Positions 1 through 64,000 of a stretch of 64,000 nucleotides of DNA are shown in pieces. The DNA is taken from NCBI RefSeq assembly GCF_000293805.1, contig NZ_AMBZ01000022.1:62001-126000 (forward strand), written 5' to 3'. The notes under the pieces were generated by a model. The model was not told the origin of the DNA, did no database searches, and saw only the letters and a program-made list of their open reading frames with translations. Position 1 is the first letter of the stretch; each line of letters opens with the position of its first letter. Source of the stretch: Paenibacillus alvei DSM 29. GTDB lineage: Bacteria > Bacillota > Bacilli > Paenibacillales > Paenibacillaceae. The translations under genes and the position numbers were made by a program.

Positions 1-52
1 TGCGCCATCTAATATGCATAGGATCTAAATATCCATAATTAGAGTATGGCAT
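1..52 (-). CDS. Partial CDS leaving the left edge
   Basis: Seventeen codons are visible, starting MPYSNYGYLDP, and the frame is still open at base 1. The start is set by a very strong ribosome-binding site (AAGGAGGTGAT) a few bases upstream, directly after the stop of the PAAR-like gene. It is the last visible gene of the leftward virion operon. No function can be assigned from so short a piece; lysis or host-recognition genes would be expected next in this position. Confidence 0.6.
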   Translation of the reverse strand, partial: MPYSNYGYLDPMHIRWR

Positions 53-71
53 TCATATCACCTCCTTAAAA

Positions 72-527
72 TCATCCTCCAATAAACACGTTACTGCTAC
101 TTCCCCCATTGATAGTTGTTCTCGTCTGAGCATGTGTTGTCACTGTTGAACCACTAATAGAAACTGACTTTCCACCAATAAATACATTTTTTCCATTCCC
201 ACTTGAAACCCTTCCATTTGCACTACTGTGATTTCCTCTTACGTTGAAATAATCGGAATGAGGAATAGAATAAGCATCCTGTTCTCTCGTACTATCTCCT
301 TGTAGTACTGGATTGGAGCCATTCACGAAAACTCCATTGGAAGTGGCGTTACAAGTGCCATCAATGTCAGCACTGGTAGAGTAGCCATAGTAATAATCAT
401 ACCCACCAACACAATCACCATCTGAATCTGTGTGATGGCAACTATCCCACCGTTTCCAATCATAAGTGATATGACTTGAAGCAGTACTTCTTGCGATTGA
501 AGCATTATTTAATGCTACTCCTGCCAT
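72..527 (-). CDS. PAAR-like / glycine-serine-rich tail tip protein
   Basis: A 151-residue protein rich in Gly, Ser, Asn and Thr. It contains three degenerate repeats of the form NGVFVNGSNPVLQGD, NGKNVFIGGKSVSISGS and SSSNVFIGG, which resemble the short strand-turn units of PAAR-type spike proteins. Such proteins cap tail or secretion spikes, so a baseplate or tail-tip role fits its place at the end of the tail operon. The N-terminal half has an unusual WDSCHHTDSDGDC stretch with Cys, His and Asp that could bind metal. The start has an AAAGG motif about 14 bases upstream. The PAAR assignment rests on repeat pattern only. Confidence 0.55.
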   Translation of the reverse strand: MAGVALNNASIARSTASSHITYDWKRWDSCHHTDSDGDCVGGYDYYYGYSTSADIDGTCNATSNGVFVNGSNPVLQGDSTREQDAYSIPHSDYFNVRGNHSSANGRVSSGNGKNVFIGGKSVSISGSTVTTHAQTRTTINGGSSSNVFIGG

Positions 528-556
528 CCCTTATTCACCAACCTTTAGAAAGTAAA

Positions 557-582
557 GACCACTAATCACATGATTAGTGGTC
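557..582 (-). terminator. Terminator after the secreted protein gene
   Basis: Perfect hairpin ACCACTAATCA / TGATTAGTGGT with a two-base loop, followed on the minus strand by CTTTACTTT. It lies between the gene ending at 612 and the PAAR-like gene. Confidence 0.7.
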
Positions 583-611
583 TAGTATTCTTGACTTATT
601 TTAATTTATAA

Positions 612-1403
612 TTACTTTTTGTAGACAGTGATCTTTCCACCATCGTCGTAATCCATCGTATACAACAACTCATCATTACTGTTGTAATAATATCCAACAC
701 CAATGTTTTCATTGTTTTTCGATGTGAAGATTAAATAACTTTCTCCGTAACCTAAATCTTTTAAATAACACTTAAACCATCCTTGCTGTTTACCATCTTT
801 AAAAGACCCTGTGCTACCATCTTTAGTGTAAGGTTCTACATAGACGCTACCATCGTTGTTGTATATTTTACCATTCCCATTAGGGATAAACTTTTCTCCC
901 TTTAGAGTGCCATCACCTTTATAAATGTGAACTGGACTAATTCTAGTTTCCCCTATAGTGTTTCCCTCGATAATAAGATCACTTCCATTCGCATGCTTTT
1001 TGTTAATAGTTAGTCCTGTACCCTGCTTACTAACGTAATTTGCTGGAACATAAGTGACTCCACTCTCAACAATCGCTGGATCGGCTGTTTGCTTAACTCC
1101 ATTGATCGTTACTGAACGTTCTCCTGACTTAAAACTAATAGTAAGATCATTACGTTTACCAGTAGTTTCTTTAGTTTTTGCGTCATATGAGATTTCAAGA
1201 GAAAGAGCAGAGAAAATGTCTCTAAACGGTACATATGTTCTTCCATCTCTTACAAACCCCGATATTTCCTTTAGTTTTTCACCAGCAACAAAAACTGTTA
1301 CTTTAGTATCTGTGCTTTTAGCAAATGATTGACCTGATGCAACTGTCATCGAACCGAAAATTGACATCGTTGCTATTGCTAAAATAAGTATTTTTCTTCT
1401 CAT
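612..1403 (-). CDS. Secreted protein with copper-amine-oxidase N-terminal-type domain
   Basis: About 263 residues. An N-terminal signal peptide (MRRKILILAIATMS, then a small-residue cleavage region before AKSTD) predicts export. Residues ~35-140 match the stalk-like 'copper amine oxidase N-terminal' repeat (VFVAGEKLKEISGFV, RTYVPFRDI, GVTYVPANYV), a domain very common in secreted proteins of Paenibacillaceae. The C-terminal half has MORN-like glycine/aspartate turns (GDGTLKGEKF, NNDGSVYVE). The ATG at 1403 is preferred over TTG 1409 because AAGGGGG lies 8 bases before it. It has its own promoter and terminator inside the tail operon, so it behaves like a moron gene; a cell-surface or superinfection role is a guess. 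Confidence 0.65.
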   Translation of the reverse strand: MRRKILILAIATMSIFGSMTVASGQSFAKSTDTKVTVFVAGEKLKEISGFVRDGRTYVPFRDIFSALSLEISYDAKTKETTGKRNDLTISFKSGERSVTINGVKQTADPAIVESGVTYVPANYVSKQGTGLTINKKHANGSDLIIEGNTIGETRISPVHIYKGDGTLKGEKFIPNGNGKIYNNDGSVYVEPYTKDGSTGSFKDGKQQGWFKCYLKDLGYGESYLIFTSKNNENIGVGYYYNSNDELLYTMDYDDGGKITVYKK

Positions 1404-1435
1404 CCTCAATTCCCCCTTATGTTATGCATGTACTT

Positions 1436-1464
1436 ATTTTACCACGCGAGGGAATTGAGAACAA
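1436..1464 (-). promoter_or_regulatory. Possible sigma-A promoter for the secreted protein gene
   Basis: On the minus strand TTGTTC, a 17-base spacer, then TAAAAT, about 35 bases before the start at 1403. The match to consensus is moderate. Confidence 0.35.
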
Positions 1465-1475
1465 TGAATAATTTG

Positions 1476-4400
1476 TTAATTCAGGTCAATTCTTGTACTA
1501 CTGATTTTAATTCCGCTAGGTGTCATTGTAATAGTAGATGATCCACAAACAAATGTTATTTTCATGTCAGATTCAACCTTTACTTCGCCACCAACAGTAT
1601 AAACTTTCACAGCATCGGTCTGAGAAAAACTTAAATCAACAGCTCTGATATTACCTAAGTCATTAGTGTATCGGAAAAATAATCCAGTATTATCTTTCTT
1701 TATTGTACCTATATTCCCACCAACGCCATTACCTTGACCAAAAACCATCTCAGGATAACTATCGCCATTTCCTCTTCTTAAATGTAACATAAACTTTGTT
1801 ATATCGCTTTTTGAAGAGTTGCCAGTATTCAGCTTTATGAAATTATTTCTGATATAAACATAGTCTTGGGACACACCATTTTTTTCAACAGTCTTCAAGC
1901 TATTGACCATAAGATCAGAAATGTATCCATCAGTTTCTTCATCGAGAATCAATTCGCCATCCATATCAGGCTCAATAATCAGCTTTCTCGCTCGAAGTGT
2001 TCCATCGTTATGAATCCACAATCTTTTATCATTATCTACATCAATAGCAATTCCTTCATTGGCATTCAAACGGATTACTTCCTTGTGTCTTCCGTAAATT
2101 GTGATACCTTCTTTCCAGTCAAAAACGATTGCATCACCAAGTTCAGCATCAAGGATTCTAAGTCTCTTCGTACTCATGTCTTCTGCGAACAAGTTGCCAT
2201 CAACGTCAGCATAGAAAACTTTATACCAGACAGGAGACTGTGCTGTGCCATCATTTCGTTCAATTTTGATTCCATAGGTAGCATTGAGAGTTGTTTTATT
2301 CATCATGTTACCTCTGGTAACTACAACACCATTCTCAGCGTCTATGACAGTGTTATTGTAGTTTCGTCCCAACTGCAAAGAAGACTTCTCTAAGAAGTCT
2401 GCTAGTTTCGCTCTTGCACCTTCATAAGCTTTGTAGAAGTCCTCCCATTTTGCATGGAAGATAAACCTTGTTGAATGCAAGTCTCTAACAATATGTGTTG
2501 TTTCGTTCATATTAGCAAATACAGGATTCATATATGAAGTCAATGCGTTATAAGTGCTGGTAAGTTGATCTCCTGCACTAACTAGTTGATTCTTTGCATC
2601 ATCCAAACCATAATATGAAGAATCCCTGTCATTATAAATAGTCGTTACGTACCTATTTATTTGCTCTTTTAGTGCAACGTATTGTTTTGTAATACTCTTA
2701 TATTGATTAGCTAAATTAATCTTTTCTAATGACGTAATTACATCATCGAGAATGATAGAGTCTAGGATAGAAAAGTCAAAGTTGAGTGCATCTGCATCTA
2801 ACAATACATCGCCAAACTTAGTTTCGATACGTAAACGCTTCGCTACCAAGTCCTCTGCAATGAGCGTTCCATCCTCATACGAAGAGTTGCCAATTGCACC
2901 ATAGACTTTATTTACCCATCTACCTTTCTCCCATTTTTGCAAGGCTAGTCCATTTGTTGCATTTAGAACAGAACGATACTTTCCATCGTTACGTAGCGCA
3001 ATGAATCCATATGATCCAATAACAACATTATTGTAGAACTCACCCATGTTTAGACCAGAATAGAACTGAGCATCTTCGATCATGTTTCTCAGGTTCTTCT
3101 CTTCGTCATAGTAAGTCTTAAACTTCAAGATAAATTCTGCTCTGTCTGGAATCTCACTTGTTTGATCTGTCTTAGGTGAGTTGATATTGATGTTCAATGG
3201 CTCTCTACCAACAATATCTATATATTGGCTCATATAATCTAGCAAGTCGTGATAGGCTTTTGTTAGTTCTTTCGTGGAGTACAAGTCGATTGTGCTTGGA
3301 GTCTTAGTGAAAAATTGGGCACTCATATCAAAATCGTCATCGCGCTGAGAGCGCTTATACTCTTCTGCCTGTTCAAGCATCCGATGATATCCAGATTCAA
3401 TCTTGTACAGTTCTGTGATGATTTGCATCTTCTCCATCGTAGTAAGTTTGTTGTCCATTACGATTGTGTTGAAGTCTCCGATATCGAGATAATTATTCTC
3501 TGAGTCTATAATCACATCGCCAACATTATTGACAACCTTGATATTTTGAGCAACCATATTAAGTGAATATAAAGTTCCATCTTTCGGGTCTGCCCACAAA
3601 ATCTTTTCCCATCCATCAGGATGTTTGTTTGTATCAGTTGTTGCTCTATCTATTACGAATCCTTCGATTTGATCTAATTTCACTCTCGTAACATCATTAA
3701 AAGACCACAGCCCGAACTTATCTGGATTCTGATCGACAAGACCAAGCTTCATTACAAGTCTTCCATTACGATCAAAGATTTCACCTTTGGAACCTTGGAA
3801 TTTCAGGACACCATCTTCATCTTCAAGTGCTAAGTTTACACCCATGAAGATTTTCCCATAGATTCGTTCGCCTACGATGCCAGTAGAAGTAATAGCATGT
3901 TTCCATGTGTTACCGCCATCATTCGTAATGGCAATCATCGAATTAAGACCTACAAGGTAGTTTTTAGGGTCGTTAGGGTCACGAATGATAAGACCTCTAT
4001 CAGAAATCTCAATTACTTGATCTTTTGCTCCCAAGATTGCTTGCTTATTTGCATCCCAAACGTTATTGATGATTTCATTAATTGAGCCTTTGTTCTCCAT
4101 TGCCAAATCCCATTTCCAAGAATCAATAGATACTTGTGTGGATGTGCTATAGGATTTATACAACATATCAAGGAATTTATCTTTGTTCGCGTATAAGTCT
4201 TTGACATTGCTTACTGTAATGTTGATTCCAGAACCTTCAAAGTCGTATTCTATTTCAGTTAGCTTTGCCTTGAAAAGAACTTGCAAACGTTCATGTTCGA
4301 TATTGATCGTATCGCCAAGACCTAGCTTGTCCCAATTCCGTTGTTCCGTAATCATAGACAGGAAATTTGCGATATCAACTTTAATCGTAATCTTCTGCTC

Positions 4401-6311
4401 TTTGAACTCGTTAAATGCTTTAATCCCCTCTGCCAACAAGTCTTTAGGGTCTTCAATATTAGAGTCCTGCCATTCTTTCTCTATGATGTATTGATTTCTC
4501 TCCGCAAGTAGTTCTGCTGTGAAGTTATTTCTTACATCAAGAAGTGTTTTTAGTAAGTCGATTTCATGTAAAACACCTTGTGCATTCTGCTCTTGAACAA
4601 TGATTTCGGCTTCCTTCATTCTGATTTCTGATTCTTTTGCTTTGATTTCTATCAACTTTGCATTAAGTTCAACCAACAGTGCATCGCGGTCGCCAATAAG
4701 AATCGTCTTATCTTGGAAAGTGTTATCTGCATGGTCAATATCATCATTCATCTTTGCGATACGAGTGTTTAGAACATCTCTCTCATCAAGGAGAATTTTT
4801 AACTCTGCTTTCAATGCGGTAAGTTCATTTCTCTTTACATTCAGAACTCCATTAAATGCCTCTCTTTTCGCTACCAATTCAGCAAATTTATCCTTATTCC
4901 CTTGCAATAAAGCATCATACTCGATGATTGTATGGCAAAGTTCATCGGACATATAATCACTGTGGTCAAGAACATCATGCTCTTTGTTCTCTACGATAAC
5001 ATTACTAATCTCAAATGCTTGACTATCACTATAGAATCCGTATCCACCATATTCATGTGTACTATCTTTGGCGCTTATTGCAAGGTGATTATCAATCCAC
5101 ACTTTGACGCTATCGTTGTAGGCTTCTATAGCCATGTCATAATGAACATTCATGCTCCATCCATCAATATGGCTAGTCTTTGCAATCAGTGTAGACACTC
5201 CATTTTCAACCTTATAAATACGTAAATGGTCTGCACCCCAACCAATGCCACCATTGATCTTTCCTGACTCCCAACCAACAAAGTAATAGTTTTTAGCATC
5301 CTGACATCTTACAACCATACCCATTACCTTATCGCCACTGGTTGCCTTTAGCGTAGATGTAACCTTGTAGTTTCTATCAGAAGTTGCAGAAGCATTTGCG
5401 ATTAATGTTTTGCTGTTCGCATTACATACAAGAACTCCGTTTCTATCTGCCCAATCGGAAGCAGTATGCTCCCAAGAGTGTTTAATATCTGTACTGCTGT
5501 AATTTTTCATAGAGTATTTTCGAACCTCTTGATACGGGTAGACGAAGTAATTGAAGTCTTCGATATACGTTGTACCAGTTGGGTTAATTTCTCGAATAGA
5601 TATATCTTCTTTGCCGTACATCTTTAATCTAGTGATAATTTCTTCCGCATTATCGTCTTGATTAAGCTGTTCAAGATACTTTCCATACCTAATCTTAAAC
5701 CCCTTATTCAGACCAACCAAATCAGGCTTCTGGAAGCTTACAGTACGTTTTAATGTGTCCCATACCACCAAGGCGTTAAACGTCTTAGCCACCTCAAAGA
5801 CTTGTTCTAAGACGGTGCTGGATGACACTTCAAGCCCTCGACGTTTCAGATCAAACTCAGCATCTACATATCCAACTTTCCAAATCGTATCAATCATAAT
5901 TTCGTTCAGTATTTCTGTAGCTGTCTTTGATACTGCTGTATAATCACGAAGAATTTTGTCATTCATCTCGAACCCTAAAGATAGTGCTTGAATTTCCAAT
6001 TCTTCACCGCTGTCCTTGCCACTTTTGTTTAAATTCGTGATAACGAAGAACTCTGTGTAAGAACCCAAGACAAGCTTAACAAGATATCTTCCTTTAATCT
6101 TGTCTGCATTTTCGTTTCGATTTATTGAATGATGCTTTTCAATGTACATAGGCAATGTAAAATTAAGTTCATTCAAAGTACCAAGCTTCTGACTAAATCG
6201 AATATTGTATGCTTCACTCATCTTAGAAATTGATTGTTTGTTAGGCTTACACATAAACAACTGTGGCGTAACTGGTTTCCTATTAAAATCAATGTCGCCT
6301 AATCTCAACAT
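1476..6311 (-). CDS. Tail-associated protein / prophage endopeptidase-tail-like (Tal)
   Basis: 1611 residues, the largest intact gene. Residues 1-250 have the pattern of the phage 'prophage tail / endopeptidase tail' family that follows Dit at the tail tip of Gram-positive siphophages. Residues ~275-440 look like an inserted lectin/laminin-G-type beta-sandwich (MGMVVRCQDAKNYYFVGW, SVKVWIDNHLAIS). Residues ~455-640 form a long coiled coil. The rest repeats blocks of the type YNNTVI ... NGDLFAEDLVAKRLRIE, as expected of a trimeric fibre stalk. It is the likely host-binding or cell-wall-contacting component. Start supported by GGGGGTGC 10 bases upstream. Its order after Dit and baseplate genes fits this role. 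Confidence 0.8.
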   Translation of the reverse strand: MLRLGDIDFNRKPVTPQLFMCKPNKQSISKMSEAYNIRFSQKLGTLNELNFTLPMYIEKHHSINRNENADKIKGRYLVKLVLGSYTEFFVITNLNKSGKDSGEELEIQALSLGFEMNDKILRDYTAVSKTATEILNEIMIDTIWKVGYVDAEFDLKRRGLEVSSSTVLEQVFEVAKTFNALVVWDTLKRTVSFQKPDLVGLNKGFKIRYGKYLEQLNQDDNAEEIITRLKMYGKEDISIREINPTGTTYIEDFNYFVYPYQEVRKYSMKNYSSTDIKHSWEHTASDWADRNGVLVCNANSKTLIANASATSDRNYKVTSTLKATSGDKVMGMVVRCQDAKNYYFVGWESGKINGGIGWGADHLRIYKVENGVSTLIAKTSHIDGWSMNVHYDMAIEAYNDSVKVWIDNHLAISAKDSTHEYGGYGFYSDSQAFEISNVIVENKEHDVLDHSDYMSDELCHTIIEYDALLQGNKDKFAELVAKREAFNGVLNVKRNELTALKAELKILLDERDVLNTRIAKMNDDIDHADNTFQDKTILIGDRDALLVELNAKLIEIKAKESEIRMKEAEIIVQEQNAQGVLHEIDLLKTLLDVRNNFTAELLAERNQYIIEKEWQDSNIEDPKDLLAEGIKAFNEFKEQKITIKVDIANFLSMITEQRNWDKLGLGDTINIEHERLQVLFKAKLTEIEYDFEGSGINITVSNVKDLYANKDKFLDMLYKSYSTSTQVSIDSWKWDLAMENKGSINEIINNVWDANKQAILGAKDQVIEISDRGLIIRDPNDPKNYLVGLNSMIAITNDGGNTWKHAITSTGIVGERIYGKIFMGVNLALEDEDGVLKFQGSKGEIFDRNGRLVMKLGLVDQNPDKFGLWSFNDVTRVKLDQIEGFVIDRATTDTNKHPDGWEKILWADPKDGTLYSLNMVAQNIKVVNNVGDVIIDSENNYLDIGDFNTIVMDNKLTTMEKMQIITELYKIESGYHRMLEQAEEYKRSQRDDDFDMSAQFFTKTPSTIDLYSTKELTKAYHDLLDYMSQYIDIVGREPLNININSPKTDQTSEIPDRAEFILKFKTYYDEEKNLRNMIEDAQFYSGLNMGEFYNNVVIGSYGFIALRNDGKYRSVLNATNGLALQKWEKGRWVNKVYGAIGNSSYEDGTLIAEDLVAKRLRIETKFGDVLLDADALNFDFSILDSIILDDVITSLEKINLANQYKSITKQYVALKEQINRYVTTIYNDRDSSYYGLDDAKNQLVSAGDQLTSTYNALTSYMNPVFANMNETTHIVRDLHSTRFIFHAKWEDFYKAYEGARAKLADFLEKSSLQLGRNYNNTVIDAENGVVVTRGNMMNKTTLNATYGIKIERNDGTAQSPVWYKVFYADVDGNLFAEDMSTKRLRILDAELGDAIVFDWKEGITIYGRHKEVIRLNANEGIAIDVDNDKRLWIHNDGTLRARKLIIEPDMDGELILDEETDGYISDLMVNSLKTVEKNGVSQDYVYIRNNFIKLNTGNSSKSDITKFMLHLRRGNGDSYPEMVFGQGNGVGGNIGTIKKDNTGLFFRYTNDLGNIRAVDLSFSQTDAVKVYTVGGEVKVESDMKITFVCGSSTITMTPSGIKISSTRIDLN

Positions 6312-6328
6312 TATGAAAGCACCCCCAT

Positions 6329-6595
6329 TTATCCTTGTAGAGTCTTAAACTGACATCTTATATCAAGATCGAACTCTCCCTCGCCAGTCAAGATATTCTC
6401 TCCCACCTCTAATTCCAAAAAAACATCATTATGACTGTCATATCTATATGTCAATGGCAAATCTGTCATAATGTCTTGATTTTCACAATCGATATATACA
6501 GTTTCATTATTATTCAATCCTTTAAACTCCAAAATTTGTCCATTCGACTCGTTTATAATTCTGACATCTCCGCTAGAACTTCGTTTTTTATCCAT
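6329..6595 (-). CDS. Baseplate protein fragment 2 (C-terminal part)
   Basis: Visible 88-residue frame. Its ATG lies inside fragment 1 and has no Shine-Dalgarno, supporting a broken single gene rather than a separate one. Confidence 0.5.
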   Translation of the reverse strand: MDKKRSSSGDVRIINESNGQILEFKGLNNNETVYIDCENQDIMTDLPLTYRYDSHNDVFLELEVGENILTGEGEFDLDIRCQFKTLQG

Positions 6596-6963
6596 AATTC
6601 AGGCTTGCAAACAACATCGCCAAGATTATTAATTAAGAATCCACCACTTAAAGATGCAGAGAAGCTAGAAAATGTAGGGCTATTCCCACGGATATAACTC
6701 ATCTCAACCTTATATTGAAATTTGCAGGATTCAAGATTGTAAAAATCGTCAACAAATAATCTGTCGTAAGCTACATCATTTATTTTTGTCCATTCTCCCC
6801 ATGAAGTGCCATCGAAAGATAGCCTTACATAAACATTTACTTTTCCATCATTTGTATTATAGTTAAAATGAAATACAGATTCGTACAGTTCATACATAGA
6901 TGAAACATCATACACAGGAGATATGTATGTTCCAACGTTTGTATACAAATCAGACCACTTCAT
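6329..6963 (-). CDS. Baseplate/tail protein, reading frame broken once
   Basis: Two overlapping frames, 6553-6963 (starting MKWSDLYTNVGTYISPVYD) and 6329-6595 (containing SSGDVRIINESNGQILEF), read as one ~211-residue protein if one base is added to the T6 run at 6584-6589. The joined sequence ...CKPELWIKKRSSSGDVRI... is smooth, and the second frame lacks a ribosome-binding site of its own. The fold looks all-beta. It lies between two baseplate-type genes and is probably a tail-tip component. The break is most simply a one-base assembly error. Confidence 0.6.
6553..6963 (-). CDS. Baseplate protein fragment 1 (N-terminal part)
   Basis: Visible 136-residue frame starting MKWSDLYTNVG. The last ~10 residues (NEVLAEMSEL) are out-of-frame readthrough after the T6 run at 6584-6589. 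See the joined entry 6329-6963. Confidence 0.6.
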   Translation of the reverse strand: MKWSDLYTNVGTYISPVYDVSSMYELYESVFHFNYNTNDGKVNVYVRLSFDGTSWGEWTKINDVAYDRLFVDDFYNLESCKFQYKVEMSYIRGNSPTFSSFSASLSGGFLINNLGDVVCKPELWIKNEVLAEMSEL

Positions 6964-6992
6964 AGAATCACCTCTCTATATAAAAAATAAAA

Positions 6993-7014
6993 AGCTATCT
7001 TTAAAAAGATAGCT
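6993..7014 (-). terminator. Terminator after the fibre/baseplate gene
   Basis: Hairpin AGCTATCTTT / AAAGATAGCT followed on the minus strand by TTTTTATTTTTT, just downstream of the gene that ends at 7022. Confidence 0.75.
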
Positions 7015-7021
7015 TTTCGTA

Positions 7022-7888
7022 TTAACCAATCACTGTTATTCTATACTGATCGAGCTTTGGTGGAGAACTAAAAATCACTCTGACATTATTCTTGTCAATA
7101 ATCTCTGTCTGCACATCAATACTCTTCATTGATCCTGTTCTTTCTCTGACATTCACTACAATATCAATAACACCTAGATTGTGATTAACGACTATTTTAT
7201 CATTTACCCCATCTCCAATTGTTTCAGAATACTTAGTTACCTTCTGCCCAACTATGCCAAAGGGAACAAATTCACAACTTGCACCTGATTCTCTCCATTG
7301 TGCTGTTTTATACACATAAAAAACTGCACCACCATCTTTTACTGTATCACCAGCAACCTTCTTCCAAACTGGCTCTGTAGAACCAGAAACACCATCGGTA
7401 ATGCAACGATAATAATAAGTCATATCTCCGTTTGTAGGGATAATAATATCATTTATGTTATAATGATTATTTGGCTTCCACACTGTATATCCTCTATTGT
7501 CAAAAACAACTGCATTAGACATTGTATCAAATAAAGGTTCAGTTAATGTAGTTGTTCCAGATACAATGCACTCATAATAATGACCATTGTTTTTATCTGG
7601 CATTACTTTCTCACCTACTTGATAAGTAGTTGATGCAAGCCATCTTGGAGCATAAGTGCCTGTACGAATATTTGTCCAACCTACGAATCCACCAATCTCA
7701 GACATTTGATTCCATATCTTCTTTCCTCTTTGATACTTAGTGCCAATGACAAGATTAGAAAGAATATTTGGTACAGTCTCATCATAACTATCGTCAATTT
7801 TCTGCATATTCTTTGATAGTTCATCAATAGTATATTGAATATCATCATCAACGCGCGGCTGATAAAGACTCAATTTCTTTGTCGGCAT
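7022..7888 (-). CDS. Tail fibre/baseplate protein with carbohydrate-binding-like repeats
   Basis: 288 residues. The centre has two or three repeats of the pattern W-x-Y-x-x-G-D/E-x-V ... YYECIVSGTT ... EPLF/EPVW (e.g. WLASTTYQVGEKVMP and WKPNNHYNINDIIIP), reminiscent of the small chitin/cellulose-binding module seen in phage fibres and hydrolases. The C-terminal ~75 residues (GDGVNDKIVVNHNLGVIDIVVNV) match a capping motif often found at the end of phage baseplate fibres. It probably binds cell-surface glycan. Its ATG overlaps the stop of Dit by one base. Confidence 0.65.
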   Translation of the reverse strand: MPTKKLSLYQPRVDDDIQYTIDELSKNMQKIDDSYDETVPNILSNLVIGTKYQRGKKIWNQMSEIGGFVGWTNIRTGTYAPRWLASTTYQVGEKVMPDKNNGHYYECIVSGTTTLTEPLFDTMSNAVVFDNRGYTVWKPNNHYNINDIIIPTNGDMTYYYRCITDGVSGSTEPVWKKVAGDTVKDGGAVFYVYKTAQWRESGASCEFVPFGIVGQKVTKYSETIGDGVNDKIVVNHNLGVIDIVVNVRERTGSMKSIDVQTEIIDKNNVRVIFSSPPKLDQYRITVIG

Positions 7889-8478
7889 TATAAATCACTC
7901 CATTTCTTACCTGCAAATGATCTCCAAGTTTTAACTGTTGGTTGAACAGTCATTTTTCCGTTCACGACTTTAATATCAGTCATACTTCCTGTCCCACTAC
8001 TAAAAGTGTCTTCTACAATGGTTTTTGTTATTTTTGAACCGTTGAACTCCATTTGATTTCTTATATATTCTGGCGTATATGAATATGCATCCTCACATCT
8101 CATTTGGAGAGTTATATAACCTTGCTTCCATCCATTATGAATAAGTGTAGAATCGCCATCGACCATACAATAGAAAACTCGATTTGGGTTATCAACTGTG
8201 TAAAATGGTTTGTAGTATGGCTGGAATAGCCATCTAGCAACCTCGCGGATTTGTCTTTCGGTGTAGTTATTTTCGAATGCGAACGTCAATTCAAAAGTAA
8301 GAGGTTCCATCTCAATAGATTGAAAGTATGGTTTATCTCTTCCTGCCACCTTAGTCTCCACGATACTTCTTGATGGAAGGAACGTTTCTTCAAACATTCC
8401 CCCATCAATTTTGCAGTTGAGAAGACCCATGTCTACCGAGTGAACACCATCGTATGAAAAGTGAATACCCTCTAGCAT
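7888..8478 (-). CDS. Distal tail protein (Dit-like)
   Basis: 196 residues. The N-terminal half (FSYDGVHSVDMGLLNCKIDGG ... R-x-I-V-E ... EMEPLTFELTFAF) has the signature of siphophage distal tail proteins, which form the hexameric hub joining tail tube and baseplate. Position directly after the tape measure and before fibre genes is the classic place for Dit. It overlaps or abuts both neighbours, so it is translationally coupled. Confidence 0.8.
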   Translation of the reverse strand: MLEGIHFSYDGVHSVDMGLLNCKIDGGMFEETFLPSRSIVETKVAGRDKPYFQSIEMEPLTFELTFAFENNYTERQIREVARWLFQPYYKPFYTVDNPNRVFYCMVDGDSTLIHNGWKQGYITLQMRCEDAYSYTPEYIRNQMEFNGSKITKTIVEDTFSSGTGSMTDIKVVNGKMTVQPTVKTWRSFAGKKWSDL

Positions 8479-10619
8479 TAGAATCGTCCTCCTTTAGTAC
8501 GCTTGATTTTGTTGATGATTTGGTCAGCAACAGTATCAGCAACTTTTCTATCTGCATTTCCATTAATGTTTACTTCAATGTTATATTCGTTGTGTTCTGT
8601 GTTCCCTGTAGAGGAAGCAACTGGTTCAGATGCTGTTGGAGTTGATAGATTTAAGAGAGAAGGAACAAACGACTTCATACGCTCTACGATACGAGCAGTA
8701 TCAAGAATGTTTTGTGTTTGATCTTGGTTAAGAACAAGCTCCTTTTTGTGGAGTACAGCAAGCTTTCCTCCATCTCCACTCCAATCGCCTGTATAGCCAC
8801 CACTTCTCAACTCGTAAAGTTTCTTACCATTTTTATACCAGCTACCATTTTTGTACTCTGCTCCAATGCTTTTACCAAGTTCTTGGTTAGCTTGATAGTA
8901 CATATCACGTTCTGCATCTGTTTTAGCATTTTTCCATCTGCCACTATTTCTTCTCATCTCATCGATTACATCTTTATCGCTTAACTCATTGTTCTTTGGA
9001 GGTGTTGAAGTTTCTTTCAAGTCTCCATCTTTATTTTTTGTTCCAGTATTTGTTTGAGAGTCACTGAGAGATTTGATTTTCATGTCGTTAAGTTGTTTGA
9101 TAGAATCAATAGCTTCTTTCACTTTTGTTGTGAAGTTCTCAGTAACTTGATCTCCGAGCAAGCTCATCTTAGAGCCAACGTTATCAGACCAAGTTTCGAT
9201 TGTTTCTTGCATTTCAGTAAAGTTTCCTTCGAGAACTTTCTTACGCATTTCTGCAAATTTCTTCTCGTTAATCAACTCAGCTTCCCAATATTCCTGTTTC
9301 TTCTTAGCTTCTTTTTCGAGGGTTTCAACATAGTGATTGTAGTCATCCTCGTACTTCTCTTTCCTATTTTCCAACTTCTCTTTCTCAGCGTCCAAGTCAT
9401 CTTCTAAGTTATTCTTTCTCAACTCAGTTTCTCTGTTATGTTCTAGTTCCGCGAGTTGCATTTCTTTTTCTGTTAACTGTTTAACCAGTTCAGACTTCTT
9501 GGCTTTGGCTTCGTAAGAATCGTCCATAGAAAGAAGGTCGATTTGCTTTTTCAGTTCATCAGCTTCTTTTTGAAGCTTAGACACATCATTATCATGTGTT
9601 CTTGCGGCTTCCGCTCTGTCAATCATTTTCATTTGTTTGGCATACGCTTCCTCTAAAGCCTTCATCTCTTTATCGAGTTGCTTCATACGTTTTTCATGGT
9701 TTTTAGCTTCTGCTTCGAGCTTATCGGCGTAATACTTTTCATCAGCCTGTTTCATAAGCTCCAATTGTTCTTTATACATATTGACGTAATCGTCAGCCAT
9801 TTTTTTATACAGGTTTTTTATTTCAACATTTGAATCTTTGATTGCGTTTCTATTATCTCTTAACTTATCTTTCCAAGATTCAAGTTCGCTTGAAATTTTT
9901 TCTACAACTTCTTTGTTGTCTCTGTGTGCTTCAAGTTGGTCTTCCAAATACTTTATGTTACGTTCGATATCTGCTTGTTCGCCTTTACGCAAAGCGATAA
10001 TTTGTTTTAGGTAGTCGATATGTTTACCCATATCCTTATCTTCTTCCAAATCGTACTTGATACTGTCTTGAATATCAGCAATCGCATCGGAATATTTTTT
10101 TGTTTCATCAGCCATTCTGTTCAACTGCTTGTCCAGTTCGGAGTTGATGATGAGAGTATTCATCTCATCAATCATCTTTGCCATATCCCAAATAGCCATT
10201 TTCTTTTCACGAATCAATTGGTTCAAATCTTCTATTTGAGAATTAGTAAGATTTTTGTTTGTTTCTTTTTCCTTCAAGAGAAAATCAAGTTCTTGTTTGT
10301 TGTACTTTTGTTGCTCTTGCATTATCTTTAACTTCTCTCTCGCATGTTGACGATAACCTTCTGTCGTTTCATCATAAAGACTCATAGCGTACTCTTGGTA
10401 CGCAATATCATCTGTTAGCATCTCGCGTTGGATGTTGAAGAACTCAGTCATCGTTTGAACTTTCAGCATACGAAGTTCGTTAATTCTCGTAGCAACACCA
10501 TCGGAATCAGAGTAAAGACCTCTCAGTCTGTCTTCTGCTTGGTCGATCTCCTGTTGAAGTTCAGCGGCAATCATTCTCTGTGTTTTGTTTTCATTTGCTT
10601 TAGGGTCAATACTAATCAT
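8478..10619 (-). CDS. Tape measure fragment 5 (C-terminal coiled coil)
   Basis: 713 residues, strongly charged long coiled coil (residues ~1-480), then a C-terminal region ending in an amphipathic NEYNIEVNINGNADRK stretch before a basic tail. The region ~590-640 (LRSGGYTGDWSGDGGKLAVL) is the 'GGYTG ... ' motif common near the end of siphophage tape measures. The apparent ATG has no Shine-Dalgarno because it is internal to the real gene. Confidence 0.65.
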   Translation of the reverse strand: MISIDPKANENKTQRMIAAELQQEIDQAEDRLRGLYSDSDGVATRINELRMLKVQTMTEFFNIQREMLTDDIAYQEYAMSLYDETTEGYRQHAREKLKIMQEQQKYNKQELDFLLKEKETNKNLTNSQIEDLNQLIREKKMAIWDMAKMIDEMNTLIINSELDKQLNRMADETKKYSDAIADIQDSIKYDLEEDKDMGKHIDYLKQIIALRKGEQADIERNIKYLEDQLEAHRDNKEVVEKISSELESWKDKLRDNRNAIKDSNVEIKNLYKKMADDYVNMYKEQLELMKQADEKYYADKLEAEAKNHEKRMKQLDKEMKALEEAYAKQMKMIDRAEAARTHDNDVSKLQKEADELKKQIDLLSMDDSYEAKAKKSELVKQLTEKEMQLAELEHNRETELRKNNLEDDLDAEKEKLENRKEKYEDDYNHYVETLEKEAKKKQEYWEAELINEKKFAEMRKKVLEGNFTEMQETIETWSDNVGSKMSLLGDQVTENFTTKVKEAIDSIKQLNDMKIKSLSDSQTNTGTKNKDGDLKETSTPPKNNELSDKDVIDEMRRNSGRWKNAKTDAERDMYYQANQELGKSIGAEYKNGSWYKNGKKLYELRSGGYTGDWSGDGGKLAVLHKKELVLNQDQTQNILDTARIVERMKSFVPSLLNLSTPTASEPVASSTGNTEHNEYNIEVNINGNADRKVADTVADQIINKIKRTKGGRF

Positions 10620-13600
10620 GCCAGTTTTAAGGATTTTTTCTTTTTGATTTGGTCTTCCAATGAAGTAATTTCAGCATCAATAGCTTTCTTCTTCTCCATT
10701 GTCTGGTACGTCTCTTCATTAAGCGCTTTTTTGTAAGCGGTAGTCCAAGTACTATTTTCACTTTGAATCTTTTGTTGTTTTTCGATTGATCTGTTCAGAC
10801 CATCAATACGTTTCTTGTACTTATCAACAACATAGATAGCGTCTTGTATTTCTTTCTCTTTTTTTCTTTATCTTCTTTAGGGTTTCCAGTAATGCTACCG
10901 AGATTTGCGCTCCAATCTTGTTCAAGGAACTTATCAATTCCAGCAATTGCATCTTGATAATCTTTCTTGTTCTTTTCATTTACTGCCGCTTTCTCTTCTT
11001 CTGCTTTTATTTTTGCATTCAATCTTTCCTGTTCTTTTTTTGCTTCTTTCTCTGCAAGCTCTCTAATTCCTTTTGGCGCTCCTATCAATGGGTCAAAACC
11101 ATATGGCTGAGGTTTCGGGTCTTCCATAGGGTTTGTGCTTAATCCGTTTACTGTATTAAGAATATTTAATTTTTCTCTCAGAACTTTCATTTCACTTTTT
11201 GCCGCTTTGATATTTTCATTAGCTGTATTGATGGCTTCTATGCGTTCTTGTTTCATACGACGAAGATTAGCCTTAAATTCTTCTTCACGAATCTTAGCCA
11301 AGTCTTTAAGAGCATTTCCTGTTAGAGTAAGAACACCATTTTCCATCTTCATGTTCTTAATTAATGCAGGATGCTTTGTTACTAAATCCATAGTTGTTGC
11401 TAATGTAAGCTTCTCTCCATCTGCCAACGTTCTATATGCAGAATCAAGGTCGCTTAAATCACCAATCATAGAATGTACTTCGCCCATGACATCCTTATTA
11501 AATTCAAATGGTTTAATTGGAGCATTTTCGATTGCATTCTTTGCGGCAAGATGTTTTTTCATTAGCGCATCATAGACTTCAAGAATAGGGTCTTTTTTAT
11601 CTACGACTGCTTCTTTAAGTTCTTCCAACTTAGCCTTCGTTAATTCGAAGGTTTCGTAGTTAGGTTTAATGATTTCATCGATCGTAATTCCTTTACTTTC
11701 AACGTTCTTAATTGCTTCATCGATATAATTAAAACTATCGTTGATCGACTTTTCCGCATCATTTCCGAACGTCTCCAAGTTTTCTTGCATATTTCTTTTC
11801 AGTTCTTCGATGAACACGAATTTATTGGAATCAGCGGAAATATTGTTTTTTCTTGTATACTGATTAAATGCGGTATCGATGAGTTTCATAACATCATCAG
11901 TTCCAGTTCGTAAAGAAGATTTCATCTTTTTATTTTCTTCTATATAGTACTCTCTCATTTTTTATTATCTTCGATAAAAACATTAAGAATATTAAGAGCT
12001 TCACTTTTGTTTTGCGCTTGTGGAATCAGAGATTTTAATGCTTGCATGGAAGTAAAACCATAATCTTGTTGTTCTTTTGACATTTCAGAGAACGCCTGTT
12101 GAACTTTATCATTAAATGCATTCAGTACTTCGAAATAGTTAGAATCGTTTATTTCATCAACTTCGTTTTCGAGGAATTTTTTTGCAACGCTTTGAACGTT
12201 TTCCATACCTTCCGATGAAGAGATTTGAGCTTTCATTTTCTGTATTTCTCTGAGTTTTTTGTTTACATCCTTAAAGCTTGTATCTTCCATAGTTTCCTTG
12301 AATTGTTCTTCTTCTTTAACCAAAAGGAGTTCTTCTTTCGCCTTAGTAAGTGCGCGAATCTCTCCTGCACTCTTAATAACAGCTTCGTTTTTATCATTAT
12401 AGTATGAAATCAACTCTGGCATCTCTGTTTTTATTTTTGAACTATACCAAGGTATTTTTCTTCCTCTTGTGATGTTCTGTTAGTACCTTTGGCTTGAAGG
12501 TCGGCAAAATCATCAAGTTTGAAGTCTTTCTGATTGAAAGTTTCTTCGTAAGATTGCTTATAATCTTTCAGCTTGCTAATTTCAGCATCAAGAACTTTCA
12601 ACCTCTCTTTTCTTGCTCTTGATTCAGCAGTAAACGCCTTAACAACGACTGTCGCCGCTGTACCAATTGCAAGAAGAACAGCAACGTATGGAATAAGTCT
12701 AGGTAAGAAGCTAACAAACTTCATCACAAATCCACCAAGACCTTCAAAAGCTCTACCTAATGCGCCAACTGTTGTTACGGAGTCTCTGAGTGGTTTGCTT
12801 GCCATGACAGCAACAAGACCAGACATAAGTACAATAATGTTAGTTGCACCGAAAGTATCTACTATCGACGTAATTCCATCAACGATAGATGTGAGGACAT
12901 CAATAAACCATTTAACAGCATCATCGTCAACTATAGTTGTCCAGAAATGTTCAATAGCATTTTTAAGTTGTCCGATTTTATATTCGAATCCATCCATATA
13001 AGCACTAAACTCTCGTGAAGCAGAACCAGCAGAATTACTAGCGGTTTCACTAGCTTTCTGAGCATCTTCCCAGTTCTGGATGATTGCAGATACAACGACA
13101 CCCTGATGTTTTCCACCCATTGTTTCAACTAGATTTGCTCGTTCCAAATCAGTTAGTTTGTCCCATACTTTTGCAACACCTTCAAAGATTTTGTATGTTG
13201 ACTTAAATGTAACTCCATCTTCCTCCATAACACTCAAAATTTCGTCATTCATTAACCCAAAATCTTTATTAATTCTATCGAATGTTTTTTGAAGCTGTGG
13301 AACAAGTTCTTCGACTCCATCTCCTTCTTCTTTGACTCCACGAAGACGCATAGCAATGGTCTTCAATCCATTACCTACTTTATCAGGGTCTTGCACGACA
13401 GAGTTTGCGGCTGTAACCAGACCTACAGCATCTTGAATACTGGTTCCTGCTTCATTAAATACAGCAGACGAACGTTTTAATGCTTCTCCGATACCTTCTG
13501 AGGAAATCGCAAAATTATTACCAACTTCATTGAACATATCTACAAGTTTACGAACATTATTGCCCTGTGCATCTACCTCTACGCCAAATCCTTTAATTGT

Positions 13601-16600
13601 AGATACAAGGTTTGAACTTGCATCTTCGACACTCATATCACCAACGTTAGCGTACAAGATACTGTTTTTACCCAGAACAGTCGCTTGCTCTAAAGAATAA
13701 CCAAGGCGCTGGAACTCTGTAGTAGCCTTAATAACCTCTGTAGCCACTACACCTAAATCTCTACCCATTGCAGAAGCCGTATTCTTGAATGCATCCAGTT
13801 GCTGTTTACTCGCTTCTGATACCTTTGCAAGATTAACCATTTCCTTGTCAATATCAAGTATAGACCGAAAACCGTTCTTGACTTGCTGAATAGTTCCATA
13901 AACAACGCCCATCGCGGCAGTCCAAACAGGAACTTTTCTGAGCGCATTCACAAGTTGACCACCCATAGAACCTCTTCTGCGCTGATCTTCGTCACGAAGT
14001 CTGCGAGATTCAGAGTTGAGGTGATTCATGGATTCTTCGATTTCTCTAGTAGCCTGATGGAACTCGTCTCCAACCTTCCCAGAAAGACCATTTACCTTCG
14101 CTTCGACATCTTCGATGATCCCTTTAATTTTTCTCGCTTCGGCAGAGTTTTCACTAAACCCTCTCGTCGCACGATAACTTGTACTATTAAACTTATCTCT
14201 AATCTTTTGTTCTTGAATGTCTCGATTACTACCTGACGAGTTAGAGTTTCTTTGAATTTGAGAAAGCTGTTTGAGAGCCGAAATCTTTTGTTGAATTTCT
14301 CTTTGTTCATCATACGATAATTGAAGACCACGCTCTTTAAGTTGGTTAATTTCTCGTTGAAGTCGAGCGGCATCTTCTTCGATTTTGTTTTGCATTCCTT
14401 GGTTCTCTCTTTGTTCTTGTGAGAGCCGAGAAAGAGTCTGTCTCTTTTGTTCTAAAGCTTTTTCTTGTTGTTTTGTTTTTTATCGTTATCTTCCAATTTT
14501 TTATTTCTTTTTGAAGACGAAGCAAGTCTTGTGCAATTCTTTTTTGTCTCTCATCAACAGCGTTCTTTTTGTTGGAGTCTTGAACAATAGAATTAATGAT
14601 GTCGTTATATTTGTCTACTGACTTTACAGCACTCGCTTGATGGTCAGCAATAACTTCACGAATCTTTTCTTCATCTCGTCCAGCCTTCTTAATATCTCCT
14701 TCAAGTTTAACGAGCTTTTTCATTTCGTCTTCGATAAAAGCAATGTCCCTTTTGGATGATGTAAAATCAAGTAGATTGTTCAAGCCTTTAACTTCATCGA
14801 GGAAGCTGTCTGGAACAGCACCTCTCATACTTTCAATCTTCGCATCATTACGACCCTTCGCAATGTCTCGCGTTTCTTTTCTTTCTGATCGTTTTTCTGA
14901 CACAGTATTCATACGAGCGATCTGCGTTTGGATGCGCTTCAAATCCTGCTCATATGTTTTAGAATCAGCGCTAAGACCGCGCATAGATTTGCGAATATTT
15001 TCAAACTCACTCTCATTCACAAAGCCACCAGATTTGATTCGATCAATCTCCTTATTCCATTCGTGGGTGCTTACGCGAATTTTACGTTGCTTTTCATCCA
15101 GTTCTTCATAACGAGACGAAATTTTGGACATTAGATCATCGATTTTGTTTAACTCTTTATCAACATTAAGGTCGTCAATATGAATGTTAGAAGCCATCTT
15201 TTTAATTTCATAAAGTCTACGTTCAACCTCAACAAACTCTTTGTTGTCGATAAATCCAGAACCAACCATCTTTGCCTTTCTGTCATAGATATCGTTTTCC
15301 TTAGAAGAGATTTTATCTTTCCGCTTGTTAATAGTGAATTTCTCCACTTTGTCTTCATGCTTACGGTTAGCCTGTTCTGTTTCCATGTCTTTCAGCTTTT
15401 CTTGTATTCTCTTTTTATCCTCAATAGCCTGTGCGTCCATTTTACGCTGTTCAAGAATCTTCTTTTGCTTATCAAGCATTTCATCGTATAGATTGTTTAC
15501 GCGCTTTACAGCGCTCTCAAATTGCTTAATAGACTTAGCATTAAACACTTGGTGTATTTGCGAAGCAAGAGTTTTCATGGATTGTTTGCCAACCAACTCT
15601 GGATCGATATTAGCCTTTACGCGTTTTTGATGTTTTTCTCCAACTGTAGCCTTTTTGTTCTTAAACTTCTCTTTTTCTTCCTGACCATTGATAATTTTCA
15701 TTTGGCGTTCGATAGCAGAAAACTTACGTTTCGCATCGTCGAGATTGGAGAAGTCAGCATTAGAGAAAGTGTCCATAAGGCTTTTGAGATTAGTAACAGA
15801 CTTATTGTCTGCAATACCCTCACGCTGGATTTTTGCAAGTTTATTATTCAAGTCAATAACTTTTGTAAGCTGGAATTGTTCAGCCGCACCCTTTTGCTTA
15901 ATCTTCTTTTCTAATTCGTCGTATTTAAGAATTTGCTTCTGAATATCTGCAAGAGCCTTATCAAAAGCCTTTCCTTCTCCACTTGCGAGAAGTTTCGGTA
16001 GGTTGTCGATACTATTCTTGATTTTATCAACGCTATTCTTGTGCGTACTATCTTTAGATACATTCTCTAATGAGTCTATTTTTGCTTTTGCTTTCTCCAT
16101 ATAGTTATTAAGAGAAGCGAAATCTCTTACACTATCAACAGTAGTACCTTTCTTCGAGTCCTCAGAAATGGTTTTATTGTTAAATTTGTTTCCTACTTTT
16201 GTGGTTTTAACAGTATCCTTGTTAGGTTTTAGCTTATTGGAAGCCTTCATAAGCTGGTCATATGATTGTGTTAGATCATCCGTGGCTTTCTTTGCGGCTT
16301 TCATGTCTTTTGCAAGCTTTTCGCCAACATCATCAAGATTAGTGTTTGAAATTTCGTTCAAGTATTTCATGATATTTTCAAGGTCTTTTGAATCATCCTT
16401 CAATCCGAAATGTACATCCAATTTACCGAGTTTCAAAAACAAATCTTGGATAGTCCTTATTTGTTTAAAGAGCTTATCTTTATTCCCAATGATAAGATTC
16501 AACTTCAACTTGTGTGTGTCACCGATACTTTTGATAGACTGCTGTATTTCATTCTCAGCATTTGACATATCCACGCCAATTAAGATATCAAAATCTGGAT

Positions 16601-16607
16601 TACTCAT
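8478..16607 (-). CDS. Tape measure protein, one gene broken by six apparent frameshifts
   Basis: The block 16607 down to 8478 codes almost without interruption for a ~2710-residue tape measure protein, but the frame shifts at six A/T runs: T6 14497-14502, T6 14476-14481, T5 12434-12438, T6 11958-11963, T7 10859-10865 and T6 10634-10639. Adding one base at each restores one open frame, including 10620-10860, where no fragment is otherwise visible. The protein measures tail length and is rich in coiled coil. The start at 16607 has a GGAGTG site upstream. Systematic homopolymer under-calling is the leading explanation; decay of the prophage is the alternative. Confidence 0.75.
10795..11958 (-). 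CDS. Tape measure fragment 4
   Basis: 387 residues of charged helical sequence. The last ~18 residues after NPKEDKEKK are out of frame; the true continuation (KEIQDAIYVVDKYKKRIDG) is read in the next frame after the T7 run at 10859-10865. Confidence 0.6.
   Translation of the reverse strand: MREYYIEENKKMKSSLRTGTDDVMKLIDTAFNQYTRKNNISADSNKFVFIEELKRNMQENLETFGNDAEKSINDSFNYIDEAIKNVESKGITIDEIIKPNYETFELTKAKLEELKEAVVDKKDPILEVYDALMKKHLAAKNAIENAPIKPFEFNKDVMGEVHSMIGDLSDLDSAYRTLADGEKLTLATTMDLVTKHPALIKNMKMENGVLTLTGNALKDLAKIREEEFKANLRRMKQERIEAINTANENIKAAKSEMKVLREKLNILNTVNGLSTNPMEDPKPQPYGFDPLIGAPKGIRELAEKEAKKEQERLNAKIKAEEEKAAVNEKNKKDYQDAIAGIDKFLEQDWSANLGSITGNPKEDKEKKRKKYKTLSMLLISTRNVLMV
11955..12422 (-). 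CDS. Tape measure fragment 3
   Basis: 155 residues of helical sequence starting MPELISYYNDKNEA. Its beginning and end join smoothly to the flanking fragments (GIVQKIKTEMPEL and EDNKKMREYYI) if one base is added at 12434-12438 and at 11958-11963. Confidence 0.6.
   Translation of the reverse strand: MPELISYYNDKNEAVIKSAGEIRALTKAKEELLLVKEEEQFKETMEDTSFKDVNKKLREIQKMKAQISSSEGMENVQSVAKKFLENEVDEINDSNYFEVLNAFNDKVQQAFSEMSKEQQDYGFTSMQALKSLIPQAQNKSEALNILNVFIEDNKK
12431..14395 (-). CDS. Tape measure fragment 2 (conserved phage minor-tail domain)
   Basis: 654 residues holding the recognisable TP901-type tape measure core: KVPVWTAAMGVVYGTIQQ, then SMGRDLGVVATEVIKATTEF-type helices, GMSVEDASSNLVSTIKGFGV-like and the ALKRSSAVFNEAGTS segment. 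Two hydrophobic segments (~residues 505-530 and 575-600) are the membrane-spanning stretches expected of tape measures that help DNA cross the membrane. The N-terminal ~130 residues are coiled coil continuing from fragment 1. Confidence 0.75.
   Translation of the reverse strand: MQNKIEEDAARLQREINQLKERGLQLSYDEQREIQQKISALKQLSQIQRNSNSSGSNRDIQEQKIRDKFNSTSYRATRGFSENSAEARKIKGIIEDVEAKVNGLSGKVGDEFHQATREIEESMNHLNSESRRLRDEDQRRRGSMGGQLVNALRKVPVWTAAMGVVYGTIQQVKNGFRSILDIDKEMVNLAKVSEASKQQLDAFKNTASAMGRDLGVVATEVIKATTEFQRLGYSLEQATVLGKNSILYANVGDMSVEDASSNLVSTIKGFGVEVDAQGNNVRKLVDMFNEVGNNFAISSEGIGEALKRSSAVFNEAGTSIQDAVGLVTAANSVVQDPDKVGNGLKTIAMRLRGVKEEGDGVEELVPQLQKTFDRINKDFGLMNDEILSVMEEDGVTFKSTYKIFEGVAKVWDKLTDLERANLVETMGGKHQGVVVSAIIQNWEDAQKASETASNSAGSASREFSAYMDGFEYKIGQLKNAIEHFWTTIVDDDAVKWFIDVLTSIVDGITSIVDTFGATNIIVLMSGLVAVMASKPLRDSVTTVGALGRAFEGLGGFVMKFVSFLPRLIPYVAVLLAIGTAATVVVKAFTAESRARKERLKVLDAEISKLKDYKQSYEETFNQKDFKLDDFADLQAKGTNRTSQEEEKYLGIVQK
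14346..16607 (-). CDS. Tape measure fragment 1 (N-terminal coiled coil)
   Basis: 753 residues, start MSNPDFDILIGVDMSNAE with a good ribosome-binding site (AAAAGGAGTG). Mostly coiled coil. The final ~40 residues (after QKEIK) are out of frame; two closely spaced one-base losses at 14497-14502 and 14476-14481 are needed to reach the fragment 2 frame via KKLEDNDKK and KQQEKALEQK. Confidence 0.7.
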   Translation of the reverse strand: MSNPDFDILIGVDMSNAENEIQQSIKSIGDTHKLKLNLIIGNKDKLFKQIRTIQDLFLKLGKLDVHFGLKDDSKDLENIMKYLNEISNTNLDDVGEKLAKDMKAAKKATDDLTQSYDQLMKASNKLKPNKDTVKTTKVGNKFNNKTISEDSKKGTTVDSVRDFASLNNYMEKAKAKIDSLENVSKDSTHKNSVDKIKNSIDNLPKLLASGEGKAFDKALADIQKQILKYDELEKKIKQKGAAEQFQLTKVIDLNNKLAKIQREGIADNKSVTNLKSLMDTFSNADFSNLDDAKRKFSAIERQMKIINGQEEKEKFKNKKATVGEKHQKRVKANIDPELVGKQSMKTLASQIHQVFNAKSIKQFESAVKRVNNLYDEMLDKQKKILEQRKMDAQAIEDKKRIQEKLKDMETEQANRKHEDKVEKFTINKRKDKISSKENDIYDRKAKMVGSGFIDNKEFVEVERRLYEIKKMASNIHIDDLNVDKELNKIDDLMSKISSRYEELDEKQRKIRVSTHEWNKEIDRIKSGGFVNESEFENIRKSMRGLSADSKTYEQDLKRIQTQIARMNTVSEKRSERKETRDIAKGRNDAKIESMRGAVPDSFLDEVKGLNNLLDFTSSKRDIAFIEDEMKKLVKLEGDIKKAGRDEEKIREVIADHQASAVKSVDKYNDIINSIVQDSNKKNAVDERQKRIAQDLLRLQKEIKNWKITIKNKTTRKSFRTKETDSFSALTRTKREPRNAKQNRRRCRSTSTRN

Positions 16608-16645
16608 TAATAAACACTCCTTTTTATGCTAAGATAAAAAACAAA

Positions 16646-16669
16646 AAGGAGCGTTTATTAACGCTCCTT
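16646..16669 (-). terminator. Terminator between DUF1617-like gene and tape measure
   Basis: Hairpin AAGGAGCGTT / AACGCTCCTT followed on the minus strand by TTTGTTTTTTATC. It lies between the gene ending at 16675 and the tape-measure start, so tape-measure expression would be attenuated relative to the upstream genes. Confidence 0.7.
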
Positions 16670-16674
16670 CTGTT

Positions 16675-17100
16675 CTATTCGTATTTAATTTCGTCAGCAA
16701 TGTCGCACCATCTATCGTACTCTAGTGCTTCTCTACCTTTAAAAGTCTTATCACAGTTCAAAATTACATCTTTTATAAACAGCAACATTTCCTTACGTTC
16801 TTCGTTCTCTTCAATGACAAAATCCTCATTCAGAAGAAGGAAATACTCCTTATTGAAGGCGGTTCGATCTGGAACATCATAAGCCTTCTGTCCATCAATC
16901 TCTACGATGATAGGTTCACCATTCTCATCGAATCTAGCGTACTGACGAATCAATTCCTTGTGTTCTTCATTTACAAGTTCAACTCGCTCTGCGAGTAACT
17001 TAACGAATCGTGTACGCATACGCGATTCTCGCCCCTTCAACTCAAACGTCATTAGGAAATTAGCAAAATGTTGTACCTCTTCGTTTTTCATTCTCATCAT
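16675..17100 (-). CDS. DUF1617-like phage protein
   Basis: 141 residues, charged and helical. The N-terminal pattern (ANFLMTFELKGRESRMRTRFVKLLAERVE) resembles the DUF1617 family, small phage proteins encoded beside tape measure genes; a role as tail-assembly chaperone or tape-measure partner is inferred from position. The start has GGAGTG about 8 bases upstream. Confidence 0.5.
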   Translation of the reverse strand: MMRMKNEEVQHFANFLMTFELKGRESRMRTRFVKLLAERVELVNEEHKELIRQYARFDENGEPIIVEIDGQKAYDVPDRTAFNKEYFLLLNEDFVIEENEERKEMLLFIKDVILNCDKTFKGREALEYDRWCDIADEIKYE

Positions 17101-17119
17101 GTAAACACTCCTTTATCTC

Positions 17120-18124
17120 TTATAACTCGAATTTTTTCTTGGCATCTTGAAGTTTCTTCATATCACGCTTAATGTAGTGCTTCAACGTTGTATCAGGACT
17201 TCTGTGGTTTAGAAGTTCTTGAACATCCTCCAAAGACATCCCCTTGTTAAACAGAAGCGAACTACCGCTGTGTCGGAAATCATGAGGATGAAGCTCTGGA
17301 ATATCGATAATCTTACCGATCTTCTTTGTCCATACAGTCTGCAAGGTATTCTTACTGACCTGTTTCCATTCACCAGTGTACTTGGTGACGAATAGGTACT
17401 CGCATTCAATGCCATTCTCTTTTCTATATTCAAGCCATTTCTTAATCAATTCCATTGTCACATCTGAGCAATAACCATCAACGATATAGCCCTCTTTCTC
17501 TTTGATTCCAGTAATCATGCCTGTTTCGAGGTCAATCTGGTCAACCTTTATATTTGCTACTGCATTTACCCTCAACATAGTTGAAAGCGATAACTCGAAG
17601 TAAAGTTCAAGCTGTAGGTCATCAGCATTCTTGAAATACTTTCTAATCTCATCTAACTGTGCTTGTGTCAAGTATGTCTGCGTAATCTGTGGTTTTTCTC
17701 CTGCACGTACAGAAGGTCTTTCAATGTAGTCCAGAGGGTTTGATTTGATTCTTCGCTTTTTGAGAAGATACAGGAAAAAAGAAGATATGGAACTAAGCCT
17801 TCGTTGAATCCTGCGCTCATTATTGCCTAAGACTGTGACACAGAAGGCAACATAGTCCTCAATCAAATCAACCATATCCTCAATTCCATCTTCATCTTTA
17901 AGCATTTTAAGAATATCTTCCGTAACAAGGCTTCCCTTGCTATACTTATCGTTAATGAAGACTAGCCACTGATTGAAGTCGGATTCATAACTAGCCTTAG
18001 ATGAATCACTAAGGTTCATATTCTTGTAGTTGAAGTACTTCTGAATATGCATCTTATTTTCGTCCGATACTTTTTCTAGCTTTTCTTTCGTTACGTATCG
18101 AACGTACTTTCTCTTTGCACTCAT
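17120..18124 (-). CDS. Tyrosine recombinase (YomM-like)
   Basis: 334 residues. The N-terminal SAM-like core-binding domain occupies ~30-130 and the catalytic domain ~140-330. Catalytic residues are present: Arg in STMLRVNAV (~184), H-x-x-R in HDFRHSG (~281), His in LNHRSPDTT (~304) and Tyr in LKHYIK (~313). It should therefore cut and rejoin DNA. It sits between head-tail genes and the tape measure, unusual for an integrase but matching the place of YomM in SPbeta. A role in prophage excision/plasmid dimer resolution or late DNA processing is possible. Confidence 0.8.
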   Translation of the reverse strand: MSAKRKYVRYVTKEKLEKVSDENKMHIQKYFNYKNMNLSDSSKASYESDFNQWLVFINDKYSKGSLVTEDILKMLKDEDGIEDMVDLIEDYVAFCVTVLGNNERRIQRRLSSISSFFLYLLKKRRIKSNPLDYIERPSVRAGEKPQITQTYLTQAQLDEIRKYFKNADDLQLELYFELSLSTMLRVNAVANIKVDQIDLETGMITGIKEKEGYIVDGYCSDVTMELIKKWLEYRKENGIECEYLFVTKYTGEWKQVSKNTLQTVWTKKIGKIIDIPELHPHDFRHSGSSLLFNKGMSLEDVQELLNHRSPDTTLKHYIKRDMKKLQDAKKKFEL

Positions 18125-18142
18125 ATAATCACTTCCAATCGC

Positions 18143-18626
18143 TAAGTCTTTCTCATGTAGTTATCAAGCTTTTGAGCAATTTTACTCTTGTCAAGATTAT
18201 TCTTCGTCTCGCCAATGAAGTCTCTATCTTCTCCGTAAGAATATATTTCTGCTCCTTGCCAATAGTTGTATCTAGCAGGAACATTTGATTTATCTATATT
18301 TTTTTGCCCATTATGACAAGTGGAGCAAGATATATTCTTGGAGATATTGCACTTTCAAAATTTGTTCGTGCTATGTTCTCAACCTTAAATGTGAATCCAT
18401 TACTTTTGCTTTTGAGAACTTTGCCACGAATATTATCCCTATCTAAAAGACCGCCATTTTCTTCTCTTCGCTTATATTTGGTTGGATTCCAAACGTCATA
18501 AACTTCTTCTTTTGTCGCCTTCCACATTAAATCTTCGATATAATTCGGTAGGACTTCTTCCTTCATTCCCTTTTTCGTTTTGGCTAGAATAGCCTTTCTT
18601 AACGAATCAAAATTCTTATGTGACAT
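18143..18626 (-). CDS. Head-tail/tail completion-type protein, frame broken once
   Basis: Visible frame 18294-18626 (110 residues, MSHKNFDSLRKAI...) ends at GKKI-stop. Adding one base to the T7 run at 18299-18305 lets it continue KNIDKSNVPARYNYWQGAEI to a stop at 18143, giving ~161 residues. The sequence from 18143 to 18293 has no other coding use. Small basic protein in the position of head-tail joining or tail-completion genes; no family recognised with certainty. Confidence 0.55.
18294..18626 (-). CDS. Visible fragment of the tail completion-type protein
   Basis: 110-residue frame that ends prematurely at the T7 run; see the joined entry 18143-18626. Confidence 0.55.
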   Translation of the reverse strand: MSHKNFDSLRKAILAKTKKGMKEEVLPNYIEDLMWKATKEEVYDVWNPTKYKRREENGGLLDRDNIRGKVLKSKSNGFTFKVENIARTNFESAISPRIYLAPLVIMGKKI

Positions 18627-18632
18627 TATTCA

Positions 18633-19133
18633 TCACTCCAAAAGGCTTTTATCTACAAGTTGTTCGCGAATGATTTTCTTGAACTCTTCCACTTGATCTA
18701 CGTTATTATTGAAGTTATCAACGACGAACGATACTTCTTCTTGAATCAATGTGATTTGTTCTTCGTCCATATTCATAAAAATCTGGAACATAGTCCCTGT
18801 GTTTGTCATGTGTTCGATTGCTTTCAATTGCTGTGGGAAGCTGTTTGGTAATGTGAGCGTAGTAAAGTGTTTGATGATAAGGAAGATCATATAAGGAACG
18901 ATAATAGAATTTACCTCTCCTTTATTGTGTGCCCGAACATGGTCAAGCTTCTCGACCAATTCCTGTACACACATCTTTATTTGAACTGGACTGAAATGCT
19001 TGTAAATCTCAACTATAAAACTCTCGATCTTGCCATCCACTTCCATTTTGACAACTACCTCGCGCAAGTTTTCGTATTTTTCACTTGCTCTTTCGATTGT
19101 CTGAAAATCAAGTGTCTGCAATTGCTCTGTCAT
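18633..19133 (-). CDS. Hypothetical tail-assembly protein
   Basis: 166 residues, acidic and helical, beginning MTEQLQTLDFQTIERASEKYE. No family recognised. It directly follows the major tail protein gene (separated by a terminator) and precedes the tape measure, the usual place of tail-assembly chaperones. Start has a GGAGGA site upstream. Confidence 0.6.
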   Translation of the reverse strand: MTEQLQTLDFQTIERASEKYENLREVVVKMEVDGKIESFIVEIYKHFSPVQIKMCVQELVEKLDHVRAHNKGEVNSIIVPYMIFLIIKHFTTLTLPNSFPQQLKAIEHMTNTGTMFQIFMNMDEEQITLIQEEVSFVVDNFNNNVDQVEEFKKIIREQLVDKSLLE

Positions 19134-19194
19134 TGATTTTTCCTCCTTTAATCTAAAAAGATGAAATTTTTGTTTTATTTAGAAGACAAAAAAA

Positions 19195-19231
19195 TAATGG
19201 TGAAAGGGACTATAAACCCCTCTCACCATTA
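19195..19231 (-). terminator. Terminator after the major tail protein
   Basis: Hairpin TAATGGTGA(GAGGGG) / (CCC)TTTCACCATTA followed on the minus strand by seven T. Such a terminator after the highly expressed tail-tube gene limits read-through. Confidence 0.8.
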
Positions 19232-19244
19232 AAGTGTTTTGTCG

Positions 19245-19259
19245 ATACTTTCTTTAGCA
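19245..19259 (-). promoter_or_regulatory. Operator-like repeat O1
   Basis: Minus strand GCTAAAGAAAGTATC, a copy of the dispersed GCCNAAGAAAGTAC motif with two differences. It lies between the stop codon of the major tail gene and its terminator. Confidence 0.4.
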
Positions 19260-19270
19260 TTTTAGTGCTA

Positions 19271-20026
19271 TTAGTAACGGACGATTTTGACCATATCAGT
19301 ACTGGATGGATCTTTAAAAACATCCAGATTTAGGTCAAATACTGATGGGTCACCATCAGGTTGCATTGTCAAGGTAAATGCACTGGAAATTTTAGCTTTA
19401 GGAATGACGATTTGAACTTTCTCATCCTTACCTGTAGCTTCCGAACGCCAGAACGTTTTACCTACTACTTTGTAGAATCCACCGAACTTATCGGATTTGA
19501 GAGTGATAACTTCCGAATCAGATGTAGACTGATAAGTGAAGTAAACAATTACTTGTGTGCCTACAGCAAGAGACGCGGAAGGGACAGTAACATCACTACC
19601 CGTTACAGTAATAGTTTGCTTGTCTACTTCTTTATCCTGACCATAACCATCAGTTGTCTCGTAGATTTCTACAGAACCAGCATCAGGTGTATGTTCCAGA
19701 GTGAACTTAGAGTTACCAGAACCATCGTCAGTTGTCATAAGGACAACGCGCTCGTAAATCGTCTCTACCTTCTTCTCCAATTCTGTACCAGCTTGCATTG
19801 CGATTGATTTCGGGTTAAGCAATGCATCCTGAATATTAAATGTAGCTGTACGACCGAAGTCCCATGATACTAGACGAGGTGCGCCCTTACCACCATTCGC
19901 GTATACTGTTTCAGCCGCATTTTCTAGATTGGACAACTTCAATGTATCCAAGAATAGGTCAACTTTGTTGGTCAACAGATTTATCAACATTACATCTGCT
20001 ACTTCTTTAACACCAAAACGTGCCAT
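19271..20026 (-). CDS. Major tail protein (tail tube)
   Basis: About 251 residues, starting MARFGVKEVADVMLINL. The ATG at 20026 is chosen over TTG 20032 because of the AGGAGAGG site before it. The sequence is all-beta with acidic turns and a central Ig-like-looking insert (TITVTGSDVTVPSASLAVGT). Position between connector genes and tail-assembly genes, own terminator, and expected abundance all support the tail-tube subunit. Confidence 0.7.
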   Translation of the reverse strand: MARFGVKEVADVMLINLLTNKVDLFLDTLKLSNLENAAETVYANGGKGAPRLVSWDFGRTATFNIQDALLNPKSIAMQAGTELEKKVETIYERVVLMTTDDGSGNSKFTLEHTPDAGSVEIYETTDGYGQDKEVDKQTITVTGSDVTVPSASLAVGTQVIVYFTYQSTSDSEVITLKSDKFGGFYKVVGKTFWRSEATGKDEKVQIVIPKAKISSAFTLTMQPDGDPSVFDLNLDVFKDPSSTDMVKIVRY

Positions 20027-20119
20027 GTGCAATCCTCTCCTTTTGAGAAATAATATTTAGTGCGCTCAATATTAATAGTGGTTAGCGCATTGAAACTTTG
20101 TCATTTTTGGATACAGAAA

Positions 20120-20866
20120 CTAATCCTTGCTAGACCAGTGCTTAATTTTTATATCCTTTGCTCCTGCCAAAATTGATTTGATGCTGATATCATATTGGTC
20201 AATAATCTCCATGCGTTTGAATTTCCGATATACTTGGTACACCGTCAAGTCAAGAACATTTAATTCATTGATTCCATACGATTTTGATGATATAGCTGAT
20301 AGAATATCGTAGAAATCAATATCGTCCTCATCCTTGTCTGAATCAGATTGATTCTGCTTTCTCTTTAATTCATCTCTTCGCTTCGCGACAGCATCCATTT
20401 GCTCTTTTAGCTTCCGAGTTTCCTCGTCAGCAGGATCAAAGTTACTGTCAAGCTTCTTCTCATCAAAGTTATTGATATAGTTCTGCCACTTAATAACCTC
20501 TTGGATTTCGCGATAGTTCTCTTTGTTTACAATGTAGATTTCTTCATTGCTTACCTTCACAAAGACGCGCATATCCTCCTTGTCAACAACTATCTCTCCT
20601 TTTAAAAATAGAGATAAAGCCTGTTCGAAAACATGCTCAATCTCTTCTCCACCATATACGAGAAGTAGGTCAAGGATGCTGATGTCATCAGGCTCCTCAT
20701 CCAAGAAGTCTTTTGTAGTCAAAGTCATGATATTTAAACACTTCATATATTCAGAATAGCCAACATCAACTATCTCTCGTATTGTAAGTGGTTCTATATC
20801 ACCATAGCCTTCCGCTGTCATTGCTCTACCAGAGAATAGTTTGAGTTTCAAATCAATTTCCTGCAT
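20120..20866 (-). CDS. Phage structural-module protein, possible tail chaperone
   Basis: 248 residues. Helical N-terminal half, a charged linker (~165-185, KRKQNQSDSDKDEDDIDFYD) and a conserved-looking end (LAGAKDIKIKHWSSKD) of the type seen in siphophage proteins encoded around the tail-tube gene. No enzymatic motif. Start supported by AAGGAGTGATTATCA. Function inferred from position only. Confidence 0.55.
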   Translation of the reverse strand: MQEIDLKLKLFSGRAMTAEGYGDIEPLTIREIVDVGYSEYMKCLNIMTLTTKDFLDEEPDDISILDLLLVYGGEEIEHVFEQALSLFLKGEIVVDKEDMRVFVKVSNEEIYIVNKENYREIQEVIKWQNYINNFDEKKLDSNFDPADEETRKLKEQMDAVAKRRDELKRKQNQSDSDKDEDDIDFYDILSAISSKSYGINELNVLDLTVYQVYRKFKRMEIIDQYDISIKSILAGAKDIKIKHWSSKD

Positions 20867-20879
20867 TGATAATCACTCC

Positions 20880-21365
20880 TTAAAACTCTGTTGTAGTGGC
20901 AACAAGACGAAATCCTTCAAACTGCTCATTGACGACTGTATGCTCTCCACTAACAAAATGAATTTCTCCTAAACCATCAACTTGCTTATCTTTGAATGCA
21001 TTAAGAATTAATTTCATAATTTGATATGGACGAATTACTTTTTCTCCATTATCTGTGAGCAACCAAATGTCCTTATGAACCACAATGTCAAAAAGAATAG
21101 CCGCCTTTCCTGCATTGCCATTATTCTCGAATCTCAGTTGCGGATAATAAATGTGCAACTGAGTACGAACATCATCTTTAAATGTAGTGTCAAATGGATA
21201 CGGAAAGATTCTCTCAGTTGAACCCTTGGGGGCAACTAATGCAGGATTAATTTTTTGAGTAGAAGGATCATCTCCATTCCAACCCAAATAATTAACTAGT
21301 GTCTGGTTTTTAAGAACTTCTCCGATAATTGCGATGATGTTCGACGATAATCTATCAAAGTTCAT
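20880..21365 (-). CDS. Head-tail joining/tail terminator-type protein
   Basis: About 161 residues, start MNFDRLSSNIIAI. The ATG at 21365 overlaps the TAA of the upstream gene (TAATG) and has GGGGTGG before it, so an earlier in-frame start at 21380 is unlikely. Length, mixed alpha/beta character and position directly before the tail-tube block suggest a tail-terminator or joining protein; no family confirmed. Confidence 0.55.
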   Translation of the reverse strand: MNFDRLSSNIIAIIGEVLKNQTLVNYLGWNGDDPSTQKINPALVAPKGSTERIFPYPFDTTFKDDVRTQLHIYYPQLRFENNGNAGKAAILFDIVVHKDIWLLTDNGEKVIRPYQIMKLILNAFKDKQVDGLGEIHFVSGEHTVVNEQFEGFRLVATTTEF

Positions 21366-22021
21366 TACCATCCACCCCATCCTGAATTGCCGCTAGAGTC
21401 AGCAATTTGATTATCTTTATCATCAGTACTAGTCGTGTTCGTAAACGTCATTCCAAGTTTTAGAACACCTTTGCCATTGTAAACGTTTGAAACATTGTCG
21501 ATTGAAGCAACTTCATATACACTCTCGTCGAATATGAACCTCGTCTGTGGTTTGATTGTCTTTGTATCATCGTTATACTGAACGTAAACAATCAACTCAC
21601 CATTTGATGTGTATACAGTTTTCATCTTATCTTCTTCGTATGTTGCCCCTTTGACGAAGCACTTGTATTCTTTTATGTCTCCATTGGATAACTTCCACTT
21701 TAAAATTCTATTACATAAAGAAATACTTGCCTTTGGATAGATTTCGTTATCAACGAAATCCAGAACGATAAATGTATCTTCTTTGAAATCGACATATGAA
21801 CCTTCGCTTACGATGGTACTTGGTCTTAAAAGCAAATCCATCTGCTTTGATTTTTTTCGACTAATAATACAATCAGAATCGATACCATCAATCTTTGCTT
21901 GTCTGTAAGAGGGAGACTTGCTAAACATCTCATTTACATGAGTGATGGTGTCGTTGATATACGCCTGTGTGATATTAGAGTTATTTGTACCAATCATCTT
22001 TTGATATAGAGTCAAGTCCAT
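21365..22021 (-). CDS. Hypothetical connector protein
   Basis: 218 residues, predicted beta-rich (FIVLDFVDNEIYPKASISL, GELIVYVQYNDDTKTIK), with a Gly/Trp-rich end GNSGWGGW. Lies in the head-tail connector cluster and is translationally coupled to its neighbours. Not recognised further. Confidence 0.55.
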   Translation of the reverse strand: MDLTLYQKMIGTNNSNITQAYINDTITHVNEMFSKSPSYRQAKIDGIDSDCIISRKKSKQMDLLLRPSTIVSEGSYVDFKEDTFIVLDFVDNEIYPKASISLCNRILKWKLSNGDIKEYKCFVKGATYEEDKMKTVYTSNGELIVYVQYNDDTKTIKPQTRFIFDESVYEVASIDNVSNVYNGKGVLKLGMTFTNTTSTDDKDNQIADSSGNSGWGGW

Positions 22022-22318
22022 TTACTTCACTCGCTCTCTTGCTTTGTCTATAAGCTCTATTGCCTTAAATACATCACTCTTTAACAACCTATGGTCATTG
22101 TAATCAAGACCATTTAGTGTTCCGCACACCGAAAGCAACTCTTCTCCAAGGAATACTTTCGAATTTCCAACAATTTCTCTCAAAAGAGAGTCCACATACG
22201 CTTCTAGTGTGCTTACCTGTTCCTCATTCATTGGAATAATCTTAAAGACTCTTCCAATTAACTTCGACATGTAAGCATCTAGCTGATTTCCGCTGATTGT
22301 TCCGTATTGTGTCTTCAC
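22022..22318 (-). CDS. Small hypothetical connector-cluster protein
   Basis: 98 residues, helical. The GTG start overlaps the TGA of the gene upstream (GTGA), indicating translational coupling. No family recognised. Confidence 0.55.
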   Translation of the reverse strand: MKTQYGTISGNQLDAYMSKLIGRVFKIIPMNEEQVSTLEAYVDSLLREIVGNSKVFLGEELLSVCGTLNGLDYNDHRLLKSDVFKAIELIDKARERVK

Positions 22319-22740
22319 TCTAAAGCGTCTAAGCCATTCCGATAAGAATAGCTAACCATTAGATTAGAAGCTTCAAGGTTCAATTCTTTTTTCAGGTTAA
22401 TCAGTTGTCCTAAAAACGAACGTGTGGAATAGATTTTGTATTCTTTGTCGGAGAGTATTTGTTCCATATTTCTAATGTGCGTTATTTTGCTAGTAGTGTA
22501 GCTAATGGTCATTAAAGTAGCGAGTATTTCTTTCTCGAAATCATCGAGAGTTGACACAAACTGTTGCTCTCTTGTATCAACTGTCAGGTCTTTAACTGAA
22601 CTTGTGAATCTGACAATTGCACTTCTTAGATGCTTGTACAATACAGACTCCAAATCACCAGTCTCATTAAGACTGATAAATGTATAGTCAGTAACTTTCG
22701 TTAAGAAGAAGTCATAGACTTCTATTAAGGGAGTAGCCAT
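22315..22740 (-). CDS. Hypothetical connector-cluster protein
   Basis: 141 residues, helical, start MATPLIEVYDFFLTK with GGGGGTAATTCAA before the ATG. Sits in the capsid-to-tail connector cluster. No motif recognised. Confidence 0.55.
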   Translation of the reverse strand: MATPLIEVYDFFLTKVTDYTFISLNETGDLESVLYKHLRSAIVRFTSSVKDLTVDTREQQFVSTLDDFEKEILATLMTISYTTSKITHIRNMEQILSDKEYKIYSTRSFLGQLINLKKELNLEASNLMVSYSYRNGLDALE

Positions 22741-22745
22741 TTGAA

Positions 22746-23516
22746 TTACCCCCTTTGACCGATATCTGTCTGGAATCGACTATTGATGTAGTTAATCTTC
22801 TTAACCGAATCCAATTCTCCACTGTCGTAAAGTTTCTTTGCTCTGGAAACAATGAGATGTTTAATTCCTTTTGGTGACTTCTCAACGATTTCTTCAAACT
22901 CACTTTGGTTCATTCGGAAAATAACGTCAATCTGCTCTGGATTACTGATATTTTGATACATCTTAGTGAGTCCAAGATGTTCAACTGCTCTATCATCCAT
23001 AACCAGAAGGAAAGGCTCATCAAAGAATCGACGTTGAGAACTACGCATTGTAAGAAGTTCTTGAAACTCCATGTACTCGATATCACCATAATCAGTAAAA
23101 ATCCACTCTGCACCAGTTTTGCGAGATGCATAAACTAATGTGCCATTAGTGACATTCATAACTGGAATTTGCTCAAATCGGTCAATCTCTTCGCGATTAA
23201 TTACGCGTTTTTGAACTGTACTTTCTTCTGACTTTGCGACATGTTTTTCTTTCTGCTCTGCTTCAACTTCTTTACGCGCTTGCTCCAATAGAGTTGGCAT
23301 CAACTCTCGCTTCATCTGCTCCATAAGGGCTTGCATGTCCACCTGTGTGGCTGTCTGTGGCGTTGTTGGTGCTTCTGGTGTGGAATTGACCAGATCATCC
23401 TCCAACTCCGCTAATAGGGCTTCAAGCTTGGCTAGAGACAACTTCATGAGGTTCGATTTCGAATCAACTGCCTTGATGCTCAAAATCTCTTCGATCAACT
23501 GTGCCTTTGTTTTCAT
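22746..23516 (-). CDS. Capsid-cluster protein with Rho/LEM-like N-terminus
   Basis: 256 residues. The start at 23516 (MKTKAQLIEEILS) is set by AAAGGAGATG; earlier in-frame starts lie in the terminator. Residues 1-40 resemble a small helix-extended-loop-helix nucleic-acid-binding motif of Rho-N/LEM type. A linker rich in Pro, Thr and Gln (~45-60) follows, then a mixed domain. First gene after the major capsid; perhaps a head-completion protein that touches DNA. Confidence 0.5.
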   Translation of the reverse strand: MKTKAQLIEEILSIKAVDSKSNLMKLSLAKLEALLAELEDDLVNSTPEAPTTPQTATQVDMQALMEQMKRELMPTLLEQARKEVEAEQKEKHVAKSEESTVQKRVINREEIDRFEQIPVMNVTNGTLVYASRKTGAEWIFTDYGDIEYMEFQELLTMRSSQRRFFDEPFLLVMDDRAVEHLGLTKMYQNISNPEQIDVIFRMNQSEFEEIVEKSPKGIKHLIVSRAKKLYDSGELDSVKKINYINSRFQTDIGQRG

Positions 23517-23556
23517 TGACAAACATCTCCTTTGACTCACATTTAATAAATAAAAA

Positions 23557-23576
23557 GGGGAAACCGAAGTTTCCCC
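23557..23576 (-). terminator. Terminator after the major capsid gene
   Basis: GGGGAAAC / GTTTCCCC hairpin with CTTC-type loop, followed by TTTTTATTT on the minus strand. Confidence 0.85.
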
Positions 23577-23634
23577 TCCATAATGAAAAATCAACGCTCA
23601 ATCGCATGGGGTGCTTAGACCCAAACTCCTAAGA

Positions 23635-24612
23635 TTAGGAGATACGGTAGATACCGTACTTAGCCGCCGACAACACCGCGATACCAGCCTTCTTGATGAA
23701 GGTGTACTCACGTTGCATGTCTTTGCGGTTCGTGCCATCTCCCTCGATAATCATCGAGTCGCCTTCGATGACCAATTTCACGAATTTGTCAGGAGACTTA
23801 GGAACTACCATGATGAAACCATTGTCAATCGCAAACTCGTTGGAACCAACTTTATGCGCTTGCTTAATCATCATCATTTCGGTTCCATGGAAGTTACCAT
23901 AGAAACCGAAGTCATTCCGACGTTCTTTGTTCTTTTCAGACTCAGAACCAAACGTGATCTTAGCCAACGCCGACTTCGTACCAATAATCATAGCCTCCAT
24001 ACCAGTAGCGGCTTCAACGTGAGCAATCAATTCATCCAATTTAGATTCGCTGAACGTACCAGAGATAGCGTAAGTGGAACCCAATTGATTGTAGCTGTCA
24101 TACACAGCGTTGTAGATGAGATCCTGAATTTTGTTCTCGTAAGAACGAGCTACATTCTCAACCAATTTAGCGAAGTCTTGACGACCAGCCAGCAAGCGAG
24201 ACAACTCTTCATAGACAGCTACACCCATGATGTATGTCTTAACTGTCAGTTCACCAACATCCAAACGGTCACGACGAAGGTCGCCATTACCATCAGAAAT
24301 GATAGCTACGTCAAACAAACGATTTTCTTCGATGGTGAATACTTTAGCGTCACCATGTTCAATTACTACAGTCTCAACAAATGTATCGAATTGACCTTTC
24401 AGCCCTTCTTCTACTAGAATGTCGAGTGCTTCTTCCAAGATTGCGAACAACTGAGGGTTGTTACGGAACGATTTAGGTGTCAATTTTTCAGAACCACCGT
24501 TTGCTTCCACAAGTTCCTTCCGAAGAACTTCCATTGCGTCTGTGCGAGAGAACTTAGTTGCTTCGCCCTGATTCTTATATACGTCAATTGCCAATTTAGC
24601 GATTTCGCGCAT
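23635..24612 (-). CDS. Major capsid protein (HK97-type)
   Basis: 325 residues. Long N-terminal helix/extended arm, a VVIEHGDAKVF E-loop-like region, an AASGMEAMIIGTKSALAK-like spine-helix segment (~200-225) and a C-terminal beta region (PDKFVKLVIEGDSMIIEGD) fit the HK97-fold shell subunit. Own terminator, strong AGGAGGAAAT ribosome-binding site, and position after scaffold and decoration genes support this. Confidence 0.8.
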   Translation of the reverse strand: MREIAKLAIDVYKNQGEATKFSRTDAMEVLRKELVEANGGSEKLTPKSFRNNPQLFAILEEALDILVEEGLKGQFDTFVETVVIEHGDAKVFTIEENRLFDVAIISDGNGDLRRDRLDVGELTVKTYIMGVAVYEELSRLLAGRQDFAKLVENVARSYENKIQDLIYNAVYDSYNQLGSTYAISGTFSESKLDELIAHVEAATGMEAMIIGTKSALAKITFGSESEKNKERRNDFGFYGNFHGTEMMMIKQAHKVGSNEFAIDNGFIMVVPKSPDKFVKLVIEGDSMIIEGDGTNRKDMQREYTFIKKAGIAVLSAAKYGIYRIS

Positions 24613-24670
24613 CTTTATTTCCTCCTTAAATAAATCAAATTATTTTTTGTGCGGCATTCAAGCCATGAGA

Positions 24671-24710
24671 AATAACCCTAAGTCGAACCAATGTGCGAGT
24701 TAGGGTTATT
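24671..24710 (-). terminator. Hairpin between decoration and capsid genes
   Basis: AATAACCCTAA / TTAGGGTTATT stem. The T-run is better on the plus strand (ATTTTTT) than on the minus strand, so it may act in both directions or as a pause/processing site. Confidence 0.55.
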
Positions 24711-24720
24711 ATTTTTTATG

Positions 24721-24734
24721 GTACTTTCTTTGGC
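24721..24734 (-). promoter_or_regulatory. Operator-like repeat O2
   Basis: Minus strand GCCAAAGAAAGTAC, an exact match to the dispersed motif, between the stop codon of the gene ending at 24736 and the hairpin at 24671-24710. Confidence 0.5.
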
Positions 24735-24735
24735 A

Positions 24736-25224
24736 TTAAGCCTTTACTACACGAAGCTGGTATGCATCATCATTGTCAAAACCAAGTGTAGTCTTGCGAA
24801 CTACTTTAAATACCAGACTCGTCTCATCAGTACCTTGAAGACCGTCAGGAGATGCTTCAAGCTTCATAGAGTTAAGTTGAGGTACAGCGAATTGATTTTC
24901 GACAGGTGTACCATCAATCAGGTCTGCTGTCAGTGTGATAACATCACCTTTTACCAAGTGATAACCACGACCTTGGTCGCCTTTGTCAACTTGGAAGTGT
25001 TTCAGTCCAGCTTGACGAGGGTCAGGCATAACTTCTGGTGTAGCGTGAAGGATAAACTCCTTCTTCAAGTCTTCTGCTGTCTGTGCCAGCGCAACTTCGT
25101 ACAGTTCAGTCTCACCACTCACAAGAGCGCCGAGTTGAACAAAATAACCATTCTTCATTACTTCGGTGTGACGGATAGATTCAAGGTGTCCACCAGAGAT
25201 TTTATCCAAACGAATAACTGCCAT
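24736..25224 (-). CDS. Capsid decoration/structural protein candidate
   Basis: 162 residues, beta-rich (DVITLTADLIDGT, SLVFKVVRKTTLGF), no enzyme motif. Encoded between the scaffold and major capsid genes, the usual place of head-decoration proteins. Start with GGAGGAAATAACA. Assignment by context only. Confidence 0.55.
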   Translation of the reverse strand: MAVIRLDKISGGHLESIRHTEVMKNGYFVQLGALVSGETELYEVALAQTAEDLKKEFILHATPEVMPDPRQAGLKHFQVDKGDQGRGYHLVKGDVITLTADLIDGTPVENQFAVPQLNSMKLEASPDGLQGTDETSLVFKVVRKTTLGFDNDDAYQLRVVKA

Positions 25225-25262
25225 TGTTATTTCCTCCTTTAGAAAATAAAAATTAATTTGTA

Positions 25263-26168
25263 TTAGGAAAGCCCATGCTTTTTAAAGAGATGAGCATAAC
25301 CACTTGGATCAGGAGAGTCTTGGTTTGCATTAACACCAATTTTCACGCTGTATGTGGTTTTTGGTGCAGAGAATTTTGTAGTCTTACGACCAACCAACTC
25401 GAAGCACTTCGATTCGATTTGTTCCAGAGTGAAGTTGTGAATATTCTCTCGAATCTCAGCAACATCGGCATCTGAAAGCTTATCGAATTGAGAGATAACA
25501 CCTTCTGCCAAAGCTTCATGCTGTTCTTTAAGAACGTTCGCTTGGAACTCTTTCAGTTCAGTGTTCTCCTTCTCATACTGCTCGAAGCTGTTACGCATCA
25601 ATTCCAGCGCACCCTTTTCATCTGCTGTCAAGAACATTGGATGAACTTCTACTACATCATTGAAGGAAATTACGTCATTCTCTTTCCCATAACCAACTTT
25701 GTAGAATTTATTGCCCCAATCGTTCTCAACGATTACGTGCGAATCATAGACAGTCAAGATGTAAAACCATTCATCTGTATGTCCATTAGAAGCCATATGG
25801 GAATCAATTTGATTCCACATTTGACTGCGAATGTCGTCGTGAGACAACTCGAAATTCAGAGCGAACTTCTCAGGTGTAGACTCGCCGCCAGTGCCATCCT
25901 CTTGCGAGAACTGCTCTACTTCACCGCTTTCGTCACCTTCGTCTTTCTCATCGGAACTTTCTTCGCCATCGGAACCTTTATCGCCATTTTCTGATTCTGC
26001 TTCCATTTGCGTTTCAGGTTGCTCATCTTCTACTTCTCCTTGATCTGCAAATACTTCTGCAAGCTTTGCATCCAAGCCCTCAATATCATAAGTGTTTACG
26101 TCCACACCTTTTTCCACTAATGTGTCAATTGTAGTGGAGTACTTAGCCAGTAATTCATCAAGCGTCAT
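25263..26168 (-). CDS. Internal in-frame scaffold protein
   Basis: An ATG at 26168 inside the larger gene begins MTLDELLAKYSTTID and is preceded by GGAGGTGGAACAAAAA, one of the best ribosome-binding sites in the block. Translation from here would give a separate ~301-residue scaffold, as in the nested protease/scaffold genes of lambda-type phages. Confidence 0.6.
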   Translation of the reverse strand: MTLDELLAKYSTTIDTLVEKGVDVNTYDIEGLDAKLAEVFADQGEVEDEQPETQMEAESENGDKGSDGEESSDEKDEGDESGEVEQFSQEDGTGGESTPEKFALNFELSHDDIRSQMWNQIDSHMASNGHTDEWFYILTVYDSHVIVENDWGNKFYKVGYGKENDVISFNDVVEVHPMFLTADEKGALELMRNSFEQYEKENTELKEFQANVLKEQHEALAEGVISQFDKLSDADVAEIRENIHNFTLEQIESKCFELVGRKTTKFSAPKTTYSVKIGVNANQDSPDPSGYAHLFKKHGLS

Positions 26169-26855
26169 TTTTTGTTCCACCTCCTTGTCTTGCTTTTTGC
26201 TGAAAGCAAGCTGAAATTCTGCAAGCTTTCTAGCAATCTCTTCTTGGTAAACATTAACATTTGCCGAGAACGATACCTCGACACTTGCATTCTGCATTGC
26301 AGGAAGAACATCTTGTCCAAGCAAACAAGCACCATAGAAAGCGAATTTCGTAAACACGAATACGCCATCTTCATTAAAGTAGCCATCATAGTCATCGTGA
26401 AGTTCCATAGACTGAGATACTTCACCATGAGTGTTTAAGATGTTGACTCCATCGTCAAATTTCGTCCACATCAATCCATCAACTACTAGGTACTCCAATT
26501 CATTATCGAAGTCACCTTTCTTCGTCTCGAATCGAGGATTGCAGTTTTCAGGAATTACTCCAAATGCTTGTCCAATATACTTGGATTTAAGTTCTCCACC
26601 TTCAACAACAAGCTCAACTTCATGTCCTCTAAAGTCTTTATCGCCCAATCTGGACTCTTCAATATATCCTAAAATTGGTGTGTTCTTTAGAGTGCTCATT
26701 GCTTCTTCAACAGCTTCCTTTGTGAAGATACTGTTATTGTAGTTCTGCCCTAAGTGCATAAGCCAAATCTTTACCTTCTGGAAACGTGTATCAATTTGGT
26801 CAACACTCTCAAACAGTACAGGAATAGATTTGAGTACATTCTTCATCTTTCTCAC
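25263..26855 (-). CDS. Prohead protease-scaffold fusion candidate
   Basis: 530 residues. Residues 1-225 are a compact mixed domain (ILGYIEESRLGDKDFRGHEV, GLMWTKFDDG) in the place and size of phage prohead proteases; I could not confirm catalytic residues. Residues ~230-310 start a second, acidic and helical part with a very acidic linker (EESSDEKDEGDESGEVE) typical of scaffolds, and residues ~395-530 are helical. An internal start lies at 26168. Located between portal and capsid genes, where protease and scaffold belong. Confidence 0.6.
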   Translation of the reverse strand: MRKMKNVLKSIPVLFESVDQIDTRFQKVKIWLMHLGQNYNNSIFTKEAVEEAMSTLKNTPILGYIEESRLGDKDFRGHEVELVVEGGELKSKYIGQAFGVIPENCNPRFETKKGDFDNELEYLVVDGLMWTKFDDGVNILNTHGEVSQSMELHDDYDGYFNEDGVFVFTKFAFYGACLLGQDVLPAMQNASVEVSFSANVNVYQEEIARKLAEFQLAFSKKQDKEVEQKMTLDELLAKYSTTIDTLVEKGVDVNTYDIEGLDAKLAEVFADQGEVEDEQPETQMEAESENGDKGSDGEESSDEKDEGDESGEVEQFSQEDGTGGESTPEKFALNFELSHDDIRSQMWNQIDSHMASNGHTDEWFYILTVYDSHVIVENDWGNKFYKVGYGKENDVISFNDVVEVHPMFLTADEKGALELMRNSFEQYEKENTELKEFQANVLKEQHEALAEGVISQFDKLSDADVAEIRENIHNFTLEQIESKCFELVGRKTTKFSAPKTTYSVKIGVNANQDSPDPSGYAHLFKKHGLS

Positions 26856-26860
26856 CCCCT

Positions 26861-28339
26861 TTAAGCGTTGGCATTATCATTATGACTTCCATCTCTTTGT
26901 GCTTCGCCTTTTGCAGTCAATTGGTCATCTTTCATTGGTGGTCTTCCACCCTGATCGTCTTGACCGCCTGACTGAGTGTGCGAAGAAGATAATGGAATGA
27001 AGTTACTCGTAAGCCCTAAGACTTGTTCTTCGAGGAAATTCATTGATATAACAGCACTAGGGGAAACACCAAGACAAGCACAAAGCATCAACTTTACAGG
27101 AAGACCATACTGAGCATTCTTTAATAGCGTTTCAGCATTTTCTTTCTTATTGAATATTGTGTTATCTAGTATTTTGAGCCTAAACTTAAAGGAGCCACTT
27201 ATCTCATTTTTGAGTTTTCCAGTCCCAATTCGTTCAAGCTGTCTGAGAACACCGAATACTTCCGACTCATCAACATTGATAGATTTTGCTAGGGTAGCAG
27301 AAGAATTACTGTCAGGGTTAAATAATTGTTTTGCTGTTCCTGCCGCTGTATAGAAAGCATTTTCGGAATTTGAAACATTATCAACCTCAGACTTATCTTT
27401 GCTAAACTCAACGGTATCGATCTCGAATGGAGTACTAAAGATACCTATTTCGTCTGGAAGAAGGCTTGCAGTTTTGTTATGAAACATTGAAACCGTTTTC
27501 AAATCAACCATAAAGTCATTATTTTTGTCGGAAGAATCCCTAAGTGGAATCTTCTCAATGATGAATTTGTAGTTTCCAATTACTGCGCTTGCCATACGCA
27601 AAGCCTTATAATCTTCGATATCGAAAATATCTCCAAACAATCCAGCAAACGGTGGCATATCATAATATGTTTCCTCATTTACCTTAATACAAATAGACCT
27701 TGCAGGGTCTACTTCTTGCCACTTCGGTTTTCCAGCTTTATAAGAGTTAAACATCTTTTTAAACTCTGGTGGATATAAATCCAACTCGACTGGATTTTTG
27801 TCGAAGAAGGAGCAATCAAAATTAAAAGTGTATACGCCATCGGCAATTCCACTAATTTGGCAGAACTCAAATGGTAGTTCTTTAATAAAGTACGAGTCCT
27901 TCGTATACAACTCAAAACCATAGAAAGTTCCAAGCTTCCACGCTGATACAAGAGCCTTGCCAAATTCATGACGAACGTTCATAAGTTCAACAAAATCAAG
28001 AGCTTTTAGGTAGTTACTACGTAGAGTCTTTTCATTGACTGACTTGGATGTATCTAAGCCATACAATTCTACGTAGTAATCAAGCGTTGGCATCTTAGCG
28101 TAGTAGTTTACAAGTCTTCGATAATGAGGACTTACATCATACAAAAACGCACTCATCCCCTGTAGTTCTTTGGAGTATCGCTTCGGATTTCCTAGCCATG
28201 TAGAAACATTATTCTTACTATATGTTTTCGTAGTTGACGAAGTATTTTTGCTAAGGTCTTTGATTACCAGTTCAGTCAACTTAGCATAATCCAATACAAC
28301 GCTGTCACGAACAAACATATTTTGCGGATTTTCGCTCAT
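26861..28339 (-). CDS. Portal protein
   Basis: About 492 residues. The start at 28339 (MSENPQNMFVRD) is preferred because AAAGGGGAATTTTCC precedes it; an in-frame ATG lies six codons earlier. Mixed alpha/beta with a central SSATLAKSINVDESEVFGVLRQLE-like helical stretch and a polar C-terminal tail (GGQDDQGGRPPMKDD). Size and position directly after the large terminase identify the dodecameric portal through which DNA enters the capsid. Confidence 0.75.
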   Translation of the reverse strand: MSENPQNMFVRDSVVLDYAKLTELVIKDLSKNTSSTTKTYSKNNVSTWLGNPKRYSKELQGMSAFLYDVSPHYRRLVNYYAKMPTLDYYVELYGLDTSKSVNEKTLRSNYLKALDFVELMNVRHEFGKALVSAWKLGTFYGFELYTKDSYFIKELPFEFCQISGIADGVYTFNFDCSFFDKNPVELDLYPPEFKKMFNSYKAGKPKWQEVDPARSICIKVNEETYYDMPPFAGLFGDIFDIEDYKALRMASAVIGNYKFIIEKIPLRDSSDKNNDFMVDLKTVSMFHNKTASLLPDEIGIFSTPFEIDTVEFSKDKSEVDNVSNSENAFYTAAGTAKQLFNPDSNSSATLAKSINVDESEVFGVLRQLERIGTGKLKNEISGSFKFRLKILDNTIFNKKENAETLLKNAQYGLPVKLMLCACLGVSPSAVISMNFLEEQVLGLTSNFIPLSSSHTQSGGQDDQGGRPPMKDDQLTAKGEAQRDGSHNDNANA

Positions 28340-28353
28340 GGAAAATTCCCCTT

Positions 28354-30033
28354 TCATCGTGATGGTTTTTTAACACCCCTTCCCATAAAGAAGGCTGAGA
28401 TATCGCCAATATCCTCTTCTCGCAACGTCTTATTGCGTTGTTCTTCGAGGTAGACCCAAAATAGCCCATACTCTAAAGCAGAGAATCTATCTTTCTGGAT
28501 AGATCGAGAAACTTGCTTTACTTCCGTTCTGTGACCAGACTGCTTGTACTCCAAGTTCATAATTTCTTCTTGTAGGAAGTCCGTCATCATATGAGGACGC
28601 AACAGTTCTGCAAGCCTATCGACATCTTTGTTCTTCATCTTCGCTTTAGCTTGGGATTCCGATTCTAGGAACTTAACTTGATTGTTAGCCATCCATTGTA
28701 TAAACAAGTTATGGATATCACTCGCGTTAGTATCCTTTGTCTGCGACTTAATCGCGAATATCATCGGTACACTATTAGAAGTCTTAAACTTGGCGTATCT
28801 TTCGTCATTCACGACTTCGTAAGGAGGATTAGAGTCAATTTCAAGTATTAATTGGTCAATCAAGCCCTGACCCAAACCATTGGCATCGACTACAAGTATT
28901 CTTGCTCGGAAATCATTTACTTTCTGCTTTAAGAACAATGCTTGTTCTCTAAAGTGACTGCCTTCAAACGTGTAGATATTAACTACATGTTTGGAATATT
29001 CGCCATTCCCCTTCGGAATGAGCTTAATGACAACCAATGCTGACTGAGCGTTTGCATTACCCTCTGAACGTGCAACGTCATATGCAAGTACATATTCAAC
29101 TGTCTTGTCAGAAACAGCTTTTTCTTCTGCATGATTCAACACTCTTGCTTTACGGAACGTTTCAAGGTCAACCAAAGAGTTCTCTGAGCTTCCAGACCAA
29201 ACGCTACCATACTCTCTCTGGAATGAGATTGGATTGAAGTTCGGAGACTCTTTTAAGTCATTAATGTAGTCCAGAGACAGAAGTCCGAAACCTGTTGCTA
29301 ACTCATATCCTGCACCCATTACATAAGCAGATTTCTTAGGGTCTGTAGAAACCATGTCGTACAAATACTCTTTTAATAGATTAAAAGCGAATGATTGCTT
29401 TGTCCCTGCTGTTGTTACTATTGTGATTTTCTTATGGAGTTCATAAGGGTCTTCGCCCCCAAAAGGACTGAATCTTGTATTCGCCATAATCGGAAGTATA
29501 ACTGTATTGAAATTTTCCTCATCAAATCGCTCATGAATAATCTCCTCCACTGATAGACCAGTTCTACGTAAACCCCGCGAAGATTCAGAGTTAGCTACAA
29601 CGTCAAGAACTGAGCCATTATGAAATATTAATTTCGTGTAATCCTTCTCAAATCGAATATCTCGCAATTCATTTTTTAAAATCGGCATAAAACTCCAAAT
29701 CGACTCGATATTTTGTTGAGCGATTTGAGAAGCCATCTGTTTCTGTGGTGCTGTAATCATGATTTTGCTGTTCGGGTAAACGATACATTCGATATACTTT
29801 CCAAGCACCTGAGTGAACGACTTTGCACTACCGCGTGTATACGTAAGGAAGGTTTTACGATATCGGAACATTACTCGAAGCATCATTCGTTGGTAGAATA
29901 ACAACTTAAACTTTGAATCTTTGGGAAGTATGAAGTCAATGAATAGGTCTGGATAAGACCTAAACAAAGCTAAATACTTCGCCCAATCCGTTGACATTTG
30001 CTCGAATGATTTAGCTCTTTGGTCTTTAATCAT
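28354..30033 (-). CDS. Terminase large subunit
   Basis: 559 residues. ATPase domain: Walker-A-like TRGSAKSFTQ (~66), then KIMITAPQKQMASQIA, and GLSVEEIIHER as Walker-B region. Nuclease domain: acidic residues in VLAYDVARSEG (~312) and ILVVDANGLGQGLID (~372). It pumps DNA into the prohead and cuts the concatemer. Start overlaps the TGA of the upstream gene by four bases (ATGA) and has GGGGTGATT. Confidence 0.9.
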   Translation of the reverse strand: MIKDQRAKSFEQMSTDWAKYLALFRSYPDLFIDFILPKDSKFKLLFYQRMMLRVMFRYRKTFLTYTRGSAKSFTQVLGKYIECIVYPNSKIMITAPQKQMASQIAQQNIESIWSFMPILKNELRDIRFEKDYTKLIFHNGSVLDVVANSESSRGLRRTGLSVEEIIHERFDEENFNTVILPIMANTRFSPFGGEDPYELHKKITIVTTAGTKQSFAFNLLKEYLYDMVSTDPKKSAYVMGAGYELATGFGLLSLDYINDLKESPNFNPISFQREYGSVWSGSSENSLVDLETFRKARVLNHAEEKAVSDKTVEYVLAYDVARSEGNANAQSALVVIKLIPKGNGEYSKHVVNIYTFEGSHFREQALFLKQKVNDFRARILVVDANGLGQGLIDQLILEIDSNPPYEVVNDERYAKFKTSNSVPMIFAIKSQTKDTNASDIHNLFIQWMANNQVKFLESESQAKAKMKNKDVDRLAELLRPHMMTDFLQEEIMNLEYKQSGHRTEVKQVSRSIQKDRFSALEYGLFWVYLEEQRNKTLREEDIGDISAFFMGRGVKKPSR

Positions 30034-30926
30034 TCGTAATCACCCCTGTCAGAAGCCAACGTTCCATTTGCTTCTTCGAGTTGGTCGTGCAACTCGTCAG
30101 GGATTTGGGTTAATTTTTCGTGACCAAGTAACTGTCTGATATAATTGATGTGAACCAAGACAGCCATATCAACCAAGTCCATTCGTTCTTCGATTGGCTT
30201 TGGTTCCACATAGCCTTGTTTCTCAACTTCTTCAAATACAACACCGAAGGAACGCAAGCCACTTGCTTCGCTTGCACTCTTTCTATCAATAGGTCGGAAA
30301 CCAGACGATTGCAGAATCTTCTCGTAGCGGTCATTATAATTTTTAAATGCTGTACTATCTTCAAATGACCTATCTTGCCAAACTTGAAGCTTGCATAGAT
30401 ATATCAATTGCTTTTTCAACTGTGGAGTGTTAATGTCATGACTGTAGGACATGTCCTGATAAAACTTCTCCATCGTCAAGTATTCGCGGTTCGTATAGCC
30501 AGAACCAAACTTCATAGCGATATCTTTCGACAGCTTAATTACGCCTTCATCTGTCATGATTTCGTCCATATCTTCGATATCATCGAATTTATGCTTGTAG
30601 ATATCTGTCTGATTTTCTCCTTCGAAATCACTGTCAGCCCAACTCGAATTTTTATATTGCTGTAAAGAATTAATCATTCGGAAGTATGTGCCTACTGTGT
30701 CGCTCTCATTTTCTTCTGCTGATTTCCATACCTTCGCAATAAATGGCTTGTCGATACGTTGCAATGTCGTCTTTACGGATTCGATATCGTTTTCATCAAT
30801 CATATCTTTCAAGCATTTTTTACATAGTGGTACATGACCATCGAACATGATGCTAGTTGATGTATAGAAATCGCTTAACAACTTGCTTTTACCACATTCG
30901 CCTTTACACACTTTTCTTGTTGCCAT
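30030..30926 (-). CDS. Zinc-ribbon protein, small terminase candidate
   Basis: 298 residues. The N-terminus has a Cys4 zinc knuckle (CKGECGKSK ... PLCKKC, residues ~8-42), the remainder is helical and acidic. It is coupled to the large terminase by an ATGA overlap, the standard arrangement for small terminase subunits, and the zinc knuckle could serve DNA binding. No direct family match claimed. Start: AAAGAGGTGATTAA. Confidence 0.55.
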   Translation of the reverse strand: MATRKVCKGECGKSKLLSDFYTSTSIMFDGHVPLCKKCLKDMIDENDIESVKTTLQRIDKPFIAKVWKSAEENESDTVGTYFRMINSLQQYKNSSWADSDFEGENQTDIYKHKFDDIEDMDEIMTDEGVIKLSKDIAMKFGSGYTNREYLTMEKFYQDMSYSHDINTPQLKKQLIYLCKLQVWQDRSFEDSTAFKNYNDRYEKILQSSGFRPIDRKSASEASGLRSFGVVFEEVEKQGYVEPKPIEERMDLVDMAVLVHINYIRQLLGHEKLTQIPDELHDQLEEANGTLASDRGDYE

Positions 30927-30949
30927 TTAATCACCTCTTTCAAATAAAA

Positions 30950-30981
30950 AATGACTGCCAACATATTTGTTGACAGTCATT
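30950..30981 (-). terminator. Terminator/attenuator before the terminase genes
   Basis: Hairpin AATGACTG ... CAGTCATT with inner CAACA/TGTTG, followed by TTTTTTATTTG on the minus strand. No room for a promoter before the next start at 30926, so partial read-through must feed the terminase genes. Confidence 0.7.
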
Positions 30982-30986
30982 TAATA

Positions 30987-31361
30987 TCAGTAATTCACAA
31001 ATCCAGTTACAACTTTGAATCCATCTAAATTGTCAGGATTAACGCCTTCGTCAAAAACAAGCATCCATTTTGTATCTCTAAGCGTATCAATATTATGTTG
31101 AGATACAACTGGAACACACATATCGAAATTATACTTAATACACCTCACTTGGTATTCGTTAGGAACAACTAAAGCAACTTTCGCCATATTAGCAAATTTA
31201 GCTATTGCAGTCGTTTTTCCTATGCCACGAAGGTTGTTATCAATGTGAATATGTTTTCTCTTTACTGCACTCTCGATAATATAATCACTCAGCCACAACT
31301 TTAATTTGTCAGCAATAAACTCTCGGAAATCATCCATTATTATCACTACTTTCTTAGGCAT
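30987..31361 (-). CDS. Small P-loop protein
   Basis: About 124 residues from ATG 31361 (MPKKVVII); ATG 31337 (MDDFREF) is an alternative. Neither has a clear Shine-Dalgarno; 31361 lies just after the stop of the phosphoesterase gene. A Walker A motif is visible (NNLRGIGKTTAIAKF) and LVFDEGV near the end could be Walker B. The family is not recognised; it is too short for a full AAA or terminase ATPase and may bind nucleotide during packaging or replication. Confidence 0.55.
   Translation of the reverse strand: MPKKVVIIMDDFREFIADKLKLWLSDYIIESAVKRKHIHIDNNLRGIGKTTAIAKFANMAKVALVVPNEYQVRCIKYNFDMCVPVVSQHNIDTLRDTKWMLVFDEGVNPDNLDGFKVVTGFVNY
31346..31359 (-). promoter_or_regulatory. Operator-like repeat O3
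   Basis: Minus strand GCCTAAGAAAGTAG, one base from the dispersed motif, just after the phosphoesterase stop codon. It may also encode MPKKV if the longer start of the next gene is used, so this copy could be chance. Confidence 0.3.
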
Positions 31362-31362
31362 T

Positions 31363-32616
31363 TTAAACATTTTGTAATTCAATTCGTTTAATTTCGATAT
31401 CTCCATATGAATTTACAACGATTACGCCTTGTGAAGCATTTGATAAGAACTTGCCTTTCATTGCGTAATTGTTTGCACCTTGCAATGAGCCTACATATAC
31501 TTCATATTTGTTCTGCCCAACCTCTTTTACAGAGTGGTGATGCAAATGCCCCATTGCTAGAACATTGTAACTTGTGTTGTCAATGTCAGCATGGCTTGCA
31601 AGCTTCTTGCTACCCTTTTCGTTGTCACCATGAACAAACTTCATTTTGTATCCTGCTACTTCAAACGAAGTACTGTAGTTGATATCATCAACTTCAACAT
31701 AAGAAATTCGTTCTGATCCAGCATTCTCGACAAATTCTTTAACCATGAAGTTGATTACGAAGATTGTAGAATCTCCGTCTATATTGTCACCTTTATCACC
31801 ATTCATGCGATCATGATTACCGCCGATTCCGCGATATGTTACATTAAATTCATCTGATAAATTGACAATAAAATCACGAATCAACTCGTAAGCTTTGACA
31901 ATTTGCACAGCGAGTGGAAATTCAGCTTCATGTGCCTGATTAACTTTACGCATACTTACGTGTTCTGTCATGTCACCCATACATACAACATCAATATCAG
32001 TAATACATTCGTCATGAGCAATCTTCTTGATTCGATCAAGATACTTCTTAATGCGCTTCTTGGCGATCTTATAGTTATAAGAATTGCCTTTTACATTATC
32101 AATAGTTGCTCCGATATGCCAATCAGACAATAGGACAACCATGCGTCCTGCACTTGATTCCAGTCGTTTTTGATAGACATATGTAGGAATGATTTCATTC
32201 AATTCTACCAGCAAAGCTTCTCGAACCTGTTCAGCGATTACACCGAGTAAAGTGATTTCTCGCTTCAATCTTCCAAGTTTTAGGTTCTCCATTTGTACTT
32301 CACGTTTTGTATAGTACAAATCACCAACAGCCTCTTTAATTGAATTAAGCTTGGAATCAGCTACTAGATCAGCTTGCTTTTCACGACTCTCAATAGTTCC
32401 TGTAGATACTTGATACGACTTAATCATCTGACGATAGTTTTCGCTGGATTCACTATCAAAGAATCCTTCTGCTTCCATCAATTTCTGATGAGTAACCCAA
32501 TTGGTTCGATGGCTAGGAGAAGCCATTTGAAGTTCGCGTTTGATCTGGACTGCTACGTCCAAGTGTTCTTGCGAAACAAAAATAACTTCTCCTTCCTTAT
32601 TAGTATAGGAGCGCAT
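31363..32616 (-). CDS. Calcineurin-like metallophosphoesterase
   Basis: 417 residues. The C-terminal ~260 residues carry the metallophosphoesterase signature: LSDWHIGA, VCMGDMTEH, GGNHDR, KFVHGDNEKG and MGHLHHH. The N-terminal ~150 residues are helical and charged and may bind DNA. Likely a metal-dependent nuclease or phosphatase acting on phage or host nucleic acid; similar genes lie near yonK in SPbeta-type phages. Translation is coupled to the YonK-like gene (TAATAATG). Confidence 0.8.
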   Translation of the reverse strand: MRSYTNKEGEVIFVSQEHLDVAVQIKRELQMASPSHRTNWVTHQKLMEAEGFFDSESSENYRQMIKSYQVSTGTIESREKQADLVADSKLNSIKEAVGDLYYTKREVQMENLKLGRLKREITLLGVIAEQVREALLVELNEIIPTYVYQKRLESSAGRMVVLLSDWHIGATIDNVKGNSYNYKIAKKRIKKYLDRIKKIAHDECITDIDVVCMGDMTEHVSMRKVNQAHEAEFPLAVQIVKAYELIRDFIVNLSDEFNVTYRGIGGNHDRMNGDKGDNIDGDSTIFVINFMVKEFVENAGSERISYVEVDDINYSTSFEVAGYKMKFVHGDNEKGSKKLASHADIDNTSYNVLAMGHLHHHSVKEVGQNKYEVYVGSLQGANNYAMKGKFLSNASQGVIVVNSYGDIEIKRIELQNV

Positions 32617-32618
32617 TA

Positions 32619-32822
32619 TTATTCACCTTCCAGCTTGTCTTTCATGCTGACTGTGATAGACATTTCTTTTTCATCGTATTCAGAAAGAATTGCCGCTAAA
32701 TCATGAACTACTTCTTCTCCTGTTTCTGCATCAAGAACTTCAACAACCTTCATATCTTCCAGATTAAGATAGCCCTTTACTGCGTGACTCAATGTGCGTG
32801 TAGATTTCGGTTCTTTTGCCAT
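32619..32822 (-). CDS. yonK-like: YonK-like small protein
   Basis: 67 residues, start MAKEPKSTRTLSH at 32822 with AAAAGGAGATG at proper distance (ATG 32831 overlaps the site). The pattern LNLEDMKVVEV ... ILSEYDEKEMSITVS resembles SPbeta YonK, a small oligomeric protein of unknown function. Its place beside an HU gene and a phosphoesterase supports SPbeta kinship. Confidence 0.65.
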   Translation of the reverse strand: MAKEPKSTRTLSHAVKGYLNLEDMKVVEVLDAETGEEVVHDLAAILSEYDEKEMSITVSMKDKLEGE

Positions 32823-32883
32823 CGAAAACATCTCCTTTTATACTCGTATAATTATTTTTAAAAGATTTTAATATTGTTTTATA

Positions 32884-33027
32884 CTATTTTAAACTTTTGC
32901 CTTTCTCCAAACCCATGCGATATCCATGCTGAAACCCTTCATTGTATACAATTGCTTCACGCGCCTTCTCTGCATCGCGAATATACTTCGGCTTTTTGCG
33001 CTCCCTCTTATTCTTGTTTTCCTTCAT
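32884..33027 (-). CDS. Small basic protein
   Basis: 47 residues, MKENKNKRERKKPKY at the N-terminus, then a helix ending YRMGLEKGKSLK. Start has a near-perfect ribosome-binding site (GGAGGTGAC, 6 bases). Strongly basic, so RNA or DNA binding is plausible. It lies between HU and YonK-like genes; not recognised otherwise. Confidence 0.6.
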   Translation of the reverse strand: MKENKNKRERKKPKYIRDAEKAREAIVYNEGFQHGYRMGLEKGKSLK

Positions 33028-33070
33028 AAGAAGTCACCTCCATGAGATTTGAAAGTACATACAACAAAAA

Positions 33071-33097
33071 GGGCAAGCCACTCAAAGTGACTTGCCC
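33071..33097 (-). terminator. Terminator after the HU gene
   Basis: GGGCAAGTCACT / AGTGGCTTGCCC hairpin followed by TTTTTGTTG on the minus strand. Confidence 0.85.
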
Positions 33098-33112
33098 CAT
33101 CGTTTATTGAAA

Positions 33113-33397
33113 TTAAGCCTTCACAGCATTTTTGAGTGTAGCTTTCACGCTTGCATTGACTTTGCGAGTCTTGCCCTTTTGAACTTCTTCGCCTGTCTTT
33201 GGATTGCGTACTGTACGAGCCGATACATCCTTAACCTTAAAGGATACGATACCAGTAATATCAAGCTTCTCACCATCTTGAAGCGTAGGAACTACTTCTA
33301 GCACATGGTCAAATACACCATTTACTTGCTCACGAGCCGCCTTAATAGAAATACCTTGTTTTTCTGCATACGAACGAATGAATTGATCTTTAGTCAT
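33113..33397 (-). CDS. yonN-like: HU-family DNA-binding protein (YonN-like)
   Basis: 94 residues with the whole HU fold: N-terminal helices (MTKDQFIRSYAEKQGIS), the GEKLDITGIVSFKVKDV sheet, the DNA-embracing arm ARTVRNPKTGEEV and the C-terminal helix. It bends and compacts DNA and assists replication or packaging. SPbeta encodes YonN, an HU relative, at the matching place. Start: AAAAGGAGATG. A 230-base palindromic element lies directly upstream of the ribosome-binding site. Confidence 0.9.
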   Translation of the reverse strand: MTKDQFIRSYAEKQGISIKAAREQVNGVFDHVLEVVPTLQDGEKLDITGIVSFKVKDVSARTVRNPKTGEEVQKGKTRKVNASVKATLKNAVKA

Positions 33398-33411
33398 TTC
33401 GAAACATCTCC

Positions 33412-33651
33412 TTTTAGGGGTACCGCCAACAAAACGCGGAAAACGTACGCTAAGGGGAAAAATCCAGTAACATCGCTGATTTTCCGTACGCTAAGGAATG
33501 CAGCACAAAGTCAATTGTGTTGTATTAGTCCGGGTATTCATGCGGAACCGTTCCCTCTAACGCAACACAATTTAGACGTTCTCGGCTGGATCACGATGCA
33601 ACACAATTGTTAGCGTACGATTTTCGCGTTTTGCTGTCTCTACCCCTTTTA
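33412..33651. repeat. MITE-like palindromic element upstream of HU
   Basis: From 33417 to 33646 the sequence begins GGGGTACC and ends TACCCC. The ends form long imperfect inverted repeats: CAAAACGCG / CGCGTTTTG and CGTACGCTAA / TTAGCGTACG. Inside, CGTACGCTAA recurs at ~33485 and CAATTGTGTTG / CAACACAATTG forms a second nested stem. Both sides are flanked by the direct repeat TTTTA (33412-33416, 33647-33651), like a 5-bp target duplication. There is no reading frame. It could be a non-autonomous transposon; a structured leader RNA or a protein-binding/attachment site is the alternative. Confidence 0.5.
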
Positions 33652-33688
33652 TCTCATAGATATTATTATTCGAGTTTAAGAATCTCCT

Positions 33689-33702
33689 GTACTTTCTTCG
33701 GC
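33689..33702 (-). promoter_or_regulatory. Operator-like repeat O4
   Basis: Minus strand GCCGAAGAAAGTAC, exact motif, in the gap between the zinc-ribbon gene (ends 33748) and the element upstream of HU. Confidence 0.5.
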
Positions 33703-33747
33703 TTTCTTACACTCCTACATTACTAATAGAGTTTAGCTACATACTTT

Positions 33748-34857
33748 TTATACATTTTTGGCAACACTATCGTTTTGGTACTTATCTTTCCTACAGTTTT
33801 TGCAGATAGGTCGTAGCCCTGACTTCGATCTCTTATTAGGGCTGAAATACTTTTTAGTAGCAAGGTAGTTATTTTTACAGCAGTTGCAAGTCTTGTACTC
33901 GCCTCGAATGGCATATGTATAAACCCAATCTTCTCGTTGTTGCTTATACGTTTCTGCGATCATCGTAGGAAGTGTTTCTCGCGTAATCTTACTGAGACGA
34001 GGTTTTGTCATCTTGATGTTATACTTATCTTTGAGTGCTTCTATCATCTCATCGTATGACTGACCTTCTACCTTCCATACTAAAATGTCTTTCATATAGT
34101 CCTTAATTTCAGTCTTATCGATCAGTTCCTCGAATGCGAACATAATAATCTTCAAGTATCCAAATGTATCATCATAAGAGTATTCTTTAAGTTCTGCATA
34201 GTCTTCCAACAGGACTCTCATTGTTTCTACATCATCAAAACGTATAAACTCTAATTGGTGGAAGTCAGGATCAGATTTCGTTATATTCTGGAACCTGATA
34301 TATCCTTTCAACTCATTCTTAACAGCAATCTCATCTTTCTGAATGTCTGTCCGAATCCACTTCAACTTCTTTATTTCTGAAATTGAGAGCTTTCGCCCTT
34401 TGGAGTCAACTCCACTGTTAATGTGATGTGTAATGCGTTTAATCGCAACGCCTGTCTCTTCAAGTTCTTGATAATTCACTCTGTCTTTGTCACACACTTT
34501 GATTTTTGGAGTCTTGATGATGGAACGATTCGTTTCTTTGCGAACCTCTCGTACTTTCATTAGCTTTTCAATAGAAGCTTCCCTGTTGTTGTTTCTCTTC
34601 TGACGATAGTCTGTAATCGTATCTTCACTAGCATCACTGTCTTTTGCATATAAAAGGTAAGATGCCAGAGTTTCTAGGTCTTTCGCAACTCTTGTATTCT
34701 CGCTCAATAATCCTGTTTGATTGATATGAGGATTGTAGTGATTATCATAGTAATCAACAAGTTCTTCATCGTTATCTTTAACAATTTTATCAACGAGTTC
34801 CATTCTTTCTTCTATTGTAACGAGCGAGTAGTTTAGTGAATCCGATAGTTTATTCAT
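33748..34857 (-). CDS. Zinc-ribbon protein of unknown function
   Basis: 369 residues. Mostly helical and charged, with a C-terminal Cys4 zinc ribbon (CNCCKNNYLATK ... PICKNCRK, ~325-360). Residues ~285-315 (WKVEGQSYDEMIEALKDKY then MTKPRLSKITR) look like a helix-turn-helix of the kind in sigma region 4 or recombination regulators, so a DNA-binding regulator is possible. Expressed from a promoter whose spacer holds an operator-like repeat. Confidence 0.55.
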   Translation of the reverse strand: MNKLSDSLNYSLVTIEERMELVDKIVKDNDEELVDYYDNHYNPHINQTGLLSENTRVAKDLETLASYLLYAKDSDASEDTITDYRQKRNNNREASIEKLMKVREVRKETNRSIIKTPKIKVCDKDRVNYQELEETGVAIKRITHHINSGVDSKGRKLSISEIKKLKWIRTDIQKDEIAVKNELKGYIRFQNITKSDPDFHQLEFIRFDDVETMRVLLEDYAELKEYSYDDTFGYLKIIMFAFEELIDKTEIKDYMKDILVWKVEGQSYDEMIEALKDKYNIKMTKPRLSKITRETLPTMIAETYKQQREDWVYTYAIRGEYKTCNCCKNNYLATKKYFSPNKRSKSGLRPICKNCRKDKYQNDSVAKNV

Positions 34858-34901
34858 ATATTCAGCACCCCTTGGTGTATTATTTGTTCTCTACATTTAT
34901 A

Positions 34902-34929
34902 ATTATAGTACTTTCTTTAGTACCCGCAA
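34902..34929 (-). promoter_or_regulatory. Sigma-A-like promoter with operator in the spacer
   Basis: Minus strand TTGCGG, 16 bases, TATAAT. The spacer contains GTACTAAAGAAAGTAC (34908-34923), a copy of the dispersed motif. Drives the gene starting at 34857. Confidence 0.65.
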
Positions 34930-34961
34930 ACTACCTATTTTATTTTTTATATGCCAAATAA

Positions 34962-34977
34962 CCGCTATTTCTAGCGG
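34962..34977 (-). terminator. Short hairpin after the helicase gene
   Basis: CCGCTA / TAGCGG with GAAA loop then TTATTTGG on the minus strand; between them and the stop codon lies TCTAAAGAAAGTAG (34979-34990), an operator-like half copy. Confidence 0.6.
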
Positions 34978-34993
34978 CTACTTTCTTTAGAAA

Positions 34994-37243
34994 TTATGCG
35001 CTTTTAAGCATCTCTGGCAGGAATGTTTGTCGCTTAGTGGACTTGTTTGTTTCGATAGAGAATTGTAAAGCTTTCAACTCTACTGGCATAAACAACGCCT
35101 TACTAGCCCTTGTCATAGCTGTGTATGTCAACTGTCGATTCAGAAGCACATATGATGAGTAATCCATTGCAAATACAACGTAATTCCACTGGCTACCTTG
35201 ACTCTTATGTACTGTAATTGCATAAGCCAAGTCAACCCTGTTCATTTCAGATTTGGCGAATCTGATGTCACCAACACCTTCGAAATCAATTACGATTTCT
35301 CCTGTGGCTTCTCCATCCTTATTGATATAGGCAGAGTTGATATACTTGATAATACCAATCGTTCCATTGAAGACACCTTTGTCGTAGTTGTTACCATTGA
35401 GGATAATCTTATCGCCTTCGATGAAGGTAACGTTCTTCTTTTCTATTTTGTATATTGGGTCTACATTCTCAGGGTCTTGGTTAAATAACTTTTGACATGC
35501 TTCATTAATGCTCTTAGCACAATTCTTACCTCTAGTCTTCATCGGAACTATGATTTGGAAGTCGAGAATGTTACCAGTTCCAAATTTCTTTGCGATACCC
35601 ATAACCTGATTAAATACCTTGTCTCCATCTTCATAAGAGTAAAGATATAAATCCTGTAATTCGCCAAGTCTCTGATACCCAAAGTCTTTATTAGTTACGA
35701 ACTTTTTACCTTCACGAACTAGATTTGCACAAGATAAGATACCAGACTTTTGGGCTTGTCTGTGAACAATCGTCAACTCAACCTTCGGAACCTTATTGCT
35801 TTCTAGTAAATCTACAAGCACGTTCCCTACCCCAATCGGTTCAAGCTGTGCTGTATCGCCAGTTATAATCAACTTGGCTCCATCCTTGATCGCTCTCATC
35901 ACATAATAGAACAATTCAGAATTAACCATAGATGCTTCATCAAGGATGATGATGTCTTTCTCCAAGTGATTATATTCGTCGTATATCCATCCCATTTGAG
36001 GATTATATCCATATAGTCTGTGAATCGTGTAAGCGTCAAGTCCTGTTGATTCCTGAATACGCTGGCTTGCCTTGCCTGATAGAGCGCACGTAGCATATTC
36101 AAGTCCTTTAATAGTTCTGAGAACTTCGACGATACCTTTAATTACTGACGTTTTACCTGTACCAGCTTTACCATTAACGATCAGAATATTATGCTCAATA
36201 GCATAAACAATCGCTTTCTTTTGTTCATCAGTGAAAGGGAACCCTTGCTTTTCTTCAACATGAGCAATGATCTCATCCAAATTCTCAACCTCATGCTCAA
36301 ATTTGGCATTCAGTAGACGGAAAACATTCTCCTTAATTTGCAATTCGTACTTATGGTATTCTCTGAGATAAATAATGTTTTCTTCCTCGTCTATAACGTA
36401 CTTTCTCGTTTTTGCTTCTGTAATCAATGCATCCTTAATACTGCTAATACTTAACTCTAGAAGTTTAATAGATTCATTAATCAACCTCGTTAGCTTCATC
36501 CAGCAATGACCATTACCAGACTCTTCACTAAGTACATATTCAGCACATGAAACTATTCGATGCTTAGAATCTTTCGCCACACCCATCTTTAATGCCATTT
36601 CATCAACCTTCTTAAATCCAAATCCATCCAGTTCTGTTAGGATGTACGGATTTTCGTTGATCTTATCAATGAGCATATCTGGTGAACCGTACTTATCAGA
36701 AAGCTTTTTGACTGAGCCGTATGGTATTCCATATTCCCCTGTCAGCGTTATGATCGCTCTCTGGTACTTCTCATTAGCCAGTATCTTATCCTTGATCTTA
36801 GCTAGTGTAGCTTCGCCTATCCCCTTCACAAGAGACAGATCAAGCTTATCATTCTTGATTAAATCTACAAGATTCTCATGAGGATAAGCGGCTGTAAGAG
36901 CGCTCGTCTGGAACTCACTCAATATCGAAGATAAGAATGTAAGCTGTTCTTCGCGAGTGGTGAACATCTTCATATAAATCTGCCCATTAACCACTTCGTA
37001 ACCTAATCCGAATTTCGGATCTTTCTTGCGACATACCATAGCCGTATATGTCTTACCTATTTGTAGATCAGGCATCCCACCCTTAATCGTTATGTTTCCA
37101 TAAGGATTAAGTTCTACCAAATCCCAATTCTCCGAATCTACTACATTAACACCGAATATACCAAAATCATTGTAATCCGCAAACGGCTTCGGAAATAGCC
37201 TTCTCTGTGGAATTACCACTATCTCAAACTGTTCATCAGACAT
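34994..37243 (-). CDS. RecD2-type ATP-dependent DNA helicase
   Basis: 749 residues, superfamily 1B helicase. N-terminal ~340 residues include helix-hairpin-helix-like repeats (VKGIGEATLAKIKDK, ELDGFGFKKVDEMA). Helicase motifs: Walker A NGKAGTGKTS (~358), II IILDEASMVN (~432), III ITGDTAQLEPIG, and VHKSQGSQW and YTAMTRA near the end. It unwinds DNA 5' to 3' and would serve phage replication or recombination. Start: GGAGGGAAACT. Confidence 0.88.
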   Translation of the reverse strand: MSDEQFEIVVIPQRRLFPKPFADYNDFGIFGVNVVDSENWDLVELNPYGNITIKGGMPDLQIGKTYTAMVCRKKDPKFGLGYEVVNGQIYMKMFTTREEQLTFLSSILSEFQTSALTAAYPHENLVDLIKNDKLDLSLVKGIGEATLAKIKDKILANEKYQRAIITLTGEYGIPYGSVKKLSDKYGSPDMLIDKINENPYILTELDGFGFKKVDEMALKMGVAKDSKHRIVSCAEYVLSEESGNGHCWMKLTRLINESIKLLELSISSIKDALITEAKTRKYVIDEEENIIYLREYHKYELQIKENVFRLLNAKFEHEVENLDEIIAHVEEKQGFPFTDEQKKAIVYAIEHNILIVNGKAGTGKTSVIKGIVEVLRTIKGLEYATCALSGKASQRIQESTGLDAYTIHRLYGYNPQMGWIYDEYNHLEKDIIILDEASMVNSELFYYVMRAIKDGAKLIITGDTAQLEPIGVGNVLVDLLESNKVPKVELTIVHRQAQKSGILSCANLVREGKKFVTNKDFGYQRLGELQDLYLYSYEDGDKVFNQVMGIAKKFGTGNILDFQIIVPMKTRGKNCAKSINEACQKLFNQDPENVDPIYKIEKKNVTFIEGDKIILNGNNYDKGVFNGTIGIIKYINSAYINKDGEATGEIVIDFEGVGDIRFAKSEMNRVDLAYAITVHKSQGSQWNYVVFAMDYSSYVLLNRQLTYTAMTRASKALFMPVELKALQFSIETNKSTKRQTFLPEMLKSA

Positions 37244-37276
37244 AGTTTCCCTCCAAACATAATTGTATACTGTAAT

Positions 37277-37305
37277 AGTATAGTACTTTCTTTGGCTTGC
37301 ATCAA
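37277..37305 (-). promoter_or_regulatory. Sigma-A-like promoter of the helicase, operator in the spacer
   Basis: Minus strand TTGATG, 17 bases, TATACT. The spacer contains GCCAAAGAAAGTAC (37283-37296), an exact operator-like copy abutting the -10. Confidence 0.7.
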
Positions 37306-37379
37306 GTGTTATTTATTTGTTTTTTCTTTTGTAACATATGAAAGCTTTTAAAGGTTTTAAATTCTTTTAAATGTTTTTG

Positions 37380-37408
37380 TTGACTCCAACTCTTTCCAAT
37401 GATATATT
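37380..37408 (+). promoter_or_regulatory. Sigma-A promoter of the tyrosine recombinase
   Basis: TTGACT, 17 bases, TATATT, followed by the GGAGG ribosome-binding site of the gene at 37446. It is divergent from the helicase promoter and lacks the operator motif. Confidence 0.75.
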
Positions 37409-37445
37409 GTTCACATAACCGATATGTGAAACGGAGGAATTAATT

Positions 37446-38489
37446 ATGAGTAACCTTTCATTGGCAACAGTAAATAACGTGGCGTATACATATGACCAGA
37501 AATTTGTATCATTCTATGAGCAATTTATCAAGAGTCAACGTGCTGAAAATACGGCAGATGCATACAGAACTGACTTAACTCAATTTTTTAAGTTTACTTT
37601 TAATAGAGAACCACAATTCGTTAGGATTTCCGATATTGAGCAGTTGACAAGCGTTGATGCAATGGCTTATCACAACCACCTCAAATCAAAGAAATTAAAG
37701 AATGCATCCATTAAGAGAAAAATTTCATCTGCCAGAGAGTTTATAAAATCATTGAAAGTAGATTACCCTGCTATTAACGAATATATTTTTGATAATGTTA
37801 AGCTGGATAGCGTAGACCTTGATCGTAAAGGTTATGGAAATCTCGAATGGGATGAAGCTTTTCTTTTTATCGAATATGCTTACATCGAACAGATGGAAGG
37901 TAATCAGATGGCTATGCTTCTAAAGCTTGCTTCCATTACATCTATTCGTCTTGAAGCACTTCTTACATTGACTTGGGAAGATGACTTTAGAACTAAAATG
38001 GAAAAAGGTGTTCTGGTTAATTACATAGATAAGGTTGATAAGAAGACTAGACACCAGACTCCTATTTCAGACAAGTTTTATAACGAATTAAGACTTATGT
38101 TAGGTACTAGTGGAAAGCTATTCCCTAACTTGTATAAACATAAGGTCGGCTTATTCTTAAAGCAGATTCGTGAATATTTCGAGATCGACCCTAATAGAAA
38201 TATTCGTTTTCATAGCTTTAAGAAATGTGGGGTAAATAGAGTTCTTGAAAAGACAGGAGATCTAACGAAGGCACAAATACAGGGGAAACATAAATCTATC
38301 ATCACGACACAGAACAGTTATGTGGCACTTAAAGATGATTTAACGTTGAAGCCATCCTATACACTCGATCAAGATATCAATGTCGTAGATGAGATTAAAC
38401 ACCTATCTAGTGACGAACTGTTGAATGCGATAGCACAATTGAGCGACAGCGCACAGTTTGAATTGTTGAGAATTATTAATAAAGGGTAG
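37446..38489 (+). CDS. Tyrosine recombinase
   Basis: 347 residues. N-terminal core-binding domain (~20-110, SQRAENTADAYRTDLTQFF), catalytic domain ~130-300 with Arg in ITSIRLEALL (~169), Lys in DKVDKKTRH, H-x-x-K in RFHSFKKCG (~257), His in GKHKS and Tyr in QNSYV (~291). The set R-K-H-K-H-Y is compatible with activity. A C-terminal ~45-residue helical tail follows. Next to replication and partition genes it may resolve plasmid multimers or integrate/excise the element. Confidence 0.8.
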   Translation: MSNLSLATVNNVAYTYDQKFVSFYEQFIKSQRAENTADAYRTDLTQFFKFTFNREPQFVRISDIEQLTSVDAMAYHNHLKSKKLKNASIKRKISSAREFIKSLKVDYPAINEYIFDNVKLDSVDLDRKGYGNLEWDEAFLFIEYAYIEQMEGNQMAMLLKLASITSIRLEALLTLTWEDDFRTKMEKGVLVNYIDKVDKKTRHQTPISDKFYNELRLMLGTSGKLFPNLYKHKVGLFLKQIREYFEIDPNRNIRFHSFKKCGVNRVLEKTGDLTKAQIQGKHKSIITTQNSYVALKDDLTLKPSYTLDQDINVVDEIKHLSSDELLNAIAQLSDSAQFELLRIINKG

Positions 38490-38502
38490 CTCGTGGCTAC
38501 CC
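38484..38502 (+). terminator. Terminator after the recombinase
   Basis: GGGTAGC / GCTACCC hairpin overlapping the TAG stop codon, followed by TTTC. Confidence 0.65.
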
Positions 38503-38514
38503 TTTCAATTTAGT

Positions 38515-38648
38515 TTTTCCTAAAAGTATCACTTTTTTCCCATCAGATATAATTAGTAAAGTATTATATAATACTCTTTTAATATATATTATATATATTA
38601 TATATTCTATTTATATAAGAGGGGAAAAATATGATACTTTTAGGAAAA
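38515..38648. repeat. AT-rich region enclosed by 17-bp inverted repeat (origin candidate)
   Basis: TTTTCCTAAAAGTATCA (38515-38531) is repeated exactly inverted at 38632-38648. The ~100 bases between are almost pure A and T with TATATA/ATATAT runs, as in a DNA-unwinding element. The core TAAAAGTATCA also recurs at 39649-39659, before the Rep-like gene. A Rep-binding origin is the best guess. Confidence 0.5.
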
Positions 38649-38659
38649 TGAATGTAAAT

Positions 38660-38674
38660 GTCAAAGAAAGTACC
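38660..38674 (+). promoter_or_regulatory. Operator-like repeat O5
   Basis: Plus strand GTCAAAGAAAGTACC, one base from the motif, followed by CATACT and TTTAAT as possible -10 sequences. It may control a small plus-strand RNA that would include the two downstream hairpins. Confidence 0.4.
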
Positions 38675-38795
38675 GTCATACTATTTTAATGCATTTAAAG
38701 GCGCTTTTGAGCGACTTTTATCCTCAGACGAACAACCAGTCGGATTAATGTCTGCGACATCACCTTGACCCATTACTGGCTGTCTGAGAACCAAA

Positions 38796-38832
38796 AAGCG
38801 ATAGCCATGATCTGTGCCATGAACTATCGCTT
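38796..38832 (-). terminator. Terminator of the split Rep-like gene
   Basis: AAGCGATAG / CTATCGCTT with an inner CATG/CATG pairing, followed by TTTTTGG on the minus strand and overlapping the stop codon at 38824. Confidence 0.7.
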
Positions 38833-39009
38833 AACAGAATAGATCTTTTGAAGAAGCTTATTGTCGAAGATTCTCCTTGTGCTTTCAAGAAAGCCCATCT
38901 CTTCAAGTCGAAGAATGTAAGTCTTTATCGTTCTATCGCTACATCCTACTATCTTCCCTAGCTCGACATACGTAATTTGATAAGCATTAGAATACTTGTC
39001 ACACATCAT
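38824..39009 (-). CDS. Winged-helix fragment of the Rep-like protein
   Basis: 61-residue frame, MMCDKYSNAYQITYVELGK, with a clear helix-turn-helix (VELGKIVGCSDRTIKTYILRL). No Shine-Dalgarno of its own; it could be translated by ATGA coupling or by frameshift from the upstream frame. Confidence 0.6.
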   Translation of the reverse strand: MMCDKYSNAYQITYVELGKIVGCSDRTIKTYILRLEEMGFLESTRRIFDNKLLQKIYSVKR

Positions 39010-39587
39010 GCTAATGTATCCATAAATAAAAAACCAACATGTCCAAGCTTTTCGTCGGAAATAATATCAATGAATCGCTTAATGTCGATGCTATGTGTAT
39101 TCTGAAAAGAATAGAATGTTCCAGTGTAGTCTTCATTGTTAAATCTCTTCATGCCTTTAATTGGTTCCTTGATGGAGAACCTCGGACTATGATTCAATTC
39201 CAAGTTAGGCATCCTCTTACGTAATTCTTTAATTAATCCAAATTCCAATATGCCATTGTCCATATAACATCCAACAGGATAGTCAGTAGTTGTTTTTGTG
39301 TACCCTATCTGGTCAAGCAATCCACCATTCTTCGTTATGTATGAAACTAGAGTCTTGTTACCAGCAAACAACTTGATGATATTCTGTTGACTGTAAGATT
39401 CAGTATTGCCACCATATAGCGTGTTTCTGTACAGGTGACTTATTAGATAATAGTACGCATACGCAAAGCACTTATGATTAAAGCTTTTGAACACAGCTTT
39501 GTCTAAGTCTTCGAATATTTCATTTGGCATTTGGACATTTATGCAATCATTCGAGTTGAGCCACGATTCTAAACTAGCTTTGTCCAC
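38824..39587 (-). CDS. Winged-helix Rep-like protein, split by a -1 frameshift
   Basis: Frame 1 (39006-39587) and frame 2 (38824-39009) overlap by ATGA. At the junction the minus strand reads GGT TTT TTA TTT, a U-UUU-UUA heptamer. A -1 shift there fuses HVGF to IYGYISMMCDKYSN and gives a ~254-residue protein ending in a winged helix (ITYVELGKIVGCSDRTIKTYILRLEEMGFLE). The GTG at 39587 is preferred to ATG 39608 because GGAGG precedes it and the ATG overlaps the promoter. Either programmed frameshifting or loss of one base at the T6 run explains the break. Confidence 0.6.
39006..39587 (-). CDS. N-terminal part of the split Rep-like protein
   Basis: About 193 residues from GTG 39587 (VDKASLESWLNSND). 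Helical, with a SYSQQNIIKLFAGNKTLVSYITKNG segment that may be a first helix-turn-helix. Ends at GFLFMDTLA-stop just after the slippery run (39028-39033 on the plus strand). Confidence 0.6.
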   Translation of the reverse strand: MDKASLESWLNSNDCINVQMPNEIFEDLDKAVFKSFNHKCFAYAYYYLISHLYRNTLYGGNTESYSQQNIIKLFAGNKTLVSYITKNGGLLDQIGYTKTTTDYPVGCYMDNGILEFGLIKELRKRMPNLELNHSPRFSIKEPIKGMKRFNNEDYTGTFYSFQNTHSIDIKRFIDIISDEKLGHVGFLFMDTLA

Positions 39588-39613
39588 GCCGATACCTCCA
39601 TTCTTCATACGGT

Positions 39614-39645
39614 ATAATAGTACTTTCTTCGGCGTTAATAGTCAA
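39614..39645 (-). promoter_or_regulatory. Promoter of the Rep-like gene with operator copy
   Basis: Minus strand TTGACT, 17 bases, TACTAT (or TATTAT slightly further). GCCGAAGAAAGTAC (39620-39633) lies in the spacer. Confidence 0.65.
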
Positions 39646-39832
39646 GTCTAAAAGTATCACATTTTTCTGGTATCATACTTTTAAAGACTTTTAACTATAT
39701 AAATCTTTTTAAACCTTTGAGTTTCTTTTATTATCTTTTAACCGTTTAAAAGGTTTAAAATTTTTTCATAGTGTTTAATATGATGGCGATTGCTGTCGAA
39801 CTTTGAATCTATTTAAAGATGTTTTAAAGGTA

Positions 39833-39862
39833 TTGCCAAGTTGTGTTTCTCTATGTTATATT
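39833..39862 (+). promoter_or_regulatory. Promoter of the parMR operon
   Basis: TTGCCA, 18 bases, TATATT, about 50 bases before the GTG start at 39916. Confidence 0.5.
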
Positions 39863-39915
39863 ACTATACAGATAGACAATCACACAAAGCTAAATAGATG
39901 AAAGGATGAGACAAA

Positions 39916-40881
39916 GTGGCAAATCAAGTTAAAAGAGCAGGACAAGCACAATCCTCCGCTGTTGTGGTAGAGGAAACTGAACCAACAGTAGGTATCATTT
40001 GCATTGATAATGGAGGATTCAACACTAAGATTTTTTCACAAGACATGGAGTACCCTGTTGTGATCGACAGCAAGAAGGCTTTTGGTCACAATAATTACAA
40101 TAACTTTGGAAGTTCGAGTAACTATCCAGAGGGTACATACAAGATTAAATGGAAGGGGAAGTACTATTTCTTTGGATTACTAGCCCTTCGTTCGAGAAAT
40201 CAGTTAAGTGGTTACACTGCTACAAAGTCAACTGATTATTTCATTCTTTCTGTGCTTCAAGCTTGTGCTTTGTATGGATACGATATTAACTATATTATGA
40301 CTTCTACACCATACCTCAGATACAGTGAAGAAGAACAAGAGCTTATCAATTCGAGACTTCGTGGCGATCATGAACTTGAAATCAACAATAAAGAATACAA
40401 ATTCACGATTGCAGAATCCGTTGTCGCGCCAGAAGCGCTCATTGCTTCCTATGCTGTGAAAAAACAAGGCATTCATAGATGGCTTGACTTAGGAAGTAGA
40501 ACAGTTGGATATGCTTCCACTCAGGTTCATGGTGATTTCTTTGAGTCTGTTGGTGGTGACTCATGCGGCACAATTGAGAAAGAAGGATTAGATATAAGAA
40601 AAGTACTAGAAGACAAAGAAGGAGACGAATTACGCGAGTTCTTGTCTGAGTACGTTGAGAATATTTACAATTACCTTTCCCCTATTTGGGAAGATAATGA
40701 TAACATTACTGCTTTTGGTGGTGGAGCATTGGTTCCAGAACTGGTTGAAGAGTTGCAATTCCGTTATCCTAACCTTTTACCTGATGAAGACCCTCTTACT
40801 CTCCAAGTTCGTGGTATGATGGCGTATGCACTGACACCAGAAGTATATGGAAGTGAAGAAGAATATGACGAAGAAAATTAG
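39916..40881 (+). CDS. parM-like: ParM/Alp-type plasmid-segregation actin
   Basis: 321 residues with the actin-fold signature: phosphate loop 1 ICIDNGGFNTKIF (~29-41), phosphate loop 2 WLDLGSRTVGYAS (~192-204) and adenosine loop TAFGGGALVPEL (~273-284). Such proteins form ATP-driven filaments that push plasmid copies apart. A ParR-like gene overlaps its 3' end. GTG start with AAAGGATGAG. This is strong evidence that the element persists as a plasmid. Confidence 0.88.
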   Translation: MANQVKRAGQAQSSAVVVEETEPTVGIICIDNGGFNTKIFSQDMEYPVVIDSKKAFGHNNYNNFGSSSNYPEGTYKIKWKGKYYFFGLLALRSRNQLSGYTATKSTDYFILSVLQACALYGYDINYIMTSTPYLRYSEEEQELINSRLRGDHELEINNKEYKFTIAESVVAPEALIASYAVKKQGIHRWLDLGSRTVGYASTQVHGDFFESVGGDSCGTIEKEGLDIRKVLEDKEGDELREFLSEYVENIYNYLSPIWEDNDNITAFGGGALVPELVEELQFRYPNLLPDEDPLTLQVRGMMAYALTPEVYGSEEEYDEEN

Positions 40882-41410
40882 CAGAAAAGAGAAATGGAGA
40901 AACCAATCTCTTAATCCATCTAATATCGACGAATATTTAACTGACCTGATAGAAGACACAAAAGGTCAGTACATCACGCAAGGAGTCTCCTTTAATAAGG
41001 ATGACTCCTACCAGATAGGACTTCTCAAACAAGCCCTATTGCAACATAGTACGTTTAGTGGTCTTGTGAAGCATTTGCTGACTCAATATTTTTCTGGTCA
41101 ACAGGCGCAACAAATGATGGTAAACCCAAACTTTGTTCCAATGCCATTTAGTCATACACGCGAGATTCAACAGCATGAGTCTGCACCTATTGCTCAACAA
41201 CAGCAACAGGAACAGGTTGCTACAGAGAAACAAGCTATACCTGTTGTGAAACAAGAGAATAACAAACCGCAAGCACCTAGACAACCACAGCAGAAAAAGC
41301 AGGAAGGTCAGGGAGGTCGCAAGCGAGTAACACCTAGTCGTCCTGCTGGTGGTGGATTATTAGCACCCAATCCAAATGCCAAGTTGCCATCAGACCCCTC
41401 TGCTAACTAG
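40865..41410 (+). CDS. ParR-like adaptor protein
   Basis: About 181 residues from ATG 40865 (MTKKISRKEKWRNQS), overlapping parM by 17 bases. Residues 1-75 are compact and could be a ribbon-helix-helix DNA-binding domain; residues ~85-181 are low complexity, rich in Gln, Pro, Ala and Gly and basic near RKRVTPSRP. Identity is inferred from overlap with parM, size and layout. It would bind parC and the filament end. Confidence 0.6.
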   Translation: MTKKISRKEKWRNQSLNPSNIDEYLTDLIEDTKGQYITQGVSFNKDDSYQIGLLKQALLQHSTFSGLVKHLLTQYFSGQQAQQMMVNPNFVPMPFSHTREIQQHESAPIAQQQQQEQVATEKQAIPVVKQENNKPQAPRQPQQKKQEGQGGRKRVTPSRPAGGGLLAPNPNAKLPSDPSAN

Positions 41411-41426
41411 CGGAGGGATTTTTTTT
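41396..41426 (+). terminator. Terminator of the parMR operon
   Basis: CCCCTCTGC / GCGGAGGG hairpin overlapping the stop codon, followed by eight T. Confidence 0.85.
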
Positions 41427-41752
41427 AAACATTACCTTTTAAACCTTTAAAAGTGTTTTATATGATTTTAATTACCATTAAACGTTTCAAACATGTTTAT
41501 ATAGTTTTATAATTATATAAAAGAAAAAGTATTTTTCGTTAGATATTTACACATTTTTGAGACTGTGGTACAGTTAAAAGTAGATTTGAGAGCAAATATT
41601 ATATCATTTTGGCACTATGCCTATCACCGTCTCTGTGATGGATTCTAATTGAGAATGAATTGAGAATCAGAACTTTGGCATTCATCAACAGAACATACAA
41701 CCTTTAAAAGATTATAAAACTTTTTTAAATTGTTTTAAATAGGGGTGATGGG
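41427..41752. repeat. Gene-free stretch with TTTTAAA-type repeats
   Basis: No coding frame. Contains repeated CTTTTAAACCTTTAAAAG, TTTAAATTGTTTTAAA-type sequences near both ends and a GATTCTAATTGAGAATGAATTGAGAATC-like inverted repeat around 41640. Possibly part of the replication/partition site. Confidence 0.35.
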
Positions 41753-42244
41753 ATGGATTTTGTTCCACACGAAGTATCGACAGCTTTGTATAATGGCATA
41801 AGCGATATCATAAGAAAATTACGTTCAACGCACAATAGAAATAATTGGAGCGATTATGAATCGCACGATTATTTGAGTCTGCCTGTAGCTATCGAGTGGT
41901 ATAAAGAACATAGCGTCCTATCTGCAACGCTTCTTGAAAAGGATTACAACAAGCTCGCAGAAGAAATTCAGGGGAGATACTTTCTATACGATTGGTACAA
42001 GCATTACAGGTTTACACTTAGATATCAGTCCATTAATGGCGATATAATAGAAGAAAAGAACCGCCTGATGGACAGAGAAGTGGTTAATAGAAAAGATATT
42101 ACTATCGGAAAGATATACAAAGTAGATGGGTTTTACATAAGAATAATAGAGACATTCGAATTGATCGACGACGATCATGGATGCTTTATAGCACAAGCTC
42201 TAACAGTGCCAGAACTAATTCAAATGAAGAAAGGAGAACATTAG
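41753..42244 (+). CDS. Hypothetical protein of the maintenance block
   Basis: 163 residues, MDFVPHEVSTALYNGI. Helical first half, beta-rich second half with a KIYKVDGFYIRIIETFEL stretch. Good ribosome-binding site AGGGGTGATGGG. No family recognised. Confidence 0.6.
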   Translation: MDFVPHEVSTALYNGISDIIRKLRSTHNRNNWSDYESHDYLSLPVAIEWYKEHSVLSATLLEKDYNKLAEEIQGRYFLYDWYKHYRFTLRYQSINGDIIEEKNRLMDREVVNRKDITIGKIYKVDGFYIRIIETFELIDDDHGCFIAQALTVPELIQMKKGEH

Positions 42245-42582
42245 GCAAAAAAATAGCCCCTATCGTATTACCAGTACGATAAGAGCAACAAATAAGGTAA
42301 AGCCTATAAGGGTCGTCCAACCCATAATTGCGATTCATCACACAAAGCTACTGAAAGGCTCGTCAAAGCCATAACTGTAGTCTTGTTTAGCTATTTCTTA
42401 TTATAGCAGAACATGATGAAAATGCAACCCCTTTTAAACATTTTAAAGTCATATTTTTCAAATATTTTTATCAAACCTTTTAAACATTTTAAAATGACTT
42501 TAAACTCTATTAAATTACGGGTTCATAATCGCGTTATAAAAACCTTTTAAACCCCTTAAAAGCGACTAAAAATCGCTAAAAA
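42245..42582. other. Gene-free leader with hairpins and iteron-like repeats
   Basis: 42245-42400 has hairpin TATCGTA/TACGATA and a 14-base match (ATCACACAAAGCTA) to the par leader at ~39880, perhaps a small RNA. 42429-42560 has CCTTTTAAACATTTTAAA twice (42429, 42477) and CCTTTTAAACCCCTTAAAAG. No gene. Confidence 0.4.
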
Positions 42583-42704
42583 ATGGCTAAAAATCGCTCG
42601 AATTGGGTCAAAATTTACAAAAAACAGCCCAAAACGACCGATTTCCTGTTTGTATTTGGTAATTATACGCCTAATTACATCAATATGAGTAAAAATCGCA
42701 AGAT
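42429..42704. repeat. Iteron-like repeats before and within the rep gene start
   Basis: Two copies of CTTTTAAACATTTTAAA about 47 bases apart, then three copies of TAAAAATCGC (at ~42567, 42588 and 42690), two of which sit in the first codons of the rep gene. Repeats overlapping a rep start are typical of iteron-controlled plasmid origins. Confidence 0.45.
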
Positions 42705-43332
42705 TTCAAGCCTAGAGTTCGATTATTTGGCTAATATGAAGCCATATATACCAGAAACAGATAAAGACAGCTATAAAGCGCTCAAATATACCATGCTTAA
42801 CAGCATTGAAGCTGTTTTTGGCGACAAATGGTTCAATTTAAAAGAAGCAACCAGACAGGCGATAGATTACATCTGCTTCCTGTCTATTGAGCGTGGTTTC
42901 GTTTATGCAAGCCCTGACCATATTGCTACTCGCTTTGGTATTGGCAAATCTACTGTATATGAAGCGTTAAAATTGTTGCGTGAGGAAGATATCCTGTTCA
43001 AAGCAAACAGATGCTCCCGTAAACAAAACGGATTGGGATGTGCTGTACACTTTTTCACCATCCATCCTTATTTTGCTCATATTAATGGTTATTTAAACCT
43101 TGATTGGAAAGCTAAAGAGAAAGCTGACTGGAAAGCTAATATCCCTGAAATCCCTTGTGAGACAAGCGTTCCGAGCGATTTGGAGACTCCTACCTTGTCT
43201 TTACCTTCTTACGACCTTAAAGAAAAGATTTACATACTAATGTTCCATCATCGTCATCGAATACATCTATCGTTAAGTGTGTTCCAAAAGAGATTAATGA
43301 ATTATATGCGAAACTCTTCGACTTTAGACTAA
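42583..43332 (+). CDS. N-terminal fragment of the Rep-like protein
   Basis: 249-residue frame; the last ~34 residues after SYDLKEK are out of frame. Contains the winged helix-turn-helix (IATRFGIGKSTVYEALKLL). Confidence 0.55.
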   Translation: MAKNRSNWVKIYKKQPKTTDFLFVFGNYTPNYINMSKNRKISSLEFDYLANMKPYIPETDKDSYKALKYTMLNSIEAVFGDKWFNLKEATRQAIDYICFLSIERGFVYASPDHIATRFGIGKSTVYEALKLLREEDILFKANRCSRKQNGLGCAVHFFTIHPYFAHINGYLNLDWKAKEKADWKANIPEIPCETSVPSDLETPTLSLPSYDLKEKIYILMFHHRHRIHLSLSVFQKRLMNYMRNSSTLD

Positions 43333-43799
43333 GATTTATTTGGGTCAAGATTACGCAAGCATGGAAGACGATCAAGAACGATACTCTTGACCGAGAGTTC
43401 CAGATTGAGATTGGTACGAAGATTATTAAGCGCATTTATCAGATTTGGAAAGAAAAAACGCACAATAACTCCGATATGACTATCGATGAGATGTGCGCGT
43501 TCGCTTACAAAGCAACAAGAGATATGGTTTATGGTATTCTTGCAGACGAGCATCTGGAAGTCTATGATGCAGAAGAAGTTGCAATTATGGGTGAAGCTGT
43601 ACGCACTATTCCTAAATACGAAGAGATTTGCTTAAATGTTTATCCTGAATACGACTACGAATCTGTCAAAGATTATGTATCTGCATCTCTGGAATGGGGA
43701 TTCAGTATGATGAGTCCAGAAGCAATGAACAGAATTTTGGATAATTATGATAGATACACAACGATACCTATTGCGAGTAGATTAGCTTTATGTTCATGA
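42583..43799 (+). CDS. Plasmid replication initiator-like protein (winged helix), frame broken once
   Basis: Frame 42583-43332 gives 249 residues; the correct continuation is in the -1 frame from ~43221 to 43799 (DLHTNVPSSSSNTSIVKC ... SRLALCS). Adding one base at the A4 run 43223-43226 fuses them into ~405 residues. Residues ~105-150 hold a helix-turn-helix (ASPDHIATRFGIGKSTVYEA) like Firmicute plasmid Rep proteins. The stretch after the break contains another helical domain. No Shine-Dalgarno is evident at 42583; ATG 42686 is an alternative. Iteron-like repeats overlap its start. Confidence 0.6.
43476..43799 (+). CDS. C-terminal fragment of the Rep-like protein
   Basis: The frame is open from 43221; the first ATG is at 43476 (MTIDEMCAFAYKATRD) and has no Shine-Dalgarno. 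Acidic helical domain. Confidence 0.5.
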   Translation: MTIDEMCAFAYKATRDMVYGILADEHLEVYDAEEVAIMGEAVRTIPKYEEICLNVYPEYDYESVKDYVSASLEWGFSMMSPEAMNRILDNYDRYTTIPIASRLALCS

Positions 43800-43807
43800 T
43801 GCACATC

Positions 43808-44026
43808 TTAACTTGTTTTGATGTCATTGCTTAACAATAAGCATTCATGCAGGATGTTATTCGCTTTACGCATTACTTCAACAGTATTGCTAAATTCGAG
43901 AATACCAATAATATTAGAGCAAATTTCATTGATTTGAGAGATATTATATCCTGATTCTCGCATAGCTACAGATACAGTTCCGATGAATATTTCTTTGCTT
44001 GTAAGCTTGATTCCTGATCTATTCAT
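43808..44026 (-). CDS. Small hypothetical protein
   Basis: 72 residues, MNRSGIKLTSKEIFIGTVS. Excellent ribosome-binding site (AAAGGAGGTGTAAAT) shows it is translated. Helical; opposite in direction to its neighbours, so it may be a small regulator of the adjacent rep gene. Not recognised. Confidence 0.6.
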   Translation of the reverse strand: MNRSGIKLTSKEIFIGTVSVAMRESGYNISQINEICSNIIGILEFSNTVEVMRKANNILHECLLLSNDIKTS

Positions 44027-44033
44027 ATTTACA

Positions 44034-45076
44034 CCTCCTTTGGTAATATCAATTATTTACAACAATGATTGCTTTTATACTAATCCTAGTAATATTTTTT
44101 TAATTAATTTTAAAAGCAACACGAATAGCCAGAAATCCGTCGATTTCCAGCCAATTATCGGCTCCCCATGGGATGAAACCAGAGCAAATAACGAGGGTAT
44201 ACACCTCTGTTCGTGGCATTATGTATGAGCCTGTCGCGCAACAGCTAATGCTATTATCTAGTATATCCAACAGAAATTGATAGTATACATTCGGTAATAG
44301 ATTGCTCTGGAAGGACGTTTGGATAGCTTTATCGGAGATGATGTGGTTTTGCTACACGATAAGCGATGCTGGATCGTAATATTATCGCCAGAGAGACTAG
44401 GAATACCCTGTGAGCCGTTAGGGAGTTATATCGTATATTTGTGCTAGATTTACGAGAGAGCCTTATCGTGGCTACGAGAGCGTCCGTGGGTCGTAAATTG
44501 AAGTCGGAAGTGTGGGTGGGTGTGTACACTCATTGTGAAATGGAAATGATTTGCTTTCATCTGTAAACCATCCCCCGCCCTTCTGTCTATCCTTTTCACA
44601 TATTTTTAGTTATGGGGAAACGGACGGTAAAAAGTTATCAAGAAGAAAATTATTTGAATCGAAAAAAGTATTTTTGCCGTGTTCTAAAATGTTTCCTTAT
44701 TGCAACTTAGTTACCCTGTTTCAAAATAATTATTATCTATTTTAATATTTCTATCGCAAAATTCTTTTTCCTTCCTATCAAATAGTTTCCCAGATGCAAA
44801 ACTATTTGGATGAAGAAAAACTTTTTCGACTCGTATTATAATTAGTGTAGGCGTGAGGCTTGCTTACTACTTCCCATCAAAAACCAAACCACGACACCAC
44901 CAAAAACCCACCAACAACCAACGCAACGCGCTACCAGACGCAACAAAACGCCCTTTTCAGCGTGTTTTCCTTGTGTAAGTCCTATTGTCCACCTATTGCC
45001 CAAAAACGCCTTACAATCAAAATTCAAAAAAACAAAATTATTTTGCAAAAAGCGTGTTATTTTCTAAAATAATGCT
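44034..45076. other. Long gene-free region, possible structured RNA or origin
   Basis: About 1 kb with no convincing frame on either strand. 44160-44560 is GC-richer than its surroundings and has a long-range perfect pairing CCAGAGCAA (44179) with TTGCTCTGG (44302) plus a GAGG/CCTC hairpin inside, suggesting a large structured RNA. 44860-44960 is C/A-rich with almost no G on the plus strand. 44600-44830 is A/T-rich. It divides the maintenance block from the early-gene array. Confidence 0.4.
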
Positions 45077-45090
45077 GTACTTTCTTAGGC
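45077..45090 (-). promoter_or_regulatory. Operator-like repeat O6
   Basis: GTACTTTCTTAGGC on the plus strand (GCCTAAGAAAGTAC on the minus), covering the -35 region of the promoter whose extended -10 (TGGTATATT) is at 45096-45104. Confidence 0.55.
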
Positions 45091-45104
45091 ATGTATGGTA
45101 TATT
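45091..45104 (+). promoter_or_regulatory. Extended -10 promoter opening the early array
   Basis: TGGTATATT at 45096-45104, about 55 bases before the first small gene at 45159. The operator-like copy sits directly upstream, so a repressor there would shut the array's first genes. Confidence 0.5.
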
Positions 45105-45158
45105 TAATACATCGGAAGGGAACACAAAATACTAACCACTGAATGGGAGGAACTACCA

Positions 45159-45308
45159 ATGTCACTACAACAACAATTTGAAATGATCTACGCGCAACGC
45201 AAGCAAGCAGAAAAGGCGAACAACAAAAAACGCATCATCATGCACAACGTTATCCTTGACAAAGGAGAAAAGTCCAAGCTTTACAATAAGAATGTTTATG
45301 TAATGTAA
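45159..45308 (+). CDS. Small basic hypothetical protein
   Basis: 49 residues, MSLQQQFEMIYAQRKQAEKA, helical and basic. GGGAGGAACTACC before the ATG. First gene after the operator-controlled promoter and directly before the sigma-like gene. Confidence 0.6.
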   Translation: MSLQQQFEMIYAQRKQAEKANNKKRIIMHNVILDKGEKSKLYNKNVYVM

Positions 45309-45313
45309 TCAAC

Positions 45314-45350
45314 GTGTGGGATTCTCTAGTCCACTTTTGTACAATCGTAA
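45314..45350 (+). promoter_or_regulatory. Array promoter, variant spacing
   Basis: GTGGGATTC at 45316 and TGTACAA at 45338 are 22 rather than 20 bases apart. It precedes the sigma-like gene, which would fit autoregulation. Confidence 0.5.
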
Positions 45351-45423
45351 CGAACACGAACGGAACGAAACAAACGCATTTGAGGGAATGCGAAAAACCA
45401 AACGGAAAAGGAGAAATAATATC

Positions 45424-45663
45424 ATGAATAAATTCAAATTGGCTCACGCTATCGCAAAAGTTTTGAAGGGCGACTATTCCGCACGTATGGCATACGCTTG
45501 GCAGATTATTAAGGCAGACCGCTTGCATGAAGTATCAGAACTGCTCGACGTTGAAACGCTCACGCCTAAAATGTATGTATCTGAATACCCATACGCGACA
45601 GCTAAAAAAGCTGACCAGATGCCTAAGAAAGTACGTATAAAATCAAAAACACAAAAAATCTAA
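45424..45663 (+). CDS. N-terminal fragment of the sigma-like protein
   Basis: 79 residues from ATG 45424 with a good ribosome-binding site; ends at KTQKI-stop right after the A6 run. Confidence 0.55.
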   Translation: MNKFKLAHAIAKVLKGDYSARMAYAWQIIKADRLHEVSELLDVETLTPKMYVSEYPYATAKKADQMPKKVRIKSKTQKI

Positions 45664-46549
45664 GAAGGTTCAACCAATCGAAGAACCAGCGCAAAAAATC
45701 GTACATACCGCAATTCCTGAAAACCTTGCAACAGTGTTCACCGCTCAACAGTGCGCGGCAATCGATGAAATTATCACGAACTATGTATATGGCAAGATGG
45801 ACAAGAGAACAGGCAAACGTAACAATGGCGCGAATGAGCTAGAAGGGGAACACATGGACATGGCGCGTTTCCGCTATAATGACGGAATCGAAGCACTCAA
45901 AAATATCAAGGGTGCAACGTTCCCAATGTCCTACACAAACGCAAAAGGCGACGAAGTGGAGTATGATTATACGCCTTTCATGCAACTGCAAACAGCAATG
46001 GTTACTTACTTCCTACGCGACTATGTAAAAATGACTGTAAAGCGTTTCTTAGATATGGGCTTGAATTTCAAGCAATTAGAACAAGTACAAGCAATGGCAA
46101 GCATTGAAGCGAAACAAAGCTATATGATGGCTTCAAGCAATCGCGGGAATATTGTAGCGTTTGACATTGACGACATCATGGACGAATTTGTATTCGATTC
46201 TATGCGCCTAACTTTTAGCGAAACAATGTTCGATAGTGCAGATGATGCGGTTAAAGTATGTTTTATGAGACTTAAAAACGTTATGAGAGTTCAACTTCGT
46301 AAACTCCGCAATCAAACACTAGTTGTCACAGAGCAACAAATGTATGTGCAGGAGGAAGGAGTTTCACGCTCTACAGAAGAAGAAGCGTTACAAATGGCTA
46401 AGGAAATGGGAATTTTCAGTGATGCAGAAATGGAAATTATTCGCCTACGCCTTGAAGGGTTCAAAAAGGTTGAAATTGATAAGCAAGTGGGCAAACGTAC
46501 TGACCGCGATTTCAAGCGCATCGAAAAAGCATACAACGCCGCTGTATAA
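45424..46549 (+). CDS. Sigma-factor-like protein, frame broken once
   Basis: Frames 45424-45663 (MNKFKLAHAIAKVLKGDY) and 45734-46549 join near the A6 run at 45653-45658 into ~375 residues (...KTQK-SKKVQPIEEPAQ...). The second half resembles sigma-70 factors: FDIDDIMDEFVFDSMRLTF then VCFMRLKNVMRVQLRKLRN is like region 2, and FSDAEMEIIRLRLEGFKK followed by VEIDKQVGKRTDRDFKRIEK is like the region 4 helix-turn-helix. It is placed near the head of ~25 non-canonical promoter elements. Start supported by AAAGGAGA. The similarity is by eye; other helix-turn-helix regulators cannot be excluded. Confidence 0.55.
45621..45634 (+). promoter_or_regulatory. Operator-like repeat O7 inside the sigma-like gene
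   Basis: GCCTAAGAAAGTAC, an exact inverted match of copy O6 540 bases upstream. It encodes part of MPKKV, so chance cannot be excluded. Confidence 0.35.
45734..46549 (+). CDS. C-terminal fragment of the sigma-like protein
   Basis: 271 residues if counted from GTG 45734, which has no ribosome-binding site; the frame is open from ~45656. Holds the region 2-like and region 4-like segments. Confidence 0.6.
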   Translation: MFTAQQCAAIDEIITNYVYGKMDKRTGKRNNGANELEGEHMDMARFRYNDGIEALKNIKGATFPMSYTNAKGDEVEYDYTPFMQLQTAMVTYFLRDYVKMTVKRFLDMGLNFKQLEQVQAMASIEAKQSYMMASSNRGNIVAFDIDDIMDEFVFDSMRLTFSETMFDSADDAVKVCFMRLKNVMRVQLRKLRNQTLVVTEQQMYVQEEGVSRSTEEEALQMAKEMGIFSDAEMEIIRLRLEGFKKVEIDKQVGKRTDRDFKRIEKAYNAAV

Positions 46550-46561
46550 GCGGATTAAATA

Positions 46562-46589
46562 GAGGAGGGCGCAAAAAGCGTCCTTCCTC
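46562..46589 (+). terminator. Hairpin after the sigma-like gene
   Basis: GAGGAGGGCGC / GCGTCCTTCCTC with an AAAAA loop; no clear T-run follows, so it may be a weak terminator or a stabiliser. Confidence 0.5.
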
Positions 46590-46609
46590 AGAAATAAAAA
46601 TTTCCTAGT

Positions 46610-46645
46610 GTGTGGTTCTCATAGACTTTTATACTAATACATATG
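46610..46645 (+). promoter_or_regulatory. Array promoter (GTGTGG, 14, TATACTA)
   Basis: GTGTGG at 46610 and TATACTA at 46630, 20 bases start to start. Drives the 43-residue gene at 46661; the second box differs from TGTACAA. Confidence 0.55.
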
Positions 46646-46660
46646 AAGGAGGGAAAAGGC

Positions 46661-46792
46661 ATGAAACAAAAATTATTCGCATATATCGCGCAATTTTTCA
46701 AACACCAGCATACAGCACCAGAACGCCGCGAATATACGCCACAAGAACTATATGAAATGGACTTACTGGATTCAGCGGAAGGAATAGCATAG
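46661..46792 (+). CDS. Small hypothetical protein
   Basis: 43 residues, MKQKLFAYIAQFFKHQHTAP. Amphipathic N-terminal helix, acidic end. GGAGGGAAAAGGC before the start. Unknown function. Confidence 0.55.
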   Translation: MKQKLFAYIAQFFKHQHTAPERREYTPQELYEMDLLDSAEGIA

Positions 46793-46830
46793 GAAACGCA
46801 AAAAATAAACCATTATCGGAGGGCTAAAAC

Positions 46831-47184
46831 ATGAAAAAACTTATTACATCCATCATTATTGCAATCATCTTTTTCGTAGGGGCAGGGGTGACGAACGCGA
46901 ATGCAACCGATTTAAACACTTGTGAAATACAACTTCAAAAGCCTATTCATCATGCCGAAATTGTTATGACTACTGAAAAAGTAAAGAGCGTTTTCTATGA
47001 AAAAGGTTGGTACTACTTGGAGACATACGCTGATGACGAAGGCGGTACATGGGTTTTAGAAATTGGGAAAGAACCAAAAAGCGCGGCAAAACTAGACAAG
47101 CTGAAAAAGCAATATACAGGAAAGCTTGTAGATGTTCAATATACAGGTGATTATGAATATCTAGGATGGAACATCCACAAATGA
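46831..47184 (+). CDS. Small exported protein
   Basis: 117 residues. Signal peptide MKKLITSIIIAIIFFVGAGV with an A-x-A site in NANATD, so the mature ~92-residue beta-rich domain acts outside the membrane. GGAGGGCTAAAAC start. Possibly a surface-exclusion or envelope factor; function unknown. Confidence 0.6.
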   Translation: MKKLITSIIIAIIFFVGAGVTNANATDLNTCEIQLQKPIHHAEIVMTTEKVKSVFYEKGWYYLETYADDEGGTWVLEIGKEPKSAAKLDKLKKQYTGKLVDVQYTGDYEYLGWNIHK

Positions 47185-47185
47185 G

Positions 47186-47205
47186 AGAGGGGCGAAAGCC
47201 CTTCT
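47186..47205 (+). terminator. Terminator after the exported protein gene
   Basis: AGAGGGGC / GCCCTTCT with GAAA tetraloop, followed by TTTTTGTTTG. Confidence 0.75.
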
Positions 47206-47251
47206 TTTTGTTTGGCTTGAAAACGTCATGCAAAAATATTTTTATTTTGCG

Positions 47252-47286
47252 TGTGGTTTTTGTCTCAAACTGTACAAATACATATG
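47252..47286 (+). promoter_or_regulatory. Array promoter (GTGTGG, 14, TGTACAA)
   Basis: Boxes at 47252 and 47272; downstream ATACATATGAGGGACAAA leads to the gene at 47318. Confidence 0.65.
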
Positions 47287-47317
47287 AGGGACAAATCATA
47301 TAGAAAAGGTGAAAACG

Positions 47318-47557
47318 ATGGAGTTATTTTTTAGATGTTCATGCGGTAAATTCGAACAAGCAACGAACGCGAATTATGCAAGTACAGAAGACGCGAACAA
47401 GGAAGAAAATCCTTTATGTTGGGATTGTTTCGATGGGAGACAAGACGCGAAAGCATTCCATGAAAGCGGTGGAATTTTCCGCAACTTTGAAGACTGGATG
47501 GAGGACAAAGGCGCGACAATTATAGATGATAGTCATTATATCATACGCGAATATTAA
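47318..47557 (+). CDS. Small zinc-ribbon-like protein
   Basis: 79 residues, MELFFRCSCGKFEQ. Two cysteine pairs (CSCG and CWDC) could form a zinc ribbon; the rest is acidic. ATG 47318 follows AAAAGGTGAAAACG. Function unknown; perhaps a host-transcription or translation modulator. Confidence 0.6.
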   Translation: MELFFRCSCGKFEQATNANYASTEDANKEENPLCWDCFDGRQDAKAFHESGGIFRNFEDWMEDKGATIIDDSHYIIREY

Positions 47558-47569
47558 TTTTTTCAGTGC

Positions 47570-47603
47570 GTGGGATTCCGAAAAACTTTTGTACAAATAT
47601 AAT
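47570..47603 (+). promoter_or_regulatory. Array promoter (GTGGGA, 14, TGTACAA)
   Basis: Boxes at 47570 and 47590, then ATATAATCGAGAGAC; precedes the gene at 47638. Confidence 0.65.
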
Positions 47604-47637
47604 CGAGAGACAATATAAACGGAAAAGGATGATAAAC

Positions 47638-47874
47638 ATGAAAACAGTTCAAACATTGGTAAACGTAAAGAAAGACACTAAGGCAGGCAATCATAGAGTT
47701 TCCATTTCACAAGGGAAAAGAGATTTTTATTACTATGCTACTGCAATTTGCAAGGTTGACGACACAAAAGGAACTTTTGTGATTGATTCAAGTTATGGCA
47801 CACAGTCCACAACTCGTGCATGTAACGCATACCGCAAACATTTTGTAGGGATTGGATACCGCGAAGCAAATTAA
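47638..47874 (+). CDS. Small hypothetical protein
   Basis: 78 residues, MKTVQTLVNVKKDTKAGNHR, basic and beta-rich (RDFYYYATAICKVDD). GGAAAAGGATGATAAAC leader with the shared GGAAAAGG site. Function unknown. Confidence 0.55.
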   Translation: MKTVQTLVNVKKDTKAGNHRVSISQGKRDFYYYATAICKVDDTKGTFVIDSSYGTQSTTRACNAYRKHFVGIGYREAN

Positions 47875-47886
47875 TTTCATATAGGC

Positions 47887-47922
47887 GTGTGGTTTCGCCA
47901 TGCGCCTGTACAATTATATATG
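47887..47922 (+). promoter_or_regulatory. Array promoter (GTGTGG, 14, TGTACAA)
   Basis: Boxes at 47887 and 47907. AGGCG and CGCCT flank the first box, forming a hairpin that ends just before TGTACAA, so a terminator for the previous gene overlaps the promoter. Confidence 0.65.
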
Positions 47923-47956
47923 AGGGACAAAAACAAACGGAAAAGGATGATTAGAC

Positions 47957-48208
47957 ATGGACAAAAAGACATTGATTGAGAAGTACAACAAAGGTGAAAT
48001 TAAGCCTATCGGGGTTACACATATCACGAACACAAGCGGTGTGGCAGTGTGTCATGTTGAACATGGTATCAATGATAAGGTTTTCGGATACATTACGATG
48101 GGCGAAACTAAACAATTCTTTTTCGTCACACTTAAATATTTGACTGAAAAAATTGTTTTCCAAGTTGGGAAAATGCGCTTTGACATAGGCGAATTTATGC
48201 GCGTTTAG
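47957..48208 (+). CDS. Small hypothetical protein
   Basis: 83 residues, MDKKTLIEKYNKGEIKPIGV, mixed alpha/beta, no motif. Leader has GAGGGACAAA and GGAAAAGGATG. Confidence 0.55.
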   Translation: MDKKTLIEKYNKGEIKPIGVTHITNTSGVAVCHVEHGINDKVFGYITMGETKQFFFVTLKYLTEKIVFQVGKMRFDIGEFMRV

Positions 48209-48227
48209 CTCCATAGGCGCGGTGTGA

Positions 48228-48253
48228 AGTGGGTGGGCGAATGCCTACCCACT
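48228..48253 (+). terminator. Terminator
   Basis: AGTGGGT / ACCCACT hairpin followed by TTTT, after the gene ending at 48208. Confidence 0.75.
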
Positions 48254-48301
48254 TTTTAATTTCAAGCGTGAAAACATCCATCGAAATATTTTTGTTTCGG
48301 T

Positions 48302-48335
48302 GTGGGTTTTTGTTTTTGAATTGTACAAATAAATA
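48302..48335 (+). promoter_or_regulatory. Array promoter (GTGGGT, 14, TGTACAA)
   Basis: Boxes at 48302 and 48322, then ATAAATATGAGGTG; precedes the gene at 48349. Confidence 0.65.
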
Positions 48336-48348
48336 TGAGGTGATAATC

Positions 48349-48486
48349 ATGCGAAACTTTAAACATAAAGTTGACGTTTACTTTGACTTAGATGGAAATA
48401 TTGAAGGTCAATTCTTATATTATGGCGCAATTGGAACTATGGCGTTTTCGATGATTGTTGGAACGATTGGAGGGATTTTTTCATGA
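48349..48486 (+). CDS. Small membrane protein
   Basis: 45 residues, MRNFKHKVDVYFDLDG, with a C-terminal hydrophobic helix (YYGAIGTMAFSMIVGTIGG). GAGGTGATAATC start. Single-pass inner-membrane peptide of unknown role; overlaps the next gene by ATGA. Confidence 0.55.
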   Translation: MRNFKHKVDVYFDLDGNIEGQFLYYGAIGTMAFSMIVGTIGGIFS

Positions 48487-48656
48487 GCAACAAAGGGATT
48501 ACAAATGTAGGCAATGGATGGAAATGCACTTGTGGTATCCATAGAAACGCGTCAACGGAAGTTTGGCGCGATTGCGTATGTCGAATTGAACATACAAAAG
48601 AACAAGTCGAAGCGTCGAATATTCTATATTGGAGAAAGTTTTGGAATATCGTGTGA
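48483..48656 (+). CDS. Small cysteine-containing protein
   Basis: 57 residues, MSNKGITNVGNGWKCTCGIH. CxC and CVC pairs could bind zinc. Translationally coupled to the membrane peptide (ATGA). Its last codons GTG TGA are themselves the first box of the next array promoter. Confidence 0.55.
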   Translation: MSNKGITNVGNGWKCTCGIHRNASTEVWRDCVCRIEHTKEQVEASNILYWRKFWNIV

Positions 48657-48686
48657 TTCTATAAAAGTTCTGTACAAATACATATG
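48651..48686 (+). promoter_or_regulatory. Array promoter (GTGTGA, 14, TGTACAA)
   Basis: Boxes at 48651 and 48671. The first box is the Val-stop of the preceding gene. Downstream ATACATATGAGGGG. Confidence 0.65.
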
Positions 48687-48712
48687 AGGGGAAAACGAAA
48701 GGGGAAATTAAA

Positions 48713-48994
48713 ATGGCAAAAATTTTAATCTTTGAAGGTGCAGGATGGGATGTTGCAGAACATAATGGCGTTGGGAATTGCCGAATCCGCACACGAATCA
48801 AAAATATAGATGGAGTTTCCATCTATCTGGAAATGAGCGGCACAAAGAAAAGAAATCGAAGTATTCCAAGTTCTTCGTTTTCAATGCTTACGTTAACCAT
48901 TGTCATGAAGAAGGCAAGGACAACGAAAGTGAGTTCCGCAGATTCCAATATGGAAGTTATGGCAGTTTCGAATACACGCAAGAAGCTATTTTGA
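48713..48994 (+). CDS. Visible frame of the broken hypothetical gene
   Basis: 93-residue frame; only its first ~46 residues are likely to be real. See the joined entry 48713-49092. Confidence 0.45.
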   Translation: MAKILIFEGAGWDVAEHNGVGNCRIRTRIKNIDGVSIYLEMSGTKKRNRSIPSSSFSMLTLTIVMKKARTTKVSSADSNMEVMAVSNTRKKLF

Positions 48995-49092
48995 AATTTG
49001 TAAACGAAAATCTTAATTGTGACTTCGAAGTCATGAAAGTTGTCAACGATGGTTCAATTCGTGTTCATAGTACAAAGGAAAATTTGTGTTAG
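48713..49092 (+). CDS. Hypothetical protein, frame broken once
   Basis: Starts MAKILIFEGAGWDVAEHNGV at 48713 (AAAGGGGAAATTAAA). The frame should change at the A4 run 48848-48851 so that ...MSGTKK continues KKSKYSKFFVFNAYVNHCHE to a stop at 49092, ~127 residues. Downstream of the run the original frame is low-quality Ser/Lys-rich sequence. Unknown function. Confidence 0.55.
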
Positions 49093-49094
49093 TT

Positions 49095-49130
49095 GTGTGA
49101 TTCGATTCAATTTTTGTACAAATAACATTG
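49095..49130 (+). promoter_or_regulatory. Array promoter (GTGTGA, 14, TGTACAA)
   Basis: Boxes at 49095 and 49115, then ATAACATTGAAAGGCGG. The transcript has no good gene, only mini reading frames, before the terminator at 49320. Confidence 0.6.
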
Positions 49131-49353
49131 AAAGGCGGTGAAAGGATGGTTGAGATTTTCGGGTTTACATAGCGACTCACATTGAGGATCACAAGGCTCT
49201 CGCAGGTGCGAACCTAGAAAGGGGAATGCGATATGTGCTAATTAACCTAGAGACGAAAGGGACAAGAACGATATTAAGGAGGGATGATATATATGATTGT
49301 CGAATAGAAATACATCACAAGACTACCAGCACAACGCGCGGTGTTGGTAGTCT
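49131..49353 (+). ncRNA. Possible short RNA with mini reading frames
   Basis: Between an array promoter and a terminator. Three Shine-Dalgarno-like sites lead only to tiny frames: 49146-49172 (8 codons), 49233-49241 (2 codons) and 49284/49293-49307 (4-7 codons). A ~210-base regulatory RNA, or a gene damaged by indels, are both possible. Confidence 0.3.
49320..49353 (+). terminator. Terminator
   Basis: AGACTACCA / TGGTAGTCT hairpin followed by CTTTTTA. Confidence 0.8.
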
Positions 49354-49413
49354 CTTTTTACTAAGCACGAAAAAGGCATACAAAGAAATTTGTATATCTT
49401 TTTGGCGTTTAGT

Positions 49414-49450
49414 GTGGGATTTACTAACGCTTTTGTACAATACATAGTGT
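49414..49450 (+). promoter_or_regulatory. Array promoter (GTGGGA, 14, TGTACAA)
   Basis: Boxes at 49414 and 49434; precedes the gene at 49480. Confidence 0.65.
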
Positions 49451-49479
49451 GAGGGACACACGAAAAGGAGAAGATAAAC

Positions 49480-49836
49480 ATGCAAAAAGAATTAACATTC
49501 ACAAAACATACTCGTAAGGAAGCAGAAGCCAAAGGGCTTCCAGTATTCAATGGATGCAATCATTATGAAATTGATATGTCACATTTGAGAGGGCGTCATG
49601 AAGATGGGCATGAGGATTGGATGAATACAATTGTCGTGAAGCTTCCATTCGGAAATGCACTGACACTTTGCGTAATGCAAACAGGCGGTAATGAGGTATG
49701 TATAGATAGTGCATTCCATGGCGATAACCTCGATGAACATAGAGTATATGCAATGGGTGGCGGTCAAGAAAAAGATACAAATGTATACAACAAAAACATT
49801 TATGCGCTGATTGCAAAGGCGAAAGAAATTAAATAA
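49480..49836 (+). CDS. Hypothetical protein
   Basis: 118 residues, MQKELTFTKHTRKEAEAKGL. His-rich centre (NHYEIDMSHLRGRHEDGHED) could bind metal. AAAAGGAGAAG start. Unknown function. Confidence 0.55.
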   Translation: MQKELTFTKHTRKEAEAKGLPVFNGCNHYEIDMSHLRGRHEDGHEDWMNTIVVKLPFGNALTLCVMQTGGNEVCIDSAFHGDNLDEHRVYAMGGGQEKDTNVYNKNIYALIAKAKEIK

Positions 49837-49852
49837 TAAATTTTTCGGGAGT

Positions 49853-49890
49853 GTGGGAAACCACACTCCTTTTGTACAACTACTATTGAG
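49853..49890 (+). promoter_or_regulatory. Array promoter overlapping a terminator hairpin
   Basis: Boxes at 49853 and 49873. GGAGTGTGG-GAAA-CCACACTCC-TTTT ends exactly at TGTACAA, so a terminator for the previous gene forms the -35 region of the next promoter. Confidence 0.7.
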
Positions 49891-49918
49891 GGACAAAACA
49901 AGAAAGGGAATGGTGAAT

Positions 49919-50383
49919 ATGGGACGCGGTAATGCATGTGTTCATGGTGAATATGAGGGGCTTTACTATGTAGATTGGGACAACTTCCAATCCACATTTG
50001 AAGACGAAGAAGGGGAATATGTTGATTATGAACTTCAATACGAAGAGTGGAGAACTTCGCTAAAAACATTCGTCAGAGACTTCACACAGAAATATAAAAG
50101 CTTTTCCGAATGTGACGAATGGGTGAGCAATGGAGAAAGAGCAGTTATGGAAAGCACACTTTTCTATATTGTTGTCGAAGATAATGAATGGAGCATGGCT
50201 ATAAAACTGATTCAAAAGGAACAGGATTATTATAGCAGGGGTAACTTTAAAAATCTTCAAAAAGGTTTATATAAAAAATACCTTGAAGGCATGAAGAAAT
50301 GCCTGTTTAATCAGTTCGACGAGTTAGGAATATATGGCGGCGCATGGACAAGTGGCAGAATCCAAAAGAATCAAGCGGCATAA
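49919..50383 (+). CDS. Hypothetical acidic protein
   Basis: 154 residues, MGRGNACVHGEYEGLYYVDW. Acidic aromatic N-terminal half and helical second half. ATG 49919 follows GGGAATGGTGAAT. The N-terminal NACVHGEYEGLYYVD pattern recurs in my memory among Firmicute phage proteins of unknown function. Confidence 0.55.
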   Translation: MGRGNACVHGEYEGLYYVDWDNFQSTFEDEEGEYVDYELQYEEWRTSLKTFVRDFTQKYKSFSECDEWVSNGERAVMESTLFYIVVEDNEWSMAIKLIQKEQDYYSRGNFKNLQKGLYKKYLEGMKKCLFNQFDELGIYGGAWTSGRIQKNQAA

Positions 50384-50396
50384 TTTTTCTTGGGGC

Positions 50397-50430
50397 GTGT
50401 GGAAGCACGCCCCTTTTGTACAACTATTAT
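50397..50430 (+). promoter_or_regulatory. Array promoter overlapping a terminator hairpin
   Basis: Boxes at 50397 and 50417. GGGGCGTG ... CACGCCCC-TTTT forms a terminator hairpin whose 5' arm contains the first box. Confidence 0.7.
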
Positions 50431-50467
50431 CGACAAACAAATTAAAACCGACAAGGGGATATGACAA

Positions 50468-50773
50468 ATGAACACAACTAAGACAAATAACGCAGGTAAA
50501 ACTTTTGAAGAGATTTTGAATGGACTTCTTGGCGACATGGAAAAGAAATTCGCAATGGCGATGGCGATAGAGCAAGCAAAAGAAAAGATGAACGAAGAAC
50601 TTCAACAAATGGGCGATATGGTCATGGGTTCTATAGAAGTGGAAGAATGCCCATGCGAACGCAATTGCGGAGCAGTCAAAGTATCGGCAGAATTTACAGC
50701 TATGACATTTACGCAAAAAGGAATTGAAGTAAAGGAAGGCAAGATTGAAAACATTCTGTCATTCAACGAATAG
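50468..50773 (+). CDS. Hypothetical protein
   Basis: 101 residues, MNTTKTNNAGKTFEEILNGL. Helical with Met-rich segment (MAMAIEQAKEKMNEEL) and a CPCERNC cluster. Weak ribosome-binding site (AAGGGGATATGACAA). Followed by the twin hairpins. Confidence 0.55.
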   Translation: MNTTKTNNAGKTFEEILNGLLGDMEKKFAMAMAIEQAKEKMNEELQQMGDMVMGSIEVEECPCERNCGAVKVSAEFTAMTFTQKGIEVKEGKIENILSFNE

Positions 50774-50782
50774 TACACAAGT

Positions 50783-50940
50783 CTAGCCAACTACGGTTGG
50801 CTAGTGAATCGAACGCATAAGTGGTTCCCTCAAACCTTTTCCTACCTTGTGCGCTCGATTCACTACACATGGCTCTGAAAATTAATGCTTGATAAGGTTG
50901 TCCCTCAAAACCTTTTCCTCCTTATTGAGCATTAATTTTT
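50783..50940 (+). ncRNA. Twin stem-loops with shared pyrimidine loops
   Basis: After a small hairpin (CTAGCCAA/TTGGCTAG, 50783-50804) come two strong stem-loops. A, 50803-50864: AGTGAATCGA / TCGATTCACT. B, 50878-50939: AAAATTAATGCT / AGCATTAATTTT extended by ATAAGG / CCTTAT. The stems differ, but both loops hold TCCCTCAAA(A)CCTTTTCCT. Loop parts are complementary to leader motifs of array genes: TTGTCCCTCAA pairs with TTGAGGGACAA before 49919, and CCTTTTCC with GGAAAAGG before 47638 and 47957. A 3'-UTR-derived trans-acting RNA is inferred. Confidence 0.5.
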
Positions 50941-50946
50941 GAAGCT

Positions 50947-50985
50947 GTGGGATTTCGCTTCATATTTGTACAACTATTATCAGGA
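50947..50985 (+). promoter_or_regulatory. Array promoter (GTGGGA, 14, TGTACAA)
   Basis: Boxes at 50947 and 50967; precedes the gene at 50997, with CAGGAGGG ribosome-binding site directly after. Confidence 0.65.
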
Positions 50986-50996
50986 GGGATTAACAT

Positions 50997-51566
50997 ATGA
51001 ATTATCTTAATATTCATGCAGTATCAGAAACCTACGAGCTGGTTGTTGATGCAATCGAAAGCGCGAAGATCGAAGACGCTGAACAAATTGAATGGCAAGA
51101 CGCTTATGTCATGCTTCATGATTCGATGCACGACAAAATGATTAGCGCATACCATTATGGTGAGCCAGCATACACGAAAGACTTGTTCCTGATATTCGGT
51201 GAAATGCTTTCGATAATGCACGATGGGAAGGCGCGAGAAGTCGAATACAATTCGATTATCAATTCCGTCAAAGAGCGTATTAAATTTCTTAATGGCGGCG
51301 AAATAATGGTATGGGTTAATGTTTACACAATTACACGCGAATATGGCGGTGCAGAAGAAGGCGGTTGGTATTATGATTGGAGAAAGTTATCAGACTCACA
51401 GCTTTGTAAATATGAAGATGCTGAAAATATTGAAGCATCTATGCGTGAAAAGTACGGAGAAGGCGAAGGAAACATTTCAAGCGTCCTTGGTGGTTACGAG
51501 ATTGATATATGTATCGAAGGTAGTCGCGGCGCGTCACGCTCGACATGCAGACCGCACTATGAATAA
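50997..51566 (+). CDS. Hypothetical protein, possibly two domains
   Basis: 189 residues. First ~100 are helical and acidic (MNYLNIHAVSETYELVV...). The last ~87 start at an internal ATG (51306, MVWVNVYTITREYGG) preceded by GGCGGCGAA, so a shorter second product is possible. Unknown function. Confidence 0.55.
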   Translation: MNYLNIHAVSETYELVVDAIESAKIEDAEQIEWQDAYVMLHDSMHDKMISAYHYGEPAYTKDLFLIFGEMLSIMHDGKAREVEYNSIINSVKERIKFLNGGEIMVWVNVYTITREYGGAEEGGWYYDWRKLSDSQLCKYEDAENIEASMREKYGEGEGNISSVLGGYEIDICIEGSRGASRSTCRPHYE

Positions 51567-51578
51567 TTTTTACGATGT

Positions 51579-51614
51579 GTGTGATTTTGTGATAAATTTG
51601 TACAATTAATATCG
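51579..51614 (+). promoter_or_regulatory. Array promoter (GTGTGA, 14, TGTACAA)
   Basis: Boxes at 51579 and 51599; precedes the gene at 51642. Confidence 0.65.
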
Positions 51615-51641
51615 ACAAACAAATTTGGAGGATGATTGAAC

Positions 51642-52004
51642 ATGAAACAAACAATCGTAGGGAAATTGGAAAATATCAAATCAAAAATCGATAACGAACT
51701 GATTAAGTGTGTCATTGAGGATGCACTTGAAAATAACGAAGACGCGCAATTATGGCTTGAAGATGTTCGTCAATATGGATGCCAAAGTGGTTCGGTGTCT
51801 GGTCTGATTTATCATGATGATACAAAAAAGTTTTTCAAGGAATACGCCGTTGAAATTGGCGAAGCATTCTTTGAATATAAAGAAGAGTTTGGTGGCTGTC
51901 CACCAATTAACGACAATATTAATTCGTTCGATTGGTTCGCTTGGTTCGGCTATGAGTGGGCAGTTTGCAAGGTGCTGGACAAGTTGGAAAACTACGAAGA
52001 ATAG
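51642..52004 (+). CDS. DUF7222-like hypothetical protein
   Basis: 120 residues. The pattern VRQYGCQSGSVSGLIYHDDT ... FFKEYAVEIGEAF ... FDWFAWFGYEWAV resembles a small helical domain widespread in phages and plasmids, whose function is unknown. GGAGGATGATTGAAC start. Confidence 0.6.
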   Translation: MKQTIVGKLENIKSKIDNELIKCVIEDALENNEDAQLWLEDVRQYGCQSGSVSGLIYHDDTKKFFKEYAVEIGEAFFEYKEEFGGCPPINDNINSFDWFAWFGYEWAVCKVLDKLENYEE

Positions 52005-52019
52005 GCATATATTTACACC

Positions 52020-52057
52020 AAAAGCCCATGACTATGATATAATGGTTGTGGGCTTTT
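52020..52057 (+). terminator. Terminator
   Basis: AAAAGCCCA / TGGGCTTTT hairpin after the gene ending at 52004. Confidence 0.75.
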
Positions 52058-52104
52058 GTATGAAATTAATCCATAAAATTGTTGTGAATTAATTTGATGC
52101 AAGT

Positions 52105-52140
52105 GTGTGAAAACATGATTGTTTTGTACAAATATAGATG
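52105..52140 (+). promoter_or_regulatory. Array promoter (GTGTGA, 14, TGTACAA)
   Basis: Boxes at 52105 and 52125; starts a run of overlapping small genes at 52160-52717. Confidence 0.65.
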
Positions 52141-52159
52141 ATATAGATGAGGTGATAGA

Positions 52160-52381
52160 TTGGCGAAGCAAATAGATAGAGAAATTAAAATCACGATTTC
52201 TGAACGCGAAACTTATTCTTATGAAACAAAAGAAGAAGCTAGTCAACATGATATATTTATGATAGCGGCTGGATGGTTAAGAATAGATCAATACGAATAT
52301 GAAGGGACTTTTTATCAAATATTCACGAAAGGAATTGAATATGACCGCGATAAAAACAAAACCGAAAGTCGTTTCCTATAA
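52160..52381 (+). CDS. Small hypothetical protein
   Basis: 73 residues from TTG 52160 (AKQIDREIKITISERETYSY), start set by GAGGTGATAGA. The pattern (ETYSYETKEEASQHDIFMIAAGW ... YEYEGTFYQIF) looks like a small alpha/beta fold. Overlaps the next gene by 41 bases. Confidence 0.55.
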   Translation: MAKQIDREIKITISERETYSYETKEEASQHDIFMIAAGWLRIDQYEYEGTFYQIFTKGIEYDRDKNKTESRFL

Positions 52382-52520
52382 AGGTTTCAAAATTAAAGAG
52401 GTTGGCGATGAGTTCCATGTCTTCACGAAAGACGAATGGGCTATGCCAGCGGCGGTTCGTGTCGTCGAATGGGAAGCTGGAACCATGCAGGAAGCGAAAG
52501 ACTTTATAGACTCATATTAG
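52341..52520 (+). CDS. Small hypothetical protein
   Basis: 59 residues, MT­AIKTKPKVVSYKGFKI, ATG 52341 with AAAGGAATTGA. Overlaps the gene before. Beta-rich; similar in size and style to small phage GIY-less 'DUF' proteins; unknown. Confidence 0.5.
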   Translation: MTAIKTKPKVVSYKGFKIKEVGDEFHVFTKDEWAMPAAVRVVEWEAGTMQEAKDFIDSY

Positions 52521-52531
52521 GGAGTGAAATA

Positions 52532-52717
52532 ATGACAATCAATGAAAGAGCTATACAACACCTGAAAGAACTTGATGCTTTCAGTGTTCCAAACCCTATT
52601 GTCGCAAAGGCGTGCAAATGTCACGAACATTATGATTGTTGCGATTGTGGCGGAAATGAATGTGGATGCTCATATTGTTTTTCTTGTAACGCTTGTGAAG
52701 AATGTTTGAGTGAATAA
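52532..52717 (+). CDS. Small cysteine-rich protein
   Basis: 61 residues, MTINERAIQHLKELDAF, then ten cysteines in 40 residues (CKCHEHYDCCDCGG, CGCSYCFSCNACEEC). Likely a zinc or other metal-binding peptide. GGGAGTGAAATA start. Confidence 0.6.
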   Translation: MTINERAIQHLKELDAFSVPNPIVAKACKCHEHYDCCDCGGNECGCSYCFSCNACEECLSE

Positions 52718-52732
52718 AACCTTGATACAAGC

Positions 52733-52768
52733 GTGTGTTTTTACCTTGTATCTGTATAACTATATTGT
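52733..52768 (+). promoter_or_regulatory. Array promoter (GTGTGT, 14, TGTATAA)
   Basis: Boxes at 52733 and 52753; the second box has T for C. Precedes the gene at 52813. Confidence 0.6.
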
Positions 52769-52812
52769 GAATAGAAGTTTACTTTTATTGACTTGCATAA
52801 GAAGGTGATGAC

Positions 52813-52986
52813 TTGTCAAAAGAAGATGACCTGTACAAACAGGCAATGAAGCGAATTGCTGAACTTGTGGATGAAGTTTTGCAGACTTGCGATGATGTTG
52901 CAGATGAAAACCATTACGAAAGGGAATGGGTGTTGGAGCAATTTAGAAGTCAGTTCAACAAATCAAAGCGAAATCGGACTCAATAA
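52813..52986 (+). CDS. Small acidic helical protein
   Basis: 57 residues from TTG 52813 (SKEDDLYKQAMKRIAELVDE), AAGGTGATGAC before it. One long helix; unknown function. Confidence 0.5.
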   Translation: MSKEDDLYKQAMKRIAELVDEVLQTCDDVADENHYEREWVLEQFRSQFNKSKRNRTQ

Positions 52987-53013
52987 AACCTTGAATTTAT
53001 GGAGGTAAAGTTA

Positions 53014-53181
53014 ATGATTAAAGTAGTTTCAATAATTGAAAGTGTTATAAGTGGGTACGATGCTTATGTAGAAACAAAAGAAGGGAAACGCTATTATATT
53101 AATTGGGCAACAAAACCTACCGAAGATGAAGTAATAAGAGCATGGAAAGAAGATAAAAGATGGTTTACGCATATCAATTAA
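53014..53181 (+). CDS. Small hypothetical protein
   Basis: 55 residues, MIKVVSIIESVISGYDAYVE. ATG 53014 lies 8 bases after GGAGG, so the in-frame ATG 52999 is rejected. Small beta-beta-helix; unknown function. Confidence 0.55.
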   Translation: MIKVVSIIESVISGYDAYVETKEGKRYYINWATKPTEDEVIRAWKEDKRWFTHIN

Positions 53182-53204
53182 TATTGATGAAAATCAATTA
53201 TTAC

Positions 53205-53224
53205 GGGCTACAGAGATACAGCCC
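53205..53224 (+). terminator. Terminator
   Basis: GGGCT / AGCCC hairpin followed by TCCTTTT. Confidence 0.6.
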
Positions 53225-53253
53225 TCCTTTTAAATTGGATAGGAGAGATTAAA

Positions 53254-53451
53254 ATGAATTTATACTACGTTACCTATGAAACCTCAGACGACAGTAGCGG
53301 CTACCTACAAGAGTTTGTTGTTGCAAGTAGTGAATCAGGAGCCGAGGATGCAATTATCAATAAGTTTCGTGGAAGTGGATTGAGCAAAAACGATATAGTT
53401 GCAACATTGGTTGAGGTTGATGGATACACTATTTGTGTAATGCCTAAATAA
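53254..53451 (+). CDS. Small hypothetical protein
   Basis: 65 residues, MNLYYVTYETSDDSSGYLQE, acidic alpha/beta (VVASSESGAEDAIINKF). GGAGAGATTAAA start. No array promoter directly before it; probably co-transcribed or read through. Confidence 0.55.
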   Translation: MNLYYVTYETSDDSSGYLQEFVVASSESGAEDAIINKFRGSGLSKNDIVATLVEVDGYTICVMPK

Positions 53452-53465
53452 AACTGGATTCAGTT

Positions 53466-53500
53466 GTGTGTTTTTAACTTACATCTGTACAACTATAGAT
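53466..53500 (+). promoter_or_regulatory. Array promoter with flanking dyad
   Basis: Boxes at 53466 and 53486. CTTACATC before and GATGTAAG after TGTACAACTATA form a perfect 8-base dyad around the second box. Confidence 0.65.
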
Positions 53501-53520
53501 GTAAGCAATAAAACATATAA

Positions 53521-54015
53521 ATGAAAGTTGGTGCAGTAATGAAAACTAATAATGATAAAGTTATTGAAACATTTATTAACGGTATGACTGGATTTTATTC
53601 TAACAGAATAAAAATAGAAGATGCACCACATGCTACAAAATTAGTTTATAATATAGATGAAAAATATCCTTCTGGTTTTCGTGATATAGCAATCTATACA
53701 AAACATGACGGTATGGTACGGCTTACAGGACATCCACCATATCATCCAATACAACACAGATTATTGATGACGATTCGTAATGTTTCACCAGAAAAGCTTT
53801 ACCCTGATCCTGATTATCTATTAGGGTTCAGCGGTTGTTGCAAACAAACAGGGAATATATATAAATTCGAGTGTCCTAAGTGCAGATATGATTTGGAATT
53901 GGCTATAGCACATGAAAAGGGAATCACTTGGGATAAGGCTATTAATTGCAATTTGTGTGATTCGTTATTGTTTGTTGAATCAGCTTCTGATGAAATCAAT
54001 GTACATATTATCTGA
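53521..54015 (+). CDS. Hypothetical zinc-binding protein
   Basis: 164 residues from ATG 53521; ATG 53539 has the better ribosome-binding site (AAGTTGGTG) and may be the real start. Cys pairs CCKQTGN, CPKC and CNLC near the C-terminus suggest a zinc ribbon. Unknown function. Confidence 0.55.
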   Translation: MKVGAVMKTNNDKVIETFINGMTGFYSNRIKIEDAPHATKLVYNIDEKYPSGFRDIAIYTKHDGMVRLTGHPPYHPIQHRLLMTIRNVSPEKLYPDPDYLLGFSGCCKQTGNIYKFECPKCRYDLELAIAHEKGITWDKAINCNLCDSLLFVESASDEINVHII

Positions 54016-54033
54016 ATAAATTTTTACTCAATT

Positions 54034-54070
54034 GTGTGATTCACTCATACTTTTGTACAAATTAATGTGA
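54034..54070 (+). promoter_or_regulatory. Array promoter (GTGTGA, 14, TGTACAA)
   Basis: Boxes at 54034 and 54054; ATTCAC and GTGAAT flank the second box as an inverted repeat. Confidence 0.65.
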
Positions 54071-54084
54071 ATGGACAGGTTGGA

Positions 54085-54717
54085 ATGAAACTTACTGGTG
54101 CTGAAAGAAATGCTTTAAAGTTGGATTTTGGTTTTCCCTTGCGAGTGAAAGGCGAGAATATAGAAGTGAAAAAGTGCGAGTCTTGGACTGTGATCTATAC
54201 AGTTGAAGAAGGAAAGAAGATTGCCCAAACAATAATATCAAACAATAAAACGTACAAGGCTGGAACAAAGAGAGGTGAAGGCATAGCTTTTGAACGCCTT
54301 GACAATAAGGAAATACAAGAACAAAAGGAAGAGTTAGGTTCTATTATCAAATCGAGAATAGATGAAATAGGATCTAGTCTTAGAAAGCTTGAAAGCTCAA
54401 CGAATGTTCATAGCCCACAAATTCATGGTATAACTAGCGGCAATAAGAATTATACCATAGAAAATTTTTTAAGAGTGCTGAATGCTCTTGATTTGGAGAT
54501 TACAATTTCACAAAAACAGAAAAATAAGGAGGACATCATGAAAGTCTGGACAGTTAAATTTAAAAGCTTTAACAGGGAAGATTATTGCGAAACTGTATCG
54601 GGACGCAATGAAGAAGAAGCAAGAAAGAATGCCCTGAAAGCCGTTGTTCGCCATGATGATCGTGATAAAATTTATTGGATTAAAGAAGATATTTCTGCAA
54701 ATAAAAATTCAATCTAG
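54085..54717 (+). CDS. Apparent fusion of a helix-turn-helix protein and a small protein
   Basis: One open frame of ~210 residues. Residues ~85-150 (SRIDEIGSSLRKLESST ... YTIENFLRVLNALDLEI) look like an XRE-type helix-turn-helix. The last 59 residues start at an internal ATG (54538, MKVWTVKFKSFNREDY) with a perfect AAGGAGG site. One extra A in the A5 run 54520-54524 would create a stop (AAA-TAA) just before that site, so two separate genes are likely. The start 54085 follows AGGTTGGA. Confidence 0.5.
   Translation: MKLTGAERNALKLDFGFPLRVKGENIEVKKCESWTVIYTVEEGKKIAQTIISNNKTYKAGTKRGEGIAFERLDNKEIQEQKEELGSIIKSRIDEIGSSLRKLESSTNVHSPQIHGITSGNKNYTIENFLRVLNALDLEITISQKQKNKEDIMKVWTVKFKSFNREDYCETVSGRNEEEARKNALKAVVRHDDRDKIYWIKEDISANKNSI
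54538..54717 (+). CDS. Small hypothetical protein at the end of the fused frame
   Basis: 59 residues, MKVWTVKFKSFNREDYCETV, acidic-basic alpha/beta with a NEEEARKNALKAVV helix. Strong own ribosome-binding site. Confidence 0.6.
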   Translation: MKVWTVKFKSFNREDYCETVSGRNEEEARKNALKAVVRHDDRDKIYWIKEDISANKNSI

Positions 54718-54718
54718 C

Positions 54719-54756
54719 GTGTGACTCCATCTCACTTTTGTACAATAATTAGTGAG
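54719..54756 (+). promoter_or_regulatory. Array promoter with dyad
   Basis: Boxes at 54719 and 54739. CATCTCAC and GTGAGATG form an 8-base dyad around TTTTGTACAATAATTA. Confidence 0.65.
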
Positions 54757-54760
54757 ATGG

Positions 54761-54816
54761 TACTACATATAGTGACTCAAATGATAAAATATATGTTTGA
54801 GATACTATATGTAGTA
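54761..54816. repeat. Long palindrome upstream of the HTH gene
   Basis: TACTACATATAGT (54761-54773) pairs with ACTATATGTAGTA (54804-54816), with inner CTCAAA/TTTGAG. It could be an operator for the small helix-turn-helix protein encoded at 54869, or an RNA hairpin. Confidence 0.5.
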
Positions 54817-54868
54817 TACTTCGTTAAATAAAATGTGAGTTCAATTTAGAATTTAGGAAGTGTATGGG

Positions 54869-55057
54869 ATGGAAATAGGGTATATGGACTTGATCGAATT
54901 AAAAGAGTCTTGTAATAATACTGATCGCGATATTATCAGTGCAAATATAAGGCGTATCGTAAAGTCTAAAAGGATAAAGTATTCTGAAATTGCCGAAGCG
55001 CTAAGCGTCAACATTCAAACTGTTTATTCTTATACAAAAAAAGTGGATACACAGTAA
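54869..55057 (+). CDS. Small XRE-type regulator
   Basis: 62 residues, MEIGYMDLIELKESC. Helix-turn-helix: NIRRIVKSKRIKYSEIAEAL then SVNIQTVYSYTKK. Weak start AGGAAG; GTG 54860 is possible. Probably binds the palindrome just upstream. Confidence 0.6.
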   Translation: MEIGYMDLIELKESCNNTDRDIISANIRRIVKSKRIKYSEIAEALSVNIQTVYSYTKKVDTQ

Positions 55058-55077
55058 AGCCAGAACCATTTACATTA

Positions 55078-55114
55078 CTGCTACTGTCAACATATTTACA
55101 TGTCGACGTAGCAG
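55078..55114 (+). terminator. Terminator overlapping the next promoter
   Basis: CTGCTAC(T)GTC ... GAC(G)TAGCAG stem, then AATTTTTTT, running straight into the array promoter at 55129. Confidence 0.8.
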
Positions 55115-55128
55115 AATTTTTTTATAAT

Positions 55129-55165
55129 GTGTGATTTCGGATTACTTCTGTACAAATAATACTGA
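55129..55165 (+). promoter_or_regulatory. Array promoter (GTGTGA, 14, TGTACAA)
   Basis: Boxes at 55129 and 55149; precedes the Thg1-like gene. Confidence 0.65.
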
Positions 55166-55187
55166 CGACAACAAGGAGAAGATGAAA

Positions 55188-55913
55188 ATGACAAAAGATA
55201 ATCTTGGGAACCGCATGAAGGGATACGAGGATGTATCTCGATATTACCTAATGAAAAGAATGCCTATAATCCTACGAATTGATGGCAAAGCATTTCATAG
55301 CTATACAAAAGGATTAGAAAAACCATTTAGTTCTTTCCTGGCTAATTGCTTTTGGGAAACTTCGAAGTATGTTGCTAAAGAAATGATGGGTGTGAAAGTA
55401 GCATATCACCAAAGCGATGAAGTTTCTTTCCTATTGACAAACTATCACAAATTGACAACCGAATCATGGTTCGACAACAATCTACAAAAGATGGTTTCTG
55501 TTGCGGCTTCATTGTTCACATACAAATTCAACGAACTGACTCGCGGCATTATCGACAAGCCAGCACTATTCGACTGTCGAGCGTTTGTCCTACCTAAAGA
55601 AGAAGTAAACAACTATTTCATTTGGCGACAACAAGATGCAAGCAAGAACAGTATTTCGATGGTTGCACAAGCGAACTTCTCACACAAGTCGCTTCAAGGG
55701 TTGAATGGAAGTCAATTGCAGGAAAAGTTGTTCAGCGAAAAAGGAATCAACTGGAACGATCTTGAAACGTGGCAGAAACGCGGTGTATGTATTACAAAAA
55801 TTCAGTACAACAAAGAGACTGAACAAGGAATTGCACAGCGTACCAAGTGGGATGTTGACATGGAAATCCCTGTGTTTACACAGGATAGAAATTATATTGA
55901 AAAGTTTTTATAA
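55188..55913 (+). CDS. Thg1-like protein (3'-5' tRNA polymerase family)
   Basis: 241 residues from ATG 55188, 9 bases after AAGGAG. It matches the Thg1/TLP family: RIDGKAFHSYTKGL, then AYHQSDEVSFLLTN, FNNNLQKMVSVAASLFTYKF and NSISMVAQANFSHKSLQ. Family members add nucleotides in the 3'-to-5' direction to tRNA ends, either guanylating tRNA-His or repairing 5'-truncated tRNAs. In a phage a role in repairing host-cleaved tRNA is attractive but unproven. Aspartates of the RIDG and QSDE motifs are intact, so activity is expected. Confidence 0.8.
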   Translation: MTKDNLGNRMKGYEDVSRYYLMKRMPIILRIDGKAFHSYTKGLEKPFSSFLANCFWETSKYVAKEMMGVKVAYHQSDEVSFLLTNYHKLTTESWFDNNLQKMVSVAASLFTYKFNELTRGIIDKPALFDCRAFVLPKEEVNNYFIWRQQDASKNSISMVAQANFSHKSLQGLNGSQLQEKLFSEKGINWNDLETWQKRGVCITKIQYNKETEQGIAQRTKWDVDMEIPVFTQDRNYIEKFL

Positions 55914-55917
55914 AAGC

Positions 55918-55955
55918 GTGAGGATTTTCGCCACTCTTGTACAATTATATATATG
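55918..55955 (+). promoter_or_regulatory. Array promoter (GTGAGG, 14, TGTACAA)
   Basis: Boxes at 55918 and 55938; precedes the DUF4258/YgiT pair. Confidence 0.6.
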
Positions 55956-55971
55956 AGAGGAGGTGAAACAC

Positions 55972-56253
55972 TTGGACGAAAGAGTTATCTTCCAAATGAT
56001 TGCCCAGATGTTGGATGCGAATAAAGATGAGTTTACTTATCACGCAATCAAGCGAATGAGAGAACGAAACATTGAAACATCTGATGTCTATGATATTCTC
56101 AGGAACCCTACAGAGGTAGATGACGAGCGAGAATCAGAAGACCAAATGTTCACAGGGAAATATAATTATAGAGTCAAGGGAAAATTTGAGTGGTCTGTTG
56201 TCATATCAATAGATTTTCCGAATAACATGTTCATCGTCACAGTAATTGATTAA
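55972..56253 (+). CDS. DUF4258 protein, toxin candidate
   Basis: About 93 residues from TTG 55972 (AGGAGGTGAAACAC). YHAIKRMRERNIETSDVYDIL ... SEDQMFTGKYNYRVKGK ... VSIDFPNNMFIVTVI matches the DUF4258 fold, related to the RelE/MqsR type of RNase toxins. Immediately followed by a YgiT-type zinc-finger gene, the usual partner. Confidence 0.7.
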   Translation: MDERVIFQMIAQMLDANKDEFTYHAIKRMRERNIETSDVYDILRNPTEVDDERESEDQMFTGKYNYRVKGKFEWSVVISIDFPNNMFIVTVID

Positions 56254-56297
56254 TGTTGATGATTGTTATATAATGGGTGAAAGGAGCGTGATGTCTC

Positions 56298-56537
56298 TTG
56301 GCTATTGCAAAATGTGTAATATGTGGGTGTGAAGATGTTAGAGAAGAAGTTTTGCACATACCACTAAAGGTCAAATCAACTCACATGAAAAGTGATACAG
56401 TACCAGTCAATGGATCGAAATGTATGCAATGTGGCGAGCAATACATCAATGGGAAGACATTGCAAAAAATCGAACAAATAGAGAAGTCTATCGAAGAGAT
56501 GGAAAAATCATTTAATGAATTAGCTGTTGGAGCCTAG
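56298..56537 (+). CDS. YgiT/MqsA-type zinc finger protein, antitoxin candidate
   Basis: 79 residues from TTG 56298. Zinc-finger pattern CVICGCEDV ... GSKCMQCGEQYINGKTL as in the N-terminal half of MqsA-type antitoxins; the DNA-binding C-terminal domain is missing and replaced by a helix. Pairs with the DUF4258 gene 45 bases upstream as a likely toxin-antitoxin module, here in toxin-first order. Confidence 0.65.
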   Translation: MAIAKCVICGCEDVREEVLHIPLKVKSTHMKSDTVPVNGSKCMQCGEQYINGKTLQKIEQIEKSIEEMEKSFNELAVGA

Positions 56538-56548
56538 AAATAGGCTCC
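56529..56548 (+). terminator. Terminator
   Basis: GGAGCC / GGCTCC hairpin, then TTGCTTT. Confidence 0.75.
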
Positions 56549-56579
56549 TTGCTTTATATTGAGGTGACTAATGAGTAGC

Positions 56580-56620
56580 GTGTGATTCTCTGGTGTTTCT
56601 GTACAACTATAAGTATAATA
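56580..56620 (+). promoter_or_regulatory. Array promoter (GTGTGA, 14, TGTACAA)
   Basis: Boxes at 56580 and 56600; precedes the gene at 56634. Confidence 0.65.
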
Positions 56621-56633
56621 AGGAGGTTGTGAC

Positions 56634-56978
56634 ATGAAAGTAGTCGCAAAAATTAATGAAGAAAATATTATCAGTCTAAATATAGAACTTGAAGTTGGTA
56701 CACTAAATCAATTAACATTCTTAGGGAACTATGAAAATGTTCGTAAAGCTTTGACTGAATCCGTTTTAAATCAAGCTAAAAATGGTGACAGACAAGGCGT
56801 TGAGGATACTCTCGAAGAGATGTACAAGCTTCGCTTTTGGGAAATTCTTGGCGTTGAGCAAGGAGCAATTGAAATTCGCGATGGTAAACTGTTCGGCTTG
56901 AATAAGAAGGTTGAACTAGATGATTCTTTGCAAGCGTTGGTTGATAGTACAAAGGTTTTTAAAGAATTAAATGAGTAA
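56634..56978 (+). CDS. Hypothetical acidic protein
   Basis: 114 residues, MKVVAKINEENIISLNIELE, beta-rich N-terminus, helical acidic C-terminus. AAGGAGGTTGTGAC start. Unknown function. Confidence 0.55.
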   Translation: MKVVAKINEENIISLNIELEVGTLNQLTFLGNYENVRKALTESVLNQAKNGDRQGVEDTLEEMYKLRFWEILGVEQGAIEIRDGKLFGLNKKVELDDSLQALVDSTKVFKELNE

Positions 56979-56992
56979 TATGTTTTGAAAGC

Positions 56993-57028
56993 GTGTCGTC
57001 ATCTATTGATGTTGACACAACTTGAATA
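56993..57028 (+). promoter_or_regulatory. Degenerate array promoter
   Basis: GTGTCG at 56993 and TGACACAA at 57013 keep the 20-base spacing but differ from both boxes. TTGACA also starts here, so sigma-A may use it instead. Confidence 0.35.
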
Positions 57029-57048
57029 CATATTATTGGAGGTACGTT

Positions 57049-57621
57049 ATGGGTAAATTACTATACTTGAACAAGCAAGATGAAGGAATTGCAAGATATA
57101 TGGATTCTGGTATCGACGCTTCCAAGCTACAAAAAGGCGTCGATTTTCATATTGCATCAATATTTCTAGTAGATGATAATTTTGAAGCTCATTCGCTAGG
57201 TGAATATATCGGAAAAAGTAGTAATGAATTGTTTCAAGGAGTCGAAAGCGGATATATTCAAGTTGCAAAAAAAATAGTTAGTGGTGTTACAGGGTTAATG
57301 GAAACACCATATAACAAAGGCGTTCCGTTTTATCGCGTAAAAGGTAATATTGACATCGACTTAGCGACTGATGTCGGATTGGGTGTTGTTCGATATCAAG
57401 GTGAATATTATCTGTATTCTCCAACTAGCGATGATGATCAGATGGATGCAATTATGGAAATGATTATGCTAAAAGTATATTTCCAGCTTATGAATCCAAA
57501 TGAAGTTGACCAGAAGCTTGCGGCATCATTCTCCAAGTTTCATAAAATGATATTAGTGAACATGACATCGAACGCACAGAAACATATCAACCGCTTAAAA
57601 GAAATTTTTGCTGGTGTGTGA
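57049..57621 (+). CDS. Hypothetical protein
   Basis: 190 residues, MGKLLYLNKQDEGIARYMDS, ATG 57049 six bases after GGAGG. Mixed alpha/beta; no motif. Its last codons GTG TGA form the first box of the next promoter. Confidence 0.55.
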   Translation: MGKLLYLNKQDEGIARYMDSGIDASKLQKGVDFHIASIFLVDDNFEAHSLGEYIGKSSNELFQGVESGYIQVAKKIVSGVTGLMETPYNKGVPFYRVKGNIDIDLATDVGLGVVRYQGEYYLYSPTSDDDQMDAIMEMIMLKVYFQLMNPNEVDQKLAASFSKFHKMILVNMTSNAQKHINRLKEIFAGV

Positions 57622-57655
57622 TTCATACACACTCCTGTACAATTATTTATGGGAG
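57616..57655 (+). promoter_or_regulatory. Array promoter (GTGTGA, 14, TGTACAA)
   Basis: Boxes at 57616 and 57636; first box is the Val-stop of the previous gene. TGTGTG/CACACA hairpin overlaps. Confidence 0.65.
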
Positions 57656-57661
57656 GTGTAA

Positions 57662-58117
57662 ATGTTGAGCGACGAAGAAGGATATGTTCGAGAGGAATGG
57701 GTATACGCTGGAATGCACGTTGGCAGTAAAGGTAAGAAGTCTTACGGTTGGGTGAATGTAAACGATCTGGAAGAAATCCACTGGTTCGACAAAAATCTCG
57801 TAACATCATCTGTAGGGAATATGTACTATGTGTATGTGAAGCATAAAGGTGAGGGTGCGCTTTCCGTAAGGACTAGTGGCGTAAATATGCCTGCATGGTT
57901 CGGAAGACTCGACAACAAGGAGAAGGTTAGAGAGTGGGCTATTCGAGACGAAGCCGCAAGACAGCAAGCGGCAACGAAGTCCATGAACACGAAGGCAAAC
58001 AAAGAAGCACCACTCGATGAAGAATTTGAAAAGATACATAGAATGTCGGCAAGACTAAACACAACTGAAAAGCTTGCATTGATTGCTAAGTTATCTGAAA
58101 TTATTTTAAGGGCGTGA
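57662..58117 (+). CDS. Hypothetical protein
   Basis: 151 residues, MLSDEEGYVREEWVYAGMHV. Aromatic beta-rich first half (SYGWVNVNDLEEIHWFD), helical charged tail with an Ala/Lys linker. Strong GGGAGGTG site. Unknown function. Confidence 0.55.
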   Translation: MLSDEEGYVREEWVYAGMHVGSKGKKSYGWVNVNDLEEIHWFDKNLVTSSVGNMYYVYVKHKGEGALSVRTSGVNMPAWFGRLDNKEKVREWAIRDEAARQQAATKSMNTKANKEAPLDEEFEKIHRMSARLNTTEKLALIAKLSEIILRA

Positions 58118-58123
58118 GTTGGT

Positions 58124-58321
58124 ATGATTATCGGCACAACGAAAAATGTTTTGGAGGAAGGAACTGATAGAGTTCTTCTAACAAAGGGTAGAGGTTATGG
58201 TGTAAAGAAGGATGGAGATACAATCACAATAGTTCATAATGATATTGGTGAGCCTATGGTCGTTTCGACAAATGGCGTTAGCAAAGAGTTTCGTGAAAAA
58301 TTTGTAGTATATGAAGGGTGA
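58124..58321 (+). CDS. Small beta-rich hypothetical protein
   Basis: 65 residues, MIIGTTKNVLEEGTDRVLLT. Starts six bases after the stop of the previous gene and is likely co-translated. Unknown function. Confidence 0.5.
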   Translation: MIIGTTKNVLEEGTDRVLLTKGRGYGVKKDGDTITIVHNDIGEPMVVSTNGVSKEFREKFVVYEG

Positions 58322-58323
58322 GC

Positions 58324-58360
58324 GTGGGGTTCTCTCACGCTCTTGTACAATTATATATGA
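58324..58360 (+). promoter_or_regulatory. Array promoter overlapping a terminator hairpin
   Basis: Boxes at 58324 and 58344. GAGCGTG ... CACGCTC-TT forms a hairpin ending at TGTACAA, and GAGGTGA of the next gene follows within ~15 bases of the second box. Confidence 0.7.
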
Positions 58361-58370
58361 GGTGACGGTG

Positions 58371-58718
58371 ATGAACTACAACAAAATAAACAAGATTATG
58401 CTTTCTAATGACGATGCAGTGAAGATTGTCGAATGGGATAGAGATAATCACAAACGGTTCTCTTCTATTGAATTTCCCCTGTCAGAAGGGGTATTGCTGG
58501 TGTCTGGATATGTTGAAATGTTCAATATGAATCTTACGACAGGTGTGTACTTCAAGATTGAATCTGATGGGGTTTCTTTTTCCATTCTTGATTGGGAGTC
58601 TAGGAAACAGCTTGCATCATATAAGATGGACGTGAGCATGGCTGAAACAGGGAAATTTTCTAACGTTGTTGTATATCAACAAGGAGTGACAGAGGAAATG
58701 TTGGAGAAGGATTTTTAA
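58371..58718 (+). CDS. Hypothetical protein
   Basis: 115 residues, MNYNKINKIMLSNDDAVKIV, beta-rich (TTGVYFKIESDGVSFSILDW). Leaderless-like short 5' end directly at GAGGTGACGGTG. Unknown function. Confidence 0.55.
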   Translation: MNYNKINKIMLSNDDAVKIVEWDRDNHKRFSSIEFPLSEGVLLVSGYVEMFNMNLTTGVYFKIESDGVSFSILDWESRKQLASYKMDVSMAETGKFSNVVVYQQGVTEEMLEKDF

Positions 58719-58737
58719 AAACCAAGCACACTTGGTT

Positions 58738-59049
58738 ATGTCAACATTCCAGTACATGAACCATCATAAGCATGTAGTTGAATCAAAGACAGTGAGAACG
58801 TCTACGACTAAGAAAGCCAAGCATAAAAGCGGTGGCAAGAATCGAGTCGTTAAACTATCGAGTGTGGAGTACAGATTTAATTTTGCCAAAGAAAATACTG
58901 GCGAAAAAAGAGGATATGAAAGGAAAACAGAATCTTGGCATCAGAAAGGATTCTGGCGCTTTTATAAAAAGAGTGGCAAGTCTGTATGGATTGCTGAACA
59001 AATTAAGGGTAGCGGTAAGAATATTGAACCTAAGACATATAAGATGTAG
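58738..59049 (+). CDS. Small basic protein
   Basis: 103 residues, MSTFQYMNHHKHVVESKTV, strongly basic with a HQKGFWRFYKKSGKSVWIAE end that recalls a basic C-terminal motif of phage and plasmid proteins. No Shine-Dalgarno; a hairpin AACCAAG/CTTGGTT covers the start, so translation may be regulated or the true start may be elsewhere. RNA or DNA binding is plausible. Confidence 0.45.
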   Translation: MSTFQYMNHHKHVVESKTVRTSTTKKAKHKSGGKNRVVKLSSVEYRFNFAKENTGEKRGYERKTESWHQKGFWRFYKKSGKSVWIAEQIKGSGKNIEPKTYKM

Positions 59050-59059
59050 TTTCATCCCG

Positions 59060-59124
59060 AAGAACTTGTGCTACAATTAAGTATATGAACAGATATTCAT
59101 ATCTTCAATTGGGTTCAAGTTCTT
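59060..59124 (+). terminator. Terminator
   Basis: AAGAACTTG / CAAGTTCTT with an inner TATATGAA/TTCATAT arm, then TTTTT. Confidence 0.75.
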
Positions 59125-59134
59125 TTTAATATGC

Positions 59135-59172
59135 ATGGGAATTATAAAATGATTTGTACAACTATAAATGAG
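59135..59172 (+). promoter_or_regulatory. Array promoter (ATGGGA, 14, TGTACAA)
   Basis: Boxes at 59135 and 59155; first box begins with A instead of G. Precedes the gene at 59198. Confidence 0.6.
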
Positions 59173-59197
59173 AACATATTCGAGAGGGGCAGATAAT

Positions 59198-60004
59198 ATG
59201 GCAGGACAATTGGAAAGAGTAATGTGGGGATTTGATCACTATATCAATGACAAGGCTCTTAAAGAGCAGTTTCAAGAGTTATATGCGAAGGTTGTAGAAG
59301 AGAACAAGAATAATGTAATCGCCTTCATTCCTGTTGGTCAAGTTGATTGTGATAAGCTTGATATCAGCAACTATAATTGGATTGAGGATTACGAAATTAA
59401 CTCTGGTACTCGTAAATATGAAGATGACGAGTTTGATACGGAAGTTGAATATATTGCTCATATTAAAACAAAAGCTGATGAGAAGTTCGGAAAATATGAA
59501 ATCAAAGAACAGCCAAATGATGATGAAGAAGATGACCATAGCACGATTCACGCAATTTATGATGACGAAGGCGAAGAGGTTGATTGGGAATACCTTGAAG
59601 GCGAAGCAAAGGAAACGATTGAACGATTGAAGCAAGATTGGATTGAGGAGCAGCCTGAATTTGAAGACCTTGAAATGGAATACCATGAAATTTACTGGAA
59701 CACTGTATGGCGGTTTAACAATCACTTAGATAGAGAAGTCGCTAACAAGATTGGTCTTGGTCATCTTGCAATGAATGAATCTGGCGATGAATACTTGTTC
59801 CTTTTAGGTTGTGGTATGGACTTGACTCCAAAGATTGTCGCATATCAAGCATTGACGCATGGCTATATCGATGAGTCATATTTGCGATACTTCCAAAGCG
59901 ATATAAGCTATACTAAACATGTTATGGGTCAAAGTGTTTGGAATGAAGTGATTGAAAAGCTTGATATTAAGAGATTTTTTGAAGAAGAAGGGTCTGGTGT
60001 GTGA
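59198..60004 (+). CDS. Hypothetical very acidic protein
   Basis: 268 residues, MAGQLERVMWGFDHYINDK, ATG 59198 after GAGAGGGGC. Acidic throughout (QPNDDEEDDHST, DDEGEEVDWEYLEGEA), which suggests a nucleic-acid mimic or protein-interaction role; unknown. Confidence 0.55.
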   Translation: MAGQLERVMWGFDHYINDKALKEQFQELYAKVVEENKNNVIAFIPVGQVDCDKLDISNYNWIEDYEINSGTRKYEDDEFDTEVEYIAHIKTKADEKFGKYEIKEQPNDDEEDDHSTIHAIYDDEGEEVDWEYLEGEAKETIERLKQDWIEEQPEFEDLEMEYHEIYWNTVWRFNNHLDREVANKIGLGHLAMNESGDEYLFLLGCGMDLTPKIVAYQALTHGYIDESYLRYFQSDISYTKHVMGQSVWNEVIEKLDIKRFFEEEGSGV

Positions 60005-60018
60005 TATGACACATCAGA
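59993..60018 (+). terminator. Terminator
   Basis: TCTGGTGTGT / ACACATCAGA hairpin overlapping the stop codon, then TTTTTC. Confidence 0.75.
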
Positions 60019-60115
60019 TTTTTCTTTTGAAAATAACTAAAAGTTTCTTTAAACAATGTATACAGGGCAATTTTCTGTGCTATAATGTTTGTAGTAATTG
60101 CAAGGGGGTTGTAGC

Positions 60116-60274
60116 TTGCAAAAAGTATTAGAACGTATAGAGAACTTCTTAAATAGAATATGCGATACCCATCATAAGATATTAGGGTATCCGCTAAATA
60201 AGAATGTTTTTGTTGCATATGTTTGGCTCTTTATGATCGGAATATTTGTCGCATTAATTACTGGTGGAAAGTAG
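60116..60274 (+). CDS. Small membrane protein
   Basis: 52 residues from TTG 60116 (AAGGGGGTTGTAGC). A C-terminal transmembrane helix (VFVAYVWLFMIGIFVALIT). A sigma-A-type TATAAT lies at 60081. Unknown function. Confidence 0.5.
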   Translation: MQKVLERIENFLNRICDTHHKILGYPLNKNVFVAYVWLFMIGIFVALITGGK

Positions 60275-60299
60275 AAACCTAAGAAAGTTTTAGAAGATC

Positions 60300-60335
60300 G
60301 TGTGAATTTGCAGATAAGCTGTACAACTATAGACG
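60300..60335 (+). promoter_or_regulatory. Array promoter (GTGTGA, 14, TGTACAA)
   Basis: Boxes at 60300 and 60320; last copy of the array, preceding the DUF262 gene. Confidence 0.65.
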
Positions 60336-60365
60336 AAATCGTAAATCGAAGGGAGAAAATAAATC

Positions 60366-62027
60366 ATGGCTACCCAAAAAACAACTGGTATTCGGAAACC
60401 ACAAGTTGCTGGAAAGACAAAAGCGAAAGCGAAAGAGAAAGAGAAAGATGGTGCAGTTGCAGTACAAGATCCACAACAAGTTATTGTTCAAGGTGAAGGC
60501 GAAAATGAAAATCCTGTAGAAGCTGGAACTAACAACGAACAGCTTGTCGAAGATAACGTTAATGTTGAAAATCAAGAGCCGCAAAATCCTTCTGACAGTG
60601 ACGAAAACAAAGGTGAAACAGATAGAAAAGATGCTGGTTCTGAAATTTCTGACGAAGAATGGGACAAAGGAAAGCGCGATGGTTTCATAGAAGAAAACGA
60701 AGATGAAAATGAAGGTGTACAGCTTAAATTAAAAGATGATGGTGATATTGCAGAGGAAGAAAAGAAGGAAGGCTCTAATCCAATGTTGAAAGATATAGAG
60801 AAGAAAGAAGAAATTGTTCCTTTCTCTCGCAAGACTAAGCTTGAATATTCTTCAAGCAATGTAAGCATCAAGTCGCTATTCAAGGAGTGGAAGAAAGACC
60901 AGTTAATCAAAGCTAATCGCGAGCAAGAAGTTGAGCAAGCGATAAAAGATGGGAAACCTATTCCTGAGTGGGAAGACGAAACAACACTTCGCTTCGACCT
61001 TGCTATTCAGCGTAACGAAGCTTGGTCTGACTACCAGAAAAGCGACCTAATTCATACCATTCTATATGGGTACTATGTGTTCCCTGTGTTAGTACAAGAT
61101 TCGAACGATGGCAAGAAGTGGTTCCTAGATGGTAAACAGCGTATCACAACGTTGATGACTTATATTAATGGAGAATGGGCTTTGAGCAAGAAGACAAAGA
61201 CAGTCTATGGACATAAGATCGCTACAATGAAGTTTAAAGACTTGACTGAGGAAATGCAGGATGAGATTTTGGATAGAACGATAACTTTGGTTCGCATGAA
61301 GAACATGACAGAACCAGAGCGCGATGAAATGTTCGTTAAGCAAAATTCGGGTTCGCCACTCACTCGGATCGAACTTACTCGCGCCATGCATAGCGAACTT
61401 ATTTCGTCTATCAACCAATTGTCTAAGATTCCATTCTTCAAGGATGATGTTGAGTTGTCGAAGAAAGCGCGTGATCGCTTTGTAGACCAAGAAATTATTC
61501 TGCAAATTGCGATGTTGTTCGAAGAAGGAAAAGAAAAGATCAAAGGTTTTGGTGCAGGACATATTCAAGAGTATGTACTTCGCTTAAAAGAAGCTGAGAA
61601 GACAATCTCAGATGAATTAATGCAACGTTTTGAAGATGATGCAACATATCTCACGCTTGCATTTGAGGAATATGAGATGGATGACATCAAAAAGGCATTG
61701 AAGAAGATTCATGTTCCAATAATCTTCTATGTAGCTGAGACTGCTATAAAAGAGAATCTTCAACCTAAACTTTTCGGTGACTTCATTCGTAGTTTCTTGA
61801 TTTCCAATTACAGCGTGGAAAGCAAGTATGGTAAGTCGTGTCAATCTGGTTCTTCCAAGAAAGAAAATGTTTTGACGCGTCTTGATGAAATGTCTGCATC
61901 ACTAGAATCCTTCTTGAAGATGGTTAAAGAAGCCGCGACTATGGAAGAAGGGGTAAAAGCTTTCGATAAACATCTTGCAGATATTAATGGAATTGAACGA
62001 CAAATGGATACTGATGATATTGAGTAA
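60366..62027 (+). CDS. DUF262 (ParB/GmrSD N-terminal type) protein with acidic extension
   Basis: 553 residues. Residues 1-165 are basic then very acidic and disordered (NPSDSDENKGETDRKD, SDEEWDKGK). From ~200 the DUF262 fold appears: FDLAIQRNEAWSDYQKSDLI, GYYVFPVLVQDSND, WFLDGKQRITTLM and FVKQNSGSPLTRIELTRAM. DUF262 proteins are ParB-like nucleotide-using enzymes found in GmrSD-type restriction and defence systems. No second nuclease domain is seen. A DNA-modification, defence or counter-defence role is possible. GGGAGAAAATAAATC start. Confidence 0.7.
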   Translation: MATQKTTGIRKPQVAGKTKAKAKEKEKDGAVAVQDPQQVIVQGEGENENPVEAGTNNEQLVEDNVNVENQEPQNPSDSDENKGETDRKDAGSEISDEEWDKGKRDGFIEENEDENEGVQLKLKDDGDIAEEEKKEGSNPMLKDIEKKEEIVPFSRKTKLEYSSSNVSIKSLFKEWKKDQLIKANREQEVEQAIKDGKPIPEWEDETTLRFDLAIQRNEAWSDYQKSDLIHTILYGYYVFPVLVQDSNDGKKWFLDGKQRITTLMTYINGEWALSKKTKTVYGHKIATMKFKDLTEEMQDEILDRTITLVRMKNMTEPERDEMFVKQNSGSPLTRIELTRAMHSELISSINQLSKIPFFKDDVELSKKARDRFVDQEIILQIAMLFEEGKEKIKGFGAGHIQEYVLRLKEAEKTISDELMQRFEDDATYLTLAFEEYEMDDIKKALKKIHVPIIFYVAETAIKENLQPKLFGDFIRSFLISNYSVESKYGKSCQSGSSKKENVLTRLDEMSASLESFLKMVKEAATMEEGVKAFDKHLADINGIERQMDTDDIE

Positions 62028-62106
62028 ATAGTATTAAAATCACATAAATATAAAACAAAAGGCAAATAAAAGCGCATAAGTACTCATAACATCTTAGATT
62101 TTTTTT

Positions 62107-62135
62107 GGGTATTGAGGGAAATGGTCTCAATACCC
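62107..62135 (+). terminator. Terminator
   Basis: GGGTATTGAG / CTCAATACCC hairpin, then TTTGCC; eight T also lie 5' of it. Confidence 0.75.
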
Positions 62136-62136
62136 T

Positions 62137-62165
62137 TTGCCTTTTATACATACATAGATTATAAT
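62137..62165 (+). promoter_or_regulatory. Sigma-A promoter of the repressor-like gene
   Basis: TTGCCT, 17 bases, TATAAT. The ~95-base leader contains ATGCCAAAAAGAAAAGG (62203) and ATGCCAAAAAAACTAGG (62229), loosely like the operator motif and possible autoregulatory sites. Confidence 0.7.
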
Positions 62166-62259
62166 AGTCTCATACTCGGAACAGTAAATTGTTGAGCAGG
62201 AGATGCCAAAAAGAAAAGGCAAAGGTAAATGCCAAAAAAACTAGGGAGTGTAATCTGTC

Positions 62260-63285
62260 ATGATGTTCAACACATACAATATGAAAATAAAAGCTCTATA
62301 TCTTGAAAAGTTTGAAAATCAAGATACAAAGGATGTTTATGCTAGATTGTTTAGAAAGTCCTTTGAAACAGAAGAAAGTATGCAAAAAGATATTTACGAT
62401 TTCAACGATGAGGAGTTTGAGAATTTCTTTGTAAATACACTGAAACCACGCACTAAAGAAAGTGCGCGTACATATTGTAACGTTCTAGCGGCATATGTAC
62501 AGTGGGCAATAGATAATAAGTACTCTCACCAGCTAATAAATCCTATAAAAAGAAGACAAGAGTACTTTTATGAATTTGTACAAAGTGCTACAAAGATGTA
62601 TTTTTCTTTCGAAGAGAAAAAGGCGATTATAAGCACACTAATGAATAAACAAGATAGTTTTATAATTGAAGGTTTGTGGAATGGGATACAAGGTTCTAAG
62701 GTTTGTGAGTTAGTGAATTTAAGAATAGATGATATTGATGCAGTAAACAACGAAATTAAGCTACGTAACGACAAAGGTGAAATAACTAGAGTATTAAAAG
62801 TAGATAATGAAAGCAATGTAATAGAAATGGCAATACTAGCTAACAAGGAACGACAATATTATAAAATGAATGGAAGCGTGGATTACGCTCCAAATATTAA
62901 AGAATACATTGAACTGGGTTCTTCAAGATATGTACTAAAAAGTGCAAATATGAGCCGCAAAGTTAGCATGGACGGAGGTGAAAAAATAAGTCATTATACG
63001 GTTTATAACCGTTTAGAAATGGTAAGACAGTTAGAAGAAATGGAAGAATATACAGATGCATTAACGACCAAGTACATCGTGCGTAGTGGCATGATATATA
63101 TGGCGTTGCGTTTATATGAGCGAGATGGAGAATTAGGTAGATCACAAATCGATGAGATTTGTGTAAAATTCAATATGAAGTATAAATGGTCATTGCGTGA
63201 CTTCTTGAACTTAGACACACTTAACGAATTGTATCCGTCCGAAATGAAAAGAATACAAATACAGAAAATCGCAATGGATGAGTAA
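62260..63285 (+). CDS. mrpR-like: MrpR/YopR-like repressor with tyrosine-recombinase fold
   Basis: 341 residues. The layout is a tyrosine recombinase (N-terminal core-binding domain ~30-100; catalytic-type domain ~120-330 with GIQGSKVCELVNLRIDDID), but the canonical catalytic Arg, H-x-x-R and Tyr are not found. SPbeta MrpR (YopR) has this fold without catalysis and is the master repressor of lysogeny. The gene has its own sigma-A promoter and lies outside the array, as expected of a repressor. It may bind the dispersed GCCNAAGAAAGTAC motif. Confidence 0.65.
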   Translation: MMFNTYNMKIKALYLEKFENQDTKDVYARLFRKSFETEESMQKDIYDFNDEEFENFFVNTLKPRTKESARTYCNVLAAYVQWAIDNKYSHQLINPIKRRQEYFYEFVQSATKMYFSFEEKKAIISTLMNKQDSFIIEGLWNGIQGSKVCELVNLRIDDIDAVNNEIKLRNDKGEITRVLKVDNESNVIEMAILANKERQYYKMNGSVDYAPNIKEYIELGSSRYVLKSANMSRKVSMDGGEKISHYTVYNRLEMVRQLEEMEEYTDALTTKYIVRSGMIYMALRLYERDGELGRSQIDEICVKFNMKYKWSLRDFLNLDTLNELYPSEMKRIQIQKIAMDE

Positions 63286-63303
63286 TTTCCTCCATTGCGA
63301 TTT
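63266..63303. terminator. Shared bidirectional terminator
   Basis: AAATCGCAATGGA / TCCATTGCGATTT hairpin between convergent genes ending at 63285 and 63306, overlapping the first stop codon. Confidence 0.75.
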
Positions 63304-63305
63304 TC

Positions 63306-63740
63306 TTAAATTTCAGGATAATCAACAACGTTAAACATGAATGAAATAATAAATACCATAATAATGACTAATAAAGTAATTACTAATATCACTGTTCGTG
63401 AATACCATTTGGCTCTGGTAAGGGAAAGCTTTGCCTTTTTTCGACTAGCTAAGTGTAGTGCATATATTAATTCGATTCTCTCTAAAAATGTTCTTGGATA
63501 TTTGAAATCATATTGAACTATTCCTTTATATTCATTTTTCTGGAATACGAGACATTTGAGTTTATCAGAAAATATATAATTCCACTTTACAAGGTATGCT
63601 ATTCGAAGTTGACCAAGAAAGTACCCTAAAAGGAGAGTGCAAACTATCATGAGAAAATCTTCTATTCTAACAGCGGCTTTAAAGCCCCATATGTTTGCAA
63701 GCATGTCAATGAATTTTTTTTCTACACTGAATATCTCCAT
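63306..63740 (-). CDS. Membrane protein
   Basis: 144 residues with two predicted transmembrane helices (IEDFLMIVCTLLLGYFLG near 27-44; TVILVITLLVIIMVFIISF near 116-134) and a basic middle loop. Encoded just downstream of a possible XRE regulator on the minus strand. Unknown function; a lysogeny or exclusion protein is possible. Confidence 0.55.
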   Translation of the reverse strand: MEIFSVEKKFIDMLANIWGFKAAVRIEDFLMIVCTLLLGYFLGQLRIAYLVKWNYIFSDKLKCLVFQKNEYKGIVQYDFKYPRTFLERIELIYALHLASRKKAKLSLTRAKWYSRTVILVITLLVIIMVFIISFMFNVVDYPEI

Positions 63741-63755
63741 TTTAACTTTATCCTT

Positions 63756-64000
63756 TCATTCAAGGTTGTTTCTTTTAAGAAAATCTGTATATACACTGTA
63801 CACTTCTTCATATAGTTCTTCCCTCATTTTTTCGTCTTTAACCTTCTTGTACAATTCTCCAAGAAGTTCCTTGAAACCATCATGTTCATTGATGACATTT
63901 TTGACATTACTTTGTACCGAAGGGTGTATTTTGTCCAATGTCTTAAAGAGCAAATCTTCATCTAATTTCAGAATCTGAGCTAGTTTCAATATCACTTCAT
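63756..64000 (-). CDS. Partial protein at the right edge, possible XRE regulator C-terminus
   Basis: The frame is open to the window edge. AQILKLDEDLLFKTLDKIHPS resembles the segment that follows an XRE helix-turn-helix in lysogeny regulators, and the rest is helical (FKELLGELYKKVKDEKM). The DNA-binding part would lie outside the window. Confidence 0.45.
   Translation of the reverse strand, partial: EVILKLAQILKLDEDLLFKTLDKIHPSVQSNVKNVINEHDGFKELLGELYKKVKDEKMREELYEEVYSVYTDFLKRNNLE

Follow-up and report, generated by a model that had tools for sequence, protein, structure and literature searches.

What does the gene at 45424-46549 (+ strand) encode, and could its product drive the array of promoter-like sites that lies downstream? 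This question arises from the window, the 64,000-nt stretch analyzed in this work, which lies within a 141,141-bp contig from Paenibacillus alvei DSM 29 (genome size 6.8 Mb). The original prediction had placed a sigma-like gene behind an operator-covered promoter and proposed a cascade that runs from a repressor to a sigma factor and then to a regulon. Based on the comparison of three phages, we consider that this gene probably encodes a diverged ECF-like phage sigma factor with regions 2 and 4, which belongs to a family absent from the searched libraries and serves the promoter array through one repressed head promoter.

The nearest phage record by terminase is Brevibacillus phage Sundance (85% identical), and a closer relative was found in Paenibacillus agilis N4 as a contig of 140,902 bp. 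The P. agilis phage contig has a 110-bp overlap between its ends, as in a circular molecule, and no end overlap of this kind was found on the P. alvei contig. The window contains genes for an actin-like partition protein (39916-40881) and a helix-turn-helix (HTH) protein (42583-43332) that matches replication families, which together suggest a large plasmid-like phage, or phage-plasmid. The MrpR orthologues described below link this element to the SPbeta-type phages. In addition, MrpR and PHROG 5767 genes lie about 40 kb apart in a further stretch of the P. alvei genome (G000:C9:352619-394861) and in another genome (G138:C1:220516-262152), which suggests a second prophage of similar kind in the former and a relative in the latter. 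The parts of these two stretches that were covered contain no array, and each stretch has one ordinary ECF sigma gene near the PHROG 5767 gene. The ECF protein of the P. alvei stretch overlaps a PF04542 match, and the ECF genes may be of either host or prophage origin.

In the window, the sigma-like gene is divided between two frames, namely, an N-terminal part of 79 aa (45424-45663, +) and a main part of 298 aa (45653-46549, +), with the frame change located within an A-rich stretch near 45653-45663. In P. agilis N4, the same parts form one intact open frame of 338 aa. The main part is 65% identical to the P. agilis version over the alignment. The Sundance homolog gp193 (212 aa, annotated as hypothetical) is found at the equivalent location and lacks the long N-terminal part. 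Because of the split frame, the window copy may be broken, mis-sequenced, or shifted. One possible reading, which we find somewhat less convincing than its opposite, is that the gene is a pseudogene and that the array of this phage is silent or weakly read; this concerns the window copy only and is compatible with the sigma reading of the family. The two frames, the intact P. agilis counterpart, and the presence of only a degenerate array element before the window gene are in line with such decay. However, the 24 array sites are well preserved, and both regions 2 and 4 lie wholly within the second frame, in which an ATG at 45854 with AGAAGGGG upstream is a possible restart, such that the two regions could still be made. 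Furthermore, gp193 has no comparable long N-terminus, and a sequencing error is also possible, with the only second copy of the window gene seen not being an independent source.

The case for sigma identity is carried by a profile match that involves three proteins and two regions. The proteins from the window, P. agilis, and Sundance align with each other through regions 2 and 4. This three-member alignment (A4) was compared by hhalign with an alignment of host sigma proteins, which represents 25 of the 30 sigma-70-family loci in the P. alvei genome (five were dropped by a length filter of 140-300 aa). The match extends over 144 columns with regions 2 and 4 in order (Prob 85.2, E 6e-6), and the score of 43.1 exceeds the maximum of 29.3 among 100 column shuffles and the 16.2 of the reversed alignment. 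The two-member alignment of the window and P. agilis proteins (A5) also matched the host sigma alignment (E 0.0028, 103 columns), with a score of 28.3 compared to at most 24.3 in 100 shuffles. The sigma-like segments predicted for this gene are thus present above chance. The approximate position of the region 2-like segment is 46100-46320 (+), as defined by hhalign with the host sigma alignment (A5 211-321, A4 15-209) and by the gp193 alignment; both A4 and A5 score above all shuffles here, in order with region 4. The region 4-like segment, which contains the HTH of the -35 type, is located at approximately 46400-46549 (+) according to hhalign, the gp193 alignment, and structure comparison. 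As a yardstick, SigN as a single sequence matched the same host alignment about as well as A4 (Prob 81.5, E 1.1e-5), and gp193 used by itself reached Prob 73.0 (E 3.1e-5).

A profile of the window and P. agilis proteins retrieved gp193 as the top Sundance ORF (E 8.1e-5), with the match in the C-terminal HTH. When used alone, the window ORF ranked first among the 166 phage ORFs of at least 110 aa by a narrow margin (score 25.6, runner-up 23.5), with only region 4 aligned (34 columns) and region 2 not seen. Conversely, gp193 ranked first among 135 Sundance ORFs (score 38.2, runner-up 29.6) through region 2 only (52 columns). In Pfam, gp193 matched Sigma70_r2 (E 0.02, residues 21-77) and GerE (E 0.058) in the right order, with both below the cut-off. 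HTH proteins that look unrelated scored 29.6 in Sundance and 29.6 and 28.1 in other prophages against the sigma profile, over 27-43 columns only, so scores near 28, such as that of A5, prove little. Among the curated models of Pfam, PHROG, and NCBIfam, none passes its cut-off for this family. A first search of PDB sequences found no match, and the PDB search with A4 found no sigma factor, its only matches being weak ones with glycoside hydrolases (E 0.011) and with a helicase (E 0.058).

For the structures, the AlphaFold models, one each for gp193 and the P. agilis protein, are both poor (mean pLDDT 53.1 for one and 46.7 for the other), and Foldseek found no match with E <= 0.001 for either model. 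The best Foldseek match of gp193 was an ECF sigma factor (E 0.031). For the P. agilis protein, a designed protein came first (E 0.97) and a sigma factor third. In VIA-align, 46 of the 50 rows for each model are sigma chains by title. Residues 156-212 of the gp193 model align to region 4 of SigD (Z 7.6, rmsd 2.2 over 56), and LuxR-type response regulators account for 4 of the 50 rows in this region 4 comparison. Because no Z value reaches 8 and Foldseek itself had selected the rows, the structure comparison alone would be insufficient for assigning a sigma factor.

The promoter array claimed by the original prediction is real. Downstream of the sigma-like gene, we found 24 promoter-like sites with the consensus GTGKGATT-N12-TGTACAA-NTATATATGAGG, which span 46610-60336 (+) when each is counted from 20 before to 16 after the start of its TGTACAA-type box. 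These boxes start at 46630, 47271, 47590, 47907, 48322, 48671, 49115, 49434, 49873, 50417, 50967, 51599, 52125, 52753, 53486, 54054, 54739, 55149, 55938, 56600, 57636, 58344, 59155, and 60320. Of the 25 TGTACAA sites on the + strand between 45 and 60.4 kb, 21 are preceded by a GTG at a distance of exactly 20 bases. A matrix built from these 21 seeds, which match by construction, was applied to the 141-kb contig. With a cut-off of 16 bits, it detected 24 sites on the + strand, including the non-seed sites 46630, 52753, and 59155, and none on the other strand; 10 Markov shuffles gave 0.1 sites per strand. The 24 sites score 32.4-49.9 bits, or 23.8-46.4 bits when each is left out in turn. Their form is promoter-like, with a -35-like box, a 16-bp spacer, a -10 box of the type TACAAT, TATAAC, or TACATT, an AT-rich stretch, and a purine at the expected start. 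By a simple rule, 19 of the 24 sites are followed within 170 nt by an ORF with a Shine-Dalgarno-like site. The variant array promoter that had been noted directly before the sigma-like gene does exist as an element at 45314-45351 (+), but it is degenerate (3.2 bits by the matrix used for the 24 sites), with GTG at 22 and 24 rather than 20 bases before TGTACAA.

The two boxes with fixed spacing are present in all three phages, and the sigma-like protein would be their cognate factor. At a threshold of 16 bits, the window matrix detected 19 sites in P. agilis and 10 in Sundance, with none on the opposite strand of either phage; when the threshold is 8 bits, P. agilis has 24 sites. Sundance has its own array form, GTGTGWTTTT-N11-TTACATTANTATATGAAG, with GTG at 21 before 14 of the 15 TTACATTANTANATG sites. 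A matrix refined on the Sundance sites gave 17 matches, which correspond to 16 distinct sites (one is in the terminal repeat), and no match on the other strand. Among 295 genomes, the exact pattern GTGKGATT-N12-TGTAYAA occurs 10 times in the P. alvei genome and nine times in P. agilis, in each case exclusively on the phage contig and not on the host chromosome outside of it; a further 15 genomes have one copy each, and the reversed control gave six copies in total. Sigma-A-type sites are not enriched in the array region (50 observed vs. 60.1 expected, sd 7.3), and the possibility that the array sites are plain sigma-A promoters was rejected on this basis. SPBRE was likewise considered as the array element and rejected after comparison with SPbeta 40-134 kb. 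As for individual sites, one overlaps a hairpin (50392-50433), with its GTGTGG box being part of a terminator-like stem at 50392-50413; in another (49851-49889), GTGTGG at 49851 pairs with a CCACAC located just downstream. A Thg1 gene (tRNA-His guanylyltransferase-like, 55182-55913, E 1.6e-28) is found behind one array site.

Between the Paenibacillus and Brevibacillus phages, conservation is seen for the -35 box and the C-terminal HTH, and drift for the -10 box and region 2. This pattern fits a protein that reads both boxes, although a sample of three phages is too small to test such co-drift. In region 4, Sundance is identical to the window protein at 13 of 34 positions and to the P. agilis protein also at 13 of 34; for region 2, the corresponding values are 10 and 15 of 58. 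These observations also bear on the strongest rival for the role of the protein, namely, that it is a sigma-derived co-activator. In this scenario, the -10 box, which is TACAAT-like, would still be read by host sigma-A, and the phage protein would bind the GTGKGATT box, or sigma-A itself, and replace the missing -35 contact, for which MotA of phage T4 is the model. In favor of such a role, the array -10 box is close to TATAAT, the box of sigma-A, the C-terminal HTH was the part found first by sequence (gp193 E 8.1e-5), and region 4 is better conserved than region 2 between gp193 and the window protein. However, the protein also has region 2 in its proper order, which an activator would not need, and the -10 box varies between phages while the -35 box stays. 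We thus consider a co-activator unlikely.

It is less likely still that the array elements are operators and that the HTH protein represses or silences the array: the palindrome TTGTACAA occurs at 18 places in the window, 15 of which are between 45 and 60 kb, but neither Sundance's TTACATTA nor the GTGTG box is palindromic, every array site is on the coding strand, 19 of the 24 are followed by an ORF as noted above, and sigma-A-type promoters, the potential targets of repression, show no enrichment there.

Another gene in the window, located outside the cassette at 33748-34857 (-) and at the place of SPbeta yonO, encodes a protein that matches PHROG 5767 'sigma factor'. The C-terminal segment of this protein is cysteine-rich and has weak matches of the HNH/endonuclease VII type. 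That this gene rather than the one at 45424-46549 serves the array is similarly improbable, because despite the strong PHROG match (1.7e-82) and a Sundance counterpart annotated as a sigma factor, the protein does not resemble the host sigma alignment (Prob 0.9), the gene sits among late genes, and the partial stretches around five other loci in the genus that match PHROG 5767 (E <=3.2e-24, one in the P. alvei genome) contain no array by the strict pattern. These findings suggest that, in these phages, the annotated sigma factor gene may encode something else and that the unannotated gene is the one for a sigma factor. In the same five partial stretches, the best match of the family profile has an E of 0.17 (not accepted). 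Similarly, nine partial stretches with MrpR or PHROG 5767 matches (407 ORFs) contain no sigma-like protein beyond the two ordinary ECF proteins, the next scores being short HTH matches (29.6 and 28.1). Since these stretches are partial, such absence of the gene or the array there is not proven.

The putative sigma factor defined above has a narrow distribution and is known from three phages only. Homologs were found in 2 of 295 genomes of the family, 2 of 19 of the genus, and 1 of 392 of the order, with the P. alvei genome included in these counts. A weak match from Phycisphaerales (38% over 50 residues) was dropped; the same contig search otherwise gave P. agilis. Among INPHARED phages, tblastn found no match with the queries P0002 and P0003 and only Sundance itself (two records) with gp193. 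Scans of IMG/VR for the array pattern gave 29 and three stretches, among which the P. alvei phage is represented by three sites in one stretch and Sundance by four sites in two; the others have a single site each and were taken as chance. The sigma-like gene and the array co-occur in all three phages known to have either.

How, then, may the gene be controlled? The operator-covered promoter predicted ahead of it was recovered. An operator-like 15-bp repeat TGTACTTTCTTAGGC (45076-45090, +) covers the head promoter, for which the sequence indicates a sigma-A-type extended -10 element, TGgTATATT (45096-45104, +), followed by a small first ORF of 49 aa (45159-45308, +). In P. agilis, the repeat is found at the same place with one mismatch, before TGtTATTAT, and only 67 nt separate it from the sigma-like gene. 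In Sundance, the head is TTGACT-N17-TATCAT, with a two-mismatch copy of its own repeat version in the spacer, and gp194 is the small first gene at the equivalent place. An operator-like repeat over a sigma-A-like head promoter is thus common to all three phages. The copy at 45076 is one of 41 with at most two mismatches on the P. alvei contig. With at most one mismatch, the repeat GCCNAAGAAAGTAC (GCCAAATAAAGTAC in Sundance) has 34 copies in the P. alvei phage, 28 in P. agilis, and 21 in Sundance, compared to 0-1 in five shuffles; examples are found at 24720, 33688, 34907, 37282, 39619, and 45076 of the window and at 115692, 114511, and 86549 of Sundance. Some copies are within sigma-A-type promoters, but the repeat also occurs many times away from recognizable promoters, such as after stop codons, before Shine-Dalgarno-like sites, and inside genes, including the sigma-like gene itself (45621-45635). 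The exact copies that fit a strict promoter pattern are 3 of 21 in the P. alvei phage, 3 of 20 in P. agilis, and 1 of 11 in Sundance. An array-type promoter is located upstream of the head in P. agilis (25.6 bits, 173 nt before the repeat) and Sundance (58.9 bits by its own matrix, 147 nt before the repeat), which points to positive feedback as in SigN.

The candidate repressor is an MrpR (YopR) orthologue at 62260-63285 (+; Pfam MrpR_N_CB 3.5e-22 and MrpR_C_cat 9.8e-11), which was also the match of SPbeta YopR in the window by tblastn (E 6.8e-19). This gene has its own sigma-A-like promoter, TTGCCT-N17-TATAAT, as read from the sequence, and the orthologue is the putative binder of the 15-bp repeat. 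In all three phages, it is located beyond the array. In the window and Sundance, the array ends, a GmrSD_N gene follows (DUF262-type, 60366-62027, +, Pfam E 6.5e-16; Sundance gp158, Pfam E 6e-14), and the MrpR orthologue comes next; in P. agilis, the orthologue is at 58.7 kb of C9 and the array extends down to 60.9 kb. The idea of a cascade from repressor to sigma factor to regulon is supported in the sense that the repeat on the head promoter and the MrpR orthologue are present in all three phages, but the repressor gene lies beyond the far end of the array and not before the sigma-like gene.

Taken together, we infer the following cascade. In the lysogen, the MrpR-type repressor would occupy the operator-like repeat in the head promoter and keep the sigma-like gene silent. 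Upon infection or induction, host RNA polymerase with sigma-A would transcribe the head operon, as the promoter sequence implies. By homology, the phage protein would then join the host core RNA polymerase through region 2, with region 4 reading GTGKGATT as the -35 box and region 2 reading the TACAA-type -10 box 16 bp downstream. The approximately 24 promoters found before small early genes may then fire, and the upstream array-type promoters in P. agilis and Sundance may add positive feedback. Control of one repressed promoter would in this way be turned into control of the whole array. A broader version of this model is, in our judgment, evenly poised between right and wrong. It states that MrpR-controlled phages have a distinct sigma family, in which MrpR guards one head promoter and an autoactivating sigma factor relays its release to about two dozen dedicated promoters. 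Lysogeny would then need one silent gene rather than a repressor at every early promoter, and the sigma factor and its promoters would evolve together.

If true, the model adds a second regulatory layer to MrpR-type phages that is not seen in SPbeta and names the driver for a large set of uncharacterized early, perhaps host-takeover, genes. It also offers a way in which a single repressor may keep an entire takeover program silent, and an orthogonal sigma factor with a strict promoter may be of use for work in Gram-positive bacteria.

Several known systems are relevant for comparison. In the lytic phage SPO1, gp28 is a phage sigma factor for a temporal class, the middle genes. The phages phiEco32 and 7-11 also have a phage sigma factor whose own promoters were found by genome comparison, but they are lytic, have an anti-sigma factor, and use few promoters for middle and late genes (PMC4331800). 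The Brevibacillus phages Jenst and SecTim467 have 19 and 20 copies of a promoter-like motif as well as sigma-like genes, and sigma use was proposed; however, they belong to another phage cluster, their motif is stated to be absent from Sundance, and the section on this motif makes no mention of the Sundance array (PMC4909266). Among the matches listed from the open-licence literature, none describes the sigma-like gene or the Sundance array.

SPbeta resembles the P. alvei phage in having MrpR, which binds SPBRE (PMC10516654), and in that some sigma-A-type promoters contain a recurrent operator-like element; SPBRE sits within such promoters in the SPbeta record. The difference is that the operators of SPbeta are directly in the promoters of its genes, and neither an array-like site nor a sigma relay was found in SPbeta 40-134 kb. 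The late genes of SPbeta use YonO (PMC8270828), for which tblastn gave no match up to E 1 in the contigs of the three phages. SPbeta seems to work otherwise. To call the cascade unknown would nevertheless go too far, as SigN (ZpdN) of the Bacillus subtilis plasmid pBS32 is a close functional precedent for this kind of system.

In vitro transcription has established SigN as a sigma factor (PMC6751061), and its record carries the annotation 'sigma factor'. According to the same study, it is also a diverged ECF-like sigma factor on a phage-like plasmid with its regulon on the element (19 listed promoters, 17 measured and two predicted), and it is expressed from a sigma-A promoter under a repressor and from a sigma-dependent promoter of its own. 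An actin-like filament gene lies beside the SigN gene as well. Unlike in the cascade proposed here, the repressor of SigN is LexA of the host, the genes served include many for replication and nucleotide functions, and the promoters read are of the type ATTTACGTTTT-N-GATATAA (Table 2 of PMC6751061), a consensus that the window array lacks. SigN and the phage family show no clear pairwise homology (blastp of SigN with gp193, E 0.019 over 21 residues; hhalign Prob 0.5). Phage sigma factors with their own promoters, namely, SigN and those of phiEco32, 7-11, and SPO1, are a known kind; the sigma family, the promoter array (including that of Sundance), and the coupling to an MrpR cassette look new among the literature matches listed.
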